Source: Sandaracinus amylolyticus
GTDB taxonomy: Bacteria; Myxococcota_A; Polyangia; Polyangiales; Sandaracinaceae
Assembly (NCBI RefSeq): GCF_021631985.1
Contig: NZ_CP070225.1
Location: forward strand, 744,001 to 808,000
DNA: 64,000 nucleotides
Direction: 5' to 3'
In this document: positions 1 to 64,000 of the stretch, piece by piece
How positions within the stretch are numbered: position 1 is the stretch's first letter
Layout: each line of letters starts with the position of its first letter
The notes under the pieces: generated by a model
The model's input: only the letters and a program-made list of their open reading frames with translations
What the model was told of the DNA's origin: nothing
Database searches by the model: none
Program-made: the position numbers and the translations under genes

Positions 1-3000
1 AACGACATCGGACGCTGCTCGCCCGGCTCGTCGAGCTGCTCGGGCGTGGCCTCGACCGAGTCGGTCGGAAGGAGCGCCGACGAGGGAGGCACTTCGAGCG
101 CGTCGGACTGGTCGAGGCCGGGCTCGGGCGGCGCGTCGATGCCGGGGTCGGTGTGCTCGCCGGCGCGCGCCGTCGCGAGATCGCGCTGCTCGGTCTCCGC
201 GAGCCCGACGTCGAGCGCGCTCGCCTCGACCGAGTCGTCGTCGAGCACGTCGCGCGAGCGGCCCTCGATGCGCGCCAGCGCGGCCGCGACGTCGGCGTCG
301 TCCGGCGCGAGCTTCTGCACCTTCTGCCACGCCTCGAGCGCTTCCCAGCGGTTGCGCAGGCCGTGCTCCCACGTCAGCGCGATCTCCTTGCGCAGCGCGA
401 TCTCCTGCTCGCGATCGCCGCGCGCCTTCACGAGATCGCTGTCGAGCGCGAGGAGCAGATCCTGGTGTCGCGCCGCGCGACGGAGCGCATGGCGCAGCGC
501 GACGCGCGCCTCGGGATCGTTCGGCGCGACCGCCTTGAGGTTCCCGAGGACCTCCGCCGCGTCGCCGTGACGGCCGAGGTGCTCGAGCACGCTCGCGCGC
601 CGGCGCAGCAGCGCGGCGGCGGTCTTCGAGTCGAGCGCATCCTCGACCAGCTTCGCGAGGTGCTGGTCGAGCATCGGCAGGCGCCCGTTGCGCGCGCCGA
701 GGCTCTCGAGGGCGTCGAGCGGGCCGGGCTCGGAGGGCGCGAAGGTGCTCGCGCGGAGCAGCGCGCCCCATGCGCCGTCCGGCTCGTCGAGCTCGCTCTC
801 GAGCAGGCGCGACGCGCGGAGGAGCAGCGCGGCACCGCCCTTGGGATCCGCCTCCATGTCCTCGGCGATCGCCGCGTACACGTCGACGAGCCCGCGCAAC
901 AGGCCGCTCGCCGCGTCCTTGCCGCGCTCGCGATCGAGCTCGCGCGCAGCCTCCTCGATGCGCGGCGCGAGCTCGCGCGAGCGCACGCCGAGCGCGACCG
1001 CCTGCGCGAGGTACGAGAGCGCCTTCTCGCGATCCTCGAGCCCGTCCTCGCAGAGTCGGACCGCGCGGAGCAGCGCCTCGATGCGCGACGCGTCGTCCTT
1101 CGCGCCGCCGCGACGGCGGTCGTACACGACGAGCAGCTCGTCCCCGCGACCGGCACGCGGCGCGAGATCTTCCGCGACCGCGAGCACCTCGTCGTCGTTG
1201 GGCGCGAGCGAGCACGCACGGAGCGCACGATCGAGCGCGCCCGAGGGATCCTCGGCCTCCTGATCGAGCAGCGACGCGTGCCGCAGCAGGAGCTCGATCT
1301 TGCGCTCCTTCTCCTCGGCCCGGCGGATCAGCGTCTCGTACACCTGCGCGAGCCGCGGCCACGCCGCGGCCTTCACCGCGAGGCGATCGACCTCGTCGTG
1401 CACCGCGCGATCGTCGCCGCGCACCACCGCATCGAGATCGATCGCGAGCGCCTTGAGCGTCGACTCCAGCGCAGCGCCCGCGTCGCCGAGCTCTTCCTGC
1501 ACGCGCGCCGCATCGAGCCAGCGCGCGCGCTTGATCGCGGCGTCGTCGCTGCTCTCCGCGATCGACACGAAGTGCTCGACGAGGCGCGGCGCCAGCCCCG
1601 CTGCGCGCGCGAGCTCGCGAAGCTGGGCCTCGGCGTCGGAGTCTCCTTCGCGCGCTCGCTCCGCGAGCTTCTCCCACGCGCCGTCGACGTCACCGAGACG
1701 TCGGAACGCGATCTCCGCGCTGCGGCGCACGAGAGCGCTCACGGCGCTCGGATCGTCCCCGAGGTCGGCGAGCGAGTCGAGCGCGATGACGAGATCCTTC
1801 CACCGCTCCGCCGGCTCGAGCAGCGCGATCAACCGGCGCAGCGGCTCGGCCTCCGTGAGGTCGGCATCGGCCCACGCGTAGAGCGCGTCGATCGCACGCG
1901 CGGGATCGCGCAGCTCGTCCTCGTAGAGATCGGAGAGCCGCTTCGCGACCGGGACGCGCAGCCCCGGATCTTCGAGCACCTGCAGCGTGCGCTCGAGCGC
2001 GTCGGCGACGCCGTGCCGATCCTCGATGCGATCGTTCCACGTCGCGAGCAGCTCGAGCGCAGGGAGGCACGTCGGATCGATCGTGCGCACCACCACGTTC
2101 GAGAGCTCGATCGCGTCGCGCGGACGATCGAGCCGCTCCGCGAGCAGCGCCGCGCGCTCGAGGAGCAGATCGCGCTTGTCGCTCGGCGCCTCGGCGATGT
2201 TCGCGAGCCGCTCGAGCGCCTCGTCGAGCGCGGCGACGTCGTCCTGGGCACGCGCACGATCGCGAAGGAACGAGAGCGCCTCGACGTCCTCGCCGGCGTC
2301 GAGCACCTCGCGATACGCCTCGGCCGCTGCGGCCTCGTTGCCGACGCGCTCGCGCAGCGTGCGCGCGATGCGGCGGTAGAGCGCGGCGCGCATCGCGCGG
2401 TCTTCCTCGAGCCGCGCGCGCTCGCGCAGGAGCACGACGAGATCCTTGAAGCGCTCGCTGCGATCGTAGACGTCGCAGAGCGCGTCGAGGATCGCCTCGT
2501 CGCGCGGCGCGAGCTCGTGGGCGCGCGCGTAGAATTCACCCGCCTGCGCGAGGTCGCGCAGCGTCTCGGCCGCGATGCGGCCCATGCGCGTGTAGGTCGC
2601 GGCGCGCTCGGGCCCATCCTCGACGTCGGCGCGGTACGAGAGCGTCGTGAGCAGTCGATCCGCGTTGCCCGCGCGCTCGTCGATCGCCTCCATGCGCGCG
2701 AGCGCCTCGGGATCGCCGGGCTCGTCCTCGAGCACGCGCGCCCACGCCGAGAACGCGCCCTCCTCGTCGCTCATGCGCTCTTCGAGCACGCGCGCGAGGG
2801 ATCGACACAGCGCCGCGCGATGCGCCCCGTCGGCCTGCTCGATGCGCGTCTTGAGCATCGGAATGGCCTCGGTGAACGCGCCCGCGGCGAGCAGCACGTC
2901 GCACAGCGCGTCGCGTCCCGCGGCGTCGGTCGGCACGAGATCGCGCAGGTTGCGCAGCGCCGACATCGCCTCCTCGAGATCGCCGCGTCGATCGCGATGG

Positions 3001-4673
3001 ATCGCCGCGAGGCGCCGATAGACCTCGGCCTTCTGCTGCGGCTCGAGCGTCGAGAGCGCCTCGCGCTCGAGCACCTGCACGAGATCGTCCCAGCGCTCCG
3101 TCGCTTCGAGCAGGCGCACCAGCGCCGCGCGCGCCTCGCGATCCGAGGGATCGAGGGCAGCGACGCCCTTCCACGCGCCGATCGCGCCCTCGGCGTCCTG
3201 GAGCCGACGCTCGCTGAGCGCCGCGACCTCGCGGAGCCGCTGGGTGCGCGCCTCGACCGAGAGCCCCGGCATGCGCGCCGCGCCGAGCAGGAGCTCGCGC
3301 AGCGGGGCCCACTCGCCGCGCTTGCGCAGGTGCTCCTCGACCAGCGCGAGCGCTTCCGCGTCCGAGGCATCGATCTCGAGGATCTGCCGCGCCGACGCGA
3401 CGGCGCCTTCTTCGTCGCCGCGCGCGCGCAGCGCGCCGACCATCTCGCGCAGGCGTGGGATGCGCTCGTTCGGCGGCAGGCCCTGCGACGCGACGGTGAG
3501 CGCGCGCAGCGCGTCCTCGTCGCGACCGGCGCGCCGGTAGAGCTCCACGAGCTGCGACGCGGCCTCCGCATCGCCCTCCTCGAGCAGCCACTCGAGGCAC
3601 GTGATCGCGTAGTCGACCTGGCCCGCGTCGAGATACGCCTTCGCGAGCCGGCGGCGACGCTCGCCCGCGCCCGGCGCTTCGGGCGCTCGCGCGAGGAACG
3701 CGACCCATCGTCGTGGCAGCAGATCGAAGTGCCCGACGCGCTCCGCGATGCGCTCCAGCAGCGCGAGCGCTCCGTCGTGATCGGGCGCTCCGTCGAGCGC
3801 GGTCTCGAGGTGCGTGACCGCGTCGGCCGGCGGCAGCTTCTGCGCGAGCTGGAAGAGCACGTCCGCCGCGCGACGGCGATCGGCGTCGGCGATCATCGCG
3901 TCGCCGCTCTGCTCGGCGCGCGTGAGGTACACGCGCGCGAGGTCCTGCATCACCTCGACGTCGCCCGGCGCCACGCCGAGCGCGCGCTTGAGCGCGACCA
4001 CCGCGCCCTCCAGGTCCGCGAGATCGTGGGCGCGGACGTGTGCGAGCTCGCGCAGCAGCGCGACCTTGCGCTCGGGATCGGGCTCGGCCTTCGACTCGAG
4101 CTCGCAGAGCGTCGCCGCGGCCTTGAGGTTGCCGGCCTGTCGATAGATCTCGCGCGCCGCGTAGATCGCGGGCACGAGCGTCGGATCGAGCTCGAACGCC
4201 TTGCGATAGTGGGTGATCGCCTTGTCGGCGCGCTTGAACGAGTGCTCCCAGACCTCACCGAGGCGGTGCTGCAGCGCCGCGACGTCGCGCGCGTCGCCAC
4301 CGACGTGCGCGAGGGCATCGGCGCGCCGCTCGAGCAGCTCCGCGAGCCGTCGATGATCCGCGGCCTCTTCGTAGATCGCGGTGAGCCGCAGCCCTGCGTC
4401 GGCGTGCGCCGCGTTGCGCTCGAGCGAGCGCTCGTAGAGACGCATGCTGCGCGCGCGGTCGCCGAGCGCGCCCCACGCGAGCTCGCCCGCTTCGAAGAAC
4501 GCCTGCGATGCGGCGCCGTGATCGGTGCTTCGTCCCGCCCATCCCTCGAGGAGGTTGGCGAGCGACGCGTAGTCGCCGATGCGCTGGTAGTGCGCCCGGA
4601 GCGCTGCGTACGCCGACGCATCGTCAGGGTTGCGGCGCAGGCGTGCGATGAGCTCCTCGGCCGTCGCGTCCAT
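1..4673 (-). CDS. Giant tetratricopeptide-repeat protein, C-terminus beyond the window
   Basis: The minus-strand frame is open for about 1557 codons from an ATG at 4671-4673 down to the window edge, so the C-terminus is missing. It starts MDATAEELIARLRRNPDD and consists almost wholly of TPR-type helical pairs. A repeating pattern of a Leu/Ala-rich helix, then D-P-x-x-x-x-A or similar, then A-x-x-x-Y/L-E-x-x-L recurs throughout. The last visible stretch, roughly the final 100 residues, turns acidic and Pro/Ser-rich, as in a linker. There is no signal peptide and no enzyme motif. Such proteins act as protein-interaction scaffolds; very long soluble TPR proteins are common in myxobacteria. It is transcribed divergently from pdxH with about 160 bp between. 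A plus-strand frame in the same codon register is also open over most of this gene and is a shadow of its GC-rich codons. The partner and role are unknown. Confidence 0.85.
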   Translation of the reverse strand, partial: MDATAEELIARLRRNPDDASAYAALRAHYQRIGDYASLANLLEGWAGRSTDHGAASQAFFEAGELAWGALGDRARSMRLYERSLERNAAHADAGLRLTAIYEEAADHRRLAELLERRADALAHVGGDARDVAALQHRLGEVWEHSFKRADKAITHYRKAFELDPTLVPAIYAAREIYRQAGNLKAAATLCELESKAEPDPERKVALLRELAHVRAHDLADLEGAVVALKRALGVAPGDVEVMQDLARVYLTRAEQSGDAMIADADRRRAADVLFQLAQKLPPADAVTHLETALDGAPDHDGALALLERIAERVGHFDLLPRRWVAFLARAPEAPGAGERRRRLAKAYLDAGQVDYAITCLEWLLEEGDAEAASQLVELYRRAGRDEDALRALTVASQGLPPNERIPRLREMVGALRARGDEEGAVASARQILEIDASDAEALALVEEHLRKRGEWAPLRELLLGAARMPGLSVEARTQRLREVAALSERRLQDAEGAIGAWKGVAALDPSDREARAALVRLLEATERWDDLVQVLEREALSTLEPQQKAEVYRRLAAIHRDRRGDLEEAMSALRNLRDLVPTDAAGRDALCDVLLAAGAFTEAIPMLKTRIEQADGAHRAALCRSLARVLEERMSDEEGAFSAWARVLEDEPGDPEALARMEAIDERAGNADRLLTTLSYRADVEDGPERAATYTRMGRIAAETLRDLAQAGEFYARAHELAPRDEAILDALCDVYDRSERFKDLVVLLRERARLEEDRAMRAALYRRIARTLRERVGNEAAAAEAYREVLDAGEDVEALSFLRDRARAQDDVAALDEALERLANIAEAPSDKRDLLLERAALLAERLDRPRDAIELSNVVVRTIDPTCLPALELLATWNDRIEDRHGVADALERTLQVLEDPGLRVPVAKRLSDLYEDELRDPARAIDALYAWADADLTEAEPLRRLIALLEPAERWKDLVIALDSLADLGDDPSAVSALVRRSAEIAFRRLGDVDGAWEKLAERAREGDSDAEAQLRELARAAGLAPRLVEHFVSIAESSDDAAIKRARWLDAARVQEELGDAGAALESTLKALAIDLDAVVRGDDRAVHDEVDRLAVKAAAWPRLAQVYETLIRRAEEKERKIELLLRHASLLDQEAEDPSGALDRALRACSLAPNDDEVLAVAEDLAPRAGRGDELLVVYDRRRGGAKDDASRIEALLRAVRLCEDGLEDREKALSYLAQAVALGVRSRELAPRIEEAARELDRERGKDAASGLLRGLVDVYAAIAEDMEADPKGGAALLLRASRLLESELDEPDGAWGALLRASTFAPSEPGPLDALESLGARNGRLPMLDQHLAKLVEDALDSKTAAALLRRRASVLEHLGRHGDAAEVLGNLKAVAPNDPEARVALRHALRRAARHQDLLLALDSDLVKARGDREQEIALRKEIALTWEHGLRNRWEALEAWQKVQKLAPDDADVAAALARIEGRSRDVLDDDSVEASALDVGLAETEQRDLATARAGEHTDPGIDAPPEPGLDQSDALEVPPSSALLPTDSVEATPEQLDEPGEQRPMS

Positions 4674-4833
4674 CTCTCTCGCGGGGCTCGCTGTCCAGGG
4701 TCGGGCGGGTGGGTAGAGCAGGCTACCATACGTCGTCTCCGTCTCGCGAATGCCTCTTCGTTTGGTCTTCGGCGCTCGTGAGCGAATGACCCTGGGCGGA
4801 TTCGCGAGGCGGGCGTACGTATCGCGCACGACG

Positions 4834-5424
4834 ATGAGCTCGCCCTCTGCCGATCCGATCGCCCTCTTCCTCGAGACCCGCTCGCGCGCCGAGCCGAACG
4901 AGCCGTGGGACGCCGTCGCATGTGCGCTCGCGACCGCCGACGCGAAGGGTCGCCCGAGCGCGCGCTTCGTGCTGGTGAAGGAGGTCGATGCGGACGGCTT
5001 CTGGTTCTACACGAACGAGCAAAGCCAGAAGGGCCAGGACCTCGACGCGAACCCGTGGGCGTCGCTCTGCTTCTTCTGGCCCAGCGTCCACACGCAGTTC
5101 CGCATCGAGGGTCCGGTGGAGAAGGCGAGCCCGGCGCGCAGCGACGCGTACTTCGCGTCGCGCCCGCGCATCTCGCAGATCGGCGCGTGGGCGAGCGATC
5201 AGAGCCGCCCGATCGCGTCGCGCGAGACGCTCACCGACCGAGTGCGCCAGCTCGAGGCGAAGTTCGAGGGCAAGCCGGTCCCGCGCCCGCCGCACTGGGG
5301 CGGGTATCGCGTGATCCCCCAGGTGATCGAGCACTGGGTCGAGGGCGACTATCGCCTCCACGATCGCTTCCGCTACGAGCGCCAGAAGGACGGCGCCTGG
5401 CGCGTCACGCGCCTCGCTCCGTGA
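4834..5424 (+). CDS. pdxH: Pyridoxamine/pyridoxine 5'-phosphate oxidase
   Basis: This is the FMN-dependent oxidase that converts PNP or PMP to pyridoxal 5'-phosphate, the last step of vitamin B6 synthesis and salvage, in the cytosol. The 196-residue product shows the family's landmarks in order: ADPIALF near the N-terminus; RFVLVKEVD and FWFYTNEQSQKG for FMN phosphate binding; the SRPRISQIGAWAS segment; and the C-terminal signature RLHDRFRYER followed by WRVTRLAP, which matches E. coli PdxH closely. In-frame ATGs at 4750 and 4786 would add 28 or 16 residues; neither has a clear ribosome site, and ATG 4834 is chosen because homology begins a few residues after it. It converges with the next gene, and the two stop codons abut. 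Confidence 0.93.
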   Translation: MSSPSADPIALFLETRSRAEPNEPWDAVACALATADAKGRPSARFVLVKEVDADGFWFYTNEQSQKGQDLDANPWASLCFFWPSVHTQFRIEGPVEKASPARSDAYFASRPRISQIGAWASDQSRPIASRETLTDRVRQLEAKFEGKPVPRPPHWGGYRVIPQVIEHWVEGDYRLHDRFRYERQKDGAWRVTRLAP

Positions 5425-6510
5425 TCACTCCGCGCTGATCGCGAGGTGCCCCGGCCCGAGCTCGACCACGAGCGAGGCGAGCAGGGCCCACCCGAGCGCG
5501 CCGTCGATCGCGCTCTCGACGTGCGCCTCGAGCGAGTCGTCCATCACGTCGCGCGCGATCGGCACGTCGGTGATCGCGACGTCGCCGAGACGCACCGTCG
5601 CGGTCTCGGCATCGAGCCCGATCCGCTCGGCCCCGCTCGGCGTGATCGCGAGCGCGTACGCGCCCGCGCTGTCCACCAGCAGGTGCGCGGTGCGCCCGTC
5701 GATCTCGACGTGCGCGACGAGGATGGTGCCCTCGAACGTCGCATGCGCGATCCCATCGCGTGCCGCGGGCACGCCGAGCGTCGATTGCGATCCCTGCTCG
5801 ATGCGCGCCCCGACGCGCGCGAGCAGATCGAGCCCGATCACCGCGCCGAGCTCCACGCCGAGCGCCGCGCTCTCCGCGTCGAGATCGCGCACGACGAACG
5901 GCACGTCGCGCACCCGCATCGCACCGAGCGCGATCTCGTCGGCGACGCCGTGCTCGGCACGCAACGAGGGCGCGAGGACCGTGAGGTGCACCGACGTCGC
6001 GATCAGCGCGAGCGTCGCGCGCCCTTCGACGTGGATCGCGATCACCGGCAGCGCCGTGTCCTCGCGCAGTGCGAGCGTGCTCGACGCCGCGCCTTCGCGC
6101 GCGTGGAGCGTGCGACCTCGCGCGATCGCCGCGATCGCCGCGATCGCGCTCGCCCACGGATCGTCGTCGAGCGCACCGAGCGCGCGTGCCGCCGCGTCGT
6201 AGTCGTCGCCTGCGAGGAACGCTGCCGCGCGCAGTCGCACCAAGGGCTCTTCGTGCGCGCCCTCGGTCGCGATCAGCGCCACCGCGGGCCGGCCGAGCGC
6301 GAGCCCCGCGCGCGCCGCGATCTCGCGCGGCAAAGGGTCTCCGGGCAGCGTCGCGCGCGCCTCTTCGCTGCGCGCGAGCGCGGTCTCGAGATCACCCGCT
6401 CGGTATGCACGCACCGCGTCGTCGATCGCGCGTGTGTCGCTCGTGCGCGCCGTCGCGCCTCCGCAGGCCACGAGACAGATCCACCACGAGAGCACGGCGA
6501 GACGTCGCAC
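5425..6510 (-). CDS. Retropepsin-like aspartic protease lipoprotein with two protease-type lobes
   Basis: A 361-residue product starting at GTG 6510, 12 bp after the exonuclease stop, so the two genes probably form an operon. The N-terminus has two Arg, a hydrophobic stretch and the lipobox LVAC (C16), indicating a lipoprotein. Residues about 30-130 look TPR-like. Two retropepsin-type folds follow. The second carries LLVDSAGAY (D280), resembling the catalytic D-[ST]-G-A loop, then an ITPSGAERIGL segment. The first has the same strand pattern but ATS where the Asp should be, so it is probably catalytically dead. Retropepsins act as dimers; a tandem with one dead lobe might make an asymmetric intramolecular pair or a binding module. 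Protease activity is inferred, and the deviation from D-T-G lowers confidence. Confidence 0.7.
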   Translation of the reverse strand: MRRLAVLSWWICLVACGGATARTSDTRAIDDAVRAYRAGDLETALARSEEARATLPGDPLPREIAARAGLALGRPAVALIATEGAHEEPLVRLRAAAFLAGDDYDAAARALGALDDDPWASAIAAIAAIARGRTLHAREGAASSTLALREDTALPVIAIHVEGRATLALIATSVHLTVLAPSLRAEHGVADEIALGAMRVRDVPFVVRDLDAESAALGVELGAVIGLDLLARVGARIEQGSQSTLGVPAARDGIAHATFEGTILVAHVEIDGRTAHLLVDSAGAYALAITPSGAERIGLDAETATVRLGDVAITDVPIARDVMDDSLEAHVESAIDGALGWALLASLVVELGPGHLAISAE

Positions 6511-6521
6511 CGCGCGCGAGT

Positions 6522-7370
6522 CTAATCCGAGTGCCGGCCCGGGATCGTCGGCGTCCATCCCGCGGGCGCGCACCGCGCGACCGGCACGTCGGTCGGCTCG
6601 ACCCAGAGCAGCCGATCCCCACGCAGCGCGCGCTGCACCTGCTTGTCGTGGAGCCAACCCTCCACCCGCGGCGGCTCGAGCGCCCACACGTCGAAGAGAT
6701 CCTCGATCGCGCACCGCCCCGGCACCCGATAACACACCCGCACGGCGCGACCCTGCGCGTGCGCGTCGCGGAGCAGCGCCTCGACGTCGCCGCGCAACGT
6801 CGCGCGCCCGCCGACGTCCTGTGCGAGCAAGAGATGTCGCGCGGTCGCGGGCCGCAGCACCTCGCGGATCGCGTCGAAGAGGGCGCGTGTCGCGAGCACG
6901 TCGGGCTCGGCGCGATGTGCCGGTCGAGGCAGCGCGAGGTCGTTCGCGAGCGAGGCCAGCGACGCGCTCCCGACCCGCAGCGCGCGCTGCGCGAGCCCGC
7001 GTGTGTCGAGCGCGATCTCCGGCGCCCACGCGAGCTCTCCACGTGCGACCGCCGCGCGCAGGAACGCGAGATCGAACGCGACCGCGTGCCCGATCACGAT
7101 CGCGCCCTCGAGCACCGCGCCGATGCGCGCGGAGAGCGCCTCGAGCCGCGGCGCGCCCGCGAGCATCGCGTCGGTGATCCCGTGCACCTCCACCGACGCG
7201 CCCACGCTCACGCCGGGATCGACGAGCGACACCACGCGGTCGACGACCTCACCGCCCACGACGCGATGGATCGCGACCTCGCAGATCCGATCGTTCGCGG
7301 GATCGCACCCCGTCATCTCGAGATCGAGGAACGCGAGCGCCACCCGCGACAGCGGCTCGTCCCAGCTCAC
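6522..7370 (-). CDS. DEDDh 3'-5' exonuclease (DnaQ-like) with a C-terminal WYL-like domain
   Basis: A 282-residue product from a GTG start. The N-terminal 170 residues form a DnaQ/RNase T-type exonuclease: Exo I is FLDLEMTG (D16, E18), Exo II is IGHAVAFDLAFL, and Exo III is HRAEPDVLAT with the His/Asp of the DEDDh class. The rest, about residues 205-265, follows the WYL pattern of a basic strand (RAVRVCYRVPG), a middle segment with W-A-L-E-P-P, WLHDKQV and a final RLLWVEPTD strand. WYL domains bind nucleic-acid ligands or nucleotides and usually sit in transcription regulators, often linked to DNA damage or defence. The fusion suggests a ligand-gated or DNA-sensing nuclease. The exonuclease call is firm; the WYL call is by pattern only. 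Confidence 0.82.
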   Translation of the reverse strand: MSWDEPLSRVALAFLDLEMTGCDPANDRICEVAIHRVVGGEVVDRVVSLVDPGVSVGASVEVHGITDAMLAGAPRLEALSARIGAVLEGAIVIGHAVAFDLAFLRAAVARGELAWAPEIALDTRGLAQRALRVGSASLASLANDLALPRPAHRAEPDVLATRALFDAIREVLRPATARHLLLAQDVGGRATLRGDVEALLRDAHAQGRAVRVCYRVPGRCAIEDLFDVWALEPPRVEGWLHDKQVQRALRGDRLLWVEPTDVPVARCAPAGWTPTIPGRHSD

Positions 7371-7427
7371 CCACCGATCCTTCGAGCTTCGAGGCGACCC
7401 TGCAACCGCGTGCTAGAGCACCGCGCC

Positions 7428-9371
7428 ATGCGCCTCGCGGATGCGCTCGCGGCCATGCCGCCCGCAGCGTTCGAGCGCCTGCTCTCGCGGCGCGGCGTCA
7501 CCCTCGATCCGGGCAAGCGCCTCCCACCTGCGGAGCAGGCCGCGCGCGCCCTCGCGGTCCTGCCGGCCAAGCGCCTCGCCTCGCTGCCCGCGTCCGCGCA
7601 GGAGGTGATGCGCGCGCTGACCCCGCGCCCCGGCCACGCACCGCGCGCCGCGCTGGGCGGTGGAGCGCTCCCGCTGGTCGAGCTCGGCCTGGTGTTCCCC
7701 CGGGCGGACGCGTCCGACGTGCTCGAGATGCCGGCCGCCTACCGACTTCAGCTCCCCGCGCCTCCGGCCGAGGACCCTCGCGCGTCGCGCGCGCTGCTCG
7801 CGTCCCTCGACGCCGAGACCTACCGCGCCATCGCCATCGCCCACCTCGGCCGCCCTCCGGTCGCGCCGCGCCCGCTGGTGCTCGGCGACGTGCTCGCGGC
7901 GCTCGAGGCCACGTCGGAGCTCGAGCGAGCCCTCGCGGCGCTCCCGCGCTCGCAGCAGCGCCTGCTCGCCGCGATCGAGGCGCGCGGCGGCGAGGTCTCG
8001 GCCGACGAGCTGCTCGAGCTCGCGAAGGAGCCGGCGCGCTGGGGCCCGAGCACGTCGATCCCGAAGTCGGGCGCGCTCGCGATGCTGCTCTCCCGCGCCT
8101 TTCTCCTGCCGGTCGGCGCCGGCGCGTTCGCGCTGCCGGCCGAGGTCGCGACCATCGTGGGCCGCGAGCGCCGTCGCGCCGCGCTCCGTGTCCGCGAGGA
8201 CCTCGCGCGCCGCATCGCCCGGGCCGACGACGATCCCGCGCGCGCTCGCCTCGCCGACGATCCCGGCCCCCTCGCCGCCGCGCTCCTCGCCGAGCTCACC
8301 GCGCGACGCGAGCTCGCGGGCGGCGCCGCGGTCCGTCGCTCTGCGCTGAGAGCCGCTGCGAAAGAGGCCGGCATCGACCCCGAGCGCGCCGATCTCCTCG
8401 TCGCGCTCGCCCGCGCCGTCCGTGGCGGTCCGATCGCCGACCTCCACGCGCAGCTCGTCGCGATCTGGCGCGCCGGTGGCGCATGGGACGAAGCGCGCCT
8501 CGAGCCCGACCACCTCCGCGCGACCGAGCCTGCGCTGCGCGCGCTCACGCCGACCAGCGCGGTCCGCGAGGCCCTGCTCGAGCTGCTCGCCTCGCTCCCC
8601 GAGGGCCGCTTCGCGCCCGCCGACGCGGTCCTGCGCGCCACCCGCTCCGACCTCCGCTGCGACGCCGCCGCCGGGATGCTCGAGCGCGCATCCCGACGCG
8701 CGCCCGGCGCGCTCGTCGCCTCGGTCGACGCGATCCTGAAGGCGCTGCTCGAGCGCTCGCTCCCCGCCCTCGGCGCCCTCGATCGCACCGAGCGTGGCGA
8801 GCTCGTCCGCCTCGCCGCGCCGGTCCGCGCGATGCTCCGCGGCGTCCCGGCGCGCACGCCCTCGCGCCCCGAGCCCGTCGCGCGCTGGGAGAGCGGCGGT
8901 CGCCTGCGCCTCTCCTCGCGCGTCGAGCTCGCCCGCCTGCTCGCGGTCGCGCCGGTCGGACGCGCCGTCCCGCGCGAGCACGACCTCGTGCTGCGCCTCG
9001 ACCGCGAGCGCATCGAGCTCCTCGCGTCCCGCGGCGAGCTCGATCCGGTCCGCGCCGCGCTCGACGCGCTCGCCCCGCCCGACGCCGACGCGTCCCGGCT
9101 GCTCGAGGTCGAGGCGCGCGCGCTGGTGCCCTGCGAGCTCGTCGCCGCGAGCGCGTACCTCGACGTGCCGGACGACGCGCTGCGTCACGAGGTCGCTCGC
9201 GATGACGCGTTCGCTCCGTGGATCGTCCGCGTTCTCTCCGGGGGCGTTCTCCTGCGAGATGGAGCCCCCATCGCGCGCCTGGAGCGCCGTCTACGCGGCC
9301 TCGGGGGCAGCCTGGAGCGGGCACGCGTCGACGGTGTGAACGCCCCGGAGAGCCCCGGGGAGGCGACTTGA
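7428..9371 (+). CDS. Large protein of unknown function, possibly helicase-associated-domain-like
   Basis: A 647-residue product from ATG 7428, beginning MRLADALAAMPPAAFERL. It is Ala/Leu/Arg-rich, mostly helical and soluble, with no signal peptide or membrane segment. The opening (LADALAAMPPAAFERLLSRRG, then repeated short Leu-rich helices and a SAQEVMRAL segment) recalls the XPB/Ssl2-like helicase-associated N-terminal domain found in many bacteria, but I see no Walker motifs, so a helicase is not claimed. The C-terminal quarter alternates strands and helices (HDLVLRLDRERIELL, then DPVRAALDAL), also compatible with that family. It begins 57 bp from the divergent exonuclease-WYL gene; WYL and helicase-associated domains can co-occur in regulators. 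Function unknown. Confidence 0.75.
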   Translation: MRLADALAAMPPAAFERLLSRRGVTLDPGKRLPPAEQAARALAVLPAKRLASLPASAQEVMRALTPRPGHAPRAALGGGALPLVELGLVFPRADASDVLEMPAAYRLQLPAPPAEDPRASRALLASLDAETYRAIAIAHLGRPPVAPRPLVLGDVLAALEATSELERALAALPRSQQRLLAAIEARGGEVSADELLELAKEPARWGPSTSIPKSGALAMLLSRAFLLPVGAGAFALPAEVATIVGRERRRAALRVREDLARRIARADDDPARARLADDPGPLAAALLAELTARRELAGGAAVRRSALRAAAKEAGIDPERADLLVALARAVRGGPIADLHAQLVAIWRAGGAWDEARLEPDHLRATEPALRALTPTSAVREALLELLASLPEGRFAPADAVLRATRSDLRCDAAAGMLERASRRAPGALVASVDAILKALLERSLPALGALDRTERGELVRLAAPVRAMLRGVPARTPSRPEPVARWESGGRLRLSSRVELARLLAVAPVGRAVPREHDLVLRLDRERIELLASRGELDPVRAALDALAPPDADASRLLEVEARALVPCELVAASAYLDVPDDALRHEVARDDAFAPWIVRVLSGGVLLRDGAPIARLERRLRGLGGSLERARVDGVNAPESPGEAT

Positions 9372-9566
9372 CTGGGGCATTACCCCGCGTACTCTCGGGC
9401 CACCGTAGGGGGGCAGTTCCGCACACATGGTGACGTACAACCCGCGCGGTCCGCGTGTCTCACACGCTGACCGGACGGGAGCCGGCGACGTGTGTCCGGG
9501 GTCTCGCTCCCGAGGAGTGAGGTGGGGTCGGTTGGGCCCGCCTCTCCGGTCTGGAGGAAGAGCAGA
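9372..9566 (+). promoter_or_regulatory. Structured leader upstream of the cold-shock gene
   Basis: This 195-bp non-coding stretch precedes the cold-shock gene. It holds two short inverted repeats: gcgtgt/acacgc at 9453-9467 with a 3-nt loop, and cgggagc/gctcccg at 9476-9512. A strong ribosome site, ggaggaag, sits at 9553-9560. Long folded leaders are typical of cspA-type genes, where the RNA rearranges on cooling. No promoter was confidently located. Temperature control is inferred, not seen. Confidence 0.45.
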
Positions 9567-9770
9567 ATGGCAAGCGGTACTGTCAAGTGGTTCAACAATG
9601 CCAAAGGCTGGGGCTTCATCCGTCAGGACGAGGGCCCGGACGTGTTCGTCCACTACTCGCAGATCACCGGTGACGGGTTCCGCACGCTTCGCGAGGGCCA
9701 GATCGTCCAGTTCGAGCTGAAGCAGGGTCCTAAAGGACCCCTCGCCGAAGGTGTGAAGCGCGTCGACTGA
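9567..9770 (+). CDS. Cold-shock domain protein (CspA family)
   Basis: A single 67-residue cold-shock domain, the usual family length. It starts [18 protein letters not shown], which contains RNP1-type KGWGFI; RNP2 is DVFVHYSQI at about residues 29-37, and the C-terminus reads [11 protein letters not shown]. The family binds single-stranded RNA and DNA, melts RNA structure, and often acts in cold shock or general translation control. The ATG is fixed by the ggaggaag ribosome site 6 bp upstream and by homology starting at residue 3. A strong hairpin follows 25 bp after the stop, so it is probably a single-gene transcript. The plus-strand frame could be read further upstream, but nothing supports that start. 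Confidence 0.95.
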
Positions 9771-9795
9771 TCTCGTTCGGGGGGAAGAGATAGAC

Positions 9796-9829
9796 GAAGG
9801 GCCGCTCTCGATTTGCGAGGCGGCCCTTC
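9796..9829. terminator. Strong hairpin between convergent genes
   Basis: gaagggccgc (9796-9805) pairs perfectly with gcggcccttc (9820-9829), with an inner ctcg/cgag pair of arms around an attt-containing loop. No T-run follows, but T-poor hairpins are usual terminators at this GC content. It lies between the converging cold-shock gene and the 9904-10335 gene and could serve both. Confidence 0.7.
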
Positions 9830-9880
9830 ACGTTCCGTCGAATGGGGTCGACAGCCCCCGACCGGCTCACCGCACCGGCG

Positions 9881-9915
9881 GGACCTCAGCGCGTCGGAGG
9901 ACCTCAGCGCGTCGG
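9881..9915. repeat. Tandem duplication of a 17-bp unit spanning a stop codon
   Basis: The unit ggacctcagcgcgtcgg occurs at 9881-9897 and again at 9899-9915. On the minus strand each copy encodes the end of the 9904-10335 protein (Pro-Thr-Arg, stop), so the last codons and stop are duplicated in tandem just downstream of the real stop. Confidence 0.8.
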
Positions 9916-10335
9916 CGGAACATAGCGCTCGAGGCCCAGGGCCCAGCGCACCTCGTCGATCGCCGACTCGGTGTCGCCCGCGGGCTTGGTCCACGTCACC
10001 TCGTGCCAGACGTCGAGCACCTTGGCCGCGTCGATCGGGTCGTGGACCATCGTGGTGCCCGACCAGGTCTCGGCGTAGCCGCGCTCCTTCGCGTCGGGCC
10101 CGATCACCTCGCGCACCCGGGCGAACAGCTCGTCCGCGGTCGCGCCCTCGGGGAAGTCCGAGCGCTGCGAGCGCGCGGTGAAGGAGATCCGCATCTCGTC
10201 CCCGAGGAGCAGGCGCACGCCCGAGTCCATGATGTGGAGGCGAACGCGCTCGGCGACGTGGATCTCGGTCGGACGGGTCCGGTAGACCTCGATGCCCGCC
10301 GAGACGAGCTGCTCCTTCACCTTCTTGACGTCCAT
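9904..10335 (-). CDS. Small conserved-type cytosolic protein, function unknown
   Basis: A 143-residue product from ATG 10335 (MDVKKVKEQLVSAGIEVYR). The frame stays open further upstream, but that region is Cys/Arg-rich and unlike a protein, so the internal ATG is preferred. The sequence alternates strands and amphipathic helices (TEIHVAERVRLHIMDSGVRL; FARVREVIGP) and has no signal peptide, membrane segment or recognised motif. It looks like a compact alpha/beta domain. It is divergent from the patatin-like gene. The stop lies in a duplicated 17-bp unit. Confidence 0.7.
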   Translation of the reverse strand: MDVKKVKEQLVSAGIEVYRTRPTEIHVAERVRLHIMDSGVRLLLGDEMRISFTARSQRSDFPEGATADELFARVREVIGPDAKERGYAETWSGTTMVHDPIDAAKVLDVWHEVTWTKPAGDTESAIDEVRWALGLERYVPPTR

Positions 10336-10493
10336 CCTGCTCGGTGGGAGCGCGTCATACCGCGCCGCCGCGCCGCAGCGTACCACCGCCAGCTCCGCGG
10401 GAGCAACGCACGAGCGAGGTGCGCGCGACCCGCTTACGACGCACTGCGTCACCTTGCGGCATGACCGGCGGACCCGTACCGTGTCGCCGTCGG

Positions 10494-12044
10494 ATGGACA
10501 GGGTCGTCGTCGTTCGAAGCAACGCGCTCCCACCGCTGCCTCTGCTGGGAGTCCCCGGCGCGCGAGCCCAGACGGGGGGCGCCGTCGCGCTCGAGCGGGA
10601 GGGGCCAGGCGGGGCGCGTCGGATCGTCCGGGTGCTCCCGGCGGCGAGCGCGGACGGCGCGGTGGCGGTCGTCGGGCGCGGCGCCGACGTGCTGGTGCTC
10701 GACGCGCGGGGCGGCGGGCTGCCCCTCTGTCGCGAGGCGCACGAGCGCTTGTTCGGGCGGGGTGCGCTCTCGGGGCCGGTCCTGCCGGATCGCACGATCG
10801 CGGTGGTCGATCCCGGGCCCGAGGGGGCGAGCGCGGCGTTCGAGCTCGGACGGCGTGGCGTCGGGCAGGTGCTGGTCGCGCCCGAGCTCCACGAGCTCTT
10901 CGCGCGGGTCGACGCGATGCTCGCGGGGCGCGGTCGGGGGCGCATCGCGCTCTGCCTCGCGGGCGGAGGCATCGAGGGGCTGCTCTGGGAGCTCGGCGTG
11001 CTGCGCGCCCTCGAGGCGTGCCTCGTCGATCGCTCGCTGGTCGACGTCGACTTCTTCTGCGGGATCAGCGCGGGGTCGATCCTCGGCGCGCTGCTCGCGA
11101 ACGGGATCGGGCCCGACGAGATCCTTCGCGCGCTTACGGGGCAGGGCAGCGCACGGCTGGAGCCGATCCGCCGCTACGAGCTCTTCGATCCCGACGTCGC
11201 CGAGGTCGCGCGCCGCCTCGCGGGTCTGATCCGCGAGCTGCTGCGCGGAGGCGCCGGACCGCGCGGTGCGGTGTCGTCGCTCGCGCGTGCGGTGCCGCCG
11301 GCGGTGTTCGCGGGAAAGCGCCTCGAGCGCTGGCTCGAGCGACAGCTGACCTCGCCCGGGATGTCGAACCGGTTCTCCGGCCTGCGCCGTCCGCTCTACG
11401 TGGGCGCGACCGATCAGGACACGTCGGAGGCGATGCTCTTCAGCGCGAAGGCGACCCCCGAGGTGCCGGTGCACCTCGCGGCGCGCGCGAGCTCTGCGCT
11501 CGTGCCGTTCTACGCGCCGGTGCGCATCGGGAACCGCTGGTACATCGACGGCGCGTTCTCCCGGACCACGAACATGCGCGTCGCCGTCGACGAGGGCGCG
11601 ACCCTGGTGATCCTCGTCGATCCGCTGGTCCCGGTGCGCGCGCCGACGCCGGGGCACGTGCGGGCGCGGGGCGGCATCTACGGCACGATGCAGGGGCTCA
11701 AGGCGCTCATCAACGGGCGCTTCGACAAGGCGGTGCACGCGATCCGCGCGATGTACCCCGACGTCGCGTTCCACCTCTTCCGGCCCGAGCAGGACGACAT
11801 GCGCGTGCTCGCGGGCTCGCCGATGAAGGTGTTCTACCGGCGCGAGATCGAGGACATCGCGTACCGCACGACCCTCGAGCAGATCGCGACGCAACACCCG
11901 ACGCTCTCGCGCGACTTCGCGCTGCACGGCGTGCGCTTCCGACTGCCCGCGTCGGCGCCGCGCCAGGTGGTCCCGCAGGACGAGGAAGAGCGCGCGCTCT
12001 TCGACCTCGAGGCGCTCGGCATCGAGCCGGGCCACGTCGGCTGA
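10494..12044 (+). CDS. Patatin-like phospholipase
   Basis: A 516-residue product with a patatin core at about residues 155-370. The oxyanion loop is GGGIEG, the nucleophile elbow is GISAGS (Ser192), and the second catalytic residue is the Asp of DGAF (Asp352), so both members of the Ser-Asp dyad are present. The family hydrolyses acyl groups from phospholipids or related lipids. The N-terminal 150 residues are an extra alpha/beta domain of unknown role, and about 150 residues follow the core. There is no signal peptide, so a cytosolic or effector-like role is possible; secreted patatin effectors are common in predatory bacteria, but nothing here shows export. ATG 10461 is an alternative start, 11 codons earlier; neither has a clear ribosome site. 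Confidence 0.9.
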   Translation: MDRVVVVRSNALPPLPLLGVPGARAQTGGAVALEREGPGGARRIVRVLPAASADGAVAVVGRGADVLVLDARGGGLPLCREAHERLFGRGALSGPVLPDRTIAVVDPGPEGASAAFELGRRGVGQVLVAPELHELFARVDAMLAGRGRGRIALCLAGGGIEGLLWELGVLRALEACLVDRSLVDVDFFCGISAGSILGALLANGIGPDEILRALTGQGSARLEPIRRYELFDPDVAEVARRLAGLIRELLRGGAGPRGAVSSLARAVPPAVFAGKRLERWLERQLTSPGMSNRFSGLRRPLYVGATDQDTSEAMLFSAKATPEVPVHLAARASSALVPFYAPVRIGNRWYIDGAFSRTTNMRVAVDEGATLVILVDPLVPVRAPTPGHVRARGGIYGTMQGLKALINGRFDKAVHAIRAMYPDVAFHLFRPEQDDMRVLAGSPMKVFYRREIEDIAYRTTLEQIATQHPTLSRDFALHGVRFRLPASAPRQVVPQDEEERALFDLEALGIEPGHVG

Positions 12045-12094
12045 GCCGCGCCCCAAGACGGCTCGCCCGCTCCGGGCGCTCCCTTCCGCGCGCT

Positions 12095-12112
12095 CCGCAC
12101 GATCCCGTGCGG
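12095..12112. terminator. Short hairpin after the patatin gene
   Basis: ccgcac (12095-12100) pairs with gtgcgg (12107-12112) across a gatccc loop, 50 bp after the patatin stop and 47 bp before the next start. A weak terminator candidate with no T-run. Confidence 0.35.
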
Positions 12113-12159
12113 CTCCTCCGCCAGCGAGCACTCCCGCTGGGCTGCGCTATCGCTCCGGC

Positions 12160-13005
12160 GTGGTGACCGTCATCGACGCGCTGGGGCGCGAGGTCGTCGT
12201 CGCGCGCGAGCCGCGGCGCGTGGTGTCGCTGGTGCCGAGCGAGACCGAGTCCGTGGTCGCGATGGCCGGGCTCGAGCGGCTCGTCGCGCGCACCGCGTAT
12301 TGCGAGGAGCCGCGGGGAACGATCGAGTCGATCGCGACGATCGGCGGCACGAAGAACGTCGACGTCGACGCGGTGTGCGCGCTCGCGCCCGATCTCGTGC
12401 TCGCGAACCAGGAAGAGAATTCGCAGCGCGACGTCGAGGCGCTGATCGCGCGGGGCGTGAACGTGTTCGTGTCGTTCCCGTGCACCGTCGCGGCGGCGCT
12501 CGTGCACCTCGAGACGACCGCGCGGCTCCTGCACGTCGAGCCCTCGCGCGTCCCCGAGATCGATGCGCTGCGCGTCGCGCTCTCGCGTGCCGAGGCGCGG
12601 ATCACGTCGCGCCCGGTGCGGGTGTTCGCGCCGATCTGGAAGGACCCGTGGATGACGTTCGACGGGCGCACCTACGCGAGCGATCTCGTGCGGCTCGCGG
12701 GCGGCGTGAACGTGTTTGCGGATCGCGCGCGCCGCTATCCGCTCGCCGCGGATCTCGGGCGCGCCGAGGCGAAGCCGACGACGCGCGACACGCGTTATCC
12801 GCGCTTCGAGCTCGCCGAGGTCGATGCGCGCGCGCCCGAGCGCGTGCTGTTGCCCGACGAGCCGTACCGCTTCGGCGAGACGGAAAAGAGAGAGCTCGAG
12901 GCGCCGGGAAGGCGCGTCGAGCTCATCTGCGGGAAGGACCTCTTCTGGTACGGCGTGCGCGCCGCGGGAGCGCTCGAGCGTCTCGCGGCGCGCCTTTCGT
13001 CCTGA
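12160..13005 (+). CDS. Helical-backbone metal receptor / cobalamin-type ABC binding protein, no signal peptide
   Basis: A 281-residue product of the BtuF/FhuD-like fold. It starts with DALGREVVVAREPRRVVSLVPSETESV, the typical first lobe, and has a cobalamin-binding-protein-like segment VDVDAVCALAPDLVLANQEEN, then a long helix and a second lobe with TFDGRTYASDLVRLAGGVNVF. The family captures vitamin B12, haem or iron-siderophore in the periplasm for an ABC importer. This copy has no visible signal peptide, even from the earlier of two adjacent GTGs (12160, 12163), and no permease or ATPase lies next to it. It may be exported with a missed upstream start or may work inside the cell. Substrate unknown. 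Confidence 0.85.
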   Translation: MVTVIDALGREVVVAREPRRVVSLVPSETESVVAMAGLERLVARTAYCEEPRGTIESIATIGGTKNVDVDAVCALAPDLVLANQEENSQRDVEALIARGVNVFVSFPCTVAAALVHLETTARLLHVEPSRVPEIDALRVALSRAEARITSRPVRVFAPIWKDPWMTFDGRTYASDLVRLAGGVNVFADRARRYPLAADLGRAEAKPTTRDTRYPRFELAEVDARAPERVLLPDEPYRFGETEKRELEAPGRRVELICGKDLFWYGVRAAGALERLAARLSS

Positions 13006-13030
13006 CGCGCCTCAGGTCGTCGCCGGGCGA

Positions 13031-13056
13031 TTCGTTCCGTACGAGGCCGGAACGAA
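13031..13056. terminator. Hairpin between convergent genes
   Basis: ttcgttcc (13031-13038) pairs with ggaacgaa (13049-13056) across a 10-nt loop. It sits in the 72-bp gap between two converging genes and can serve as a shared terminator. Confidence 0.6.
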
Positions 13057-13077
13057 CCACCGCGCGACGACGCTCGG

Positions 13078-16000
13078 TCACATGTCGGGATCGGCGACGT
13101 TCGCCGCGCCGGGCGTGACCATCGCGGTCGTTGCCCAGTCCGTCGCCGCGTCGTTCGTGTCGCGTCCGTTCGGGATGCGGCTGATCGACGCGGTCGAGCC
13201 CACGTCCTGCGCGGTCGACGCGGTGCCCTCGACGAGGTTGTACGTGGTTCCGCTGATCGTCACCGCGGTGACCGGTCCCTCGTACGTGAGCGCGTCGAGC
13301 AGCTCGGTGCCGCGTAGGATCGCGATGCCGTCGTTCGGCCCGTTCTGCAGGTTGTCGGTCGCGGCCGTCCCAGGGAACGGCACGCGATCGACGCTGCTCG
13401 GGATCGTCACCGTGTCGCGCGCGATGACCAGGTACTCACCGGCGGCGAGCGAGCCGCTCAGCGCGACGCGGCCGTACTCGACCGGCCCGCTCATCGCCCC
13501 GCCGTTCACGAGCACGACGATCACGCCGGTGAGATCGAACGCGGTCGATCCCGGATTGTAGAGCTCGATGAACTCCACGTTGTCGCCCGCGCCGGGCATG
13601 TCGTAGTCGACCTCGTTGATCACGATCGTGCCGGCGCCGCCCGCGCTGACCTCGACGTCCGCAGTGCGCGTGACCGCGCCCATCGTCGCCGTGAGCGTCC
13701 CCTCGGCCGCGCTCGCGCCCGCGGTGAACGCGAACGTCGCCGTGGTCTCGCCCGCCGGCACGGTCACGCTCGGCGGCACCGTCCCGCCCGCGTCGACCGC
13801 GAGCGTGATCGTCGTACCGCCTGGAGGCGCGGGGATGTCGGTCGTCACCGTGAACGCCTGCATCTCTCCGACGCGCACGACCGCGGTGTCCGGCGTGAGC
13901 GTGAACGCGCCCGGCGCCTCGGTCGCGCCGAGCACGCGCACCTGCGCGGTGCGCGTCGTGCCGCCGAGCGTCGCGGTCACGGTTACCGGCGTGGGCGACG
14001 CCGCCGCGCCGGCCACGGGCACCTCGGCGCTCGCCGTGTTCGCCGGAATCGTGACGTCGGCGACGGTCAGGCCGCTGCCGGCGGTGATCGTCACGGTCGT
14101 CGCCGTCGGAACCGCTCGCGCGAGGCGGACCGTGAGCGGCGTCGGGAACGTCGCGGTCGGGCCCGCGCCCGCTTCGCGCACGTACGAGAGCGGAGGCCCG
14201 AGCTCGAGCAGCTGCGCCGTACCCGCGACGACGTCATCCGCGTTGCGCGGGTGCAGCTTGCTGTTCTCCCGGCGCCACGAGAGCACGCCGGTGATGGAGG
14301 TGAACGTCTCGCCCGCCGTCGCGAACGGCGTCAGGCGGAAGAAGAGGTCGTCGATGCGCAGGCCACCCGTCACCTCGAACTCGTAGGTCGGCGCGGTCTC
14401 TCCGCCCGCGGGCGCAGGCGCGACGTTGGTCACCGACACGTTCGTCACGCGCACGAGCACGCCCTCGAGCGCCTCGGCACGCGCGCCGCCGGTCGTGACG
14501 TCCGCGGGAGTGACATCGACCGGGGCGGGCACCGTGCCAGTGCCGGTCACCATCACGCTCGCAGCGGACGAGGAGATCTGCGTCTCGGCGAAGAACTCCT
14601 GGACCGTTCCGTCGATCGTGACCTCGTCGCCGATCGATTGCGTCGGCCCATCGCCGCCGACGAAGACGAACACGCCCGACTGGCCCTCGCCGTCGTAGTC
14701 CTCGTCGTCCTCCGCGACCTGCGCGTAGAAGCCGTTGCTCGCCACCGCCGTCACGACTCCGCGCACCACGACGCGCGTGTCGGCCGCGAACGTGCCGTCC
14801 TGCACCTCGTAGATCGTTCCGGGGCAGCCCGCGGCGCCGGGGTTCGCTCGCGTCGGGCACACGTCGCACGCGTCGCCCTTGCCGTCGTCGTCCATGTCCA
14901 TCTGATCGGGGTTCGACCGACCGGGGCAGTTGTCGGTCGTGTCGGGGACGTCGTCGCGATCTTGATCGTTCGGATCGAACGCCTCGCACGTCGTCGCGTC
15001 CGCCTCGAGCGGGCAGGGATCGCAGATGTCGCCCTCGCCGTCGTCGTCCGCGTCCGCCTGCGCGCCCATGTCGAGCGGGCGGATCGGGTTGAACATCGAC
15101 GGGCAGTTGTCCTCGGCGTTCGCGATCCCGTCGCCGTCGGAGTCGTCGGCCGTCGCGTTGCCGTCGTACTCGTTCGATCCGTCGATGCTCGGCATCGCGA
15201 CGACCGCGTCGGGGTACTCGGTACGGCGCGGATGGCAGCTCGGCTCGTCCGGGGGCGTCGCGCCGTCGCAGACGAAGAGCTGGTACTTGCGGTCGTTCGC
15301 CGCCTCGAGCGCTGCGAGGCTCATCCCGGTCTCGCGCATCACGCACGCGCGGCGCGGGCTGCCGCAGACGTCGATCGTGTCGCACGCATCGCCGGTGGGA
15401 AGCGCTGCGACGACGGCCGCCTCACCGTAGAGCACTTCTCCGCCACGCAGCACGAGCGCGACGTTCTCCGGCTGCGCGTCGATCACCGCGCGGTGCAGCG
15501 CGTTCACCGAGCCGTCGAAGATCACGAGGTCCGCGACGCGGCCCGGCGCGATCGACCCGAGCACGTCGTCGGTCGCGGTGGCGATCGCGCCGTTGAGCGT
15601 CGCCATGCGCCAGAGATCGAGATCGGAGAAGTAACCGTCCCAGTACTGCGCGTTGAGCTCGTCGGCGCACTGAAGCTCGCGGAGCATGTTCATCGAGCCG
15701 CTGTAGATCCAGTCGGTGCCCATCGCGATCGGCACGCCGAGACGGTCGTACTCGGGCGTGCGCGCAGTGTCGCCGTAGAGCGAGATGTTCGAGCGCGGCG
15801 ACCAGACGAGCATCGTGCCCTCTGCCGCGGCGTGCTCGATGTCGTTCGGCAGCAGGCCGATGCCGTGGATCATCGCGGTCTGCGGCTCGATGAGGTCGTT
15901 CGCGCCCTCCATGCGCATGCAGAGGAACTCGTTGCGCGCCTCGGCGTCGATGCCCTCGGAGACGTGCGGGGTGTACGCGTCCTCGCCGGCGATGCGCTCG

Positions 16001-16821
16001 GCGCTGTCTTCCCACGAGTAGCTACAGCCGCTCTCGCGCAGCGTTCCGCCGCTGTCGCCCAGGGGGAACGTCTGGTAGTAGGTCTCTGCCTGGCCGAGGC
16101 CTTCCATGTTGGCGCCTGCGCTGTCGAGGTTCCGCATGAGCCCCGAGCTGCCGCCCGATCCGTTCACCGCCGTCGCGCCGCCGATGATCATGCGGAGCTC
16201 GGCCCACTGCATCTCGGCCTGCGACGCGCGACCCGGCGGCCGGAAGTCGTCCGAGTGATCGCGCAGGCCGCGGCGCCAGTCGTGCCGGTGCTCGAAGCGC
16301 TCGTTGGTGCCGGCGAACGTCGGCTCCGTCGGAAGGCCCTGATACGTCATGTGCTCGTGCGCGTTGACGAGGCCGGGCGAGAGCACGCCGTCGGGGCACG
16401 AGACGCGCGTGGCGCCGCTCGCGCCTTCGGCGCTCGCGCAGTCGCAGTCGGCGCACACGATCGAGCCCGTCGCGTTGACGAGCACCTGGCCGCCCGCGAG
16501 CACGCGGCCGTCGGCCATCAGGACGTCGGCGGTGATCAGCAGGTTCGCGTCACCCGCGGTGGTCTCGCAGATCGCGCCGCCGGGCAGCGAAGGCGCGTCG
16601 GCGGCGGGGCACTCGACGATCATCACGTCGTCGCCGCCACCGCCGTCGGGCATGCCGCCGTCGGGCACCTGCGCATCGACGTCTGGGGTCTCGCCGTCGG
16701 GGCGCGGTCCGCCGTCGACGGTGCCGCCGTCGTCGTCGTCGCCGCAGCCGGTCGCGAGCATCGCGGGGACGAGAGAGATGGAGAGGAGAGCTGCGACCCG
16801 AAGCAGCCGTGCAACGTCCAT
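13078..16821 (-). CDS. Mosaic surface lipoprotein: amidohydrolase, thrombospondin type 3 repeats and lamin-tail domain
   Basis: A 1247-residue product from ATG 16821. The signal peptide ends in LATGC (C26), followed by an Asp/Gly-rich linker, so it is a lipoprotein. Residues about 75-510 form an ATZ/TRZ-type amidohydrolase: metal ligands H155-E-H157 in LVNAHEHM, a further His in TAMIHGIG, and the metal-binding Asp in AMGTDW (D370). Calcium-binding thrombospondin type 3 repeats follow (DSDGDGIANAEDNCP and two more, to about residue 690). Then come a TIYEVQDGTF module resembling OB-fold exodomains, a Calx/Ig-like region, and a lamin-tail domain (TIVINEVDYD, then NVEFIELYNPG) near residues 1060-1200. 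It probably sits on the cell surface and hydrolyses an amidine- or amide-type substrate, which I cannot identify. It is divergent from the RHS gene. Confidence 0.88.
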   Translation of the reverse strand: MDVARLLRVAALLSISLVPAMLATGCGDDDDGGTVDGGPRPDGETPDVDAQVPDGGMPDGGGGDDVMIVECPAADAPSLPGGAICETTAGDANLLITADVLMADGRVLAGGQVLVNATGSIVCADCDCASAEGASGATRVSCPDGVLSPGLVNAHEHMTYQGLPTEPTFAGTNERFEHRHDWRRGLRDHSDDFRPPGRASQAEMQWAELRMIIGGATAVNGSGGSSGLMRNLDSAGANMEGLGQAETYYQTFPLGDSGGTLRESGCSYSWEDSAERIAGEDAYTPHVSEGIDAEARNEFLCMRMEGANDLIEPQTAMIHGIGLLPNDIEHAAAEGTMLVWSPRSNISLYGDTARTPEYDRLGVPIAMGTDWIYSGSMNMLRELQCADELNAQYWDGYFSDLDLWRMATLNGAIATATDDVLGSIAPGRVADLVIFDGSVNALHRAVIDAQPENVALVLRGGEVLYGEAAVVAALPTGDACDTIDVCGSPRRACVMRETGMSLAALEAANDRKYQLFVCDGATPPDEPSCHPRRTEYPDAVVAMPSIDGSNEYDGNATADDSDGDGIANAEDNCPSMFNPIRPLDMGAQADADDDGEGDICDPCPLEADATTCEAFDPNDQDRDDVPDTTDNCPGRSNPDQMDMDDDGKGDACDVCPTRANPGAAGCPGTIYEVQDGTFAADTRVVVRGVVTAVASNGFYAQVAEDDEDYDGEGQSGVFVFVGGDGPTQSIGDEVTIDGTVQEFFAETQISSSAASVMVTGTGTVPAPVDVTPADVTTGGARAEALEGVLVRVTNVSVTNVAPAPAGGETAPTYEFEVTGGLRIDDLFFRLTPFATAGETFTSITGVLSWRRENSKLHPRNADDVVAGTAQLLELGPPLSYVREAGAGPTATFPTPLTVRLARAVPTATTVTITAGSGLTVADVTIPANTASAEVPVAGAAASPTPVTVTATLGGTTRTAQVRVLGATEAPGAFTLTPDTAVVRVGEMQAFTVTTDIPAPPGGTTITLAVDAGGTVPPSVTVPAGETTATFAFTAGASAAEGTLTATMGAVTRTADVEVSAGGAGTIVINEVDYDMPGAGDNVEFIELYNPGSTAFDLTGVIVVLVNGGAMSGPVEYGRVALSGSLAAGEYLVIARDTVTIPSSVDRVPFPGTAATDNLQNGPNDGIAILRGTELLDALTYEGPVTAVTISGTTYNLVEGTASTAQDVGSTASISRIPNGRDTNDAATDWATTAMVTPGAANVADPDM

Positions 16822-16998
16822 GAGGCTCCGTGGGGGATCGAAAAAAATGGAAGCCCCCACGATTCGAGACGCGTGTGATCCCGTCAAGCGCCTTCTGCTC
16901 ACCCGGCACAGGCTCGTCTCCCAGTCGTCGCCTGCGCGGCGGCGACCCCCACGTCGTCGCTGTTGACCTGCCTCCAGCCGGTGACGTAGGGTGCACAC
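16822..16998. promoter_or_regulatory. Divergent promoter region between two surface lipoprotein genes
   Basis: This 177-bp gap separates the divergent starts of the amidohydrolase lipoprotein (16821, minus) and the RHS lipoprotein (16999, plus), so it must carry promoters for both. It contains an AT-rich patch around 16837-16850 (gatcgaaaaaaatgg) close to the minus-strand start. I could not assign -35 and -10 boxes with confidence. Confidence 0.4.
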
Positions 16999-19900
16999 AT
17001 GCGCCTGCGCAATGCGTCCGCGATCCAACTCGCCCTGCTCGCCACCGCATGTTCTACGAGTCCAGTCGAAAACGCGTATCCCGGAGTCGGCCGGCGCGCC
17101 GAAGCGCTGACACTCCAGTGGGTTCGTGTTGATGACGATACGACCATCTACGAAGACGACTGGACGAACTACAGCGATGAAGCCTACCTCGAGGTCAATG
17201 ACCTCGGGTATCCACGTGCGATTTCGCTGCTGAACTGGGGTATCACTCGGAGCGGCTTCGAATCCCTGATTCCCCCCGGGGAAGAGATCCGCTCTGTGGT
17301 CCTCCGAGTGCCTGCGTCTCCCGGGTGCGATCCCAACGATCCTAGCGACACGCTCAATCTACACCCGGTCCAGGCTCCGTGGGATCCGGACGATGTCAAC
17401 TGGTCCTGCTCTGACGTTGATGACGTCTACGTGCAGCAGTGTGCGCGCGCCTGGTCGATCGACGAGGACCTCATCGAAACCCCGGTCATCGCGACCGCTC
17501 GGTGCGAAGCCTTCTCGCCCGCGGATAACTCGCCATGGTCGCATGAGTTCGACGGTTTCTCCTTCGACATCACCGCTCATACCGTTGCGTGGCTGGAAAA
17601 TGGGTACGGCCATGACGGGTGGAGCATTCAGGGCGGTACTCGCGAACTGCTTTCCGACGAGAATGGCACTCTGCTGGGAGCAGGCCCCTACGTAGAGATC
17701 GTGACCGCTCCCCCGGGCGCAGCACCCAATCTGTCTCCGCCGCCGCTGGACCCAGCGGTCGTCACGTCGGTATGGGCAGGCTACAAGTACCTCATCGACC
17801 AGGTCGGCCAATGGCCGACAAGCCCGAGTGCGTTTGATCCCGAGCGCGTCGGGGTCCTCCGCGGCCGCGTTGTTGCGCGTGCGGCGTCGTCGACGAGCAC
17901 TGCCAGCGCACTCCCCGGCGCGCGGGTCGAGATCCTCGGCCACCCCGAGTACGGACACACAGTCACTCGGGGTGATGGCTCGTACGAACTGATGGTGAAC
18001 GGCGGTGGTCCCGCGGTCGTGCACATCTCCCATACGGGCTACTTGCCAGCACAACGCCGGGTCGACGTGCCGTGGAACTCCCACGTCATGGTCGACGCCG
18101 TGTCGCTGGTCCCCGCTCCTGCAGCGACGAATGCTGCGTGCCCGCTTGTGCAGCCCGGCGCGACCGGGCAATTCGTGAGCGCGGTGTCCACCACCCCTGC
18201 GGGGCTCGACACCACTGTCGGCGGGATGACGTCGCGTGCGGGCGGACGCAACCTCCGAATCTACGTGCCAGGCGGGGTACAGCTGAGCGCCGGATCGGCG
18301 ACGAGCACGCGCTGGCGATTCTGCGGGGCGGAGTATTCAGTCGAGCCCAACGCGAGCGAGTGGACCGGCGCGAGTACGATGCCGGGCCAGTTGCCCGGGC
18401 CAACCGCGTACACGTTCGCCGCGAAGGTTCGCGCACACCTGGTGGATAGCGCCGGCAACATCGGCGACGAGGTGGAGCATCCGACGTTCACCGGAGACGG
18501 CGTCACGTTCTGGCTCGACAACTTCCTCGGATTCCCCGACGGCACGGAAATCCCTTACGGCTGGTACGACGAGCAACAAGGTCGCTGGGTTGCTGGCCCC
18601 GACGGTCGAGTCGTCGAGGTGACCCGCCTGTCGGCGGGATGCAGTTACTCGGACGCGTCGATCACGCAGGCCGAGCGAGATGCTGCGTGTGCAGACCTCA
18701 CGTCTGGGCTGAGCGTCGGGCAGTCGAGACGCTACTGGCGCGTTGCCGGTGCTCGCCATTTCTCGCCCATCGATCTGAACCTCGCGATCGCACTCCTGGA
18801 GCTCTTCCGGCCGGCTCTGGAGCGCGCCGCCGATCTCTACAACAGTGCTTGCGGAGTCGGCTCGACCATTCGCTGCGAAGAGCGCTCACTTGGCGAGTCC
18901 CTGCCGGTCACCGGGACGCCGTACTCGCTCACGTACTCGAGCGCGCGACAGCGCGGCCGCGCGGATGCGTTCTCGGTGACTGTTCGGCCGCTCGATAGGG
19001 CGGCGAGTGCGACCGCCGGACTGGCAGAGATTCGGGGTGAGATCCACGTCGCAGGGCGTCGTATCGGCGCCGATCGCCTGTTCCGGTCCTCGGTTCGGCC
19101 GAGCGACTGCAACGGTGTCACGAACTGCGAGATTCAGAACTTCTCTGATGCTGCCACCGCCGCGGCGTTGCGGCTCAACTGGCGCTGGGACGGCATGGAC
19201 GCTGTGGGCCGGCGCGTCCAGGGACCGCAGCGCGCGGTTGTCCGCGTGGCTTACACATATGACCTGGGGTACGCGATCCCCGATCCAGGCGCGCGTTCGT
19301 TCGGACGCAGTTCCGGCATCACGTCCGCCCAGATGGCGATCGGTCGCATGACCACCTTCCACGAGTTCGTGACGACTCTGGGAACGGTCGACGATGAGCT
19401 GGCGGGGATTGGCGGATGGAACCTCGACGTCCATCACGTGTTCGATCCGGCCACCAGTACCGTCTGGCTCGGAACGGGCGAACGAATCAACGCGCAAGCG
19501 GCCGGAAACGTGATCAGGACTCGCCTGGCCGCGCAGGCCTGGTCGGACGCACGATCCGTCGCTGTGGACGAGCGTGGAGACATCTACTACTCGGCCTTCG
19601 GCGGGGCCGATGGCGGCATCTGGGTTCGTCGGCGCGGTGAGGAGGTCAGTCAGCGACTCTGCCCGGGTGGCGATCCATACGGTATCGCGGTCGTCGCTTC
19701 CGTGTCCGGAGGGCCTCCGCGGGTCTATTTCGCGGACAAGCAGACGGCGTCGGTTCGTGTAATCCCGCCGAATTTTGTCGGCTCCTGCGCCTCCGCCCCC
19801 CTGGTTGTTGGCACCGGAGTAGCCGGAAGCGGGCTCGGGCCGACGACGAATCTGATCGATCTCGTGAATGAGTCACCCCAGACGTTCCCGATCTCGCAGG

Positions 19901-22900
19901 TCGAATCGATCGCCGCCGGACCGGACGGCTCGATCTACATCGCCGATCGTGCCGCGAGCCGCGTGCTCCGCTGGAGCAATGACGGGACTCCGGACGGAGT
20001 GGTTGAGCTCTTCGCTGGGCGGAGGAGCACCTCGTGCGTGAATGGCTCCGAGCCCACCTGCATCGCGATCGAAACTCCCCAAGCAGTCGCTGTCGGCGGG
20101 GATGGTTCGGTCTACGTTGCGGGCCGCATTCACCCGCGCGACGGCGCGAGTTCCGCTCAACGAATCATCCGCGTTCACCCGTCGGGGATCATCGAAGATC
20201 TCCTGGGCGGCGCAACGGCGGATGGAAGTCGGGGGGACGGGCTGTCCGGTTCTGCGGCGTCCCTCGGTGACATCACCGGGCTCGCGATCGCGCGCGATGG
20301 AACTCTTGTCTTCGGCGAAGTCGCTGCGGGGCCCAGCCCTACTGTCGCATGGGACTGCGGCGAACCGACGCAGTCAAACTGCAGCCGGATCCGCTACATC
20401 GCGCCGAACGGGCAAGCGTTCACGATGGGTGGGATTCGCGCGAAAGGGCTGCTCACCACGTTCCCGAACACGGCGCAGGGCACCGCCGCAACGGCCACCC
20501 AGATTGCAACGCTTCGCGGCCTCGGCGCTGGCCCTGACGGTCGAGTGTACTTCGTCGACGGTGTGCGCGAAGAGGTTCGGGTCATTGAGCCGACGTTCCC
20601 CGGAGGGTTCACGACCGATCACGTCGTGCCGTCTCCGGACGGCAGCGTGCAGTGGATGTTCGACACGGAGGGGCGCCACCTCTCCACGCGCGACGCGATT
20701 TCGGGCCGCTCGCTCGTCGCGTTCGGGTACCGCCCGGATGGCCGCCTGAGTCAGGTGGTAGATCCCGACAGCACGAACACGATCTCGTGGCCCGCGAGTC
20801 TACCCGGCACTGTGACCATCACGGCACCGGGAACGCTGGAAACCCGGCTCCTGCTCGGCGCAAACGGTTACGTGGACCGGGTGGACTACCCGCACGCGAC
20901 GGCGAGCGGCACCCATACCGATACGTACGAAATCGCTCATGACGCCGGTGGCCTGCTTCGCGAGATCGTGGATCCGGCGCGAGGCGCAGGTGCGCCTGAG
21001 GTCCACTCGTTCTGCTACGACTCCGTCGGTCGACTCACGCGCGACGGGATCGGCACGCAAGCGGGTGACACTGCGTGTGACGCGCCCGGCGCATCCGTGC
21101 AGACCCTGGGTTCCGGCCTCGCTCCGACGCCCGGCTCGGCGGCAGTCGTCCTGACGAACGCAGACGCCCTGAGCACCGTTCTCGTTTCGCGTCAGGTTGG
21201 GGACGTGCTTCATCGAGAGGTCCGCAGGCCCTCTGGCGCGCGCCTGGAGATCAATGCTCCCGCGGATGGAGCGGATCTCACTGCGGTCGCTTGCGACTCC
21301 GGACTCGCATACTCGGAATCGTGTTTCGATTGCGCCGCCAGAGCTGACGCGGCGAGCTGCGCTGCTGGAACCGCCTGCACGTGGACGGGGTCCGCGTGCG
21401 TGTCGTCGTTCGAGAGAATGCGCTCGGTGACGGCGTTCGCAAACGATCCCCGGCCCTCGCTGGGAGGGCTGCGCTATCCATCACAGTCAACGCTCACCTG
21501 GTTCGATCCGCTTTCGTCGGCGTGGACGACAGTGGAGGCAACCGAAACTCGTACGCTCGGAGCCTCCGGAGCTCCGTGCAACGGTAGCGCCTCGTGTCTC
21601 CAAACGGCCCAGCGCGTCGTCGGCTCCGGGACGGCAGCGACCGTGCTGGAGCAAACGGGCACGACATGGCGAATTACCGAGCTCGCGCCGAGCGTGCCGC
21701 TGACCACGACGCGAACCGTGGCCCATCCGGAGTTGCGCGTACGCCGCACTCTGCTCGATTCGGCGGGGCGCCCCACGCGGGTCGAGAATCCCGGCGAGCA
21801 CCCCGTATGCATCAGCTACACCGGCGACCGTGTCTCGGCCGTCGTGCAAGCGGCCAACTGCATTGTGTCCGGCTCCTATCGCCGCGTCGCTTACGGGTAC
21901 GGCGGACCGTCGAGTCGTTTCCTCGCGTCCGTAACCGAAGGAACGACGGTCACGAGCTACGCGCGTGACCAGCGCGGATGGATCGAGAATATCACCCTGC
22001 CTGGCACCGCCACCGGAAGCTCCGCTCCGCGCGTCGTGCAGCTGACCTACGACGCCGAGGGCAACACGACGGGCGTCTTGACACCCACCGCCCGGCAACA
22101 CGGGTACACGTACGGAATCCTCGATTCCGTAGCGACCTACTCGCCGCCGGCGACCGCAGCGTGGTCGCTCACGCCTGCCTATGATGTCGACTACACGAAC
22201 GCGGGGACGCCTGACCTCTACACGCTTCGGAGCGCAACGGGACCCGCAACTGACGTCCTGGATCCGCAGTACGATGCCAGCACGGGGGCTCTGGCAAGCA
22301 TCGCGGATAGTGTGGGCGCGACGCTGTACGAAGTCGACGAGGACTACGCAGGGCGAGTCATCGTGAGCGACGATCTCACGCGAGTCCGACTGGCCCGCAC
22401 CTTCGCAGGCCCGTTCCTTCGTCGGGAGGAGTGGACGCGTGATGTTTCCGGACGAGTCGACCACCTCTTCGACAATCGCGGGTTGCTCATCGCGGAGAGT
22501 GCGAGTGTCGATCTCGGCGCCTCCCAGCAGACGTACTCCGAATCGAGCTGTTACAACACCGACCGCGAGCTCCAGACGCTGGTTCTCGACGGCGCGGGCG
22601 TTGGAGAGTCGTTCGCGATCGCTTACGCTGGTGGCACTGCGCCGAGCGCAACCCTCACGACGCGAGTGGGGCCTCTGACGACGGGCTGTGGCACGGTCTC
22701 CGGCGCTCACGTCCTGGTCTCGACGACCGCGAACTCTTTCGGCGAGCTCGCGAGCCGCTCCGCGTCGTTCGTCTCCGGTGGATCATCGTCGTTCTATACT
22801 CTGACGATCCCGGAGACTGTTGGCTCAAGCGCGGGCCGCGACCTCAACGGGCGTATCCGTTTCCGCGAGGAGAAGCTCGGAGCCCAGACTACCTGCGATG

Positions 22901-24774
22901 CGTACGTCTACGACTCCGCAGCGCACCTGTCGTCCTGGACGCGAACCAGTGGGCTCTGCGGAACCGTAGGCGCGCCCGTTCTGGGAACTGCGACCTACGG
23001 TTACGACGCGAATGGCAACCTGTCCGCGTCGACGATCGATTGGGACGGTGCCGGCACGTCCTACGCGAGCCAGACCACGAACTATTCGCTGACCGAACAA
23101 GATCAGCCCCGCAACGGACGCGTTCCGGGGGCAACGTCTACGACGGCGCGGAGCTATGACGCCGCCGGCAGGCTGGAAACCCGCGGATCCAACGCGGACC
23201 CGCTGATGCGGGAACGGTTCGTCTACGACAGCTTCGACCGGCTCGTGCGATGGTGCCCGACGGGTGCCTGCGGGACGACTGCGAGCAATCGAGTCGACCT
23301 GAGCTACGACGGCGTCGGTCGCTTGGTTCGGATTTACGAAGCGTCCGCGAACATCGAACAGCGCTTCTACTATCGCGACGGTCTCGCGCCGATCGCGTGG
23401 CAGCAAATCGCAAGCAGCGTTCGTCGCACGGTCGTCTTCGGCTACGGTAGCTACGACTGGGTGCCCGACGTCATGTACGTCGACACCACGACGAACGGCG
23501 GCGTGGACGAGACCTATCGGATCGTGCACGACGAGCGCGGGTCGGTGCGGGCGATCGTTCGTGCCGCGGGTACGGGCACGATCGGAGCCCTGGTCCAGCG
23601 GTTCAGCTATGACCCGTGGGGCAATCGACGCGCCGCAGAGGAGGGAACGGCGCCACCCGCGACGGCGACGTCCACGCAGCCGTTCGGGTTCGCAGGCGCC
23701 ATCGCGCTTCCCATTCCTGGGATTTGGCACATGGGTGCCCGCCAGTACGACTCGACGGTCGGGGCGTTCACGACGCGCGATCCGATCGAGTTCGGCGGCG
23801 GGGTGAGCCACTACGCATACGTCGCCGGCGATCCGGTCAACGCCGTCGATCCGGGTGGCCTCAATCCCGCGATTCTTTCGCAGATCGGGTGTCTCGGATC
23901 GCTCGCTGTGAATGGTGGCAGCCCCGCCGAGGTTGCGTTCAATATCGTCGTCGGCGCGGTTCTGGAGGGGCTCGCGGCATTCCGTGCTCTCGGTCGCGCC
24001 GCACCCGGTGCGGGAGCACTCGATGACGCCTGTCGTGGGGGAATGTGCGAGGTACCGGGCCGATGCTTCGCCGCAGGCACTCCCGTCGAGACGTCTGAAG
24101 GACTCCGCGGTATCGAGGACGTCGAGGTCGGTGACCTGGTCTGGTCGCTGGATCCTGACACCGGCGAGAGTGGATATCGCGAAGTGACTCGAACGTTCGA
24201 GCGCATCGAAGATGTCGTGCTTGAACTCTCGATCGTGGCGGACAACGCGTCTGAGAGTATTACGACGACTCGGTCGCATCCGTTCTACGTCGCAAATCGC
24301 GGCTGGGTGAGGGCAGAAGAGCTCCGCACGGGGGACGAGGTCTTCACGAGCCGCGGGGGCTGGGCGCGGATCGCGTCTGGGACTTGGATCGAGGCTAGTC
24401 AACTTGTCTACAACCTTGAGGTTGAAGGCAGTCACTCCTATTTCGTCGGACAGGCTGGAGTCTGGGCGCACAACTCTTGTGTCCAGGCCAACAAGGCTGC
24501 CGGAGACGCGTTCCGCGACCAGGTCGCTGATGGCTTCCGACAAATGGGCTACGACGTGCAAACGGAAGTTACGGTCGTGACCCCGTTCGGCGTGCGTAGG
24601 TACGATGTCGCGATCTCGTCTGGTGGAACGCTTCGCGGCCTGATCGAAACGAAGGTGGGGCGGTCGCCGTACCTCCCCAGCCAGCGCGCGAAGGACGCGT
24701 GGGTTGCCAGCGGTCCCCGTTGGGGGAGATATGCGAACGTTCCGCGTGTTCCAACTACCATCGTGCGCCCATGA
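16999..24774 (+). CDS. RHS polymorphic toxin with lipoprotein-like N-terminus, NHL repeats, Hint domain and nuclease tip
   Basis: A 2591-residue product. Modules in order: a signal peptide with lipobox-like LATAC (C18); a DNRLRE-like beta domain (about 38-235); a carboxypeptidase regulatory-like fold (284-370); NHL-type propeller repeats such as AAGPDGSIYIADR (850-1190); a short Cys-rich PSI-like patch (1432-1474); YD/RHS repeats (1215-2260); the RHS core end RDPIEFGGGVSHYAYVAGDP (D2261 onward); a pretoxin Hint domain from C2356 (CFAAGTPVET) to H2491-N2492; and a 99-residue tip. The RHS barrel normally encases a toxin that is released by cleavage. Here the tip has D2536-x13-E2550-T-K2552, a PD-(D/E)xK nuclease pattern. 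The next gene overlaps by 4 bp (ATGA) and is its likely antidote. Third codon positions hold visibly more A/T than in neighbouring genes, which suggests transfer. Toxicity is inferred. Confidence 0.9.
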   Translation: MRLRNASAIQLALLATACSTSPVENAYPGVGRRAEALTLQWVRVDDDTTIYEDDWTNYSDEAYLEVNDLGYPRAISLLNWGITRSGFESLIPPGEEIRSVVLRVPASPGCDPNDPSDTLNLHPVQAPWDPDDVNWSCSDVDDVYVQQCARAWSIDEDLIETPVIATARCEAFSPADNSPWSHEFDGFSFDITAHTVAWLENGYGHDGWSIQGGTRELLSDENGTLLGAGPYVEIVTAPPGAAPNLSPPPLDPAVVTSVWAGYKYLIDQVGQWPTSPSAFDPERVGVLRGRVVARAASSTSTASALPGARVEILGHPEYGHTVTRGDGSYELMVNGGGPAVVHISHTGYLPAQRRVDVPWNSHVMVDAVSLVPAPAATNAACPLVQPGATGQFVSAVSTTPAGLDTTVGGMTSRAGGRNLRIYVPGGVQLSAGSATSTRWRFCGAEYSVEPNASEWTGASTMPGQLPGPTAYTFAAKVRAHLVDSAGNIGDEVEHPTFTGDGVTFWLDNFLGFPDGTEIPYGWYDEQQGRWVAGPDGRVVEVTRLSAGCSYSDASITQAERDAACADLTSGLSVGQSRRYWRVAGARHFSPIDLNLAIALLELFRPALERAADLYNSACGVGSTIRCEERSLGESLPVTGTPYSLTYSSARQRGRADAFSVTVRPLDRAASATAGLAEIRGEIHVAGRRIGADRLFRSSVRPSDCNGVTNCEIQNFSDAATAAALRLNWRWDGMDAVGRRVQGPQRAVVRVAYTYDLGYAIPDPGARSFGRSSGITSAQMAIGRMTTFHEFVTTLGTVDDELAGIGGWNLDVHHVFDPATSTVWLGTGERINAQAAGNVIRTRLAAQAWSDARSVAVDERGDIYYSAFGGADGGIWVRRRGEEVSQRLCPGGDPYGIAVVASVSGGPPRVYFADKQTASVRVIPPNFVGSCASAPLVVGTGVAGSGLGPTTNLIDLVNESPQTFPISQVESIAAGPDGSIYIADRAASRVLRWSNDGTPDGVVELFAGRRSTSCVNGSEPTCIAIETPQAVAVGGDGSVYVAGRIHPRDGASSAQRIIRVHPSGIIEDLLGGATADGSRGDGLSGSAASLGDITGLAIARDGTLVFGEVAAGPSPTVAWDCGEPTQSNCSRIRYIAPNGQAFTMGGIRAKGLLTTFPNTAQGTAATATQIATLRGLGAGPDGRVYFVDGVREEVRVIEPTFPGGFTTDHVVPSPDGSVQWMFDTEGRHLSTRDAISGRSLVAFGYRPDGRLSQVVDPDSTNTISWPASLPGTVTITAPGTLETRLLLGANGYVDRVDYPHATASGTHTDTYEIAHDAGGLLREIVDPARGAGAPEVHSFCYDSVGRLTRDGIGTQAGDTACDAPGASVQTLGSGLAPTPGSAAVVLTNADALSTVLVSRQVGDVLHREVRRPSGARLEINAPADGADLTAVACDSGLAYSESCFDCAARADAASCAAGTACTWTGSACVSSFERMRSVTAFANDPRPSLGGLRYPSQSTLTWFDPLSSAWTTVEATETRTLGASGAPCNGSASCLQTAQRVVGSGTAATVLEQTGTTWRITELAPSVPLTTTRTVAHPELRVRRTLLDSAGRPTRVENPGEHPVCISYTGDRVSAVVQAANCIVSGSYRRVAYGYGGPSSRFLASVTEGTTVTSYARDQRGWIENITLPGTATGSSAPRVVQLTYDAEGNTTGVLTPTARQHGYTYGILDSVATYSPPATAAWSLTPAYDVDYTNAGTPDLYTLRSATGPATDVLDPQYDASTGALASIADSVGATLYEVDEDYAGRVIVSDDLTRVRLARTFAGPFLRREEWTRDVSGRVDHLFDNRGLLIAESASVDLGASQQTYSESSCYNTDRELQTLVLDGAGVGESFAIAYAGGTAPSATLTTRVGPLTTGCGTVSGAHVLVSTTANSFGELASRSASFVSGGSSSFYTLTIPETVGSSAGRDLNGRIRFREEKLGAQTTCDAYVYDSAAHLSSWTRTSGLCGTVGAPVLGTATYGYDANGNLSASTIDWDGAGTSYASQTTNYSLTEQDQPRNGRVPGATSTTARSYDAAGRLETRGSNADPLMRERFVYDSFDRLVRWCPTGACGTTASNRVDLSYDGVGRLVRIYEASANIEQRFYYRDGLAPIAWQQIASSVRRTVVFGYGSYDWVPDVMYVDTTTNGGVDETYRIVHDERGSVRAIVRAAGTGTIGALVQRFSYDPWGNRRAAEEGTAPPATATSTQPFGFAGAIALPIPGIWHMGARQYDSTVGAFTTRDPIEFGGGVSHYAYVAGDPVNAVDPGGLNPAILSQIGCLGSLAVNGGSPAEVAFNIVVGAVLEGLAAFRALGRAAPGAGALDDACRGGMCEVPGRCFAAGTPVETSEGLRGIEDVEVGDLVWSLDPDTGESGYREVTRTFERIEDVVLELSIVADNASESITTTRSHPFYVANRGWVRAEELRTGDEVFTSRGGWARIASGTWIEASQLVYNLEVEGSHSYFVGQAGVWAHNSCVQANKAAGDAFRDQVADGFRQMGYDVQTEVTVVTPFGVRRYDVAISSGGTLRGLIETKVGRSPYLPSQRAKDAWVASGPRWGRYANVPRVPTTIVRP
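24064..24771 (+). other. Hint autoprotease plus C-terminal nuclease tip within the RHS protein
   Basis: Sub-region of the RHS gene. The Hint module runs from Cys (24064-24066), with the penultimate His-Asn at 24469-24474; block-B-like TTTRSHPFY and the closing VYNLEVEGSHSYFV are both present, so it looks cleavage-competent. The tip (24475-24771, 99 residues) reads helix, GYDVQTEVTVV, RRYDVAIS, GLIETKVG, helix. Asp at 24604, Glu at 24646 and Lys at 24652 give the PD-(D/E)xK triad spacing. Confidence 0.75.
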
Positions 24775-25349
24775 CTGATCGCCAGCACTTCGCTACGTCA
24801 GCCGACGCAATGAAGTACCTCGACGCGCGGCTACGCAGCGTCGTACGGAGTCTCGGTTACAAGCGCGCACGCGGCACGAAGCTGGCCTACGCAAAACCCA
24901 GCGGTCGCGATGACGAGTTCGTGGTGTTCGGTGCGGTGGCTTCGCGGGTCGGCTACGACCATTTCGCTGGCGGACTGTTCCGTGTCGAGCTTGGGCTCGC
25001 ACCCGTGCCTGAGCTCTTCGCTGCCGCGCGTGTCGGGTTGGTCGACTTGCTTTCCGAGTCCGACCTGGAGCGGTACGTCGGTATCTCGCGAGCCGTCGTC
25101 GCTGCGCTCCCGCGTCCGCCGGATGTACACGTCGAGCAGTTCGCAAGCACGGCTCGAGACTGGTACGCGAAGAGGTTCGAGCCGCCCGCGCGTGGCTTGC
25201 GCCGCACCTTCTACGAGTGGGCGCCGTTTCGTAGCAGCGACGACCTCGACGCATGGTCCGCGTTCCTTGCCGAGTCGCTTCCGTCTGGTCTTGATCGCGT
25301 CGCGCGCTCCAGCGTCGATGCTGGGAACCTGCGGCTAGCGCCCGGCTAG
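24771..25349 (+). CDS. Probable immunity protein for the RHS nuclease
   Basis: A 192-residue soluble product from ATG 24771, whose ATG shares bases with the RHS stop (ATGA), so the two are translated in a coupled way. It starts MTDRQHFATSADAMKYLDA, has no signal peptide and is alpha/beta with a late Trp/Phe-rich helix region (FYEWAPF, DAWSAFL). Its first half (RSVVRSLGYKRARGTKLAY, then FRVELGLAP) loosely recalls DUF4304-type proteins, some of which occur as immunity genes, but I am not sure of that match. Position directly after a polymorphic toxin tip is the main argument: immunity genes nearly always lie there. It would act in the cytosol by binding the nuclease. Base composition resembles the RHS gene. 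Its stop overlaps the stop of the next, convergent gene. Confidence 0.75.
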   Translation: MTDRQHFATSADAMKYLDARLRSVVRSLGYKRARGTKLAYAKPSGRDDEFVVFGAVASRVGYDHFAGGLFRVELGLAPVPELFAAARVGLVDLLSESDLERYVGISRAVVAALPRPPDVHVEQFASTARDWYAKRFEPPARGLRRTFYEWAPFRSSDDLDAWSAFLAESLPSGLDRVARSSVDAGNLRLAPG

Positions 25350-25591
25350 AGACGCTCCACCGACTTGAGCATCTCCGGGACGAAATGGGTGCGCGGGTGG
25401 ATCAGCGTGCGGCGGGCGCGGCCGCGGACACTGAAGATGCGATCGAGCTCCGTCTCGTAGCGGCCGCCTTGGACGAGATCGCCATCGATGAAGTCGTAGG
25501 TCGTGACCTCGCCGGATCGCGTGTCCTGAGCTGCCGCGGGAGCGGCGAAGGCGGCGATCAGGGCGGCCGAGAGAGCGATCGTGAGACGCAT
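25346..25591 (-). CDS. Small secreted protein, function unknown
   Basis: An 81-residue product with a clear Sec signal peptide ([22 protein letters not shown], cleavage after AAAQ or AAA), leaving a mature part of about 60 residues containing [12 protein letters not shown] and the basic segment [24 protein letters not shown]. The ATG at 25591 is set by a strong ggaggagg ribosome site just upstream. Similar short proteins with the phrase Y-D-F-D-G-D are frequent in myxobacterial genomes in my experience, but no function is known to me. It converges on the immunity gene, with stops overlapping in CTAG. It probably acts in the periplasm or outside the cell. Confidence 0.75.
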
Positions 25592-25752
25592 GGCGGAACC
25601 TCCTCCGCGCTGCGACGGGCGAGCTGTCCGGAAGGTCTGGCCAGTGTCGCGAAACGTCCCGTTTTCACACTGGACGCGGCTTGTTCGTTGCTGCACAGTC
25701 CCCCGCACGACGGGTGGACCGCCCTCGCGGCGGCCGCCACGGAGGTAGTCAG

Positions 25753-26169
25753 ATGCGGCGACGGATGTTCCTGGGGAAGGTCCACCGGGCGGTGATCACG
25801 CACGCCGACCTCGAGTACGAGGGCAGCTGCACCATCGACGCCGACCTGATGGACGCAGCGGGGATGATCGAGCACGAAGAGCTGCACATCTGGAACGTCA
25901 CGCGCGGGACGCGCCTCGTGACGTACACGCTGGCAGGTCCGCGCGGTTCGGGCGTCATCTGCATCAACGGCGCGGCGGCGCACCTGAACAAGCCGGGCGA
26001 CCTCGTGATCCTCGCGACGTTCGGCGAGATGGACGACGACGAAGCGCGCCGTCACGTGCCGAAGGTCGTCCGCGTCGACGAGAAGAACCGCATCATCGGC
26101 GACGAAGCCGAGCGCGCGGGCCCGCAGATGCCGCTGCACCACGAGCGCGGCGTCCCGCAGCCGAGCTGA
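25753..26169 (+). CDS. panD: Aspartate 1-decarboxylase (pyruvoyl enzyme)
   Basis: This enzyme converts L-aspartate to beta-alanine for pantothenate and coenzyme A synthesis. The 138-residue product keeps the key sites at the same positions as E. coli: K9 in GKVHRA, and the self-cleavage site G24-S25 in YEGSCTID, where Ser becomes the pyruvoyl group. [13 protein letters not shown] and the [12 protein letters not shown] core also match, and the length is that of the family. ATG 25753 follows ggaggtag at 25741-25748 with normal spacing. It stands alone, with a long terminator hairpin after it; the other pantothenate genes are not in the window. Some PanDs need a maturation factor (PanZ/PanM), which is not seen here. 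Confidence 0.96.
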
Positions 26170-26192
26170 AGCGCGAGAAGCTCGCGCACCAT

Positions 26193-26230
26193 GAAGGCAG
26201 CTCCGAGCCGCGCGCTCGCGAGCTGCCTTC
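26193..26230. terminator. Long hairpin after panD
   Basis: gaaggcagctc (26193-26203) pairs with gagctgccttc (26220-26230), extended by inner arms cgagc/gctcg, for about 16 bp of stem with one bulged base. It lies 23 bp after the panD stop and just before tRNA-Leu. Confidence 0.75.
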
Positions 26231-26256
26231 GCGCGTGTACGATGCCCGTCGGACGC

Positions 26257-26341
26257 GCCGGGATGGCGGAACGGCAGACGCAGGGGATTTAAAATCCCAC
26301 GCCTCGGAAGAGGCATGAGGGTTCGAGTCCCTCTCCCGGCA
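26257..26341 (+). tRNA. tRNA-Leu (anticodon UAA)
   Basis: A class II cloverleaf of 85 nt. The acceptor stem is gccggga (26257-26263) with tcccggc (26334-26340), discriminator A at 26341. The anticodon loop is tttaaaa (26288-26294) with anticodon taa at 26290-26292, followed by a long variable arm and the T-arm loop ttcgagt. No CCA is encoded. The outermost pair of the anticodon stem (26283/26299) is G-A, a mismatch. It decodes UUA and UUG leucine codons, UUA being very rare in this genome. Confidence 0.96.
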
Positions 26342-26513
26342 TCGAGAAAATCGGCGAGGAAGACGCGAGTCCGGCGGCCCGCCACAGGCTCGCATGGGGA
26401 GATTTTCCGTGCTCTCCCGGCGCGGCCTGGGAAGAGCTCCCCATACGCGACGATGCCGGGCGCATGTTCGCGGAGGATTCCGCTTGGCTCATCGCTTGCG
26501 AAGCGGGCGCTCC

Positions 26514-26894
26514 GTGCGACCGAAGCCCAGGCCGACCGTTCTATGCATCGAGAGCGATGACGATCAGCGCGAGCTGCTCCCGCTCGTCATCCGGGAGCAG
26601 GCGCGCGTCCTGACGGCGAGCTCCGTGCGCGATGCGCGCGAGCTCCTCGACTCCATCGCCTTCGACGCCGTGCTCGCGTCGATGGCCGTGCCCGGTGTGC
26701 TCGAGCTCGCCCACGAGCTGGAGACCGGAGGCCGCGTCGGGCCGCTCGTGTTGGTGTCGCCCGCGTGGAGCGACGACGCGCAGCGCGAAGCGACGGCGCT
26801 TGGCGCCGTCACCGTGCAGCGCCCGCACGAGAACGCGGTGGTGATCGAGGCGGTGGCTCGCGCCCTCGCGCGCGCACCGCGAACGCTCCACTGA
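26514..26894 (+). CDS. Pseudo-receiver domain protein lacking the phospho-acceptor Asp
   Basis: A stand-alone receiver-like domain of 126 residues from GTG 26514, chosen because the family fold begins right after it. The strand-1 acidic patch reads VLCIESDDD. The strand-3 segment FDAVLASMAVPG aligns with the normal FDxVLLDxxMPG but has Ser where the phosphorylated Asp belongs. The LVLVSP Ser and a VTVQRPHE segment follow, with Arg in place of the invariant Lys. It is therefore unlikely to be phosphorylated in the usual way and may act as a phosphorylation-independent adaptor. The frame is open upstream to ATG 26394, but that part is Arg-rich and unlike protein. No kinase is adjacent. Confidence 0.7.
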   Translation: MRPKPRPTVLCIESDDDQRELLPLVIREQARVLTASSVRDARELLDSIAFDAVLASMAVPGVLELAHELETGGRVGPLVLVSPAWSDDAQREATALGAVTVQRPHENAVVIEAVARALARAPRTLH

Positions 26895-26982
26895 GCTCGT
26901 CTGCGCGCGGCTCGCCGCGTGACCCCAAGAGACCACGCTGAACGCACGTGCGGATCGCGCGCTGCGCGGCGATCGGGGCGCG

Positions 26983-28011
26983 TCAGTGATCGTGGCGGTG
27001 GTGCAGGTCCGGCTCGTGCGCGTGCTCGTGCGTGAGCGGGTCGTGGACGTGCGCGTGGAAGTGCCAACCGAAGCGGGGCACGACCTCGTGTGCGTGCTCG
27101 TGGTGTGCGTCATCGTGGCGATGCCAGTGCGCGTGCTCGATGCGCTCGTGGGTGTGCGCGTGCGCGTGGCGATCGCGCGGCAGCACCACGAGCGCGAGCG
27201 CGAGCAGCACGCTCGCGACGACGGCGATCGGCGTGACCGGCTCGCCGAGCACGAGCCACGACAGCGCGACGCCCCAGAACGGCGCGGTCGAGAAGACCGC
27301 TTGCGAGCGCGTCGCGCCGAGCTGCTGGCTCGCGGCCACGTAGAGCACGAGCGAGATGCCATAGCCGGTCGCGCCGACGAGGAGCGCGAGCGCCAGTGTG
27401 CGGGGATCGAACGCCGGCACGCCCTCGACGACGAGGCCGATCGCGAGGTTCGTCGCACCCGCGACCAGGCCTTTGACGAGCGTCGACTGCGCGGGGCTCA
27501 CGCCGTCGACGAGCGACATCAGGTTGTTGTCGAGCCCCCACGCGAGGCACGCGCCCGCGACGAGCAGCGCGGCCGGCGTGAGCGCCTCGAGCGAGGGGCT
27601 CGCGAGCAGCGCGCTCGACGCGACGATCAACGCGATGGCGAGCGCGGTCCGAGGGCCGACGTGCTCGCGGAAGAACACGCGGGCGAGCAGCGCGGTGAAC
27701 ACGGTCTCGAGACTCAGCCAGATCGACACCGCGCTCGCGCTCGCGATCGCCAGGCCCGCGAGGAGGAGCACGGGCCCGACGACGCCGCCGAAGAGCACCG
27801 CACCGCCGAGGCGCCGGAGCGTGCGGCCATCGCGCAGCGCACCGCGCGGAACGCCGCCGGCCCTCGGCACGACCGCGAGCGCCGCGCCGAGATAGAGCAG
27901 CCCGGCGAGCGTGAACGGCCCGAGCTCGTCGAGCAGCGCTTTCGAGGCCGGCGTCGACGCGCCGAAGAGCGCGGCGGCGAGCAGGGCCCACACGAACGGT
28001 CCGGCCGTCAT
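26983..28011 (-). CDS. EamA/DMT-family transporter with a histidine-rich C-terminal tail
   Basis: A 342-residue product from ATG 28011 (MTAGPFVWALLAAALFGAST). It has about ten membrane helices in two EamA repeats: the first has FGASTPASKALL and the SLETVFTALLARVFFREH signature, the second has YVAASQQLGATRSQAVFSTAPFWG and LVLGEPV. After the last helix, residues about 278-342 hold more than 20 His in HxH clusters, with Asp and Glu. The family exports small metabolites or drugs; a His-rich tail suggests binding of Ni, Co, Zn or Cu. It is divergent from a heavy-metal RND operon, which supports a metal-related role. A longer frame upstream covers the shared control region and is rejected. Confidence 0.87.
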   Translation of the reverse strand: MTAGPFVWALLAAALFGASTPASKALLDELGPFTLAGLLYLGAALAVVPRAGGVPRGALRDGRTLRRLGGAVLFGGVVGPVLLLAGLAIASASAVSIWLSLETVFTALLARVFFREHVGPRTALAIALIVASSALLASPSLEALTPAALLVAGACLAWGLDNNLMSLVDGVSPAQSTLVKGLVAGATNLAIGLVVEGVPAFDPRTLALALLVGATGYGISLVLYVAASQQLGATRSQAVFSTAPFWGVALSWLVLGEPVTPIAVVASVLLALALVVLPRDRHAHAHTHERIEHAHWHRHDDAHHEHAHEVVPRFGWHFHAHVHDPLTHEHAHEPDLHHRHDH

Positions 28012-28083
28012 CGTCCGAGAGCGTGCGGCTTCCCGCGCTCCGCGACGAGCCGCCGCACGCTCGAACATCTCGCACCCGGGCTC

Positions 28084-28120
28084 GTTGCATCCCGCAACGC
28101 GCTTCGTTGCAGGATGCAAC
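28084..28120. promoter_or_regulatory. Paired TTGCA-N3-TGCAA-type palindromes that also form one nested hairpin
   Basis: In the divergent region between the EamA transporter and the RND operon, gttgcatcc (28084-28092) pairs with ggatgcaac (28112-28120), and gcaacg (28094-28099) pairs with cgttgc (28105-28110). The same DNA reads as two short dyads: ttgcatcccgcaa and ttgcaggatgcaa. Two like half-site dyads at a divergent metal-gene promoter suggest an operator for a metal-responsive repressor or activator; the binding protein is unknown. Confidence 0.55.
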
Positions 28121-28190
28121 GCCTCCTCGTGCGTTCGTTGGTCATGCGCGCGCTCGCGATGGAACGCGCCGTGCTCTCGCCGGCCGCCGC

Positions 28191-29306
28191 ATGCATCGCG
28201 CGACCGTTCCGATCCTGATCGCCGCATCGCTGCTGTCCGGCTGCGGAGATCACGCAGACGCGCAGGAGAGCGAGTTCCGCCCGGGTACCGCGCAGCGCCT
28301 CGACGATGGCGCGGTCCGCATCCGCGACGACTCCGCCTCGTTCATCGAGACCGCGACGATCGGCGACGAACAAGTCTCCGCGCTCGTGCGCGCGCCCGGT
28401 CGCGTCGCGTTCCGCGAGGGCGCTGTGTCCGAGGTCGGCGCGCCCGTCGACGGTCGCATCACCGAGGTGCACGCGCGTGTCGGGCAGCGCGTCGAGGTCG
28501 GCGACCCGCTCGTCACGATCGCGAGCCCGTCGGCCGCCGCAGTCCGTGGCGAGCTCGCTCGCGCGCGCGTCATGGTGCAGGCCGCCGAGGCCGAGCTCGC
28601 GCGTCAGGAGCAGATGACGGCGGCGGGCGTGGGTGTGGAGGTCGACCGCGTCCGCGCGCACGCCGACCTCGCCCAGGCGCGCGCGATGCTCTCCGCGCTG
28701 TCGGCGAGCGCCGCGTCGATCGGGCGAGGATCGGCTGCGACGGTGAGGGTCCGCGCGCCGATCGCGGGCACCGTGCTGGCGCGACGCGCGAGCGTCGGGC
28801 TCGCCGTCGAGGCCGGAGGCGAGCCGCTCGTCGTTCTCGGAGAGCGCAACGCGGTGTGGATCGTCGCCGAGGTGTTCGAGCGCGAGCTGCCGCTCGTGCA
28901 CGAGGGCGCGACCGCCCACGTCTCGCTGGCGGCAGCGGCCGAGGCGGTCTCGGCGCGCGTCGACGCGATCGGCGGCGCGGTCGATCCGGAGACGCGGCGC
29001 GCTCCGGTGTTCCTCGCGCTCGAGGGCGCGATCTCGGAGCACTTGCGCGCCGGGATGTATGCGCGCGCCGAGATCGAGGTCGGCGACGCGGGGCTCGGGA
29101 TCCCGACCTCGTCGGTGCTGGTGAAGGACGGAGGGCGCACGGTCGTGTTCGTCGCCCGCGACGAGCGCACGTTCCTGGCGCGCGACGTCCAGCTCGGCGC
29201 ACCGGTCCGCGGGCGCGCACCCGTGCTGCGCGGGCTCGAGCGCGGCGAGCGCATCGTCACGCGTGGCGCGCTGCTCCTCGACGGCCAGGCCGATCTGCTG
29301 CGCTGA
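28191..29306 (+). CDS. RND efflux periplasmic adaptor lipoprotein (CzcB/CusB type)
   Basis: A 371-residue membrane-fusion protein linking the inner-membrane pump to the outer-membrane channel. The start at ATG 28191 gives a lipobox LLSGC (C18). It then shows the barrel-sandwich half GAPVDGRITEVHARVGQRVEVGDPL, a coiled-coil hairpin (about residues 115-185), the second half VRVRAPIAGTVLARRASVG, a beta-barrel with DAIGGAVDPETRRAPVFLA (the DxxTRT-like landmark of heavy-metal adaptors), and a membrane-proximal domain with GIPTSSVLV. It is first in an operon with the pump and channel. Metal specificity cannot be read from the sequence; no CusB N-terminal Met cluster is seen. Confidence 0.93.
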   Translation: MHRATVPILIAASLLSGCGDHADAQESEFRPGTAQRLDDGAVRIRDDSASFIETATIGDEQVSALVRAPGRVAFREGAVSEVGAPVDGRITEVHARVGQRVEVGDPLVTIASPSAAAVRGELARARVMVQAAEAELARQEQMTAAGVGVEVDRVRAHADLAQARAMLSALSASAASIGRGSAATVRVRAPIAGTVLARRASVGLAVEAGGEPLVVLGERNAVWIVAEVFERELPLVHEGATAHVSLAAAAEAVSARVDAIGGAVDPETRRAPVFLALEGAISEHLRAGMYARAEIEVGDAGLGIPTSSVLVKDGGRTVVFVARDERTFLARDVQLGAPVRGRAPVLRGLERGERIVTRGALLLDGQADLLR

Positions 29307-29318
29307 GGACGACGAACG

Positions 29319-32300
29319 ATGATCCACGCACTCGTCCGACTCTGCGTCGAGCGGCGCATCGCCGCGCTCGTCGTCACCGCGCTGATCGCTGCGTATGGCG
29401 TCCACGCGTACCTGCGCACGCCGATCGAGGCGTTCCCCGACGTCACGAACCTCCAGATCAACGTCATCGCGCAGCTGCCGGGGCTCGCGCCGGAGGAGAT
29501 CGAGCGCCAGCTGACGGTCCCGCTCGAGCGCGTGCTGAACGGCGTGCCCGGTGCGATCTCGATGCGCAGCGAGAGCCTCTTCGGTCTCTCGCTGATCTTC
29601 ATCACGTTCGACGACGATGCCGACGTCTTCCGGTCGCGCATGCTCGTCTCGGAGCGCATCTCGAGCGCGGACGTGCCCGAGGACGCCGAGGTGAAGCTCG
29701 CGCCCGACGCGACGCCGCTCGGCGAGGTGCTGCAGTACCGACTCTCCAGCGATCGCCACGACCTCTACGAGCTGCGCGCCGCGCAGGAATGGACCGTGGC
29801 GCGCGTGCTCCGGCAGACCCCCGGCGTCGCCGACGTCGTCAGCTTCGGCGGCTATCTCGAGGAGCTGCACGTCGAGGTGGATCCCGCGCGCCTCGAAGCG
29901 CACGACCTCACGCTCGCCGAGATCGGCGAGGCGCTCGAGCGCTCCAGCGTGAACGTCGGCGGTGGGTTCCTGCCATCGGGCGAGCAGGAGCTCGGCATCC
30001 GCGGCGTCGGTGTGCTCCGCGGGCCCGACGACATCGCCAGCGTCGTCATCCGGCGGGACGAGGGTCTGCCGATCACGGTCGGTGACGTCGCTCGTGTCGT
30101 CCAGTCGCACACGCCGCGGCGTGGCACCGTCGGGCTCGATCTCGAGCCCGAGGTCGTCGAGGGCTTCGTGCTGCTGCGCCGCGGGGAGAACCCGTCGGAG
30201 GTCCTGCGCGGTGTCCACGAGCGCATCGACGAGCTCCACGAGCGCATCCTGCCGGAAGGCATGCGCATCGAGCCGTTCTACGACCGGACGCAGCTCGTCG
30301 ACCAGACGCTCGAGACCGTGCACCACAGCCTGATCGAGGGCTTCCTGCTGATCCTCGGCGTGGTGTGGCTCTTCCTGCGGATGCTGCGCGGCTCGCTCGT
30401 CGTCACCGTCATCATCCCGCTCTCGCTGCTCGCGGCGTTCACCGGCCTCTACCTGCTCGGCATGCCGGCGAACCTGATCTCGATGGGCGCGATCGACTTC
30501 GGGATCCTGGTCGACGGCGCCGTCGTGCTCGTCGAGAACGTGATCCACGAGATGGGCGTCGCGAAGCCGCGCTCGCGGCGCGAGATCCTCGGGCTCGTGG
30601 TGCACGCCGCGGTCGACGTCGCGCGACCGACGCTCTACGCGATGGGCATCATCGTCGCCGCGCTCGTGCCGATCTTCTCGCTCGAGCGCGTCGAGGGCCG
30701 CATCTTCCGGCCCCTCGCGCTGACGTACTCGCTCGCGCTCGCGGCCGCGCTCGTGCTCGCGCTGACGATCGTGCCCGCGCTGCTCGCGGTGGTGCTGCGA
30801 CCGAAGGACGCGTCGCTGCAGGAGCCGCGCTTCGTCGGGCTCCTGCGCGAGCGCTATCGCCGCATCGTCGCGGCGGGGATCACGCGGCCTGCGATCCCGC
30901 TCGTGATCGGTGCGCTGGTGCTCGGTGCGGCGGGCCTCGTCGGCGCTCGGCTCGGCACGGAGTTCCTGCCCGCGCTCGACGAGGGCGACATCGTCGTGTT
31001 CGTCGAGATGCCGGCGAGCATCTCGCTCGAAGAAGGACGCGACGTCCTCCACGAGGTGCGTACACGCATCGTCGCGCTGCCGGAGGTCGTCGCGACGATG
31101 AGCGAGCACGGGCGCCCCGAGGACGGCACCGACAACGAGGGCTCGAACATGAGCGAGACGTTCGTGCGGCTGCGCCCGCGCGACGAGTGGCGTCCCGGCG
31201 TCACGAAGGACTCGCTCATCGACGAGATGCGCGAGTCGCTCACCGCGATCCCCGGCGTGCGCTTCAACTTCTCCCAGCCGATCAAGGACAACGTCGAGGA
31301 GTCCGGCAGCGGCGTGCGAGGGCAGGTCGTGCTCAAGGTCTTCGGTGACGACCTCGACGCGATGCGCGGCGCGCTCGCGTCCGCGGTGGAGACACTCTCG
31401 GGCATCGAGGGGATCGTCGACCTGGACATCTACCGCGACACGTCGATGCCGCAGCTGCAGGTCGAGCTCGATCGCGAGGCGCTCGCGCGCGAGGGCATCG
31501 CGATGGAGGACGCGCAGCGCACGCTCGAGACCGCGCTCGCGGGAGCGGTCGTCAACGAGATGTGGATCGGCGCGCGACCCGTGCCGGTGCGCCTCCGTCT
31601 CCCGGTCGGCGAGCGAGAGGACCGCGACCGCATCGGCGAGATCCTCGTCCCCAACGCGTCGGGCGCTCGCGTGCCCCTGCGTGACCTCGCGCGCATCGAC
31701 GTCCGCACGGGGCGCGCGTCGATCAACCGCGAGGACAACAGCCGCACGATGGCGCTGAAGTTCAACGTGCAGGGCCGCGATCTCGGCTCGGTGATCGCCG
31801 AGGCGATGGCCGCGGTCGATGCGAACGTGCACCCGCCGGACGGGCACTGGCTCGTGTGGTCGGGCGAATTCGAGAACCAGCAGCGCGCGATGGAGCGCCT
31901 CTCGGTGATCGTTCCGCTCTCGCTGCTCGTGGTGCTCGGGCTGCTCTACTCCGCGCTCGGCTCGATGCGGAGCGCGGCGATGATCTTGCTCGCGGCGCCG
32001 TTCGCGCTCACCGGTGGCGTGTTCGCGCTCGCGGCGTTCGGGATCCCGCTCTCGGTCAGCGCCGCGGTCGGCTTCATCGCGCTGCTCGGTCAGGTCTCGC
32101 TCGCGGGGCTGCTCGTGCTCTCCGCGGTCGAGCAGCGATGGCGCGCGGGCGCACCGCGCGTGCAGGCCCTCACCGAGGGTGCAGCGCTGCGGTTCCGCGC
32201 AGTGCTGCTCACCGCGCTGCTCGCGATGCTCGGGCTCGTCCCGATGGCGCTGGGGACGGGCGTCGGCAGCGAGACCCAGCGTCCGTTCGCGCTCGTCATC

Positions 32301-32441
32301 GTCGGCGGGATGGCGACGACGCTGCTCGTCGCGCTCTTCGTGCTGCCGGCGCTCTACGCGCTGCTCGGACCGCGCGCGCTGGCGACGAAGGAAGCGATCG
32401 ACGAGGAAGCGACGCGACCGCTCACCGAGGAGGCGCACTGA
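29319..32441 (+). CDS. Heavy-metal efflux RND pump (CzcA/CusA family)
   Basis: A 1040-residue inner-membrane proton antiporter that drives divalent or monovalent metal ions from periplasm or cytosol out through the channel. The N-terminus MIHALVRLCVERR, the segment TPIEAFPDVTNLQINV, and the helix-4 signature GAIDFGILVDGAVVLVEN, with the proton-relay Asp, Asp and Glu, mark the HME-RND branch rather than drug pumps. Twelve membrane helices and two large periplasmic loops are visible, with the usual length. It starts 12 bp after the adaptor and ends in TGATG, overlapping the next start by one base. Zn/Co/Cd versus Cu/Ag is undecided. Confidence 0.95.
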   Translation: MIHALVRLCVERRIAALVVTALIAAYGVHAYLRTPIEAFPDVTNLQINVIAQLPGLAPEEIERQLTVPLERVLNGVPGAISMRSESLFGLSLIFITFDDDADVFRSRMLVSERISSADVPEDAEVKLAPDATPLGEVLQYRLSSDRHDLYELRAAQEWTVARVLRQTPGVADVVSFGGYLEELHVEVDPARLEAHDLTLAEIGEALERSSVNVGGGFLPSGEQELGIRGVGVLRGPDDIASVVIRRDEGLPITVGDVARVVQSHTPRRGTVGLDLEPEVVEGFVLLRRGENPSEVLRGVHERIDELHERILPEGMRIEPFYDRTQLVDQTLETVHHSLIEGFLLILGVVWLFLRMLRGSLVVTVIIPLSLLAAFTGLYLLGMPANLISMGAIDFGILVDGAVVLVENVIHEMGVAKPRSRREILGLVVHAAVDVARPTLYAMGIIVAALVPIFSLERVEGRIFRPLALTYSLALAAALVLALTIVPALLAVVLRPKDASLQEPRFVGLLRERYRRIVAAGITRPAIPLVIGALVLGAAGLVGARLGTEFLPALDEGDIVVFVEMPASISLEEGRDVLHEVRTRIVALPEVVATMSEHGRPEDGTDNEGSNMSETFVRLRPRDEWRPGVTKDSLIDEMRESLTAIPGVRFNFSQPIKDNVEESGSGVRGQVVLKVFGDDLDAMRGALASAVETLSGIEGIVDLDIYRDTSMPQLQVELDREALAREGIAMEDAQRTLETALAGAVVNEMWIGARPVPVRLRLPVGEREDRDRIGEILVPNASGARVPLRDLARIDVRTGRASINREDNSRTMALKFNVQGRDLGSVIAEAMAAVDANVHPPDGHWLVWSGEFENQQRAMERLSVIVPLSLLVVLGLLYSALGSMRSAAMILLAAPFALTGGVFALAAFGIPLSVSAAVGFIALLGQVSLAGLLVLSAVEQRWRAGAPRVQALTEGAALRFRAVLLTALLAMLGLVPMALGTGVGSETQRPFALVIVGGMATTLLVALFVLPALYALLGPRALATKEAIDEEATRPLTEEAH

Positions 32442-33637
32442 TGCGCGCGCTGCTGATCGTGCTCGCGTCGGTGCTCGTGCCCGCGCACGTGCTCGCGCAG
32501 GACGAGATCACGCTCGACGAGGTCGTACGCATGGTGCGAGAGGAGAGCCCGGCGGCGCGTGCGCTGCGCGCGCGGGTGTCGGTCGCGGACGCCGACGTCG
32601 ATCTCGCGGGCGTGTACCCGAACCCCGTGCTCGCCTACGGCGGCTTCGGTCGGTTCGACGGAACTGCCCAGGCGATCAACGGCACGCAGCATCAGATCTG
32701 GCTCGACGTGCCGCTCCTCGTCGCGGGGCAGCACGATGCGCGTCGCGAGGTCGCGTCGGCCGAAGCGCGCGCCGCGCGCGCCGATCTCGAGGTGGACGTG
32801 CTCGCGCTCGAGATCGAGGCGCGTCGCGCGTTCCTCGACGCGCTGGTGGCGCAAGAGCGGGCGCGACAGCTCGACGCCGCGCGCGGCGAGCTCGCGACGT
32901 TCCTCCAGCTCGTGGAGGCACGCGCCGGAGCCGGCGCCCAGAGCCGCTACGACACCGCTCGCATCGCGATCGAAGCGGCACGCGTGGACGCGGATCTCTC
33001 GGTCGCGGAGGCGGACGCACGCGCGGCGAGCGCGCTCCTCGCGGCGATGATCGGGCGAGAGGGATGGGCTCCGCGCGCGGGCGGCTCGCTCGAGGCGCAT
33101 GGCGAGCAGTACGCCGCGGTGCACGAGCTGCCCGCGATCCGCGCGGCGCGTGCGCGCGTCGAAGCCGCGGAGCGCGACGTGCGACGCGCCGAGGCCGAGC
33201 GCATCCCGGAGCTGCGCGTGGGCGCAGGCGCCTACTTCACGACCGATGGGGACAGCTCGTCGGCGTATCTCGGGCTCGCGATCCCGCTCCCGGTGTTCGA
33301 CACCGGAGAGGCCGCCGTTCGACGCGCCCGCGCAGCGCACGACGCCGCGTCCGAGGCCCGCGACGCGATCGAGGCGATCTCGAGCGCGCGCATCGAGGGC
33401 GCGCTCGCGGTGCTGGCGGCGCGCCGTGCTGCGCTCGGCGCGTTCGACGAGCGTGCTCGCGCCCGCGTCCCCGAGCTGCAGCAGATGGCGGAGGCGTCGT
33501 ACCGGCTCGGCGCATCGGGCGTGTTCGAGCTGCTCGACGCGTTCCGCGCGCGCGTGGAGCTCGAGCTCGCGCGCATCGAGCTGCTCGCGACGCTCGCGGC
33601 CGCCGAGATCGACCTGCTCGCGATCGTCGGACGATGA
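32441..33637 (+). CDS. Outer-membrane efflux channel (TolC/CzcC family)
   Basis: A 398-residue product with a signal peptide (MRALLIVLASVLVPAHVLAQ) and two outer-membrane-efflux repeats of long helices. ITLDEVVRMVREESPAARALRARV opens the first repeat, and AVHELPAIRAARARVEAAE opens the second. It forms the trimeric outer-membrane tunnel for the RND pump. The start ATG shares its A with the pump's TGA, and the end overlaps the next small gene (TGATGA-type junction), so the operon is tightly coupled. The frame is open upstream inside the pump gene; the signal peptide fixes this start. Confidence 0.92.
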   Translation: MRALLIVLASVLVPAHVLAQDEITLDEVVRMVREESPAARALRARVSVADADVDLAGVYPNPVLAYGGFGRFDGTAQAINGTQHQIWLDVPLLVAGQHDARREVASAEARAARADLEVDVLALEIEARRAFLDALVAQERARQLDAARGELATFLQLVEARAGAGAQSRYDTARIAIEAARVDADLSVAEADARAASALLAAMIGREGWAPRAGGSLEAHGEQYAAVHELPAIRAARARVEAAERDVRRAEAERIPELRVGAGAYFTTDGDSSSAYLGLAIPLPVFDTGEAAVRRARAAHDAASEARDAIEAISSARIEGALAVLAARRAALGAFDERARARVPELQQMAEASYRLGASGVFELLDAFRARVELELARIELLATLAAAEIDLLAIVGR

Positions 33638-33735
33638 TCCGCTTCCTCGTCGTCGCGTTCGTCCTGATCGACCTCGCGCTGAAGCTGCGCATGCGGCGGT
33701 GGCCGACGAGGAGGCATCGAGGCACGGTGCGCTGA
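33634..33735 (+). CDS. 33-residue membrane peptide inside the RND operon
   Basis: A tiny product with one hydrophobic helix, MIRFLVVAFVLIDLALKLRM, then a basic tail. Its ATG at 33634 overlaps the channel gene's TGA (ATGA), and its own TGA (33733-33735) overlaps the histidine kinase ATG by one base. Nearly every third codon position is G or C, as in real genes here. Such stop/start overlap on both sides leaves little doubt that ribosomes pass through it, at least as a coupling device. It may be a small regulatory or accessory subunit of the pump, like the AcrZ class, or an input peptide for the kinase next door; no homology is claimed. Confidence 0.7.
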   Translation: MIRFLVVAFVLIDLALKLRMRRWPTRRHRGTVR

Positions 33736-35216
33736 TGTCGCTCTCCGGGCGCCTCACGATCGCGCTCACGCTCGCTGCGCTGGTGCTCTTCGGAGCCGTC
33801 GGCGCGTGGCAGCTGCGCGCGGAAGAGGACGATCTCCGGCGCGCCGCGCGACACGACATGAGCCTGCTCGGTCGGAGCCTGCAGGTCGCGTTCGAGAACG
33901 CGCTGCGCGATCTGCAGGAGGAGGACGTGCAGGAGACCCTGCGCGAGCTCGAGCGAATCGATCCCGAGGTCGACGTCTTCGTGTACGACGCGGCGGGAGC
34001 CCAGATCGCGGCGTCGACCGGCGCCGTCGAGCGCGCCCGCTGGCTCGGCGCGAGGCCGACCGAGGCCGTGCTGCGCTTCCTGCCCGAGCACGAGCCCGGC
34101 GCCGTCGAGCTGCTCGTGCCGCTGCACATCACCCGGAGCGCGCGGCCCGCGACCCTCGTGGTGTGGCGTCCGCTCGACGACATGCAGCACGACCTCGTCG
34201 CGACGCGGCGGCGCGTCTGGCTCTCGGTCGTGGGCTTCGCAGCGCTCGTCGCGCTGCTCACGATGGGGCTCTCGCGAGTGTGGGTCGGAGCGCCCCTCGC
34301 GCGCATGATCGCCCAGATGAAGCGAGTGCGCCGTGGTGATCTGTCGCCCTTCGAGGCGCCGCAGCGCGCCGACGAGGTCGGTCAGGCGCTCCGGGAGCTC
34401 GAGCAGCTCGTGACCGATCTGCGGGACGCACGCGCGCGCTTGGACGCCGAGAGCGACGCGCGCGCCCGGCTCGAGCACGGGCTGCGTGAGGTCGACAAGC
34501 TCGCGACGGTCGGGCAGCTCGCCGCGGGGCTCGCGCACGAGATCGGATCGCCGCTGCAGATCCTTGAAGGGCGCGTGGCAGCGCTCGAGACCAAGGCCGA
34601 CGATCCGAACGAGACACGGCGCCTCGCGCGCATCGTGCTGACCCAGGCGCAGAGGATCACGCGCATCGTGTCGCGCCTCGGCGACCTCGCGCGCCGTCGT
34701 CCTCAGCGGGTGCGAGTGATCGACGTGACTCCGCCGGTGCGTGCCGTCGTGGATCTGCTCGAGGCGGACGCGCGCAAGCGCGGCGTGGCGTTGACGCTCG
34801 AGAGCGAAGCGGCGACCGACTCGATCGAGGGCGACCCCGATGCGATCCAACAGCTGACGCTCAACCTCGTGCGCAACGCGCTGCAGGCGGCGGGACCGGG
34901 CGACGCGATCGTCGTGCGCATCGCGGAGTCGCCGCTCGAGCGTGCCGACGGATCGACTCGCACGGGAGTCGCGATCGAGGTGCGCGACGATGGCTGCGGC
35001 ATGGACGAGACGACGCGCTCGCGCGCGCTCGAGGCGTTCTTCACGACGCGCGCCTCCGAGGGCGGCTCGGGCCTCGGGCTCGCGGTGGTGAAGGGCATCG
35101 TCGAGGAGCTCGGCGGGCGCATCGTCATCGAGTCGGAGGCCGGTGCCGGTACGACGGTCCGAGTGATCCTTCCGGCGGGCTCAGCGGGCGAAGGAGGGTC
35201 GTCGCATGCCGCCTAG
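33735..35216 (+). CDS. Membrane sensor histidine kinase
   Basis: A 493-residue kinase. Helix 1 (about residues 8-26) and helix 2 (about 155-178) bracket a periplasmic sensor of about 130 residues containing DPEVDVFVYDAAGAQIA. HAMP follows, then the dimerisation H-box LAAGLAHEIGSPLQ (H268), the N-box NLVRNALQAA, and G boxes DDGCGMDETT and GGSGLGLAVVKG. It probably phosphorylates the sigma-54 activator encoded next, whose start lies inside its last codons (11-bp overlap). Being in the same transcript as the metal pump, it is likely to sense periplasmic metal, though the sensor shows no His/Cys cluster. Confidence 0.93.
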   Translation: MSLSGRLTIALTLAALVLFGAVGAWQLRAEEDDLRRAARHDMSLLGRSLQVAFENALRDLQEEDVQETLRELERIDPEVDVFVYDAAGAQIAASTGAVERARWLGARPTEAVLRFLPEHEPGAVELLVPLHITRSARPATLVVWRPLDDMQHDLVATRRRVWLSVVGFAALVALLTMGLSRVWVGAPLARMIAQMKRVRRGDLSPFEAPQRADEVGQALRELEQLVTDLRDARARLDAESDARARLEHGLREVDKLATVGQLAAGLAHEIGSPLQILEGRVAALETKADDPNETRRLARIVLTQAQRITRIVSRLGDLARRRPQRVRVIDVTPPVRAVVDLLEADARKRGVALTLESEAATDSIEGDPDAIQQLTLNLVRNALQAAGPGDAIVVRIAESPLERADGSTRTGVAIEVRDDGCGMDETTRSRALEAFFTTRASEGGSGLGLAVVKGIVEELGGRIVIESEAGAGTTVRVILPAGSAGEGGSSHAA

Positions 35217-36558
35217 CCGCATCCTCGTGGTCGACGACGACGAAGGCGTCGTCGAGTGGTTGCTCGAGGAGCTCGTCGAGCGTGGCTACGCCGCGAGCGG
35301 CGTCACCAGCCCTGCCGAGGCGCTGCAGCGCGTCGCGCGCGAGCGCTTCGATCTCGTCGTGTCCGACGTCGAGATGCCCGGGATGCGCGGGATCGATCTC
35401 GTGCAGGCGATCCACGCGCGCAGCCCCGACCAGCTCGTGCTGCTGATCACCGCGTTCGGCTCGATCGACCTCGCGATGCAGGCTGTTCGTGCCGGCGCGG
35501 CAGACTTCCTCGCGAAGCCGTTCACGATCGAGGCGCTGCTGCAGGCGATCGAGCGGACGCTGCGCGAGCGCCGTCTCCGGCGCCAGGTCGTGCGCGTGCG
35601 CGCGTCGCTCGGTGACGAGAGCCCGCCGGGCGATCTCGTCGCGGAGAGCGCCGCGATGAAGCGCGTCCTCGAGCTCGCACGGAGGGCGGCAGCCTCGGGC
35701 TCGACGGTGCTCCTCACCGGCGAGAGCGGCGTCGGCAAGAGCGCGATCGCGCGCTACGTCCACGCGCACAGCGCGCGCCGTGATCGGGCGTTCGTGCAGC
35801 TCAACTGCGCGGCGCTGCCCGCCGGGCTCGTCGAGGCCGAGCTCTTCGGCGTGCGGCGCGGCGCATACACCGACGCGCGCGAGGATCGCCGCGGGGTCTT
35901 CGTGGATGCCGATCGCGGAACGCTCTTCCTCGACGAGGTCGCGGACATGGCGCTGGAGGTCCAGCCCAAGCTGCTCGTGGCGCTCGAGAGCGGATCGATC
36001 CGACCTCTCGGTGCGCGCGACGAGGTGCGCGTCGACGTGCGACTGATCGCGGCGACGAACCGCTCGCTCGAGGAGGACCTGCGCGAGCGCCGGCTCCGCG
36101 CGGACCTCTATCACCGCCTGAACGTCATCCGCATCGACGTCCCGCCGCTGCGCGAGCGGCTCGACGACCTGCCCCGCCTCGTCGACACGTTGCTGGCGCG
36201 CCTCGCGCCCCGCGCGAGCCGTCCGCTCGCGGGCGTGAGCGAGGAGGCGATGCGATGGTTGCGCGCGCAACCCTGGACGGGGAACGTGCGCGAGCTCGCG
36301 AACGTGGTCGAGCGCGCGGTGATGCTCACGGATCACGACGTGCTGGTCCTCGAGGACTTCGTCGAGGGGCGCGCGATCGAGGAGTCCGACCTGGCGTTCC
36401 TGACGAGCGCGGCGGAGGAGGGCATCGGGCTCGACGAGCTCGAGCTCCGCTACATCCGCCGGGTGCTCGAGCGCTGTGGCGGCAACAAGGCGAAGGCCGC
36501 GCAGGTGCTCGGCATCGACCGCTCGACGTTGTGGCGAAAGCTCGGCGGCGGCTCGTGA
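35206..36558 (+). CDS. NtrC-family response regulator, sigma-54 activator with a variant GAFTGA loop
   Basis: A 450-residue regulator. The receiver has ILVVDDDEG, phospho-site D54 in SDVEMPG and Lys in FLAKPFT. The AAA+ domain has Walker A GESGVGKS and Walker B GTLFLDEVAD, with RxDLYHRLNV and the R-finger region. The C-terminal Fis-type helix-turn-helix contains NKAKAAQVLGIDRSTLWRKL. The loop that touches sigma-54 is normally GAFTGA; here it is GAYTDA (219-224), so the fourth contact residue differs. It is translated from a strong aaggaggg site inside the kinase gene. It probably activates the RND operon from a -24/-12 promoter, which I did not find with confidence. Confidence 0.93.
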   Translation: MPPSRILVVDDDEGVVEWLLEELVERGYAASGVTSPAEALQRVARERFDLVVSDVEMPGMRGIDLVQAIHARSPDQLVLLITAFGSIDLAMQAVRAGAADFLAKPFTIEALLQAIERTLRERRLRRQVVRVRASLGDESPPGDLVAESAAMKRVLELARRAAASGSTVLLTGESGVGKSAIARYVHAHSARRDRAFVQLNCAALPAGLVEAELFGVRRGAYTDAREDRRGVFVDADRGTLFLDEVADMALEVQPKLLVALESGSIRPLGARDEVRVDVRLIAATNRSLEEDLRERRLRADLYHRLNVIRIDVPPLRERLDDLPRLVDTLLARLAPRASRPLAGVSEEAMRWLRAQPWTGNVRELANVVERAVMLTDHDVLVLEDFVEGRAIEESDLAFLTSAAEEGIGLDELELRYIRRVLERCGGNKAKAAQVLGIDRSTLWRKLGGGS

Positions 36559-36574
36559 AGCGGTGAGCACGAGC
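36551..36574 (+). terminator. Hairpin at the end of the RND operon
   Basis: gctcgtg (36551-36557) pairs with cacgagc (36568-36574) across a 10-nt loop and overlaps the regulator's stop codon. A weak terminator candidate. Confidence 0.4.
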
Positions 36575-36636
36575 AGCTGCAAGCCCGCGCGGAGCGACGT
36601 CGACAGCGGCGCTCGTGGTGTCGAAGGGATCCACGC

Positions 36637-36819
36637 ATGTCAGCGAACGACGACTCGGACCCCACGGCCCTGGTTCGCTTCCTGCCCAGGAGAGCGTCGC
36701 GCACGTTCCTTCCGAGAGTCGTCCGCGAGGAGGTGATCGCGCGGAGCGATGACCCCCGGCGTGAGCCGGACGTGGACGGGCCCGGCGCGCGAATCGCGCG
36801 TCCAGCACGTCGGCGATGA
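36637..36819 (+). CDS. Possible small basic protein, doubtful
   Basis: A 60-codon frame starting MSANDDSDPTALVRFLPR, with gaagg about 10 bp before the ATG and the stop abutting the convergent sigma-factor gene. It is Arg- and Asp-rich with no recognised domain. Third-position GC is lower than in the confident genes nearby (roughly three quarters), which argues against it. It fills the only gap between the regulator and the sigma factor, so it is listed as possible. Confidence 0.25.
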   Translation: MSANDDSDPTALVRFLPRRASRTFLPRVVREEVIARSDDPRREPDVDGPGARIARPARRR

Positions 36820-36820
36820 C

Positions 36821-37357
36821 TCAACCCGACGCGCAGGTGCAGTCGACGCAGCCCTCGGTCGCGCAGGCGCCGCACGTCCTCTGCACCTGCTTCCGCAGCG
36901 CGTCGCGCGCGCGAAACACGCGCACACCGGCGTTGTTGCTCGTGATGCCCGCCTCTTCGGCGTAGTCCTTCACCGCGACGCCGTCGATCTCCACGCGCTT
37001 CAGCGCCTCGGCGTACTCGGGCTTCAAGCTCCCGCTCAGCGTCTTCACGCAGCCGCAGACCGCGCCGCGCGTGTCGGCGCCCGAGCGCTCGGTCTCGAGC
37101 TCCGCGGCGAGCGCGGCGAGCCCCTTCGACGCGGTCGCGCGACGACGCTGGTGATCGACGACGGCGTTGCGCAGCACCCGATAGAACCACGCGACGATCG
37201 CGTCGCGCTCGCGCACCGCGCCGAGCTTGTCGATGCTGCGTACGAAGGCGTCCTGGAGGACGTCCTCCGCGAGCGCGCGGCTCCCCAGTCGCCTCTCGAG
37301 GAACGCGAGGAACGCCTCGCGATGCTCGACGAGCGCCTGCATCGTTGCCTCGCTCAC
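36821..37357 (-). CDS. CorE-like ECF sigma factor with a cysteine-rich C-terminal domain
   Basis: A 178-residue sigma-70-family factor. Region 2 is seen in RALAEDVLQDAFVRSIDKL and WFYRVLRNAVVDH; region 4 in EALKRVEIDGVAVKDYAEEAG and NNAGVRVFRARDALRK. It carries a C-G-C (C101, C103) in the linker and a tail with C162, C165, C170, C173 and C175. A C-x-C linker plus Cys-rich tail is the hallmark of the CorE group (ECF44), whose founding member in Myxococcus xanthus is switched by copper redox state and drives multicopper oxidase and P-type ATPase genes; a relative responds to Cd/Zn. Its GTG start overlaps the multicopper oxidase stop (GTGA), so both are co-transcribed, matching that pathway. Copper response is inferred from family and neighbour. 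Confidence 0.88.
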   Translation of the reverse strand: MSEATMQALVEHREAFLAFLERRLGSRALAEDVLQDAFVRSIDKLGAVRERDAIVAWFYRVLRNAVVDHQRRRATASKGLAALAAELETERSGADTRGAVCGCVKTLSGSLKPEYAEALKRVEIDGVAVKDYAEEAGITSNNAGVRVFRARDALRKQVQRTCGACATEGCVDCTCASG

Positions 37358-38772
37358 ATGACCTCCAGGAGCGTCATCATCCCCGAGTCGTGGTGCTCGA
37401 GGACATGGCAGTGAAGGGCCCAGGTGCCCGCGTCCTCCGCGACGAGCCCGATGTCGACGGTCTCGCGAGGATGCACGAGCACGGTGTCGCGCCAGTGCGG
37501 CTCGTCGGCCGCGACGCCGTCACGGGCGAGCACGCGGAAGAACTGTCCGTGCAGGTGCATCGGATGCAGGCGCGCCGACGTGCTCACGAAGCGCATCTTC
37601 ACGAACCTGCCGAGCGGAACGCGATCACGCGCGTCGTGCGCGTGTCCCATCGCACCCTCGCGCATCGCCTCTCCGTTGAGCGTCCACTCGAGCCCGTACG
37701 GGCCGCCGCGACGCGCGCCGAGCTCGTACGTGAGATCCGGCGCGAGCGACATCGCGCCGCGCCAGTCGGGCGCGGTCGACGTCGCGAAGGCGCGTGCATC
37801 GGGCTCGTGGGCGGCGCCCGCCACGTCGAAGCGAGCGAGGGTGATGTTGCGCGCGTAAGCGTCGACGACGCGCACGTCGGCGCCCGACGCCGCGGGCGCG
37901 ACGACCTCGAGATCGACGCGGTTCCCGGGCGCGATCTCGAGCCGATCGAGCGTGAGCGGTGCGTCGGTGGGACGGCCGTCGAACGCGATGATGCGGGCAT
38001 CGGCTCCGACGACGCGCGGCGCGAACACGCGCCCGTTCGCGACGTTCACGATGCGCACGCGGAGGCGCTCTCCCGGCGCGATCGGCTCGCGGTGTCCGAT
38101 GCGCGCGTTGATCGTGATCGCGCGTCCCCATCGGCCGTCGTGCGCGAGGTCGTGCCTCGTGACGAACGCGGGATCGATCGCGCCGCTCGCATCGAGGCGC
38201 CAGTCGTCGAGCACCCAGACCGCGTCGCGGACGCGCGGGGCATCGGGATCGTCGATGACGAGCACGCCGTGCAGACCACGCTCGATCTGCTCGCTGCCGC
38301 GCGTGTGCGGGTGGAACCAGAACGTGCCCGCGTCCCGCGCGACGAAGTCGTAGGTGAAGGACTCGCCCGGCGCGATCGGCGGCTGCGTCACGCCGGGCAC
38401 GCCATCCATCGCGTTGTCGAGTCGGATGCCGTGCCAGTGGATCGAGGTGGGCTGCGGCAATCGATTGGTGATGCGCACCCGCAGTCGATCGCCGACGTTC
38501 GCGCGGAGCACCGGGCCGGGGACCTGACCGTCGTAGGCCCAGACGTCGAGCGCGCGTCCGTCGAGCAGCGGCAGCGTCGTCGGCGCGGCGACGATGTCGA
38601 AGGAGCGCGTCGTCCCGGTCTCGCGCGGCCGTGACGACTGGGCGCCGGGGACGGTCGCGAGATCGGAGCGGCAGCCGGTGACGAGGAGGGCGCCACAAGA
38701 AGCGGCCAGGACCAGGGCTCGTGCGTTCGGAGCGTGTGCCACGACCCGATGACGCACGAGGTCCTCGGGCAT
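37354..38772 (-). CDS. Multicopper oxidase lipoprotein
   Basis: A 472-residue enzyme of the CueO/CopA/laccase family, which oxidises Cu(I) or phenolic substrates while reducing oxygen to water. All copper sites are present: HWHG, HPHTR, HPMHLHGQ and the C-terminal HCHVLEHHDSGMM, which holds the type 1 Cys and axial Met and bridging His ligands. The N-terminus has LLVTGC (C34), so it is a periplasm-facing lipoprotein rather than a Tat substrate; no twin-Arg motif is seen. It probably detoxifies copper in the periplasm. The stop overlaps the start of the CorE-like sigma factor; the VWA lipoprotein gene lies 28 bp upstream. Confidence 0.94.
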   Translation of the reverse strand: MPEDLVRHRVVAHAPNARALVLAASCGALLVTGCRSDLATVPGAQSSRPRETGTTRSFDIVAAPTTLPLLDGRALDVWAYDGQVPGPVLRANVGDRLRVRITNRLPQPTSIHWHGIRLDNAMDGVPGVTQPPIAPGESFTYDFVARDAGTFWFHPHTRGSEQIERGLHGVLVIDDPDAPRVRDAVWVLDDWRLDASGAIDPAFVTRHDLAHDGRWGRAITINARIGHREPIAPGERLRVRIVNVANGRVFAPRVVGADARIIAFDGRPTDAPLTLDRLEIAPGNRVDLEVVAPAASGADVRVVDAYARNITLARFDVAGAAHEPDARAFATSTAPDWRGAMSLAPDLTYELGARRGGPYGLEWTLNGEAMREGAMGHAHDARDRVPLGRFVKMRFVSTSARLHPMHLHGQFFRVLARDGVAADEPHWRDTVLVHPRETVDIGLVAEDAGTWALHCHVLEHHDSGMMTLLEVM

Positions 38773-38800
38773 TACACCGCGGAATTCGCGGGGTCGAAGC

Positions 38801-40225
38801 TCACGGGCACTCGGGGCGCGTGAGCGCGGCGCCGAGCGCTTCGATCATCCCGTCGAACTGGCCCGCGAAGCTGTTCTGGCAGATCGAGCCGACCACCGCG
38901 CCCGCGCCGCGCGCGTCGAGCCCTCGCGCGACCTCCACGATGCGTCGCGGCGCGAACGACACACCGGCCCCCGGCACGTTGCACGAAGGACGCAGTCGTG
39001 TGGGCATCGACGGGTCGACGATCTCCTGCATGTCGGGATGCTCGAGGATCGCGTCGAAGTCGGGGTGCGCGGGATCGGTCGCTGCGTCGACCGGGATGCC
39101 CGCGAGCACACCGAACACCAGCCGGCTGGGATCACGTCGTAGCCCGAGGAGCCCGGCGCGTCCGTCTTCACCCGCGACGTAGCGCTCGATGCGATGGGGC
39201 ACGTCCGGAAAGGCGAAGCAGCGCAGGCTGAGATCCGCGCTCGAGAAGCGCTCGTCCGAGGGATCGAAGATCCCGGGATCGGGCGTCGAGCAGTCCTCTT
39301 CGTCGGTGACGACGAGCACGCCCAGCACCGAGCCCTCGCGCAGGAACCCCGCGTTCACGCCATCGCCGTGCCCGCGCGTACCGCCCAGGAAGATCGGCGG
39401 TGTGTAGCCCTCGCGTGCCGTCGACGGAGAGATCGCCTTCAGCGCGGCCTCGAGCGGCTGCTCGAAGCCACATCCCCCGGTGCCTACCGTCGCGACACAC
39501 GCGAGCTCCATCGCGAAGTCGGCGACGTCTTCGCCCGCGCGGTACTGGAAGATCGCCGGGTAGCTCGGCATGCATCCCAGGATCGACGTGCGCCCGGCCG
39601 TGATCATGACCCCGTCGTCGCCGAGCTCGGCGCCGAAGAGGCCGCCGTCGCAGGTCGGGACGAGGTTTCCGCCGACGCCCATGTCGGTCGTGACCACCGC
39701 GACGTGCAGCGAGGTCACGGGATCGAAGTCACGGGTTCCGTCGCCGTCGCGATCGCCGGTCGAGAGCGCCTGCACGAAGCGAGGGAGCTCCTCGGTCAGG
39801 CTCGCCTGCTCCTCGCCCATCGATCCCGAGTCGTCGATCACGAAGAGCAGATCGAGCTCGTCGGTGTCGCTCGCTCCCGAGCCGTCGCAGACGCAGGTCG
39901 CGTCTTCGCAGGTGAGCCCGGTGCCGCAGAGCTCGTCACCGGCACCGTCGATCCGACCGTCGCAGTCGTCGTCGAGCCCGTTGCAGCGCTCGGCGCGCGG
40001 CACGCACGTGCAGACCTCCGCGGTGCTCGCGCACGACCAGCCCGGTGTGCACTCCGCGTCGAGCTCGCACGAGGTCGTGCAGCGACCGGCGCAGATCTCC
40101 GTCGCGCACTCCGATGGGTCGTCGCACGGCGTGCCGACGGGCGCGCCTTCGTGCACGCGGCTCTCGGCGCACGCGGCGAGCACGGCCGCGACGAGCATCA
40201 TCGAGCCCCGCGTCGCAATCCTCAT
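38801..40225 (-). CDS. Lipoprotein with Cys-rich/MopE-like repeats and a von Willebrand A domain
   Basis: A 474-residue product with signal peptide and lipobox-like LAAC (C19). Residues about 30-115 are Cys-rich, including CNGLDDDCDGRID, the MopE-type motif, which in methanotrophs is linked to copper-binding surface proteins. A von Willebrand A domain follows with an intact MIDAS DDSGSMG, a VVTTDMG strand and VVTDEEDC, for metal-dependent protein adhesion. It is likely anchored on the outer membrane and binds another surface protein. It lies just upstream of the multicopper oxidase and sigma factor on the same strand and may share their transcript. This architecture is common in myxobacteria, so the copper link is only suggestive. 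Confidence 0.85.
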   Translation of the reverse strand: MRIATRGSMMLVAAVLAACAESRVHEGAPVGTPCDDPSECATEICAGRCTTSCELDAECTPGWSCASTAEVCTCVPRAERCNGLDDDCDGRIDGAGDELCGTGLTCEDATCVCDGSGASDTDELDLLFVIDDSGSMGEEQASLTEELPRFVQALSTGDRDGDGTRDFDPVTSLHVAVVTTDMGVGGNLVPTCDGGLFGAELGDDGVMITAGRTSILGCMPSYPAIFQYRAGEDVADFAMELACVATVGTGGCGFEQPLEAALKAISPSTAREGYTPPIFLGGTRGHGDGVNAGFLREGSVLGVLVVTDEEDCSTPDPGIFDPSDERFSSADLSLRCFAFPDVPHRIERYVAGEDGRAGLLGLRRDPSRLVFGVLAGIPVDAATDPAHPDFDAILEHPDMQEIVDPSMPTRLRPSCNVPGAGVSFAPRRIVEVARGLDARGAGAVVGSICQNSFAGQFDGMIEALGAALTRPECP

Positions 40226-40334
40226 GGCGCGCGACGTGAGAGCGAAGCGCGTGCCTCGCGAGAAATCCCGCGCTGTGGCTCACGCGCCCGCCAACCGAGT
40301 TGTCAGCGCGGCTCGATTCCGCACGCCATCGAGC

Positions 40335-40640
40335 TCAGTCGTGCATCACCTCCGCGTCGCTCTCGGCGTCGCGCAGCGCGTCGACGGCCGAGTCACGAGG
40401 CGTGCTCGCGTCGCGCGCAGTGCCCGCGTCGTTCGTTCCGACGTGGATCGGAATGCTCGTCCCCACGGCGCGGCCGTCGCAGAGACAGTCCCCGAAGCCC
40501 TCGCCGTCGCAGACGCGCTCGCCGGCGCCTCCGCGCGAGCACGCGCAGACCAGGGTCGCGCCTGGAGTGCACGCGAGGGGTTCATCGCTCGAGCACGCGG
40601 CGGCGAGCAACATGACGCCGGCGACGATGGCGTGACGCAT
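40335..40640 (-). CDS. Small Cys-rich lipoprotein
   Basis: A 101-residue product from ATG 40640. The signal peptide MRHAIVAGVMLLAAAC gives a lipoprotein-type Cys (C16). The mature part opens with a Cys-rich segment (LACTPGATLVCACSRG, then RVCDGEGFGDCLCDG) like those of many myxobacterial surface proteins, followed by an Asp/Ser/Thr-rich tail with DAGTARDAST. No enzyme motif. It is the first gene of the leftward run that includes the VWA lipoprotein, multicopper oxidase and sigma factor (109 bp gap). Role unknown; surface display likely. Confidence 0.7.
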   Translation of the reverse strand: MRHAIVAGVMLLAAACSSDEPLACTPGATLVCACSRGGAGERVCDGEGFGDCLCDGRAVGTSIPIHVGTNDAGTARDASTPRDSAVDALRDAESDAEVMHD

Positions 40641-40845
40641 CAATCGATCGACGTAAGTTCCGCCGCGCCGCGCGGCAGTTCCCTCGACGGCGATCGCGCG
40701 TGCGGTGCTCGGCGTCGATCGCGAGAGCCGCTCTCGACGTTCTTCGCCACGGGCTCGCTCGCTTCGGATGCGGCGACGACGCGCAGCGCTTCCTGGAGAT
40801 GTAAGCCTCGCCGAGGCTCGTGCGTCATCGGGTCGGAGTTTCGAG

Positions 40846-41010
40846 ATGACCGAGAAGACCCGGGGATGTGCCTGTGCGAGCCCGAAGTCCGAGCACCGCG
40901 AGCGCGCGCCGGTCGAAGCCGCGTGTCGCTGCGGCGCGCAGTGCACCTGCGGAGACGCGTGTCGCTGCGGTCCCGAGTGCCAGTGCCCCGCGACGCGTGA
41001 ACGGCGCTGA
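40846..41010 (+). CDS. Metallothionein-like protein with five C-x-C pairs
   Basis: A 54-residue product from ATG 40846, with ggag 8 bp upstream. All ten Cys fall in C-x-C pairs: 8/10, 27/29, 33/35, 39/41 and 45/47. The last four pairs form the regular run C-R-C-G-x-x-C-T-C-G-x-x-C-R-C-G-x-x-C-x-C. It contains almost no aromatic or large hydrophobic residues. This is the composition of metallothioneins, which buffer Cu(I), Zn or Cd in the cytosol. Placement about 200 bp from the copper-type lipoprotein/multicopper oxidase/CorE group makes copper the best guess. The frame is open upstream but becomes Arg/Ser-rich, unlike the Cys part. It is easy to miss in automatic annotation because of its size. 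Confidence 0.72.
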   Translation: MTEKTRGCACASPKSEHRERAPVEAACRCGAQCTCGDACRCGPECQCPATRERR

Positions 41011-41062
41011 GAACAGGCATCGCGTCCGCGCGCGTCGCGAGCCTGATCGCGTGGACTGCCGA

Positions 41063-41112
41063 CCCCGGGCGAGCCGGCGAACGTTCGGGGGGGCTGCTCG
41101 ACTCGCCCGGGG
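41063..41112 (+). terminator. Inverted repeat after the metallothionein-like gene
   Basis: ccccgggcgag (41063-41073) pairs exactly with ctcgcccgggg (41102-41112), with a 28-nt loop that may fold further. It lies 53 bp after the small gene's stop. The rest of 41011-41253 holds no gene that I can support. Confidence 0.5.
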
Positions 41113-41253
41113 CCACGTGCACACGGCGCGCTTCGGGGGGTGCGCGCGCGCCGCGACTCGCGGCCGCTCATCTATCCACCGGTTGCGCGACCACAACCGC
41201 TGCATGCGAACGATCAGCTCGGCCGCGCGCTTGGATTCCGCACGTGGGGGCCG

Positions 41254-41709
41254 ATGCGAAACGACATGGCGCGTCGCGAGACGATCGAGGAACGACAGCG
41301 TGTGATCTTCGAGCGCGAGGACGACGGCACGTGGACCGCGCGTCCTGCTTCCTCGCGCGGCCCGATGGCGCGCGGCGGCAGCATCGCGCAGGCGCGCAAG
41401 CGAGTGCGCGAGCTCCTGCGCGGCGACGATCGCGCGCGTCGTGCGCTCGACGTGGTCGACGAGATCCACCTTCCCGCGTCGGGGATCGTCGCCGTGGAGC
41501 GGCTCGCGCGCGCGAGAGAGGCGCTCGACTCGGCGGAGCGCGAGGCGGTGACGGTGCTGGTGCGTCGGCTCGGGCTCGGCGTGCGCGAGACGAGCCAGGC
41601 GCTCGGGCTCACCATGCGCCGCGTGGTCCACCTCGCGGGCGAGGTCGCGGATCTCGAGGCCGAGGAGAAGTCGGCCCGTCGCGCGCGTCGTGCGCGCGTC
41701 GTGCGCTGA
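41254..41709 (+). CDS. HicB-like protein with C-terminal helix-turn-helix, no toxin partner seen
   Basis: A 151-residue product. The N-terminal half (RVIFEREDDGTWTARPAS, then GGSIAQARKRVRELLRG) follows the HicB antitoxin fold: strand, D/E-x-G-x-W strand, then helix with A-x-x-R-V. The C-terminal half (EREAVTVLVRRLGLGVRETSQALGLTMRRVVHLAGE) looks like a helix-turn-helix. HicB proteins neutralise the HicA mRNA interferase and repress their own promoter, but no HicA-like small gene lies on either side, so this may be an orphan regulator. ATG 41266 is an alternative start four codons later. Its stop abuts the stop of the convergent kinase gene. Confidence 0.6.
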   Translation: MRNDMARRETIEERQRVIFEREDDGTWTARPASSRGPMARGGSIAQARKRVRELLRGDDRARRALDVVDEIHLPASGIVAVERLARAREALDSAEREAVTVLVRRLGLGVRETSQALGLTMRRVVHLAGEVADLEAEEKSARRARRARVVR

Positions 41710-42564
41710 TCACGCCGAGAGCGCGCGCCGCGCAGCGTCCTCCGCGCTCGTCGCGTAGCCGCGCCCGAAGAGCACGGCGTGCGCGAGCAACGGGAGCAGC
41801 TGGTACAGCGGCACGCGCGCCTCGTGCCCCGCGGCGCGGGGGAACGCGTCGTCGTACGCATCGAAGACGCGCTCCGAGAACCCACCGAAGAGCTGCATCA
41901 TCGCGAGATCGATCTCGCGATGCCCGCCGTACACCGCGGGATCGACGAGCACCGGCGCACCCTGCTCGTCGTGCATCCGGTTGCCGCTCCAGAGATCTCC
42001 GTGCAGCCGCGCCGGAGGCTCGGCGGGCCCACAGAGCCGCGGCAGCTCCGCGATCACCCGCTCGACGGCGCGCACCATCGCGGGCGTGCCCGCGCCGCGC
42101 GCGACCGCCGCGCGCAGGAGCGGCTCGAGCCGTCGCCGCCCGTAGAACGTGGCCCAGTCGTGCTCGCGCGTGTTGTCCTGCCGGATCGTCGCGAGGAAGT
42201 TGTCGTGATCGAGCCCGAAGCCCGGCGCGCCGAGACGATGCAGCGCCGCGAGCCCACGACCGAGCGCCTCGTCCGCGTCGCGCGCCGGACGCGCGCGCTC
42301 GATCCACTCGAGCGCGAGGAAGCCCGGCTCGACCGCGAGCACGCGCGGCACCCGCAGCGGTCCTTCCGCGAGCCACGAGAGCCCGCGCGCTTCACATGGG
42401 AACACCTCCGCATCGCCCGCGCCGCGCGCCGTCTTCACGAACACGCGCCGCGCGTCCGCGAGCTCCACGCGCCACGCATCGTGGATGTCGCCGCCCGAGA
42501 CGCGGCTCGCGCTCACGACACGCGCTGCGAGCGCGCGCTCGAGCGCGCTCCAGTCAGAGCCCAT
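41710..42564 (-). CDS. Fructosamine-3-kinase-like protein
   Basis: A 284-residue member of the fructosamine/ketosamine kinase (APH-like) family, which phosphorylates sugar adducts on proteins or small amines so that they break down. Landmarks in order: GGDIHDAWRVEL, the Lys in RVFVKTA, LALEWIE hinge, a GFGLDHDNFLATIRQDN segment typical of the family, the catalytic loop ARLHGDLWSGN, and VDPAVYGGHREIDLAM for metal binding. The length fits. ATG 42564 lies within the end of the phosphatase gene (11-bp overlap), so the transpeptidase, phosphatase and kinase genes form one leftward operon. Confidence 0.92.
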   Translation of the reverse strand: MGSDWSALERALAARVVSASRVSGGDIHDAWRVELADARRVFVKTARGAGDAEVFPCEARGLSWLAEGPLRVPRVLAVEPGFLALEWIERARPARDADEALGRGLAALHRLGAPGFGLDHDNFLATIRQDNTREHDWATFYGRRRLEPLLRAAVARGAGTPAMVRAVERVIAELPRLCGPAEPPARLHGDLWSGNRMHDEQGAPVLVDPAVYGGHREIDLAMMQLFGGFSERVFDAYDDAFPRAAGHEARVPLYQLLPLLAHAVLFGRGYATSAEDAARRALSA

Positions 42565-43045
42565 GCTTCGTGCGGAGATGCGCGAGCAAACCCGACGATG
42601 CGCGCTCGCAGATCTCGAGCACCAGATCGAACTGCCCGCTGTAGTACGGATCGGGCACTTCCGCGTGCAGCGGCGCGTCCGCTTCCCACGTGCGGAACAG
42701 GTGGACCTTCGCCTGCTCCGCATCGTCGGGCGCGAGATCGCGCAGCGCCTGCACGTTCCCGCGATCCATCGCGACGATCCAGTCGAAGCGCGCGAAGTCC
42801 GCGCTCGTGAAGCGCTGCGCGCGATGGGTGATCGCGATGCCGTGCTGCTCCGCCGTCGCGCGCGTGCGCGGATGCGCGAGCTCGCCGACGTGCCAGTCAC
42901 CCGTGCCGGCGCTGTCGATCTCGAACCGATGCGCGATCCCCGCCGCCTCGACGTCGCGCCGGAACACCGCCTCGGCCGTCGGCGAGCGACAGATGTTGCC
43001 GAGGCACACGAAGCACACCCGCACCACGTCGCCGCTCTTCGCCAT
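42554..43045 (-). CDS. Low-molecular-weight protein-tyrosine phosphatase
   Basis: A 163-residue cytosolic phosphatase. The P-loop is C14-L-G-N-I-C-R20-S in VCFVCLGNICRSPTAEA, and the general acid is the first Asp of VPDPYYSG. AGTGDWHVGELAHPRT and FDWIVAMDRGN also match the family. The common bacterial partners are tyrosine kinases or arginine-phosphorylated proteins; none is nearby. In E. coli such enzymes are tied to capsule export, but here the operon (L,D-transpeptidase upstream, fructosamine kinase downstream) suggests no polysaccharide link. The start lies 5 bp after the transpeptidase stop. Confidence 0.95.
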   Translation of the reverse strand: MAKSGDVVRVCFVCLGNICRSPTAEAVFRRDVEAAGIAHRFEIDSAGTGDWHVGELAHPRTRATAEQHGIAITHRAQRFTSADFARFDWIVAMDRGNVQALRDLAPDDAEQAKVHLFRTWEADAPLHAEVPDPYYSGQFDLVLEICERASSGLLAHLRTKHGL

Positions 43046-43050
43046 CGCTG

Positions 43051-44553
43051 TCACTCCGTCACGATCACGCGACTGCCACGCACGCCCGTGCCCTCGGTCG
43101 ACACGCCGTGCCATCCGTCGGGCACCTCGGGCCACGTGTGCCGGAACACCCACTGCGCATCGCGCGGCGCGAGGTTCACGCAGCCGTGCGAGCGCGTGAT
43201 GCCGAACTGCCCGTGCCAGAACGCTGCGTGCAGCGCGATCGATCCATCGAAGTACTGCGTCCACGGCACGTCTTCGATGCGATAGCGATCGTCGCCCGCT
43301 TCGGGCCCGAGGTCCGCCATCGTGTCGGTCACGAACTTCCGTCGGATCGTGAACTCGCCGATCGGCGTGACGTGCCCCTCGACCCCGCTCGACACGAGCG
43401 TCGCGTAGATCGGCGTCGCGCCGCGATACACGACGAGCGTCTGCGCCGAGAGATCGACGTGCACCCAGGGCTCGTGGTCCGCGACGCCCGACGGCGGATC
43501 CCGAGGCTCCGCGACCGCGACGAACCAGTCGCGCAGATAACGCACCTCGCCGTTCGGTCCGTCGACCACGTGATAGATGCGATCCCCGATCCGCTCGCGT
43601 CGCTGCCACGGCACGAGCTCGAGCCGCTCGATCGCCTCTTCGCCCTCGACCTCGATCAAGCGCGTGGTGCCGTCCCCGCGATCACGCCGCGCGAGCGGTC
43701 GCGCCGCGCGCACCGTCCACGCGACCGGCAGCGTGCGCGTCTCGTCGAGCTCGATGCCGTGGAACTGCGAGCCCGTGCGCTCCTCGAGCTGCGCTTCCTT
43801 CACGTAGCTGCCGCGCACGGTGCGCACGAAGCGACGCTGCGAGCGCACCTCGGTCGCGTTCGACGCGACCCAGAACCCGTGATCGAGCCAGCGCGCGACC
43901 TCGCGCGGCGCGCCCGGCTCGTTCGCCAGCTCGCCCGCGCGAAGCCGTGCCGCGCGTCGCTCGTCGTCGCGGAGGAATTCGAGATAGCGCGTCGCGTGCG
44001 CGATCGCGGCGCGCTGATCGTCGCGTGATGGGAGCTGGTGCCACTCCGGCACCTGCGGCTCCTTCACGAAGTAGTAGTGATAGGGGAGCGCGCTCTCGAG
44101 ATCGGGCGCGACCTCGCGCCCGTGATCGGGCGGCGCCTCGGAGACGTCGATGCCGAGCCCCGCGCACGCATACCCGCGCGGCCAGAGCTCGTACCACCCG
44201 CTCGCGCACGTCGGCGTCCGCGTGCTCTCGCGCTTCATGCGCAGGTGCGAGCCGACCCGCAGCCATCCCACGATGTTCGCCTCGGGCTCCGGCCGCGCGC
44301 GCACGACGAGCTGCGTCTTCGTGACCAGGCCGTGCACCGGGTAGTCGCGATCGAGCATCGCCTGGTGCTCGCGCTCGCGCGCCGCGCGCTCTTCCTCGGA
44401 CGTCGGCTCGGGCAGCGGCTCGTCGGGCGCGCTCGCGATCTCGGTCGTCGCCGATGCGCTGCTCGGGTCATGCCCCGCGATCGCCGACAGGCCCGCGGTC
44501 GCGAGCCCGACGATCGCGACGATGCCCACCAGGATCGTCAGATTGCGACGCAT
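43051..44553 (-). CDS. L,D-transpeptidase (YkuD domain) with an SH3-like N-terminal module
   Basis: A 500-residue envelope protein from ATG 44553. The N-terminus MRRNLTILVGIVAIVGLATAG is a signal anchor or signal peptide, followed by a Glu/Pro-rich linker. An SH3-type segment with LVVRARPEPEANIVGWLRVGS comes at about 75-110, and a long middle domain follows. The YkuD catalytic domain near the end has HVDLSAQTLVVYRG, THPIGEFTI-type TPIGEFTIRRKF, and HGQFGITRSHGCVNL with nucleophile C458. The enzyme forms 3-3 peptidoglycan crosslinks or attaches proteins to the wall, in the periplasm. The frame runs on upstream over an unrelated region; the signal sequence sets this start. It heads a leftward operon. 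Confidence 0.92.
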   Translation of the reverse strand: MRRNLTILVGIVAIVGLATAGLSAIAGHDPSSASATTEIASAPDEPLPEPTSEEERAAREREHQAMLDRDYPVHGLVTKTQLVVRARPEPEANIVGWLRVGSHLRMKRESTRTPTCASGWYELWPRGYACAGLGIDVSEAPPDHGREVAPDLESALPYHYYFVKEPQVPEWHQLPSRDDQRAAIAHATRYLEFLRDDERRAARLRAGELANEPGAPREVARWLDHGFWVASNATEVRSQRRFVRTVRGSYVKEAQLEERTGSQFHGIELDETRTLPVAWTVRAARPLARRDRGDGTTRLIEVEGEEAIERLELVPWQRRERIGDRIYHVVDGPNGEVRYLRDWFVAVAEPRDPPSGVADHEPWVHVDLSAQTLVVYRGATPIYATLVSSGVEGHVTPIGEFTIRRKFVTDTMADLGPEAGDDRYRIEDVPWTQYFDGSIALHAAFWHGQFGITRSHGCVNLAPRDAQWVFRHTWPEVPDGWHGVSTEGTGVRGSRVIVTE

Positions 44554-44664
44554 CGCGGGGCCGACGTGAAAGCACGTCCGAGCCGCTGGGTCAACGGGCT
44601 CCGAAAAAGCCGCTGCGGCGACCGCGCGCGCGTTTATCATCTCGGCCTCTCGAAGGAGGTGTGC

Positions 44665-45099
44665 GTGGACAGCCTTCTGGGTCCGGATCTGTTCGTGAAC
44701 GCCTCGGTGGCAGCGGGCACACCGCCCGAGCACGTGGTGCGTCGTGTGCTCGGCAAGCCGGGGCAGAAGCCGAAGACCACCGACTGGGTGCTCGATCGCG
44801 TGCAGGCGATGCTCACCGCGGTGCCGGGGTTCAAGCAGGAAGCGGTCGAGCCGCAGATGAAGTTGATCCGCGACCTCGTGGACATCGTGCCGCTGAAGAG
44901 CCCGCCGGCCGCCGATGCGTGGGAGAAGGGGCTCGTCGCGAGCGCGAAGGCGACCGGGCTCAAGCGCGTGATCACGGATCACCCGGATCTCGCCGACAAG
45001 ACCGAGTCGGATGGTGTGCTCTTCATCTCGTCCGAGGCCTGGCTCGTGGAGCAGACGACGCCCCCGCCGCCGCCTCCGATGGCCAAGAAGAAGTCCTGA
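44665..45099 (+). CDS. PIN-like domain protein
   Basis: A 144-residue soluble product. GTG 44665 is chosen because gaaggagg at 44652-44659 sits at the right distance. The layout resembles a PIN nuclease: an N-terminal strand with acidic residue and Asn (GPDLFVNASVAAG), a helical middle, then a late strand LKRVITDHPDLADK and GVLFISSEAWLVEQ, like the second acidic cluster and closing strand of PIN folds. The C-terminus is a Pro-run then Lys-rich. If active it would cut RNA; the acidic set looks incomplete, so activity is doubtful. No antitoxin-like gene precedes it, though the following gene encodes a membrane protein. Confidence 0.6.
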   Translation: MDSLLGPDLFVNASVAAGTPPEHVVRRVLGKPGQKPKTTDWVLDRVQAMLTAVPGFKQEAVEPQMKLIRDLVDIVPLKSPPAADAWEKGLVASAKATGLKRVITDHPDLADKTESDGVLFISSEAWLVEQTTPPPPPPMAKKKS

Positions 45100-45114
45100 G
45101 CCCAGAACACGCGT

Positions 45115-45324
45115 GTGACCTCGTCCTCTGCCAGCACCTCGCGACCCCCGGCGCGCCGCTTCGACGGCCGCTTCGTCGCGATCGCATTCGTCGCGTTCAT
45201 CCTGATCGTCGCGTCGGTCGCGTGGGTCATCCACCTGCAGAACATCCGCGCGCGATCGCAGGCGCGAGATGCGGCCGAGGCGGCCGAAGCGGTGGAGCAG
45301 GGCGCGACCCCGCCGAGCGAGTAG
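45115..45324 (+). CDS. Small single-helix membrane protein
   Basis: A 69-residue product from GTG 45115, 15 bp after the PIN-like gene. It has a basic N-terminus (RPPARRFDGR), one hydrophobic helix (FVAIAFVAFILIVASVAWVI) and an Ala/Glu-rich tail, so it is a bitopic inner-membrane protein with the charged tail probably outside. High third-position GC and the terminator right after it support a real gene. Role unknown. Confidence 0.6.
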   Translation: MTSSSASTSRPPARRFDGRFVAIAFVAFILIVASVAWVIHLQNIRARSQARDAAEAAEAVEQGATPPSE

Positions 45325-45325
45325 C

Positions 45326-45376
45326 GTGATCGTGCGCGCGGCCCTCGTCGTTCGAGCGGCCCGTGCGCACGATCAC
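45326..45376 (+). terminator. Long hairpin terminator
   Basis: gtgatcgtgcgc (45326-45337) pairs perfectly with gcgcacgatcac (45365-45376). The loop itself folds (ctcg/cgag around tcgtt). It starts two bases after the stop of the small membrane gene and ends before the next gene. Confidence 0.75.
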
Positions 45377-45402
45377 CTCGTGCTACATCCCTCGGACGCT
45401 CG

Positions 45403-46221
45403 ATGACGTTCTTCTCGCTCCATGCGCCCGACCGCGCCGAGACACCGGTCGTGGTCGAGGTCCCGCACGCGGGACTGGCGATCCCCGAGCGCGTCGCGTC
45501 CTCGCTGATCGTCCCGCGCGACGCGGTGCTGCGCGACTCCGATCTCTACGTCGATCGCATCTGGGACGACGCGCCGGCGCACGGCGCGACGCTCCTCGTC
45601 GCGAAGGTCTCGCGCTACGTCATCGATCTGAACCGCGCGCCCGACGACGTCGATCGCGACACCGTGCCCGATCATCCCGCGCCGCGTCCGACCCAGGCGC
45701 GCGGTGTGGTGTGGCGCGTGACGACGGATGGACGTCCCGCGCTCCGCAGCCCGCTGCGCTACGCGGATCTGCGCGATCGCCTCGACGCGTTCCACGACCC
45801 GTATCACCGCGCGCTGCGCGACACGCTGGAGCAGAAGCGCGATCGTTTCGGCTACGCGATCCTCGTCGCCGCGCACTCGATGCCGTCGACCTCTCGCGAT
45901 GGTGCGACGCGCCGCGCCGACGTGGTGCCCGGGACGCGCGGCCGCACCAGCGCCGATCCGCGCGTCATCGACGTGGTCGAGCGTCACTTCCGCGCCGCGG
46001 GCCTGAGCGTGCGCCACGACGATCCGTATCGCGGCGGATGGACCACCGGGCACTACGGGCGGCCCGACGAGGGCGTCCACGCGATCCAGATCGAGCTCAA
46101 CCGCGCGCTCTACGTCGAGGAGACGAGCAGCCGCCCGAAGGACGCAGAGCTCGCGTGGCTGCGCGATCTCGCGGGCACCTTGCTCGATCGCCTCGCCCAC
46201 ATCGACCTCGCACGCCGCTGA
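45403..46221 (+). CDS. N-formylglutamate amidohydrolase family protein
   Basis: A 272-residue product. The family hydrolyses N-formyl-L-glutamate to glutamate and formate, the last step of one histidine degradation route, and uses zinc. Landmarks are VVVEVPHAGLAIPE near the N-terminus, SRYVIDLNRAPDD, the LVAAHSMPS metal-site segment, a DPYRGGWTTGHYG segment with the conserved Gly-Tyr, and the IQIELNRALYVEE signature near the end, which is highly typical. No other hut genes are nearby, so the true substrate may differ. It is preceded by a strong hairpin and has its own promoter somewhere in 45326-45402. Confidence 0.92.
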   Translation: MTFFSLHAPDRAETPVVVEVPHAGLAIPERVASSLIVPRDAVLRDSDLYVDRIWDDAPAHGATLLVAKVSRYVIDLNRAPDDVDRDTVPDHPAPRPTQARGVVWRVTTDGRPALRSPLRYADLRDRLDAFHDPYHRALRDTLEQKRDRFGYAILVAAHSMPSTSRDGATRRADVVPGTRGRTSADPRVIDVVERHFRAAGLSVRHDDPYRGGWTTGHYGRPDEGVHAIQIELNRALYVEETSSRPKDAELAWLRDLAGTLLDRLAHIDLARR

Positions 46222-46261
46222 GCGGGAACCGTCGCGGAGGCGCGCGGTCGGAGCACGGCGT

Positions 46262-46714
46262 ATGGATCACGAGGTCGCGGCGCTCCGTCCTTCGTCGCCC
46301 AGCTGGTGGAAGGGCGTGGTGCTCGGGGAGCTCGCGCTGGCGGTGCTCGCGCTCGAGGTGAGCGTCGCGTCGAACGCGCTCGATGCGCCCGCGATCGGGA
46401 TCGAGTTCCTGCTCACGCGGGGCGCGCTGCTCGTCGTGCCGTTCGGCGCGCTGATGGGCGCGGTCGCGCCGCTGGTTCGTCGTCACCGCGCGCCGGCGCT
46501 CTGGGCACTGACGCTGCTGACGGTCGCGACGGTCGCTTTCGTGATGCTACGGGTGTCGTACGACGCGCCGGTCGCTCGGGCCCTCGAGGACGTCGCGCTC
46601 GGGCTCGCGTGGCTCGCGCTGCCGGTCGCGATCAGCGCGATGCTCTACGTGCGATGGACGCCGAGCCCGACGCGGACGCAGGACCTCGACGCGCTCGTCA
46701 GCACGTTCGAGTGA
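46262..46714 (+). CDS. Small integral membrane protein, function unknown
   Basis: A 150-residue product with four hydrophobic helices at about 18-37, 50-70, 80-98 and 110-128, an N-terminal cytoplasmic stretch (MDHEVAALRPSS) and a short charged tail. No family motif is recognised. It lies 40 bp after the amidohydrolase gene and may be co-transcribed. It converges on the next small gene with back-to-back stops. High third-position GC supports coding. Confidence 0.7.
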   Translation: MDHEVAALRPSSPSWWKGVVLGELALAVLALEVSVASNALDAPAIGIEFLLTRGALLVVPFGALMGAVAPLVRRHRAPALWALTLLTVATVAFVMLRVSYDAPVARALEDVALGLAWLALPVAISAMLYVRWTPSPTRTQDLDALVSTFE

Positions 46715-46972
46715 TCAGCGAGCGACCGGAGCTTCCATCGCCGCGCTCTCGCCGGAGCGGATCTCGAGGCGATACCGGCTGTTCGCGGTCTGGATGTAGT
46801 AGATCTCGCGGCCGCAGATCCGAAGCACGCGCTTCACCGGAGTGGTCACGTACTCGTGCAGGCCGTCGGGGAACTCGATCACCAGGACGCTGCCCTTGCG
46901 CGGCGGTCGCAACAGCCGGCCGATGACGGCCCGACCGGGCTTGCGTCCTACCTTGCGCAAGACGACGTCCAC
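46715..46972 (-). CDS. Small basic protein, function unknown
   Basis: An 85-residue product from GTG 46972, or 88 residues from TTG 46981; both lack a clear ribosome site. It is basic at the start (VLRKVGRKPGRAVIGRLLRPPRKG) and then forms several strands (SVLVIEFPDGLHEYVT, GREIYYIQTANSRYRLEIR), like a small beta-barrel or RNA-binding fold. It is divergent from thymidine kinase. The longer frame upstream reads through the tdk promoter and is rejected. Confidence 0.62.
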   Translation of the reverse strand: MDVVLRKVGRKPGRAVIGRLLRPPRKGSVLVIEFPDGLHEYVTTPVKRVLRICGREIYYIQTANSRYRLEIRSGESAAMEAPVAR

Positions 46973-47072
46973 GATTCGCAAGCTAGCACGAGACGCTGGT
47001 CGGGCAAAAGCCCCTCGTGCAGCGTTCCAGTGAGGTTGCGCGGTTCCGGGGGCAAGGCTAGAGGGCCGCGCC

Positions 47073-47657
47073 ATGCACGTGATGCACGGCGAGATCGGCT
47101 GGATCGAGCTGATCTGCGGGCCGATGTTCAGCGGGAAGTCCGAGGAGCTGATCCGCCGCCTCAAGCGCGCCGCCATCGCGCGTCAACCGCTGCAGATCTT
47201 CAAGCCCCGGATCGATGACCGCTATCACGAGACGCGGATCGTCTCGCACTCGGATCACTCGATCGAGGCGGTCGCGGTGTCGAGCTCGGACGAGATCGCG
47301 CGGGCGGTGCACTCGGAGACGCGCGTCGTCGGGATCGACGAGGTGCAGTTCTTCGACGCGGGGATCGTGCAGGTCGCCGAGCGCCTCGCCGACGCGGGCA
47401 TGCGCGTCGTCTGCGCGGGGCTCGATCAGGACTACACGGGCAAGCCGTTCGAGCCGGTGCCGGCGCTGCTGTGCATCGCGGAGTACGTCACGAAGACGCT
47501 CGCGATCTGCAGCCGGTGCGGTCAGCCCGCGGGTCGATCGCAGCGCATGATCTCCAGCGGCGATCGCGTGCTCGTCGGCGCGAAGGACGCGTACGAGCCG
47601 CGCTGTCGGCGCTGTCACTCCCCCCGCGCCGAGCCGAGCACCGAGCGCTTGTTCTGA
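47073..47657 (+). CDS. tdk: Thymidine kinase
   Basis: This enzyme phosphorylates thymidine with ATP for salvage into DNA synthesis. The 194-residue product has the P-loop GPMFSGKS (16-23), the Walker B-like [11 protein letters not shown] with the catalytic Glu, the lasso-loop region after [15 protein letters not shown], and a structural zinc site from CSRCG and CRRCH. Both Cys pairs are present, as in the TK1/type II family. ATG 47073 is used; ATG 47082 is a close alternative. The gene is followed at once by a hairpin that reaches into the convergent gene. Confidence 0.96.
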
Positions 47658-47659
47658 AG

Positions 47660-47678
47660 CCGCGCTCAGCGAGCGCGG
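47660..47678. terminator. Hairpin shared by convergent genes
   Basis: ccgcgct (47660-47666) pairs with agcgcgg (47672-47678). It starts just after the tdk stop and covers the last codons of the convergent gene. Confidence 0.45.
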
Positions 47679-48409
47679 AGCGCGAAGCGGAACGACACCA
47701 CGAGGCGCGAGGCGCCCATTGTCTGCCGCACTGCTCCGAGCGTCGGCGCGAGGCACGCGGCGACGCGCGCTCCGTCGAGCCGCACGACGTCGCTCGCGAA
47801 GCGATCGCGCGCGGCGACCTCGGTGGTGCCGCCGTCGAAGTCGATCACGACGTCGGCCTCGCCTTCGTCGGCGGGGAGATCGGCGCACGTCGTGACGGTC
47901 GCGATCGCGTTCCACGCGGCCGCCTCGAGCGCCTCGTCGCGAGGGCAGGGCACCGGCCCACGCCGCTGCGGCACGCCATCGCACCGAAGATAGGCGACCC
48001 GTCCACGCACGAGCTGCAGCGCGGAAGCGGCGCTCGGCGTCGTGCGCGGGCTCGGTGAAGGGGCGGCCGCGGCGACCGGCGGAGGCGGCGCGCTCGGGGG
48101 CTCGGGCGTCGGCTCCACGACCTCGAGGACCTCCTCGGGCTCGACGACCTCGGCGACTTCGGTCGGCTCCGCGACACCGACGGCTTCGGTGGTCTCGGTC
48201 TCGGTCGCAGCCTCGGCCTCGGCCTCGGCCCCCGCCCGGCTCTCCGACCCCGACTCGGACCCCGACTCCGTCGAGGACTCGTGCCGCCCGTACGTTCCCC
48301 ACCTCGCCAGCCCGAGCCCCGTCGCGAGCGCGATCACGCCCACGAACACCAGGAGCGCGGGGCGCGGCTGGTCCTCGCGCGGGGTCGGAACTCGCACCGG
48401 GATCGACAC
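47666..48409 (-). CDS. Membrane-anchored protein with acidic/Pro linker and C-terminal domain, unknown function
   Basis: A 247-residue product from GTG 48409. It has a basic cytoplasmic start, one membrane helix (ALLVFVGVIALATGLGLARW), then a long low-complexity linker rich in Glu, Ala, Thr and Pro (about 45-125). A C-terminal domain of about 110 residues holds two Cys pairs (LRCDGVPQ and VPCPRDE; TTCADLP and AACLAP) that could form disulfides outside the membrane. The pattern of cytosolic tip, helix, linker and globular end is like many myxobacterial envelope proteins. No enzyme motif. It is close to, and divergent from, the metallo-hydrolase gene. Confidence 0.68.
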   Translation of the reverse strand: MSIPVRVPTPREDQPRPALLVFVGVIALATGLGLARWGTYGRHESSTESGSESGSESRAGAEAEAEAATETETTEAVGVAEPTEVAEVVEPEEVLEVVEPTPEPPSAPPPPVAAAAPSPSPRTTPSAASALQLVRGRVAYLRCDGVPQRRGPVPCPRDEALEAAAWNAIATVTTCADLPADEGEADVVIDFDGGTTEVAARDRFASDVVRLDGARVAACLAPTLGAVRQTMGASRLVVSFRFALRAR

Positions 48410-48521
48410 GGCCGCGCCGTGATGACACGGGGCCTTCCGCCGTTCCAGCCCGCCATCAGCGTGATTGATCTTCGTCGGCCGACCGGCCTATCCTCGCGGT
48501 CTCGAGGGGGGAAACGCGCGG

Positions 48522-49355
48522 ATGTTCCGGCTCAGGTTCTGGGGAGTCCGCGGAAGCATCCCGGTGCCGGGCCCCGACACCGCGGAGATCGGCGGCAACA
48601 CGAGCTGCGTCGAGGTTCGATGCGGCGCGTCCCGCATCATCTTCGACGGCGGCACCGGCCTGCGCCTGCTCGGCAACTCGTGGCTGCGCGACATGCCGCT
48701 CACCGCGCATCTCTTCTTCAGCCACGTGCACTGGGATCACATCCAGGGCTTCCCGTTCTTCGCGCCCGCGTTCGTGCCCGGCAACACGATCCACATGTAC
48801 GGCGCCGCGAACGTGACGGGCACCGTCGAGACCGCGCTCGCCGGTCAGATGGAGACGCCGAACTTCCCGGTGCACCTCACGACGCTGCCCGCGTCGCTGC
48901 AGTTCCACGATCTGCGCGAGGGCGAGACGGTCACGATCGACGACGACGTGCGCGTGACGAGCGCCGCGGGCAATCACCCCGGCGGCGTCTTCGCGTACCG
49001 CGTCGACTACAAGGGCCACTCGGTCGTGTACGCGACCGACACCGAGCACTACTCGATCCCCGACCCGAAGCTCGTCGCGCTCGCGCGCGATGCCGACGTG
49101 CTCGTGTTCGACACGATGTACACGCCGGAGGAGTACTCGGGCGAGCGCGGTGGGAGCCCGAAGACGGGCTGGGGACACTCGCACTTCGAAGCCGGTGTCG
49201 CGCTGGTGAAGGCCGCGGGCGTGAAGAAGTACGTGCTCTTCCATCACGACCCGACGCAGACCGACGCGATGGTGCGCGAGAAGGAGCGACGCGCGCGCGA
49301 GCTCTTCGCGGACTCGCTGGCCGCGTACGAAGGCCTCGTGATCGACATGCTCTGA
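48522..49355 (+). CDS. Metallo-beta-lactamase-fold hydrolase
   Basis: A 277-residue product. The ATG at 48522 follows gaggggggaaa at 48503-48513. The metal motif is FFSHVHWDHIQGFPFF (H-x-H-x-D-H), followed by AAGNHPGG, VVYATDTEHY with the bridging Asp, and a late His in YVLFHHDPTQTD. The opening MFRLRFWGVRGSIPVPGP and GGNTSCVEV is typical of a subgroup close to phosphoribosyl-cyclic-phosphate phosphodiesterases and cAMP phosphodiesterase-like proteins that act on phosphodiesters. The exact substrate is unknown. It is cytosolic, with no signal peptide. Confidence 0.92.
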   Translation: MFRLRFWGVRGSIPVPGPDTAEIGGNTSCVEVRCGASRIIFDGGTGLRLLGNSWLRDMPLTAHLFFSHVHWDHIQGFPFFAPAFVPGNTIHMYGAANVTGTVETALAGQMETPNFPVHLTTLPASLQFHDLREGETVTIDDDVRVTSAAGNHPGGVFAYRVDYKGHSVVYATDTEHYSIPDPKLVALARDADVLVFDTMYTPEEYSGERGGSPKTGWGHSHFEAGVALVKAAGVKKYVLFHHDPTQTDAMVREKERRARELFADSLAAYEGLVIDML

Positions 49356-49576
49356 GCGGCGCGACCCACGCGGTGGATCGCCCTCGTGGCGACGATCGCG
49401 TCGCGCCTGCATCGGCCCACACGCGTGCTCGCCGCGGCAACCTGCCGCGGCGGCTTCTCTGCTCGCGCGGCGCGGCTGCGCGGCCGTGAGAATTCGCCTG
49501 GTTCTCCGCGAATTTGCGACATCTCCGCGTGGGCATGCCCGGTGCACAGCGACGGTGCGCCGAACGGAGGCCGCTC

Positions 49577-50392
49577 ATGTCGTCGCTCGTCCGCACCACC
49601 TCGCAGCTCGACCGCTACCGCCACGATCTCCGCGGCGTCGAGCAGCTCGATCCCGAGACCGAGCGCGAGCTCGCGCGCCGCTGGGCCGCGGGCGACGAGG
49701 CCGCGGGCTCCAAGCTCGTCGAGGCGAGCCTGCCCTTCGTGATCCGCATCGCGAAGGAGTACCGCCGCTGGGGCGTGCCGCTCGAGGACCTCATCCAGCA
49801 GGGCAACCTCGGCCTGTTGCGCGCCGCCGCGAAGTACGACCCGAGCAAGGAGTGCCGGCTCGTGACCTACGCGGTCTACTGGATCCGCGCCGAGATCCGC
49901 GAGTACGTGATCCGCAGCTATCGCATCGTGCGACTCGGCACGACGCGCACCGAGCGTCGCGCGCTCCGCAGCTTCCGCCGCACCGGCGTCGACTCGGTCG
50001 AGGAGCTCGCGGCCCGCTCCGGCATGCCGCTCGCGCGATGCGAGAAGCTCTGGCCGCTGCTCTCGCAGGGCGACGTCTCGCTCGACGCGACCTACGACGA
50101 TCAGTCGTCGGCGCTCGATCGCCTCTCGGGCATCGTGGTCTCGCCCGAGGAAGAGGTCGCGCGTCGCGCCGAGATCCGCGGCGTGCGCGAGGTGCTCGAC
50201 GACGCGCTGGCGAAGCTGAGCGATCGCGAGCGGCGAATCGTCGAGGCGCGTGTGCTCTCGGACGAACCGATCACGCTCGAGGCGCTCGGCGTCGAGATGG
50301 GCGTGAGCAAGGAGCGCGTGCGTCAGCTCGAGGAGCGCGCGTGCTCGCGCCTGCGCACCGCGCTCGCCGCGTATCAGCCGATGGCGGCGTGA
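49577..50392 (+). CDS. RpoH-like sigma-70 family factor
   Basis: A 271-residue sigma factor with ATG set by acggagg at 49564-49570. Region 1.2 is QLDRYRHDLRGVEQLDPETERELARRW; region 2 has FVIRIAKEYRRWGVPLEDLIQQGNLGLLRAAAKYDP and the -10 recognition segment TYAVYWIRAEIREYVIRSYRIVRLGTT, which matches the heat-shock RpoH type (WIRAEI.EY..R..R.V). Region 3 is short, and region 4 ends LSDRERRIVEAR, then VSKERVRQLEERACSRLR. Heat-shock or alternative stress promoters are the likely targets, but myxobacteria hold several RpoH-like factors, so I do not assign rpoH itself. It converges with the next gene, stops abutting. Confidence 0.9.
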   Translation: MSSLVRTTSQLDRYRHDLRGVEQLDPETERELARRWAAGDEAAGSKLVEASLPFVIRIAKEYRRWGVPLEDLIQQGNLGLLRAAAKYDPSKECRLVTYAVYWIRAEIREYVIRSYRIVRLGTTRTERRALRSFRRTGVDSVEELAARSGMPLARCEKLWPLLSQGDVSLDATYDDQSSALDRLSGIVVSPEEEVARRAEIRGVREVLDDALAKLSDRERRIVEARVLSDEPITLEALGVEMGVSKERVRQLEERACSRLRTALAAYQPMAA

Positions 50393-51643
50393 TCACCGCG
50401 GCGGCGGGAGCGACTCGGGACGCACTGCCGCCGCGAGCCGATCGAGCAGATCGGCGAGGCGGAACGCGGGGCCGTGGCGCCACTCGCCGTTCCACATCGC
50501 GATCTTGCGCGTGAAGGGCTCGCCGAGCGCGAGCTGCACCTCGAGCGCGGGGCGCGGCTCGTCGGGAAGGCCCTGCGCGCGCACCGGACGCAGCAGCCAG
50601 ACGCCGGACCACACGAGCGCCTCGAGCAGCGTCTGCATCGGCATCGCGCCCATCAGCGTGCGACGCGTCGACGGCACGGCTTGTCCCGCCGGGCGCACCA
50701 CGACGATGCGATCGCCGTTGCCGAAGATCTCCATGCGCTGCGAGCCGTGCACCGGCGAGTCGTGCGGCGTCCACGTCACGACGAGGTTGCCGCGGCGATC
50801 GGGCTGGTGGACGAGCTGCTCGAGCATCGTCACGAACGGCAGGTGCTCGGGCGCGGGCTCGCGGCCGAGCCGGAACGCGATCCACTCCGCCGCGAAGTCG
50901 AGCGCGCTCGCCGCGTGCGGCAGATCCTCGCGCGCTGCCTGCACCGCCTCGAGCCCGTCGGCGCCGAGCAGCTCGAGCGCGTCGAGCGCCTTCCATCCGA
51001 GCGTCGCGTCGGCGCCGGGCACGAGCACGCGCGCGAAGCGACGTGCTGCGTACGCTGCGCCACCACGACCGAGCTGACGCAGTCGATCGACGGTGCTCGC
51101 GCTGCCTCCGAGCAGCATCGCGTCGAGCTCGGCCTCGAGCGCGTCGTCGATGCCGGCCTCGCGCAGCGAGCGCGCCCGCGACACCACGATCGATGCGACA
51201 CCGGTCTGCGCGACGGTGTCGTCGGGCGCCTTCCACGCGCGCATCCCGCCCGCGCCGCGGATCGCGTCGTACGCGAACGCGATCGACCACGCGCCCGCGC
51301 CGCGTCGATCGAACGCGAACGAGAGATCGAGCCAGGTGCGCACCGACTCGTTCGGCATCACGCGCACGAACGCGTCGGGCGCGTGCAGCACGTTCACGTC
51401 GGCGAACGACACGCGGATGTACGGGCGATCGGGCTTCGGCGGCGACACCCGCAGACTGCGCGGATAGCCCTTCTGGAAGCCGAACACCCAGATCGGCGTG
51501 AGCCCGCGGTTCTCGCACACGAGCTCGAGCGCGATGCTGCTGCCCGCCTCGAGCTCGCCGGGCGGCGGACGCAGCCCGAAACGAACCCCACGAACGGGCT
51601 CGCCCCACACCACGCCGTCGACCGCGCCGCGCTCACCGACCAT
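50393..51643 (-). CDS. Conserved-type protein of unknown function with an Ig-like N-terminal part
   Basis: A 416-residue product from ATG 51643 with no clear signal peptide. The N-terminal 160 residues are beta-rich (VRFGLRPPPGELEAGSSIALELVCENRGLTP; SIAFAYDAIRGAGGM) and look like an Ig/Fn3-type domain similar to those in surface proteins. The middle is helical and resembles a HEAT-like ruler (TLGWKALDALELLGADGLEAV). The C-terminal 150 residues are alpha/beta (NLVVTWTPHDSPVHG; RIVVVRPAGQAVPS). I do not recognise a family. High third-position GC supports coding. Confidence 0.7.
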   Translation of the reverse strand: MVGERGAVDGVVWGEPVRGVRFGLRPPPGELEAGSSIALELVCENRGLTPIWVFGFQKGYPRSLRVSPPKPDRPYIRVSFADVNVLHAPDAFVRVMPNESVRTWLDLSFAFDRRGAGAWSIAFAYDAIRGAGGMRAWKAPDDTVAQTGVASIVVSRARSLREAGIDDALEAELDAMLLGGSASTVDRLRQLGRGGAAYAARRFARVLVPGADATLGWKALDALELLGADGLEAVQAAREDLPHAASALDFAAEWIAFRLGREPAPEHLPFVTMLEQLVHQPDRRGNLVVTWTPHDSPVHGSQRMEIFGNGDRIVVVRPAGQAVPSTRRTLMGAMPMQTLLEALVWSGVWLLRPVRAQGLPDEPRPALEVQLALGEPFTRKIAMWNGEWRHGPAFRLADLLDRLAAAVRPESLPPPR

Positions 51644-51673
51644 CCGCGCAGCGTATCAGGAGCGTGTGCTCGA

Positions 51674-52195
51674 TCAGTACGTGTACGAGCCGCCGCCGCC
51701 CTGCTCGGTGGGAGTGGCCTGCATGACCGGCGCGCTGAGGATCCAGTTACACGTGCCACCGCACTGCATCATGTAGACGGCGCGATAGCCGCAACCTTCG
51801 GCGACGCGCTGGCCCTGCACGCCCTGCTGGACGTCGACGTACTGCGGGCCGCAGTTGAGATCGATCGCCGCTTGCTGGGCGAGATCGGGCAGCGCCACCC
51901 AGCTGCAGATCTGACCGTAGGGGCCGGGGCGGCAGCTCAGCACGTAGTCGCGCATCGCGTTGCAGCCCGAGACTGCGTAGACGTCGCGCGCCATTCCGAC
52001 GACCGAGATCGTGTCGGCCTCGGTGCAGCCGAACGTGTTCTCGAACTCGCGCGCGAGCGACTCGAGACGTCGCGGCGTCGCCTGGTCGCCGGGATACTGC
52101 TGCACCTGGAGCGCCGCACGCGCACCACCGCCGCATCCGACGAGCATCGAGAGAGCGATCGAGAGTGCGAGCGTCGTGATGCGTGCGTGGGTCAT
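51674..52195 (-). CDS. Cys-rich lipoprotein, function unknown
   Basis: A 173-residue product from ATG 52195 with signal peptide and classic lipobox LVGC (C21). The mature part holds seven more Cys (FGCTEADT, SGCNAM, LSCRPG, ICSWVA, LNCGPQ, EGCGYRA, MQCGGTCNW), enough for several disulfides, and ends with a Gly/Ser/Tyr tail (GGGGSYTY). Similar small Cys-rich lipoproteins are widespread in myxobacteria. It is probably periplasmic or on the outer membrane. It lies 30 bp upstream of the unknown gene on the same strand and could be in its operon. Confidence 0.78.
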   Translation of the reverse strand: MTHARITTLALSIALSMLVGCGGGARAALQVQQYPGDQATPRRLESLAREFENTFGCTEADTISVVGMARDVYAVSGCNAMRDYVLSCRPGPYGQICSWVALPDLAQQAAIDLNCGPQYVDVQQGVQGQRVAEGCGYRAVYMMQCGGTCNWILSAPVMQATPTEQGGGGSYTY

Positions 52196-52282
52196 GGCGG
52201 GCCGCTGGATACCACGCTCTGTACGGGGACGGAACCACCGCTCTTCCCGCGCGGATCGAGGGGTCTAGATCGTCTCCACGGC

Positions 52283-53992
52283 ATGGGACTCGAGACGTAT
52301 CGCCAGAAACGCGACTTCGCGCGCACGCCCGAGCCGAGCGGCAAGGTGCGCAAGAAGAAGGGCTGGTCCTTCGTCGTGCAGAAGCACGCAGCGTCGCGCC
52401 TGCACTACGACTTCCGGCTCGAGCTCGACGGAGTGCTCCTCAGCTGGTCGGTGCCGAAGGGCCCGAGCTACGACGTCGAGGAGAAGCGCCTCGCGGTGCA
52501 GACCGAGGATCATCCGGTCGAGTACGGCACGTTCGAAGGGACCATCCCGGAGGGCGAGTACGGCGGCGGCACCGTGATGCTGTGGGATCGCGGCACGTGG
52601 GAGCCGGTCGGCGATCCGCGCGAGGGCATGGAGGAGGGCAAGCTCGACTTCGTGCTGCACGGCGAGCGCCTCGAGGGACGCTGGACGCTGGTGCGGCTCA
52701 AGCCGCGCGCCGAGGATCGTGGTCGCGCGAATTGGTTGCTGTTCAAACGATCGGACGAGCACGTCGCGGAGCACGAGGGAGAGGAGATCACCGACGTCGC
52801 GCAGACGAGCGTGAAGAGCGGTCGATCGATGGACGAGATCGCCAGCGCGAAAGGGCGCTCGCGCAAGGTCTGGCACTCGAGCCGCGCCGCGAGCGAGGGC
52901 GCGCCGACCGCGAAGGCGCGCATCCGCGCGGCCGCGAGAGAAGGGCGCGCGAAGCAGGCGGCGAAGACGGTGCGCGCGCCCGCCGAGCCCGCGACGAAGA
53001 AGAAGGCGACGACGAAGCCGCGCGCGCACACGCCGGCGCGCAAGTGGGACGTCGCACCGCGCGAGGGCGCGTATCGAGGTCCGACGCGCGCGACGCGCCG
53101 CGACACCGGCGAGCGGGAGAAGGTCGCGGGCATCGGGATCAGCAACGGCGGGCGCGTCGTCGATCCCGCGAGCGGCGCCACGAAGATCGAGGTCGCGCGC
53201 TACTACGCCGAGGTCGCGCCCTTGCTCCTCGCGCACGCGACCGATCGCCCGCTCGCGATCGTGCGCTGTCCCGAGGGCGCGCAAGGGCAGTGCTTCTATC
53301 AGAAGCACGCGCTGCCCGGGATGAGCGCGAACATCCACGTCGCGCAGGCGCCGTGGGGCGAAGAGGTGCTCTCGGTGCGCACGCCGTCGGGCGTGGTCGA
53401 GCTCGCGCAGTTCGGCGCGATCGAGCTGCACGGCTGGGGCGCGCGCGTCGACGCGATCGAGAAGCCGGACTGGATCGTGATGGACCTCGATCCCGCGGAG
53501 GACGTCGGCTTCGCGAAGGTCGTCGAGGGCGCGCTCACGCTGCGCGAGCGGCTCTCGTCGATCGGCCTCGAGTCGTTCGTGAAGACGACCGGCGGCAAGG
53601 GCCTCCACGTCGTGCTCCCGCTCGTGCGCCGGCACGGCTGGGACGTGGTGAAGGACTTCTCGCACGCGCTCGCGCTCGACATCAGCCATCGCGCACCGGA
53701 CCGCTATCTCGCCGAGATGTCGAAGTCGAAGCGCAAGGGGCGCATCTTCGTCGACTACCTGCGCAACGGTCGCGGGAACACCGCGATCCTGCCCTACTCG
53801 GCGCGCGCGAGAGACGGTCTGCCGGTCGCGATGCCGCTCGCGTGGTCGGAGATCGAGAAGGTCACTCCCGATCAGTTCGACGTGCGCAGCGCGCCGAAGT
53901 GGATCGCGAAGCGCCGCCGCGATCCGTGGGCCGCGATGCGCAGCGTGAGGCAGTCGATCACGCGCGAGATGCTCGACGCCCTCGCCGCATGA
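52283..53992 (+). CDS. LigD-type end-joining protein: 3'-phosphoesterase plus polymerase domain, no ligase domain
   Basis: A 569-residue product from ATG 52283. The N-terminal 170 residues are a LigD phosphoesterase (PE) that trims 3' ends: FVVQKHAASRLHYDFRLELDG with H35, H41 and D43 metal/catalytic residues, and EDHPVEYGTFEGTIPEGEYGGG. A Lys/Ala/Arg-rich linker spans about 205-265. The rest is the LigD polymerase/primase domain (archaeo-eukaryotic primase fold) with DWIVMDLDP (D401, D403) and KTTGGKGLHVVLPL. The usual central ATP ligase domain with its active-site Lys is absent, so the order is PE-linker-POL rather than PE-LIG-POL. It would process breaks with Ku and a separate ligase, neither of which is in the window. 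Confidence 0.92.
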   Translation: MGLETYRQKRDFARTPEPSGKVRKKKGWSFVVQKHAASRLHYDFRLELDGVLLSWSVPKGPSYDVEEKRLAVQTEDHPVEYGTFEGTIPEGEYGGGTVMLWDRGTWEPVGDPREGMEEGKLDFVLHGERLEGRWTLVRLKPRAEDRGRANWLLFKRSDEHVAEHEGEEITDVAQTSVKSGRSMDEIASAKGRSRKVWHSSRAASEGAPTAKARIRAAAREGRAKQAAKTVRAPAEPATKKKATTKPRAHTPARKWDVAPREGAYRGPTRATRRDTGEREKVAGIGISNGGRVVDPASGATKIEVARYYAEVAPLLLAHATDRPLAIVRCPEGAQGQCFYQKHALPGMSANIHVAQAPWGEEVLSVRTPSGVVELAQFGAIELHGWGARVDAIEKPDWIVMDLDPAEDVGFAKVVEGALTLRERLSSIGLESFVKTTGGKGLHVVLPLVRRHGWDVVKDFSHALALDISHRAPDRYLAEMSKSKRKGRIFVDYLRNGRGNTAILPYSARARDGLPVAMPLAWSEIEKVTPDQFDVRSAPKWIAKRRRDPWAAMRSVRQSITREMLDALAA

Positions 53993-54153
53993 TCGGCGAT
54001 GAGGCCGTATGCGTCATGGCGCGCGTCCCCTCGGGGCGTCGCGGCACGGTCGTGTGCGTGTGTCGATGGAGAGCGAGGCCAGGACGCCGCGTGGCGCGCA
54101 CTGCAGGCGTGCGCAGTGAGGCGGCCCGTGCGTTGCACTGACGCTCGCTCACT

Positions 54154-54357
54154 ATGATCATGATCGTCGTCCCCAATCTCCAGGCGCTGCGTCACTGGCT
54201 CCTGCGGCTGGACGCGCGTCTCGTCACGTCGGAGCTGCAGCTCCGTTGGCTCCAGCGCGAGAAGCAGGACCGCGCGGAGAAGAAGGCCGTGGACGCGGCG
54301 ATCGGCGAGGTGTTCCCCGACGGCGTCGCGCTGCGCGCGATCGGCGGCGAGGCCTGA
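54154..54357 (+). CDS. Possible small helical protein
   Basis: A 67-codon frame (MIMIVVPNLQALRHWLLRLDA) with almost all third positions G or C, as expected for a real gene here. It predicts two amphipathic helices joined by a charged segment (REKQDRAEKKAVDAAIGEVFPDG). No family is recognised and no good ribosome site precedes the ATG. A hairpin follows at 54395-54417. It is kept as a plausible hypothetical gene. Confidence 0.4.
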   Translation: MIMIVVPNLQALRHWLLRLDARLVTSELQLRWLQREKQDRAEKKAVDAAIGEVFPDGVALRAIGGEA

Positions 54358-54884
54358 GGTCGGAGCACGCGGCGCGACGGGCCGCGTGCTGATGCTCGTC
54401 GCGTCGGGAGCGACGAGCGGTTCGTGATTCGTCGATGTGTTTTGTCCGCAGGTAGAAGTATCGCGGCGTGAGTGGCTCCGGTACCAACGTGGTTGCGACG
54501 ATTCTGGGGGCCGATCAGAGGGGGGCCCGAATCGGTACGCGGCGACGCGTGTCGGAGTCTGCGACGGGGGGTCGTGGTCGGTCCGCACGCGTCGCCGCAT
54601 CGCACCAACTCCGGTGCATCGCGCGCTGATCGCGAGCCCGCGCGTCTGCCGATCGAGCGTGTGCTGATCGAGCGTGTGCTGATCGAGCGTGTGCTGATCG
54701 AGCACGCGTGCGCAGTGCGTCGATGCAGCGATCACGTCGCGCCGCGCGACGGCGTGATCTCGCGCGACTCGCGGCTCGATCGGCGCTGTGGGCGCGACCG
54801 GGTGCCCCGCTTGTAGGTACTTACGTCGCGCGCACACGTCTCTCGTGTCGTCTGCGGCGAACGAACGCGACGAGGGAGAGAGAC
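54358..54884. other. Gene-free stretch with hairpin, tandem repeats and a more AT-rich patch
   Basis: About 530 bp with no gene I can support. It holds a hairpin ctcgtcgc/gcgacgag (54395-54417) that may terminate the small gene before it, an AT-richer segment near 54425-54465 that could hold a promoter, and the 15-bp tandem repeat described separately. Open frames on both strands here are low in coding quality and contradict each other. The promoter of the SYLF gene must lie in the last part; gagggagag just before 54885 is its ribosome site. Confidence 0.6.
54651..54710. repeat. Tandem repeat, 15-bp unit, three exact copies and one decayed copy
   Basis: gatcgagcgtgtgct is repeated at 54651-54665, 54666-54680 and 54681-54695; a fourth copy, gatcgagcacgcgtg, follows at 54696-54710. 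It sits about 175 bp upstream of the SYLF lipoprotein gene. The unit being a multiple of three keeps all frames open, which explains apparent coding frames here. Confidence 0.9.
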
Positions 54885-55430
54885 ATGAAGAGGATGCTGC
54901 GGGCCCAGGTGCTGTTCGGGTTGTTTGCGAGCTTGGTCCTCGGATGCGCGAGCGCGCCGGAGTCTCGGCCCGATCAGCGCGCGCTCGAAGCGCGTGCCGA
55001 CGGCGCGGTCCAGACGATGACGGCGCGGGACCCGACGCTGCGGCCGCTGCTGGCGCGCTCGGCGGGGTACATCGTGTTCCCCGAGGTCACCGAGGGCGGC
55101 TTCATCGTCGGCGGCGCGCAGTCGGTCGGCGTGGTGTACGAGAACGGGCGCCCGACCGGCTACGCGGAGCTGCGCGGTGGCACCGTCGGCGCGCAGATCG
55201 GCGGTCAGTCGTACTCGCAGCTGGTCGTGTTCGACAGCCGCGAGGCGCTGAATCGCATGCGCGCGGGCAACTTCGATCTGACCGCGGGTCTCACCGCGAC
55301 CGCGATCCAGTCGGGCGCGGCGGCGCAGGCGAACTTCGAGAACGGCACGGCCGTGTTCATCGACTCGCAGTCGGGGCTGATGGCGGGCGCCACCGTCGGC
55401 GGCGAGTCGATCTCGTACATCTCGAAGTGA
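54885..55430 (+). CDS. SYLF/Ysc84-domain lipid-binding lipoprotein
   Basis: A 181-residue product. The ATG follows gagggagag at normal spacing. The signal peptide ends in LVLGC (C21). The SYLF domain fills the rest: ARSAGYIVFPEVTEGGFIVGGAQSVGVVY, then YAELRGGTVGAQIGGQSYSQLVVFDSREALNRM, and the late GTAVFIDSQSGLMAGATVGGE. In eukaryotes the domain binds phosphoinositides; in bacteria it is a periplasmic lipid-binding module of unclear role. A 9-bp terminator hairpin follows. It appears to be a single-gene unit. Confidence 0.93.
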   Translation: MKRMLRAQVLFGLFASLVLGCASAPESRPDQRALEARADGAVQTMTARDPTLRPLLARSAGYIVFPEVTEGGFIVGGAQSVGVVYENGRPTGYAELRGGTVGAQIGGQSYSQLVVFDSREALNRMRAGNFDLTAGLTATAIQSGAAAQANFENGTAVFIDSQSGLMAGATVGGESISYISK

Positions 55431-55442
55431 GCGCGCACCGGA

Positions 55443-55474
55443 GAAGGCGCGGGCGCACGGCGCGTCGCGCCTTC
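55443..55474 (+). terminator. Terminator of the SYLF gene
   Basis: gaaggcgcg (55443-55451) pairs with cgcgccttc (55466-55474), followed by ttcgttcg. It begins 13 bp after the stop. Confidence 0.7.
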
Positions 55475-55662
55475 TTCGTTCGTGCACGGACCCCGGGTGT
55501 CCGCCCGCTCGGGGTGGAAGAGATGCGGAACACCCGGGGCCCACGGCTGCGCGCGGGGGCGCGTGCGAACCATGTTCGTGCGACTGGGATCTTCCGTCTC
55601 GCGCTCGCGCGCTCAAGACCGCGATCCGGAACCGCGAACAAACGCTCCACGTCGTGCGCGTC

Positions 55663-55696
55663 GCACCGAGGGACGGAGTCGGCACCGAGGGACGGA
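55663..55696. repeat. Direct repeat of a 15-bp unit in a gene-free gap
   Basis: gcaccgagggacgga occurs at 55663-55677 and 55682-55696. It lies in the roughly 310-bp stretch 55431-55742, which otherwise holds only two hairpins and no gene that I can support. Confidence 0.75.
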
Positions 55697-55703
55697 AACG
55701 CGA

Positions 55704-55733
55704 AGGGGCGATCTCCGAGTGGAGATCGCCCCT
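55704..55733. terminator. Perfect 13-bp hairpin downstream of tRNA-Thr
   Basis: aggggcgatctcc (55704-55716) pairs exactly with ggagatcgcccct (55721-55733) around a gagt tetraloop. On the minus strand it lies about 10 bp after the tRNA 3' end, a fitting terminator for that tRNA; it may also stop plus-strand transcripts. Confidence 0.75.
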
Positions 55734-55742
55734 CTTCTTGAG

Positions 55743-55814
<72 letters not shown>

Positions 55815-55930
55815 GAGGTCCCGCGAAACGGACCGCGTTCCTGACGCAGTCCGCGGCTCCTGTCAAGCAACTCCACGCGCTTCCATCGCGATCGGCCGGT
55901 GCGCGCGCCGATGCGTTAGCATCGGGCACC

Positions 55931-56965
55931 ATGATCGTGGAGCTCCGCTCGGACACGGTGACCCGTCCCACGGCCGCGATGCGCGAGGTGATCGCGAGCG
56001 CGGAGGTCGGCGACGACGTCTGGCGCGAGGATCCGACGTCGCGTCGTCTCGAAGAGCGCGCGGCCGAGGTGCTCGGCAAGGAAGCGGCGCTCTTCGTGCC
56101 GAGCGGCACGATGGCGAACCAGATCGCGCTGCTGCTCCACTGTCGTCCCGGCGACGAGGTGATCTGCGGACGCGGCGCGCACGTGCGGCTCTACGAGTCG
56201 GGCGCCGGCGCGGCGTGGGCCGGCGTGCAGTTCGCGGAGGTCGGCGGCACCGACGGGCTCTTCGACGAGCGCGAGCTCGAGAGCGCGATCCAACCGGGCG
56301 ACTACCACGCGCCGCGCACGCGCCTCGTCGCGCTCGAGAACACGCACAACCGCGGCGGCGGCCGTGTGTGGCCGATCGATCGGCTGCGCGCGGTCTGCGA
56401 GAAGGCGCGTGCACGCGGGCTCGCGCTGCACCTCGACGGCGCGCGCCTCTGGAACGCCGCGGTCGCGTCGGGCGTGAGCGAGCGCGAGATCGCTGCACCC
56501 TTCGACACCGTGTCCGCGTGCTTCTCGAAGGGGCTCGGCGCGCCGGTGGGCTCGGTGATCGCGGGCTCGCGCGCCGACGTCGATCGCGCGCTCCGCCTGC
56601 GCAAGATGCTCGGCGGAGGGATGCGTCAGGTCGGCCTGCTCTGCGCCGCCGCGCTCCACGCGCTCGATCACCATCGCGCGCGGCTGCACGAAGATCACGC
56701 GAACGCGCAGCGGCTCGCCCGCGGGCTCGCGGCGATCGACGGCGTGCGCATGGACCTCGCGCGCGTCGAGACGAACATCGTGATCGCCGAGCTCGATCGC
56801 GTGAGCGCGCCCGAGCTGTGCCGGCTCGCGGCAGATCAGGGCGTGCGCATCGCGCCGGTCGGACCGCACGCGGTGCGCGCGGTGACGCACCTCGACGTCG
56901 ACGCGGCGGGGATCGACCGCGCGATCGCGGTGCTCGGCGAGGCGATGCGTGGGGCGATGCGCTGA
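55931..56965 (+). CDS. ltaE: Low-specificity L-threonine aldolase
   Basis: A 344-residue PLP enzyme that splits L-threonine or L-allo-threonine to glycine and acetaldehyde. Landmarks: IVELRSDTVTRPTAAMREVI at the start; GDDVWREDPTSRRLEE; FVPSGTMANQIALL for the phosphate-binding loop; ENTHNRGGGRVWP; LHLDGARLWNA with the PLP-ring Asp; and the Schiff-base Lys K200 in SACFSKGLGAPVGS. All are intact and the length is right. It starts about 115 bp from a divergent tRNA-Thr, a curious but perhaps chance pairing. The next gene begins inside its last codons. Confidence 0.95.
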   Translation: MIVELRSDTVTRPTAAMREVIASAEVGDDVWREDPTSRRLEERAAEVLGKEAALFVPSGTMANQIALLLHCRPGDEVICGRGAHVRLYESGAGAAWAGVQFAEVGGTDGLFDERELESAIQPGDYHAPRTRLVALENTHNRGGGRVWPIDRLRAVCEKARARGLALHLDGARLWNAAVASGVSEREIAAPFDTVSACFSKGLGAPVGSVIAGSRADVDRALRLRKMLGGGMRQVGLLCAAALHALDHHRARLHEDHANAQRLARGLAAIDGVRMDLARVETNIVIAELDRVSAPELCRLAADQGVRIAPVGPHAVRAVTHLDVDAAGIDRAIAVLGEAMRGAMR

Positions 56966-57995
56966 GGCGCTCGCGATCGCGCTCGCGATCGCGATCGCGG
57001 GGTGCGTGCCGACGATCTCGCAGCCACGCGGCGATGCCCATCTCGACGCGATGGCCGAGGCGGGCCGGCATCACTCGCACGGTCGCGATCGCGAGGCTGC
57101 GATCGCGTACGAGCGCGCGGCGGAGCACGCCGAACGTCGCGTCGATCGCGACGAGGCGGAGTGGCGCGAGGCCCAGGCGCTGCGGCGCGACGGTGCGATC
57201 GACGAAGCGCTCGCGATCTTCGATCGGATCGCGGCGCGCACGCCGATCGCGCGTCGCACGGTGCGCGCGCGCTTCGAGGCCGCGCGGCTACGGCTCGAGC
57301 GCGGCGAGCGTGATCGGGCGCTCGCGTCGCTTCGCATCGTGGTGCGCGATCATCCCTCGCACGGTCAGGCCTCGCGCGCGCTGGCGCTCTTGGTGCGCGC
57401 GCAGCGCGAGGAGGGCGACGACGTCGCGCTCGCGGCGCTGCGCGAGCTCGAGGTGCACGTCGCGTCGAGCGATCTCCACGACGACGTGCTGACGCACCTC
57501 GCCGCGATCCATCTCGAGCGCGGCGAGCGCGACACCGCGCGCGCTCTGTACGAGCGGATCGTCGACGAGCATCCGTACCCGCAGGGCGAGCGGTGGGACG
57601 ACACGCTCTGGCGGCTCGCGGATCTCGCGGAGCAGGACGGCGATCCGCGCGCGGCGATCGCGCACCTCGAGCGCATGATCACGCCGCGCTCGGCGGGCAT
57701 CCCTCCCGGCAGCTACACGCAGCCGCGCATGCCCGATGCCGCGCTGCGGATCGCGCGGCTCCAGCGGGACCAGCTGCGCGATCGCGATGCGGCGGCGCGC
57801 GCGTACCGTCGCGCGTACGACGCGTTCCCCACGTCGCGCGTGCGCGACGACGCGCTGGTCGAGCTCGGCGAGCTGCAGCTCGACGGCGGCGATCACGACG
57901 CGGGATGCGCGACGCTGCGGCGCGCGACGAGCGAGCTCGAGGTGGGCTCGGCGCATCGACGCGCGGTCGAGCGCAGCGCGCGCGATTGTCAGTGA
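56949..57995 (+). CDS. TPR-containing lipoprotein
   Basis: A 348-residue product from GTG 56949, overlapping ltaE by 17 bp. The signal peptide runs through LAIALAIAIAGC (lipobox IAGC, C19); the DNA here is a gcgatc-type run. The mature protein is a chain of about seven TPR-like helical pairs (YERAAEHAERR; LAIFDRIAARTP; ALYERIVDEHPYP; AIAHLERMI), as in BamD/YbgF-type outer-membrane lipoproteins or scaffold proteins. It may hold an envelope complex together. ATG 56945 and 56956 are out of frame. It ends 67 bp before the convergent acidic-tail gene. Confidence 0.82.
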   Translation: MGRCAEALAIALAIAIAGCVPTISQPRGDAHLDAMAEAGRHHSHGRDREAAIAYERAAEHAERRVDRDEAEWREAQALRRDGAIDEALAIFDRIAARTPIARRTVRARFEAARLRLERGERDRALASLRIVVRDHPSHGQASRALALLVRAQREEGDDVALAALRELEVHVASSDLHDDVLTHLAAIHLERGERDTARALYERIVDEHPYPQGERWDDTLWRLADLAEQDGDPRAAIAHLERMITPRSAGIPPGSYTQPRMPDAALRIARLQRDQLRDRDAAARAYRRAYDAFPTSRVRDDALVELGELQLDGGDHDAGCATLRRATSELEVGSAHRRAVERSARDCQ

Positions 57996-58062
57996 AAGAC
58001 GCGAAAACGCGACCGGCCCAGCGGGCGCGGTCGCGTCTCGTCATCGGAGGCGGGGAGCTCGA

Positions 58063-58452
58063 TCAGAGCTCTTCCTCGGTGTCCTCGACGAAGACGTCGT
58101 CGTCGTCCTCTTCGTCCTCGTCTTCGTCCTCGTCTTCGTCCTCGGCTTCTTCTTCCTCTTCGTCGTCGGCCTCGGCGGTCGCGTACTTGACGTCGATGCC
58201 GGCCTCCGAGAGGTGCCCTTCGATCAGCTCGAAGAGCTCGTCGACCTCGTCGCCCGACCACTCGTCGAGCACCTCGGAAATGAAGTCGTTGAAGTCGACA
58301 CTGTCGACGCGACGCTCGATCTCCTCGATCTGATCGTCGCTGAACGCTTCGATGATGTCCTCGCGGAGGGTGTCGGTGTCGCCCTCATCGATCGCGTCTT
58401 GCGCCGACGTACGGATCTGCTTCACGGCGCGCTTGTCGAGAAAGATTTCCAT
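58063..58452 (-). CDS. Small soluble protein with a polyacidic C-terminal tail
   Basis: A 129-residue product from ATG 58452 with gagga upstream. Residues 1-90 form a helical domain (MEIFLDKRAVKQIRTSAQDA; DIIEAFSDDQIEEIERRV; FNDFISEVLDEWSGDEVDEL). The last 40 are almost all Glu and Asp, ending VFVEDTEEEL. Polyacidic tails of this kind mimic nucleic acid or bind basic partners such as histone-like proteins. The family is not recognised. It is divergent from the next gene with about 115 bp between. The long acidic run also creates false open frames on the other strand. Confidence 0.78.
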   Translation of the reverse strand: MEIFLDKRAVKQIRTSAQDAIDEGDTDTLREDIIEAFSDDQIEEIERRVDSVDFNDFISEVLDEWSGDEVDELFELIEGHLSEAGIDVKYATAEADDEEEEEAEDEDEDEDEDEEDDDDVFVEDTEEEL

Positions 58453-58568
58453 CGAAGCTCGTTCCTCGGGTGGCGTTCGGGTCGGTACTATAGGGGGGGC
58501 GATGTGCCTGTCAACAATGCTCCGATCGCCTGGAATTCAGGGCTCGTGAGCGCTCTCGGACGAACCGG

Positions 58569-59261
58569 ATGAGATACACGTCGAGCGCGTTCGCGCGCGT
58601 CTCCGGAGCGCTGATCGCGACCCTCTCGCTCGCGTTCTCGATCCTCTCCACCGCCGCCGCGCGTGCCGACGACGAGCCCGACGCGGTGCACCACGTCGAG
58701 CCTCCACCGGGCCCCGACGACCATCCCGCGACGCTCTCGGTGGAGGTCCACGGAGGTGCCAATGCGCCGATCGAGCGCAGCACGATCTGCCCTCCCGCGG
58801 CGGGGTGCGTGCTCGGGCTCGGCGTGGGCGTCGGGGTGCAGATCGAGCGACGGACCTCCGATCGCGTCGGGCTCTGGGCCGGCTACGACTTCTGGCTGCT
58901 CGACAGCAACGCGGTGTTCGAGCTCGGCGCGCTGCACGCGATCCGCGGGGGCGTCCGCTATGTCTTCGACGACAGCACGATGGTGCATCCCTTCGTCGAC
59001 GCCGGGATCGGGCTGATGGCGTTCGGCGACACCGCGAGCGTCGCGACGGTCGGCGGGCTGATCACCGCGGGCGGTGGGGCCGAGCTCGAGCTCTCCGAGT
59101 CGGTCGTGTTCGTCACGGCGCTCGAGGCCTGGCTCTTCGCGACGGCGCCCTTCGAGACGCGCGACGCGATCGAGCGCGCGAGCGACTTCGGCGTGAACGT
59201 CGCGCTGCAGATCACGATCGGAATCTCGGTGCTGGTCGGGCCCGAGGCGGCGCTCCGATGA
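58569..59261 (+). CDS. Secreted protein, probable outer-membrane beta-barrel
   Basis: A 230-residue product with a signal peptide (cleavage near AAARA/DDEP) and a short Pro/Asp-rich linker. The rest alternates strands of 8-12 residues with Gly and aromatic ends (LSVEVHGGANAPIE; GVGVGVQIERR; VGLWAGYDFWLLD; IRGGVRYVFDDST; VALQITIGISVLVG), typical of an 8-stranded barrel of the OmpA/porin type. It ends in LR rather than the usual terminal Phe. A role in the outer membrane is inferred from this pattern only. It is followed by the FHA cluster after 88 bp. Confidence 0.78.
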   Translation: MRYTSSAFARVSGALIATLSLAFSILSTAAARADDEPDAVHHVEPPPGPDDHPATLSVEVHGGANAPIERSTICPPAAGCVLGLGVGVGVQIERRTSDRVGLWAGYDFWLLDSNAVFELGALHAIRGGVRYVFDDSTMVHPFVDAGIGLMAFGDTASVATVGGLITAGGGAELELSESVVFVTALEAWLFATAPFETRDAIERASDFGVNVALQITIGISVLVGPEAALR

Positions 59262-59349
59262 GGCACGTGCCCGCGCGAGGACGAGGGGTGTTCGCGACGA
59301 TCTGCGACCTTGACGTACGGACCGCGGGCAGGTTCCACTTGCGCTCGGC

Positions 59350-60759
59350 ATGAACTGCAAGAACTGCGGTCGGCAGAACCCGTCCGGCAGCCTCTACTGC
59401 CAGGACTGCGGGCACCGGCTCGGGGATTGGGTTCCGCCGGAGCGACCGGGGAAGATGCCGACGCCTCCGACCGGCATCGCGCGCCAGAGAGAAGGCGCGC
59501 CCGCGGCGCCCGCGATGCAGGTGTGCCCGCGATGCGGCAGCGCGAACGCGACGCACATGCGGTTCTGCAACAACTGCGGGTTCCAGCTCGGCGGAGCCGC
59601 CCAGGGCGCGCCCGCGGCGGCACCTGCGCCGCAGCCCGCACCGGCGTACGCGTTCTCTCCTCCGCAGCCTCAGCCTGCGTTCTCGCCGCCTGCGTTCTCG
59701 CCGCCGGTCTCGTCGAGCGCGGGGTCGGTGTGCTGGCGATGTCGCGCGGCGGGTGATGCGGGCGCGGAGTTCTGCAAGTTCTGCGGTGCGCGCTACGCGG
59801 ACGATCCTTCGCGCGCGGCGCCCGCCGCGCCCTTCGCGGGGTCGACGGTGGGCTCGGCGATCGCGGCGTACGCGGCGGCCGCGCCGCCTGCGCACAACGG
59901 CGCCGCGCCGATGCCGCAGATGGGCGCGGCACCGATGGGCATGGCGTCGCCGATCGCGATGCACGGCGCGCCCGCGCCGGTGATGTCGCCCGCGCCCGCG
60001 CAGCCGATGCCGGTCTCCGCACCGCGCGCGAGAGAGGCCACGCAGCTCGAGTCGCAGTCTCCGAGGGTCGAGGGTGCGCCGCGCGCGCTGCTCGTCGCGA
60101 TCCTCAAGGACGGCTCGGACGGTCGCGTCTATCCGATCCACGACGAGCAGACCGACATCGGGCGCAGCGAGGGGCACCTCGTGCTCGCCGACGATCCGTA
60201 TCTCTCCGCGCGCCACGCGCGCGTGCTGGTGCGCGGCGATCAGCTCGTCCTGCGCGACCTCGACAGCGTGAACGGGATCTACGTGCGGCTGCGCGAGCCG
60301 GTCGATCTCCACGATGCCGACATGATCCTGCTCGGGCAGCAGGTCGTGCGCTTCGAGGTGCTCGCGGAGAGCGAGCTCCCGCTCGGTCCCGCCACGCATC
60401 GCGGGGTGCTCGTGTTCGGGACCCCCGAGGTCCCGCGCATCGCCCGGCTCGTCCAGTACACGACGGAAGGTGTTGGACGCGACGTGCACTACCTGTATCG
60501 TGACGAGACCGTGATCGGGCGCGAGCAGGGGGACATCGTGTGCACCGACGATCCCTTCATGTCGCGGCGACATGCGGCGATCACCGTCGACCGCTCGCAG
60601 CGACGCTTCGTGCTGCGCGATCTCGGCTCGTCGAACGGCACGGCGATCCGCATCCGCGGTGAGCGCGCGCTGCGCCCCGGGGACCAGTTCCGGATCGGCC
60701 GGCACCTCTTCCGATACGATCGACCCGGCGATCCTGCCGGAGGGCGCGCACAGGCATGA
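59350..60759 (+). CDS. Three zinc ribbons plus two FHA domains, signalling adaptor
   Basis: A 469-residue cytosolic protein. Three zinc ribbons come first: CKNC...CQDC (C3, C6, C17, C20), CPRC...CNNC near residue 60, and CWRC...CKFC near 126. Pro/Ala/Met-rich linkers separate them. Two FHA domains follow: TDIGRSEGHLVLADDPYLSARHARVLV with DLDSVNGIYVR, and TVIGREQGDIVCTDDPFMSRRHAAITV with DLGSSNGTAIR. Each keeps the GR..(S)xxH and NG motifs for phosphothreonine. Such adaptors gather phosphorylated partners. The next gene, a PP2C phosphatase, overlaps by 4 bp (ATGA), and a second FHA protein follows, so the three form a phosphosignalling unit. No Ser/Thr kinase is seen in the window. Confidence 0.93.
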   Translation: MNCKNCGRQNPSGSLYCQDCGHRLGDWVPPERPGKMPTPPTGIARQREGAPAAPAMQVCPRCGSANATHMRFCNNCGFQLGGAAQGAPAAAPAPQPAPAYAFSPPQPQPAFSPPAFSPPVSSSAGSVCWRCRAAGDAGAEFCKFCGARYADDPSRAAPAAPFAGSTVGSAIAAYAAAAPPAHNGAAPMPQMGAAPMGMASPIAMHGAPAPVMSPAPAQPMPVSAPRAREATQLESQSPRVEGAPRALLVAILKDGSDGRVYPIHDEQTDIGRSEGHLVLADDPYLSARHARVLVRGDQLVLRDLDSVNGIYVRLREPVDLHDADMILLGQQVVRFEVLAESELPLGPATHRGVLVFGTPEVPRIARLVQYTTEGVGRDVHYLYRDETVIGREQGDIVCTDDPFMSRRHAAITVDRSQRRFVLRDLGSSNGTAIRIRGERALRPGDQFRIGRHLFRYDRPGDPAGGRAQA

Positions 60760-62906
60760 GCGATCCCCGGAATGCTGCCGCAGGCGCCGGGGAGGGCGCG
60801 AAGGGCGCCGAGGGCGGAGCTGCGCCCGAGGCGCGCGGCACCGGCTCCTCGCTGACCGACGCGGTGGTGGCAGCGCTCGCGAACGTGAGCACGCCTCCGC
60901 CCGCGCCGGCTCCGCCGACCGAGAGCGGCACCCACGGCACGAACCACTCCGCGAACGACGTCGCGCCGGTCAGCCAGACCGTCATCACCGGCGGCGACGC
61001 GACGGAGAAGACGATCGTCGACGCGCCCGAGGTGGAGCGGCCGTCGGGCGAGGCGACCGCAGCGCGCTCGACGTCGGCGCGCGAGGACGACGCGACGGAG
61101 CCATCGCCGATCCAGGCCCCGGTTCCGCACGATGCCCCCCGGCCGAGCGATGCCCCCGGCCCGAGCGATGCTCCCGGCTCGAGCGATGCCGCGCCCAGCG
61201 ATGCCGCTCCGAGCGATGTCGCCCCGAACGATGCGACCGAGCGCGTCGCGACGGTGCAGTCGACCGAGGGCACGCTGATCAGCTCCAGCGAGGGCGAGCC
61301 CACGGTGCGCCTCGGCGGCGCGGTGGTGCAGCACCTGACGCCCGAGAGCGCGAAGGACGCGCCCGAGGGGATCGTCATCCAGTACTACGGCCGCACCGAC
61401 GTCGGCCTCGTGCGCGAGCACAACGAGGACAACTTCCTCGTCGTCGATCTCTCCCAGGAGCGTCGTGGTCTCGGTGAGACGCCGGCGATCCTCAAGACGA
61501 CGCTGGGCGATCGCGGGCTCGTGCTCGCGGTGTGCGACGGCATGGGCGGCGCGGCGGCGGGCGAGGTCGCGTCGCAGATGGCCGTCGACACGATCCACGA
61601 GGTCATGCAGGCGGGCAATCCGCCGAAGGATCGTGATCAGTTCGCGCGTCGTCTGGTGCGCGCAGTGGAAGAGGCGGGCGCGCGCATCTTCTCGGCGGCG
61701 AAGATGGACCGCACGCGTCGTGGCATGGGCACGACCGCGACCGTCGCCGGGATGATCGACTCGACGCTCTTCGTCGGGCAGGTCGGCGACAGCCGCGCGT
61801 ACGTGCTGCGCGGCGATCAGTTCGCGCTGATCACGAAGGACCAGTCGCTCGTCAACCAGCTCATCGAGGCCGGGCAGCTCACCGAAGAAGAGGCCGAGGC
61901 CTTCGAGCACTCGAACATCATCCTGCAGGCGCTCGGGACGACCGAGGAGGTCACGGTCGACCTCACGTTCCTCGAGCTGCGCCGCGGGGATCGCCTGCTG
62001 ATGTGCTCGGACGGGCTCTCGGGCCTCGTCCACGGCGACATGATGCGCGAGGTGCTCAAGAGCTCGCGCGATCTGAGCGAGGCCGCGCAGCAGCTCATCG
62101 CGATGGCGAACGCGGGCGGCGGTCACGACAACATCACCGTGATCGTCGCGGAGTTCGACGGCGCGACGCTGCGTCCCGCGTCGAACGAGGTGCGCGTCGC
62201 GTACCAGCAGTATCCGCTGCCTCCTGCGGATCCCGCGGATGCCGAGCCGCTCCCGCCGCGTCCCACGACGATCAAGTCGGGCGGTCCGAAGCCGGGCGCC
62301 GACGTGAAGGTCGAGCCCACGCGCGACGACGCGTCGGGCGCCGAGGGCGGCGCGAGCGGTCGCTGGTGGGTCGCGGGGCTCGTGCTGCTGCTGATCCTCG
62401 TGTGCGTGGCGGCGGTGATCGTGCTGATGGACACCGGCGAGCACACGAGCGCGGCCGACGTCGCGCCGACCACGCGGGTGACGATCGAGAGCACGGTGTC
62501 GAGCCGTCCGCCGAGCGCGGCGGCGCGCGTTGCCTACGGGCGCGTCGCGGTCGCGACCGACGTCGAAGAGGGCGTGCTCTACGTCGATGGGATCGCGCGC
62601 TCGGGCGCGCCGACCGCGACGCTGACGCTGCCCACGGGCGAGCACCGGCTCGAGGTGCGGCAGGGCGAGGTCCGCATCGCGGAAGCGCGCGTGACGATCG
62701 AGGCCGACACCGAGACGCGTGTGGATCTCACGATGCCGGCGGGCGCGATTCCGGGAGGCGAAGAGCTCGCGGCGACCGCGCCGGCGACGACGCCGGTGGT
62801 CGCGCCGGTGCACGCGCAGCAGCCGGCCGTGCGAGCGCGGGCCGAGAGCTCGCAGGCGCGGCCGATGCCGGCGCAGGCGCCTGCGGAGCCCGGCTCGGTC
62901 CTCTGA
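60756..62906 (+). CDS. Membrane-anchored PP2C-type protein phosphatase with PEGA-like C-terminal domain
   Basis: A 716-residue product. The first 200 residues are a disordered Ala/Pro/Ser/Asp region with a short tandem repeat (PSDAPGPSDAPGSSDA). The PP2C domain, about 205-470, has RTDVGLVREHNEDNF, LAVCDGMGGAAAGEVAS, GTTATVAGMI, VGDSRAYVLR and GHDNITVIVAEF, so all metal-binding Asp are present. It dephosphorylates Ser/Thr. A membrane helix (WWVAGLVLLLILVCVAAVIVLM, about 536-558) leads to a PEGA-like beta domain (GRVAVATDVEEGVLYVDGI; ARVTIEADTETRVDL) outside the membrane, and a Pro/Ala-rich end. It probably reverses kinase signals read by the neighbouring FHA proteins. Confidence 0.93.
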   Translation: MSDPRNAAAGAGEGAKGAEGGAAPEARGTGSSLTDAVVAALANVSTPPPAPAPPTESGTHGTNHSANDVAPVSQTVITGGDATEKTIVDAPEVERPSGEATAARSTSAREDDATEPSPIQAPVPHDAPRPSDAPGPSDAPGSSDAAPSDAAPSDVAPNDATERVATVQSTEGTLISSSEGEPTVRLGGAVVQHLTPESAKDAPEGIVIQYYGRTDVGLVREHNEDNFLVVDLSQERRGLGETPAILKTTLGDRGLVLAVCDGMGGAAAGEVASQMAVDTIHEVMQAGNPPKDRDQFARRLVRAVEEAGARIFSAAKMDRTRRGMGTTATVAGMIDSTLFVGQVGDSRAYVLRGDQFALITKDQSLVNQLIEAGQLTEEEAEAFEHSNIILQALGTTEEVTVDLTFLELRRGDRLLMCSDGLSGLVHGDMMREVLKSSRDLSEAAQQLIAMANAGGGHDNITVIVAEFDGATLRPASNEVRVAYQQYPLPPADPADAEPLPPRPTTIKSGGPKPGADVKVEPTRDDASGAEGGASGRWWVAGLVLLLILVCVAAVIVLMDTGEHTSAADVAPTTRVTIESTVSSRPPSAAARVAYGRVAVATDVEEGVLYVDGIARSGAPTATLTLPTGEHRLEVRQGEVRIAEARVTIEADTETRVDLTMPAGAIPGGEELAATAPATTPVVAPVHAQQPAVRARAESSQARPMPAQAPAEPGSVL

Positions 62907-62924
62907 GCGCGGGAGGGGCGCCCG

Positions 62925-63776
62925 ATGCTCCGCTTGCAGCAGACGTTCGGCGCGCACGCGGGCCGCGTTCGCGAAGTCGATCAGGACGTCGTGCGCTTCG
63001 GGCGACTGCCGACGAACGACTACGCGTTCGATCCGCACGCGGACCTCGACGCGTCGGGCAACCACGCCGAGATCCGCAAGGAGAACGGGCGCTACGTGCT
63101 CGTCGACGTGGGCAGCCGCAACGGCACGCTCGTCAACGGGCGTCCGGTGCAGCGACACGTGCTCGAGGGCGGCGAGGAGATCGAGTTCGGCACCGGCGGC
63201 CCGCGCGTGCGCGTGGAGATCACGGCGCAGGCGTCGACGGGACGCGGCGCACCGACCGCGCCTGCGACGCCGATCGCGCCGATCGACGTGCCGGTGTCGC
63301 CACAAGGACCGACCGCCTTCGCGCCGCCGATCGGCGGGGCCGCGGTGCCGACCCCGCAGTGGCCAGCGTCATCGCCGCCGTTCGGGCCGCCGGTCGCGGC
63401 GGTGCCACCGAGCGCAGTGCCACTGCCGCCGAGCGCGGTGCCACCGAGCGCAGCGCCGCCGCCGATGGTGCTCTCGCCGGCGCCGATCCCACCGGGCGGA
63501 TCGCCGAAGCTCTACGGGCAGAAGACCGTCGATCTGATGATCCAGTCGGCGGTCGCTGCATCGAGCCCGGGCGCGGGCACGCCCGCGCCGATCCCACCGA
63601 GCGCCGCGCACGACACCGCGTACATCCGGAAGATCGCGGACGATGCCGCGGGCAAGAAGTCGCGGCCGATGGTGTTCGTGCTCGCGATCGTGCTCGCGCT
63701 CTTCCTGGTCGTGCTCTGCGGCGTGTCCGGGATCATCGCGGTGCTCTGGCTGCGCGCGTACGGAAGCGCGCTCTAG
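62925..63776 (+). CDS. FHA-domain protein with a C-terminal membrane helix
   Basis: A 283-residue product with gggagggg upstream of ATG 62925. The FHA domain, residues 1-105, contains RFGRLPTNDYAFD, NHAEIRKENGRYVLVD and SRNGTLVNGRPVQRH, with the Arg, His and Asn for phosphothreonine binding. A long Pro/Ala/Ser linker follows (about 110-245), then one membrane helix (PMVFVLAIVLALFLVVLCGV) and a short end, so it is tail-anchored with the FHA domain in the cytosol. It lies in the same run as the zinc-ribbon FHA protein and PP2C and probably recruits a phosphorylated partner to the membrane. Confidence 0.9.
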   Translation: MLRLQQTFGAHAGRVREVDQDVVRFGRLPTNDYAFDPHADLDASGNHAEIRKENGRYVLVDVGSRNGTLVNGRPVQRHVLEGGEEIEFGTGGPRVRVEITAQASTGRGAPTAPATPIAPIDVPVSPQGPTAFAPPIGGAAVPTPQWPASSPPFGPPVAAVPPSAVPLPPSAVPPSAAPPPMVLSPAPIPPGGSPKLYGQKTVDLMIQSAVAASSPGAGTPAPIPPSAAHDTAYIRKIADDAAGKKSRPMVFVLAIVLALFLVVLCGVSGIIAVLWLRAYGSAL

Positions 63777-63832
63777 GCCGCTTTCTTGACCCTGCGCGCG
63801 CCCGCGTTCGAAAAGGACCGCGGAGGGTCACG

Positions 63833-64000
63833 ATGTACGACGGTTCGCGGGTCACGGACGCGGTCGAGTACTGGCGTCGTCGCGGCGAGCTCAAGGGCGC
63901 GCTCACCGTCGTGCGCGGGCGCAAGCCGGAGCGCTTCCGATGGCGTCGCGCGGTCGGCGCGGTGAGCCAGAGCGTGGGCGCGCTGAGCGGTCGCGATCGT
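63833..64000 (+). CDS. Start of a gene cut by the window edge, function unknown
   Basis: An ATG at 63833 preceded by cggaggg (63821-63827) at normal spacing begins a frame open to the window end, 56 codons: MYDGSRVTDAVEYWRRRGE, then a basic stretch (GRKPERFRWRRAV) and a Ser/Gly region. The strong ribosome site and high third-position GC support it. There is too little to assign a family. It comes 56 bp after the membrane FHA gene and may belong to the same unit. Confidence 0.7.
   Translation, partial: MYDGSRVTDAVEYWRRRGELKGALTVVRGRKPERFRWRRAVGAVSQSVGALSGRDR

What the first reader, a model, noticed from the sequence alone, without database searches (positions are those of the whole stretch)
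16999..25349. RHS-Hint toxin with a short PD-(D/E)xK-like tip and an ATGA-overlapping candidate immunity gene
The RHS core ends at DPIEF, a complete-looking Hint module follows (C2356 to H2491-N2492), then only 99 residues carrying D2536-x13-E2550-x-K2552. The next gene's ATG lies inside the RHS stop. Polymorphic toxin loci show exactly this order. Whether this tip and its antidote belong to a known family is unclear, so it could be a new toxin-immunity pair. Seen: the modules, motif and overlap. Inferred: toxicity and immunity.
Basis: partly seen in the sequence, partly recalled or inferred. Interest (0 to 1): 0.85.

Follow-up and report, generated by a model that had tools for sequence, protein, structure and literature searches.

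The report
Teneurin-like toxin with Hint-released nuclease tip
A bacterium carries a giant, probably exported protein related to animal teneurins that appears to hold a small nucleic-acid-cutting toxin behind a self-cleaving release module, with a probable antidote gene directly behind it.

Summary
The trunk is more than a generic RHS protein: its best solved match is the bacterial teneurin-like protein (TLP) BiTLP (9PT5, E 4.7e-85), including the FN-plug self-cleavage site. After the shell come a complete pretoxin Hint (78.7 bits, cut-off 27.7) and a 99-residue tip without a Pfam or NCBIfam family. The tip is predicted to have the PD-(D/E)xK nuclease fold, and D2536, E2550 and K2552 are invariant in 5 of 5 tips. 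The four other tips sit on other RHS proteins with no Hint seen, so the tip is an exchangeable cassette.

The overlapping 192-aa gene has no Pfam hit, but its four-member family is a remote relative of DUF4304 (hhalign 38.0; best of 200 shuffles 18.7). True DUF4304 genes overlap the RHS stop behind two of the four other tips. That supports immunity. Against it: its own family stands apart from toxins, as I read the frames, in the three other genomes found, both proteins are basic, and nothing has been tested.

Verdict: a new member of a known kind. Toxicity and immunity remain inferred.

The parts
16999..17052 (+). Residues 1-18: signal peptide ending in a lipobox-like LLATAC (C18), probable lipoprotein export
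   Evidence: read from the sequence; no predictor run
17833..18105 (+). Teneurin TTR-like domain, residues 279-369
   Evidence: PF25020 E 1e-18, 67.5 bits, cut-off 27
18106..19524 (+). TIP plus FN-plug region, residues about 370-842; G621-S622 (codons 18859-18864) and C618 fall on BiTLP G723|S724 (cut site) and C719
   Evidence: phmmer alignment to 9PT5, residues 246-842 on 360-930, i-Evalue 8.7e-50; site from PMC13018210
19525..20598 (+). NHL propeller, residues about 843-1200 (limits approximate)
   Evidence: 9PT5 alignment 970-1354 on 1067-1400, i-Evalue 1.3e-20; PF25021 20 bits, under its cut-off 27.1
20599..23862 (+). YD/RHS shell, residues about 1201-2288, ending in the core D2261 ... 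P2279-xxxx-D2284-P-G-G-L2288; predicted self-cleavage after L2288
   Evidence: TIGR03696 62.4 bits at 2204-2288; RHS_repeat; weak 9PT5 alignment 1938-2289 on 1828-2145, i-Evalue 1.1e-5; searched alone, residues 1733-2296 match T6SS-type Rhs proteins and not 9PT5
24064..24474 (+). Pretoxin Hint domain C2356 to H2491-N2492, with TxxH motif T2424-H2427
   Evidence: PF07591 E 6.3e-22, 2363-2493; solved intein-like domain 2LWY aligned over 2355-2492, E 4.5e-16; residues
24475..24771 (+). Toxin tip, residues 2493-2591, PD-(D/E)xK-like nuclease domain
   Evidence: AF2 model pLDDT 71.4; fold matches; four homologues
24604..24654 (+). Predicted active site D2536-x13-E2550-x-K2552
   Evidence: invariant in 5 of 5 tips
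24771..25349 (+). Candidate immunity gene, 192 aa, ATGA-coupled to the toxin gene; remote relative of DUF4304

Best explanation
The gene encodes a bacterial teneurin-like polymorphic toxin. Steps: (1) lipoprotein export places the protein on the cell surface (inferred from signal and class). (2) The YD shell cuts its own C-terminus after L2288 and the FN-plug cuts at G621|S622, leaving Hint plus tip enclosed (inferred by homology; both cuts were reported for BiTLP, not shown here). (3) The Hint domain cleaves after N2492 and frees the 10.8 kDa tip (inferred; the Hint residues are present). (4) The tip, a PD-(D/E)xK nuclease, cuts nucleic acid in the recipient cell using D2536, E2550 and K2552 (fold and conservation shown by computation, activity inferred). 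(5) The translationally coupled 192-aa protein, a distant DUF4304 relative, binds the tip in the producer and its kin (inferred).
For: Trunk: 9PT5/9IFO at E 4.7e-85 and 3.6e-84. Of five 9PT5 stretches printed, three pass 1e-3 and lie in the same order in both proteins: 246-842, 970-1354, 1938-2289. TTR_TEN1-4 67.5 bits. Hint 78.7 bits. Tip: homologues in a Microvirga plasmid, an Acidobacteria MAG and two genomes from the phylum-level search centred on that MAG's genome; D, E and K invariant 5 of 5. The AF2 model is helix, three strands, helix. Foldseek best hit AF1548 at E 1.1e-3, probability 1.00; VIA-align Z 8.8 AF1548, 7.9 Hjc resolvase, 7.7 VRR_NUC. Single tips weakly hit VRR_NUC (0.0021) and MTES_1575 (best 0.0065) in Pfam, and one hits a phage Holliday junction resolvase family at 5.3e-5. 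Neighbour: 2 of 4 other tip loci have a DUF4304 gene overlapping the RHS stop (L014; L027). In genome G377 the search found one DUF4304 gene, the one behind the tip (a lower bound, see Tried and rejected). The neighbour's own family matches DUF4304 at hhalign score 38.0, against at most 18.7 in 200 column shuffles. Exchange: a second teneurin-like protein in the same genome is 51% identical over the matched part (18-233) of a 233-aa shell-core query but has another C-terminus.
Against: No toxicity, nuclease or immunity test exists. The neighbour's relatives in three other genomes are not beside a toxin as I read the frames (no family search was run there). Of four other tip loci, one has only an unrelated ~100-aa gene (L026) and one has an IS6 transposase next (L013). 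Tip (pI 10.1) and neighbour (pI 9.3) are both basic, unusual for a nuclease/immunity pair (general knowledge). The neighbour's model is poor (pLDDT 55.6) and finds no fold. The tip rests on five sequences; its five AF2 models average 59.2 to 71.4 pLDDT; no Foldseek match passes 1e-3, and by the tool's own note Z under 8 may be a common arrangement. Single tips also touch unrelated Pfam families at similar strength, such as HK97-gp10_like at 0.0071. The DUF4304 link covers only 53 columns at probability 70%. The end of the shell, searched alone, matches T6SS-type Rhs proteins and not BiTLP.
Confidence: 0.75

Rival explanations
1. The tip is a nuclease toxin, but the 192-aa neighbour is not its antidote: it is an unrelated or solitary gene that lies downstream by chance, and protection comes from elsewhere, for example from keeping the toxin exported and enclosed.
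For: The family's three other members lie apart from toxins as I read the frames; both proteins are basic; none of the four other tips has this exact family beside it.
Against: ATGA coupling; remote DUF4304 relation, with DUF4304 behind two other tips; [quoted passage not shown]
Confidence: 0.17
2. Same architecture, but the tip cuts RNA (for instance tRNA) rather than DNA, like some PD-(D/E)xK CdiA toxins.
For: The CdiA-CT/CdiI structure 4G6V is among the Foldseek matches (rank 29, E 0.20); tRNA-splicing endonucleases also match. That 4G6V cuts tRNA is recalled.
Against: The best matches are mostly known as DNA-acting (Hjc, VRR_NUC, FAN1; their substrates partly recalled). [quoted passage not shown]
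Confidence: 0.3
3. The protein serves adhesion or kin signalling, as teneurins do in animals, and the tip is a remnant.
For: PMC13018210 leaves open a role in cell-to-cell communication for TLPs.
Against: An intact Hint, conserved D/E/K and a coupled neighbour gene speak for a working toxin module.
Confidence: 0.07

Closest known systems
Bacterial teneurin-like proteins (BiTLP, PDB 9PT5/9IFO; PMC13018210)
   Same: TTR, TIP/FN-plug, NHL and a YD/RHS shell, DPxG motif, FN-plug cut site, lipobox-like signal, variable C-terminus, gene directly downstream
   Different: C-terminal part is 303 aa (32.3 kDa) with Hint plus nuclease-like tip, against a reported average near 15 kDa; in the sections read, the paper lists HINT toxins and nucleases as separate C-terminal kinds. 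The end of the shell is closer to T6SS-type Rhs proteins by sequence
Tox-REase polymorphic toxins (Zhang 2012, PMC3482391, passages read)
   Same: PD-(D/E)xK core, RHS carriers, HINT listed with several clades, Imm54 (signature GF, Q) beside Tox-REase-4, -7, -9 and -10
   Different: None of the five tips hits a Tox-REase model in Pfam (that Pfam holds such models is recalled); clades without a model could not be tested
DUF4304 (PF14137)
   Same: N-terminal part aligns (53 columns, probability 70%); same position behind two related tips
   Different: No hmmscan hit for the neighbour; C-terminal half not aligned
Pretoxin Hint (PF07591) and bacterial intein-like domain 2LWY
   Same: Near full-length match, C1, TxxH and HN present
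   Different: None seen; cleavage not tested

Membership tests
Bacterial teneurin-like protein | FN-plug followed by NHL in one frame | tested here: met
   9PT5 alignments 246-842 on 360-930 and 970-1354 on 1067-1400
Bacterial teneurin-like protein | YD shell of the teneurin kind after the NHL | tested here: inconclusive
   RHS core 62.4 bits and a weak 9PT5 stretch 1938-2289, 1.1e-5; TEN_YD-shell only 11.1 bits against 50; residues 1733-2296 alone match T6SS-type Rhs proteins, not 9PT5. The paralogue L030 has TEN_YD-shell at 48.3 bits, just under 50
Bacterial teneurin-like protein | Hits at E 1e-10 to the authors' own three HMMs | not testable with these tools
   Those HMMs are not held; criterion read in PMC13018210 section 12
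Bacterial teneurin-like protein | TTR domain and TIP insertion before the FN-plug | tested here: met
   PF25020 67.5 bits; region between TTR and FN-plug aligns with BiTLP
Bacterial teneurin-like protein | PxxxxDPxG core motif with a second Asp about 24 residues before | tested here: met
   D2261 and P2279-xxxx-D2284-P-G-G, 23 apart
Bacterial teneurin-like protein | Sec/SPII lipoprotein signal (Gram-negative members) | tested here: inconclusive
   Lipobox-like LLATAC18 read by eye; no predictor run
Pretoxin Hint PF07591 | Score over Pfam cut-off; catalytic Cys, TxxH, C-terminal HN | tested here: met
   78.7 bits against 27.7; C2356, H2427, H2491-N2492
PD-(D/E)xK superfamily | Core helix, three strands, helix with D and ExK at the core strands | tested here: met
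   In the predicted model only, pLDDT 71.4; fold matches; D/E/K invariant 5 of 5
PD-(D/E)xK superfamily | Nuclease activity | not testable with these tools
   needs an assay
Tox-REase clades held in Pfam | hmmscan hit over cut-off | tested here: not met
   0 of 5 tips list any Tox-REase model up to E 10 (HMMER's filters drop most matches above about 0.1)
Tox-REase-4 | Clade alignment (D, ExK; with HINT, RHS, Imm54) | not testable with these tools
   Only its table row was seen; no model known to be held
DUF4304 PF14137 | hmmscan hit over 23.2 bits | tested here: not met
   No hit for the neighbour up to E 5; only a remote profile match
Imm54 (Zhang 2012) | Conserved GF and Q | not testable with these tools
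   Signature read; whether it equals DUF4304 is unknown to me

The most novel reading that the evidence does not exclude
A teneurin-like shell that locks its cargo twice: the shell cuts the C-terminus free but keeps it enclosed, and a Hint domain inside the shell makes the last cut only on release. The tip may stay tethered by a disulfide between C618 of the FN-plug and C2494, its only cysteine, as BiTLP C719-C2216 does. If so, C-termini recorded as HINT toxins in other TLPs would be release modules in front of small hidden toxins, and the release mechanism that the 2026 paper leaves open becomes testable.
Probability: 0.3. Interest if true: 0.65.

Novelty: new member of a known kind. Interest (0 to 1): 0.5.

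Why it matters
It adds a nuclease-like family with no Pfam or NCBIfam match and a probable antidote to the small, recently described class of bacterial teneurin-like toxins, the relatives of animal teneurins. Its Hint-plus-nuclease end suggests that 'HINT toxin' and 'nuclease' endings may be one design: a release module followed by a small toxin. Delivery and release of these toxins is stated as open in PMC13018210, and here three predicted cut sites can be named and tested.

Tried and rejected
Weak tip hits in G032 and G365 were dropped. The G365 match contains stops. The G032 match lies inside a long frame that reads like part of a transporter operon (my reading, no family search run), and neither reappeared with the three-row profile. 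G618 (E 9.2e-4, partial) was not examined. G263 has two near-identical distant tips at contig ends; these are not counted among the five. The genome searches score only some of each genome's first-look candidates (at most 13, 17, 10), so relatives can have been missed. Viral contigs gave nothing for the tip or the neighbour, phages nothing for the Microvirga tip, and plasmids nothing for the neighbour and no further tip. The fold search with the neighbour model gave only noise (best Foldseek E 2.1; best Z 4.4), so no fold is claimed. PADLOC gave no hits for six proteins. Profile searches of solved structures gave no relative for the tip (8 chance matches, best E 0.14) and none for the neighbour. 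In VIA-align I recognise no polymorphic-toxin structure in the 50 rows shown; that excludes nothing. The absence of DUF4304 in 56 genomes of the order is not used as evidence, because the same first look missed the DUF4304 gene P0012 in G496. A first GC3 value for the Hint was out of frame and is replaced.
Full report
Observation. The next gene starts at 24771 inside the stop codon and encodes 192 residues. Its relative P0007 begins at the same column, which supports this start. The window lies in a 10.96 Mb genome, at G000:C1:744001-808000; no call names the organism.

The trunk. Pfam finds a teneurin TTR-like domain (67.5 bits, cut-off 27), RHS repeats and a teneurin NHL match under its cut-off. 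NCBIfam finds the RHS core at 2204-2288. Against solved structures the best matches are 9PT5 and 9IFO, the bacterial teneurin-like protein BiTLP, at E 4.7e-85 and 3.6e-84. Of five 9PT5 stretches printed, three pass 1e-3 and run in the same order: 246-842 on 360-930, 970-1354 on 1067-1400, 1938-2289 on 1828-2145. A fourth is an alternative register of the NHL repeats and the fifth is not significant. The YD-shell stretch is weak (1.1e-5). A search with residues 1733-2296 alone gave six matches, Rhs proteins such as 7Q97 and Tse5 (3.3e-7, 3.5e-6), and not BiTLP. So the front is clearly teneurin-like, and the end of the shell is more like ordinary Rhs. In the 9PT5 alignment, C618 and G621-S622 fall on BiTLP C719 and the G723|S724 cut site, as I read it. 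The source paper (PMC13018210; I read the abstract, two of three parts of Results, the Discussion, the HMM methods and passages) describes TLPs as polymorphic toxins, with the highest share of species in Myxococcota. It reports lipoprotein signals in Gram-negative members, two self-cuts in BiTLP, a variable enclosed C-terminus and, for almost all, a gene directly downstream; in one tested case that protein bound and neutralised the toxin. The window protein fits this description in front, plug, propeller, core motif and gene order. The C-terminal part after L2288 is 303 aa, 32.3 kDa, twice the reported average. At about 1.21 cubic angstrom per dalton (recalled) that is near 39,000 cubic angstrom, just under the 44,000 reported for the BiTLP cavity; this is only an estimate.

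Hint. PF07591 matches 2363-2493 at 78.7 bits, and the solved intein-like domain 2LWY matches 2355-2492. C2356, a TxxH motif ending at H2427, and H2491-N2492 are present. Zhang 2012 (PMC3482391; passages and section 22 read) places Hint just before toxin domains as a processing peptidase.

Tip. Residues 2493-2591 have no Pfam or NCBIfam family (best E 0.14 and 0.073). Searches for relatives: the own genome gave only itself. In 377 genomes of the phylum the three-row profile matched 2 (the window's own genome, and G263 with distant tips). In the phylum-level search centred on G377 it matched 4 of 297 (G377, G496 and G634 strongly; G618 weakly). Plasmids gave 1 of 72,556 records. The single genome-contig scan gave 2 loci, one of them the same plasmid. 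Five tips were aligned; D2536, E2550 and K2552 are invariant in 5 of 5. The carriers differ: Pfam at E 0.01 shows no teneurin and no Hint domain in the RHS stretches of L013, L014 and L027 (the L013 stretch is cut and the L014 contig is short), and the L026 frame, only 381 residues, shows no Hint by eye. The AF2 model (five sequences, best model pLDDT 71.4, pTM 0.59) is helix 2-22, strands 26-35, 38-48 and 51-56, and helix 67-78, with D on the second strand and ExK just after the third. Foldseek has no match under 1e-3; the best is AF1548 at 1.1e-3 with probability 1.00. Most of the 50 rows shown, of 397, are named nucleases or proteins that I recall as members of this superfamily; a few are not. 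VIA-align gives Z 8.8 (rmsd 4.0, 89 aligned) for AF1548, 7.9 for Hjc and 7.7 for a VRR_NUC domain. Single members touch VRR_NUC, MTES_1575 and a phage resolvase family by sequence, but also unrelated families at similar strength in Pfam. I take the fold as likely and the activity as inferred.

Neighbour. P0001 hits nothing in Pfam, NCBIfam or PADLOC and only a chance-level PHROG (E 0.12). Relatives were found in 3 other genomes: G304 (1 of 376 others in the phylum search), and G838, G841 and again G304 (3 of 316 others in the class search). As I read their frames, they lie next to a pseudouridine synthase-like gene, a transposase-like gene and another transposase-like gene, and none beside an RHS gene in the stretch fetched. 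Behind the other tips the picture is: L014, a DUF4304 gene with ATGA overlap (Pfam 3.2e-13), then a ~100-aa gene; L027, a DUF4304 gene (3.2e-9) from GTG in the overlap TAGTG, then a relative of the same ~100-aa gene; L026, only the ~100-aa gene; L013, an IS6 transposase. In G377 the search found one DUF4304 gene, the one behind the tip. The four-member family of P0001 (A9) against six DUF4304 proteins (A8) gave hhalign score 38.0, probability 70%, pairwise E 4e-5 over 53 columns. The highest of 200 column-shuffled controls was 18.7 and the reversed alignment scored 10.8. The earlier two-member version gave 23% and, against an unrelated alignment, 0.1%. So P0001 is probably a divergent relative of the likely antidotes beside related tips. 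It does not pass Pfam's own test for DUF4304, and I do not file it there.

Exchange. A second teneurin-like protein in the same genome (L030, about G000:C1:6565318-6572496) is 51% identical over the matched part (18-233) of a 233-aa shell-core query and carries another C-terminus. It was the only other match at E 1e-10 in 12 genomes searched. The TLP gene has GC3 0.71-0.81 in 200-codon steps, and the neighbour has 0.75. Of ten long ORFs of the window compared, not verified as genes, eight have 0.84-0.93; the others are 153-4781 at 0.82 and 39194-40615 at 0.66, the latter overlapping another of the ten on the other strand.

Mechanism and confidence. Shown by computation: the module order, family matches, fold prediction, residue conservation, remote DUF4304 relation and tip exchange. 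Inferred: export, the three cuts, release, nuclease action, immunity. The substrate is open. Literature: two searches for DUF4304 found no paper; a search joining Sandaracinus (my guess at the genus, from no call) with RHS found none; searches joining teneurin with Hint, polymorphic toxin, nuclease or immunity led to PMC13018210 as the paper on bacterial TLPs. The library holds open-licence papers only.

Noticed in passing
L014:3961-4269, L027:6901-7212, L026:7981-8283: A ~100-aa protein family follows three of the four other tip loci; one member weakly hits TIGR03066 (9.2e-5), and a plasmid relative lies beside an Imm8 gene in NZ_CP006994.1. It may be a second antidote.
   Followed up: partly
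L030:5319-12497 (G000:C1, about 6565318-6572496, - strand): Second teneurin-like protein of the same genome with a glycine-rich C-terminus that differs by eye from the window's Hint and tip.
   Followed up: partly
L031, L032, L033, L034, L035: Five further RHS-like proteins of the same genome, each with its own C-terminus; L031 has an HEAGH motif like a metallopeptidase, and L034 has an AELK motif that may be another nuclease (my reading).
   Followed up: no
window residues C618 (18850-18852) and C2494 (24478-24480): C618 aligns with BiTLP C719, which is disulfide-bonded to the BiTLP toxin; C2494 is the only cysteine of the tip. A tether is possible.
   Followed up: no
L024 and L025 (G263): Two near-identical distant tips with the same D...ExK...Q pattern at contig ends, each followed by a ~130-aa frame that may be another antidote family.
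   Followed up: partly
L045:10583-11080 (G841): Relative of the neighbour that seems to lack its start, beside a transposase-like gene and several small frames, perhaps a collection of antidote genes (my reading).
   Followed up: no
window 13078-17028, - strand: Divergent upstream frame whose N-terminal part reads like a lipoprotein amidohydrolase; not examined.
   Followed up: no
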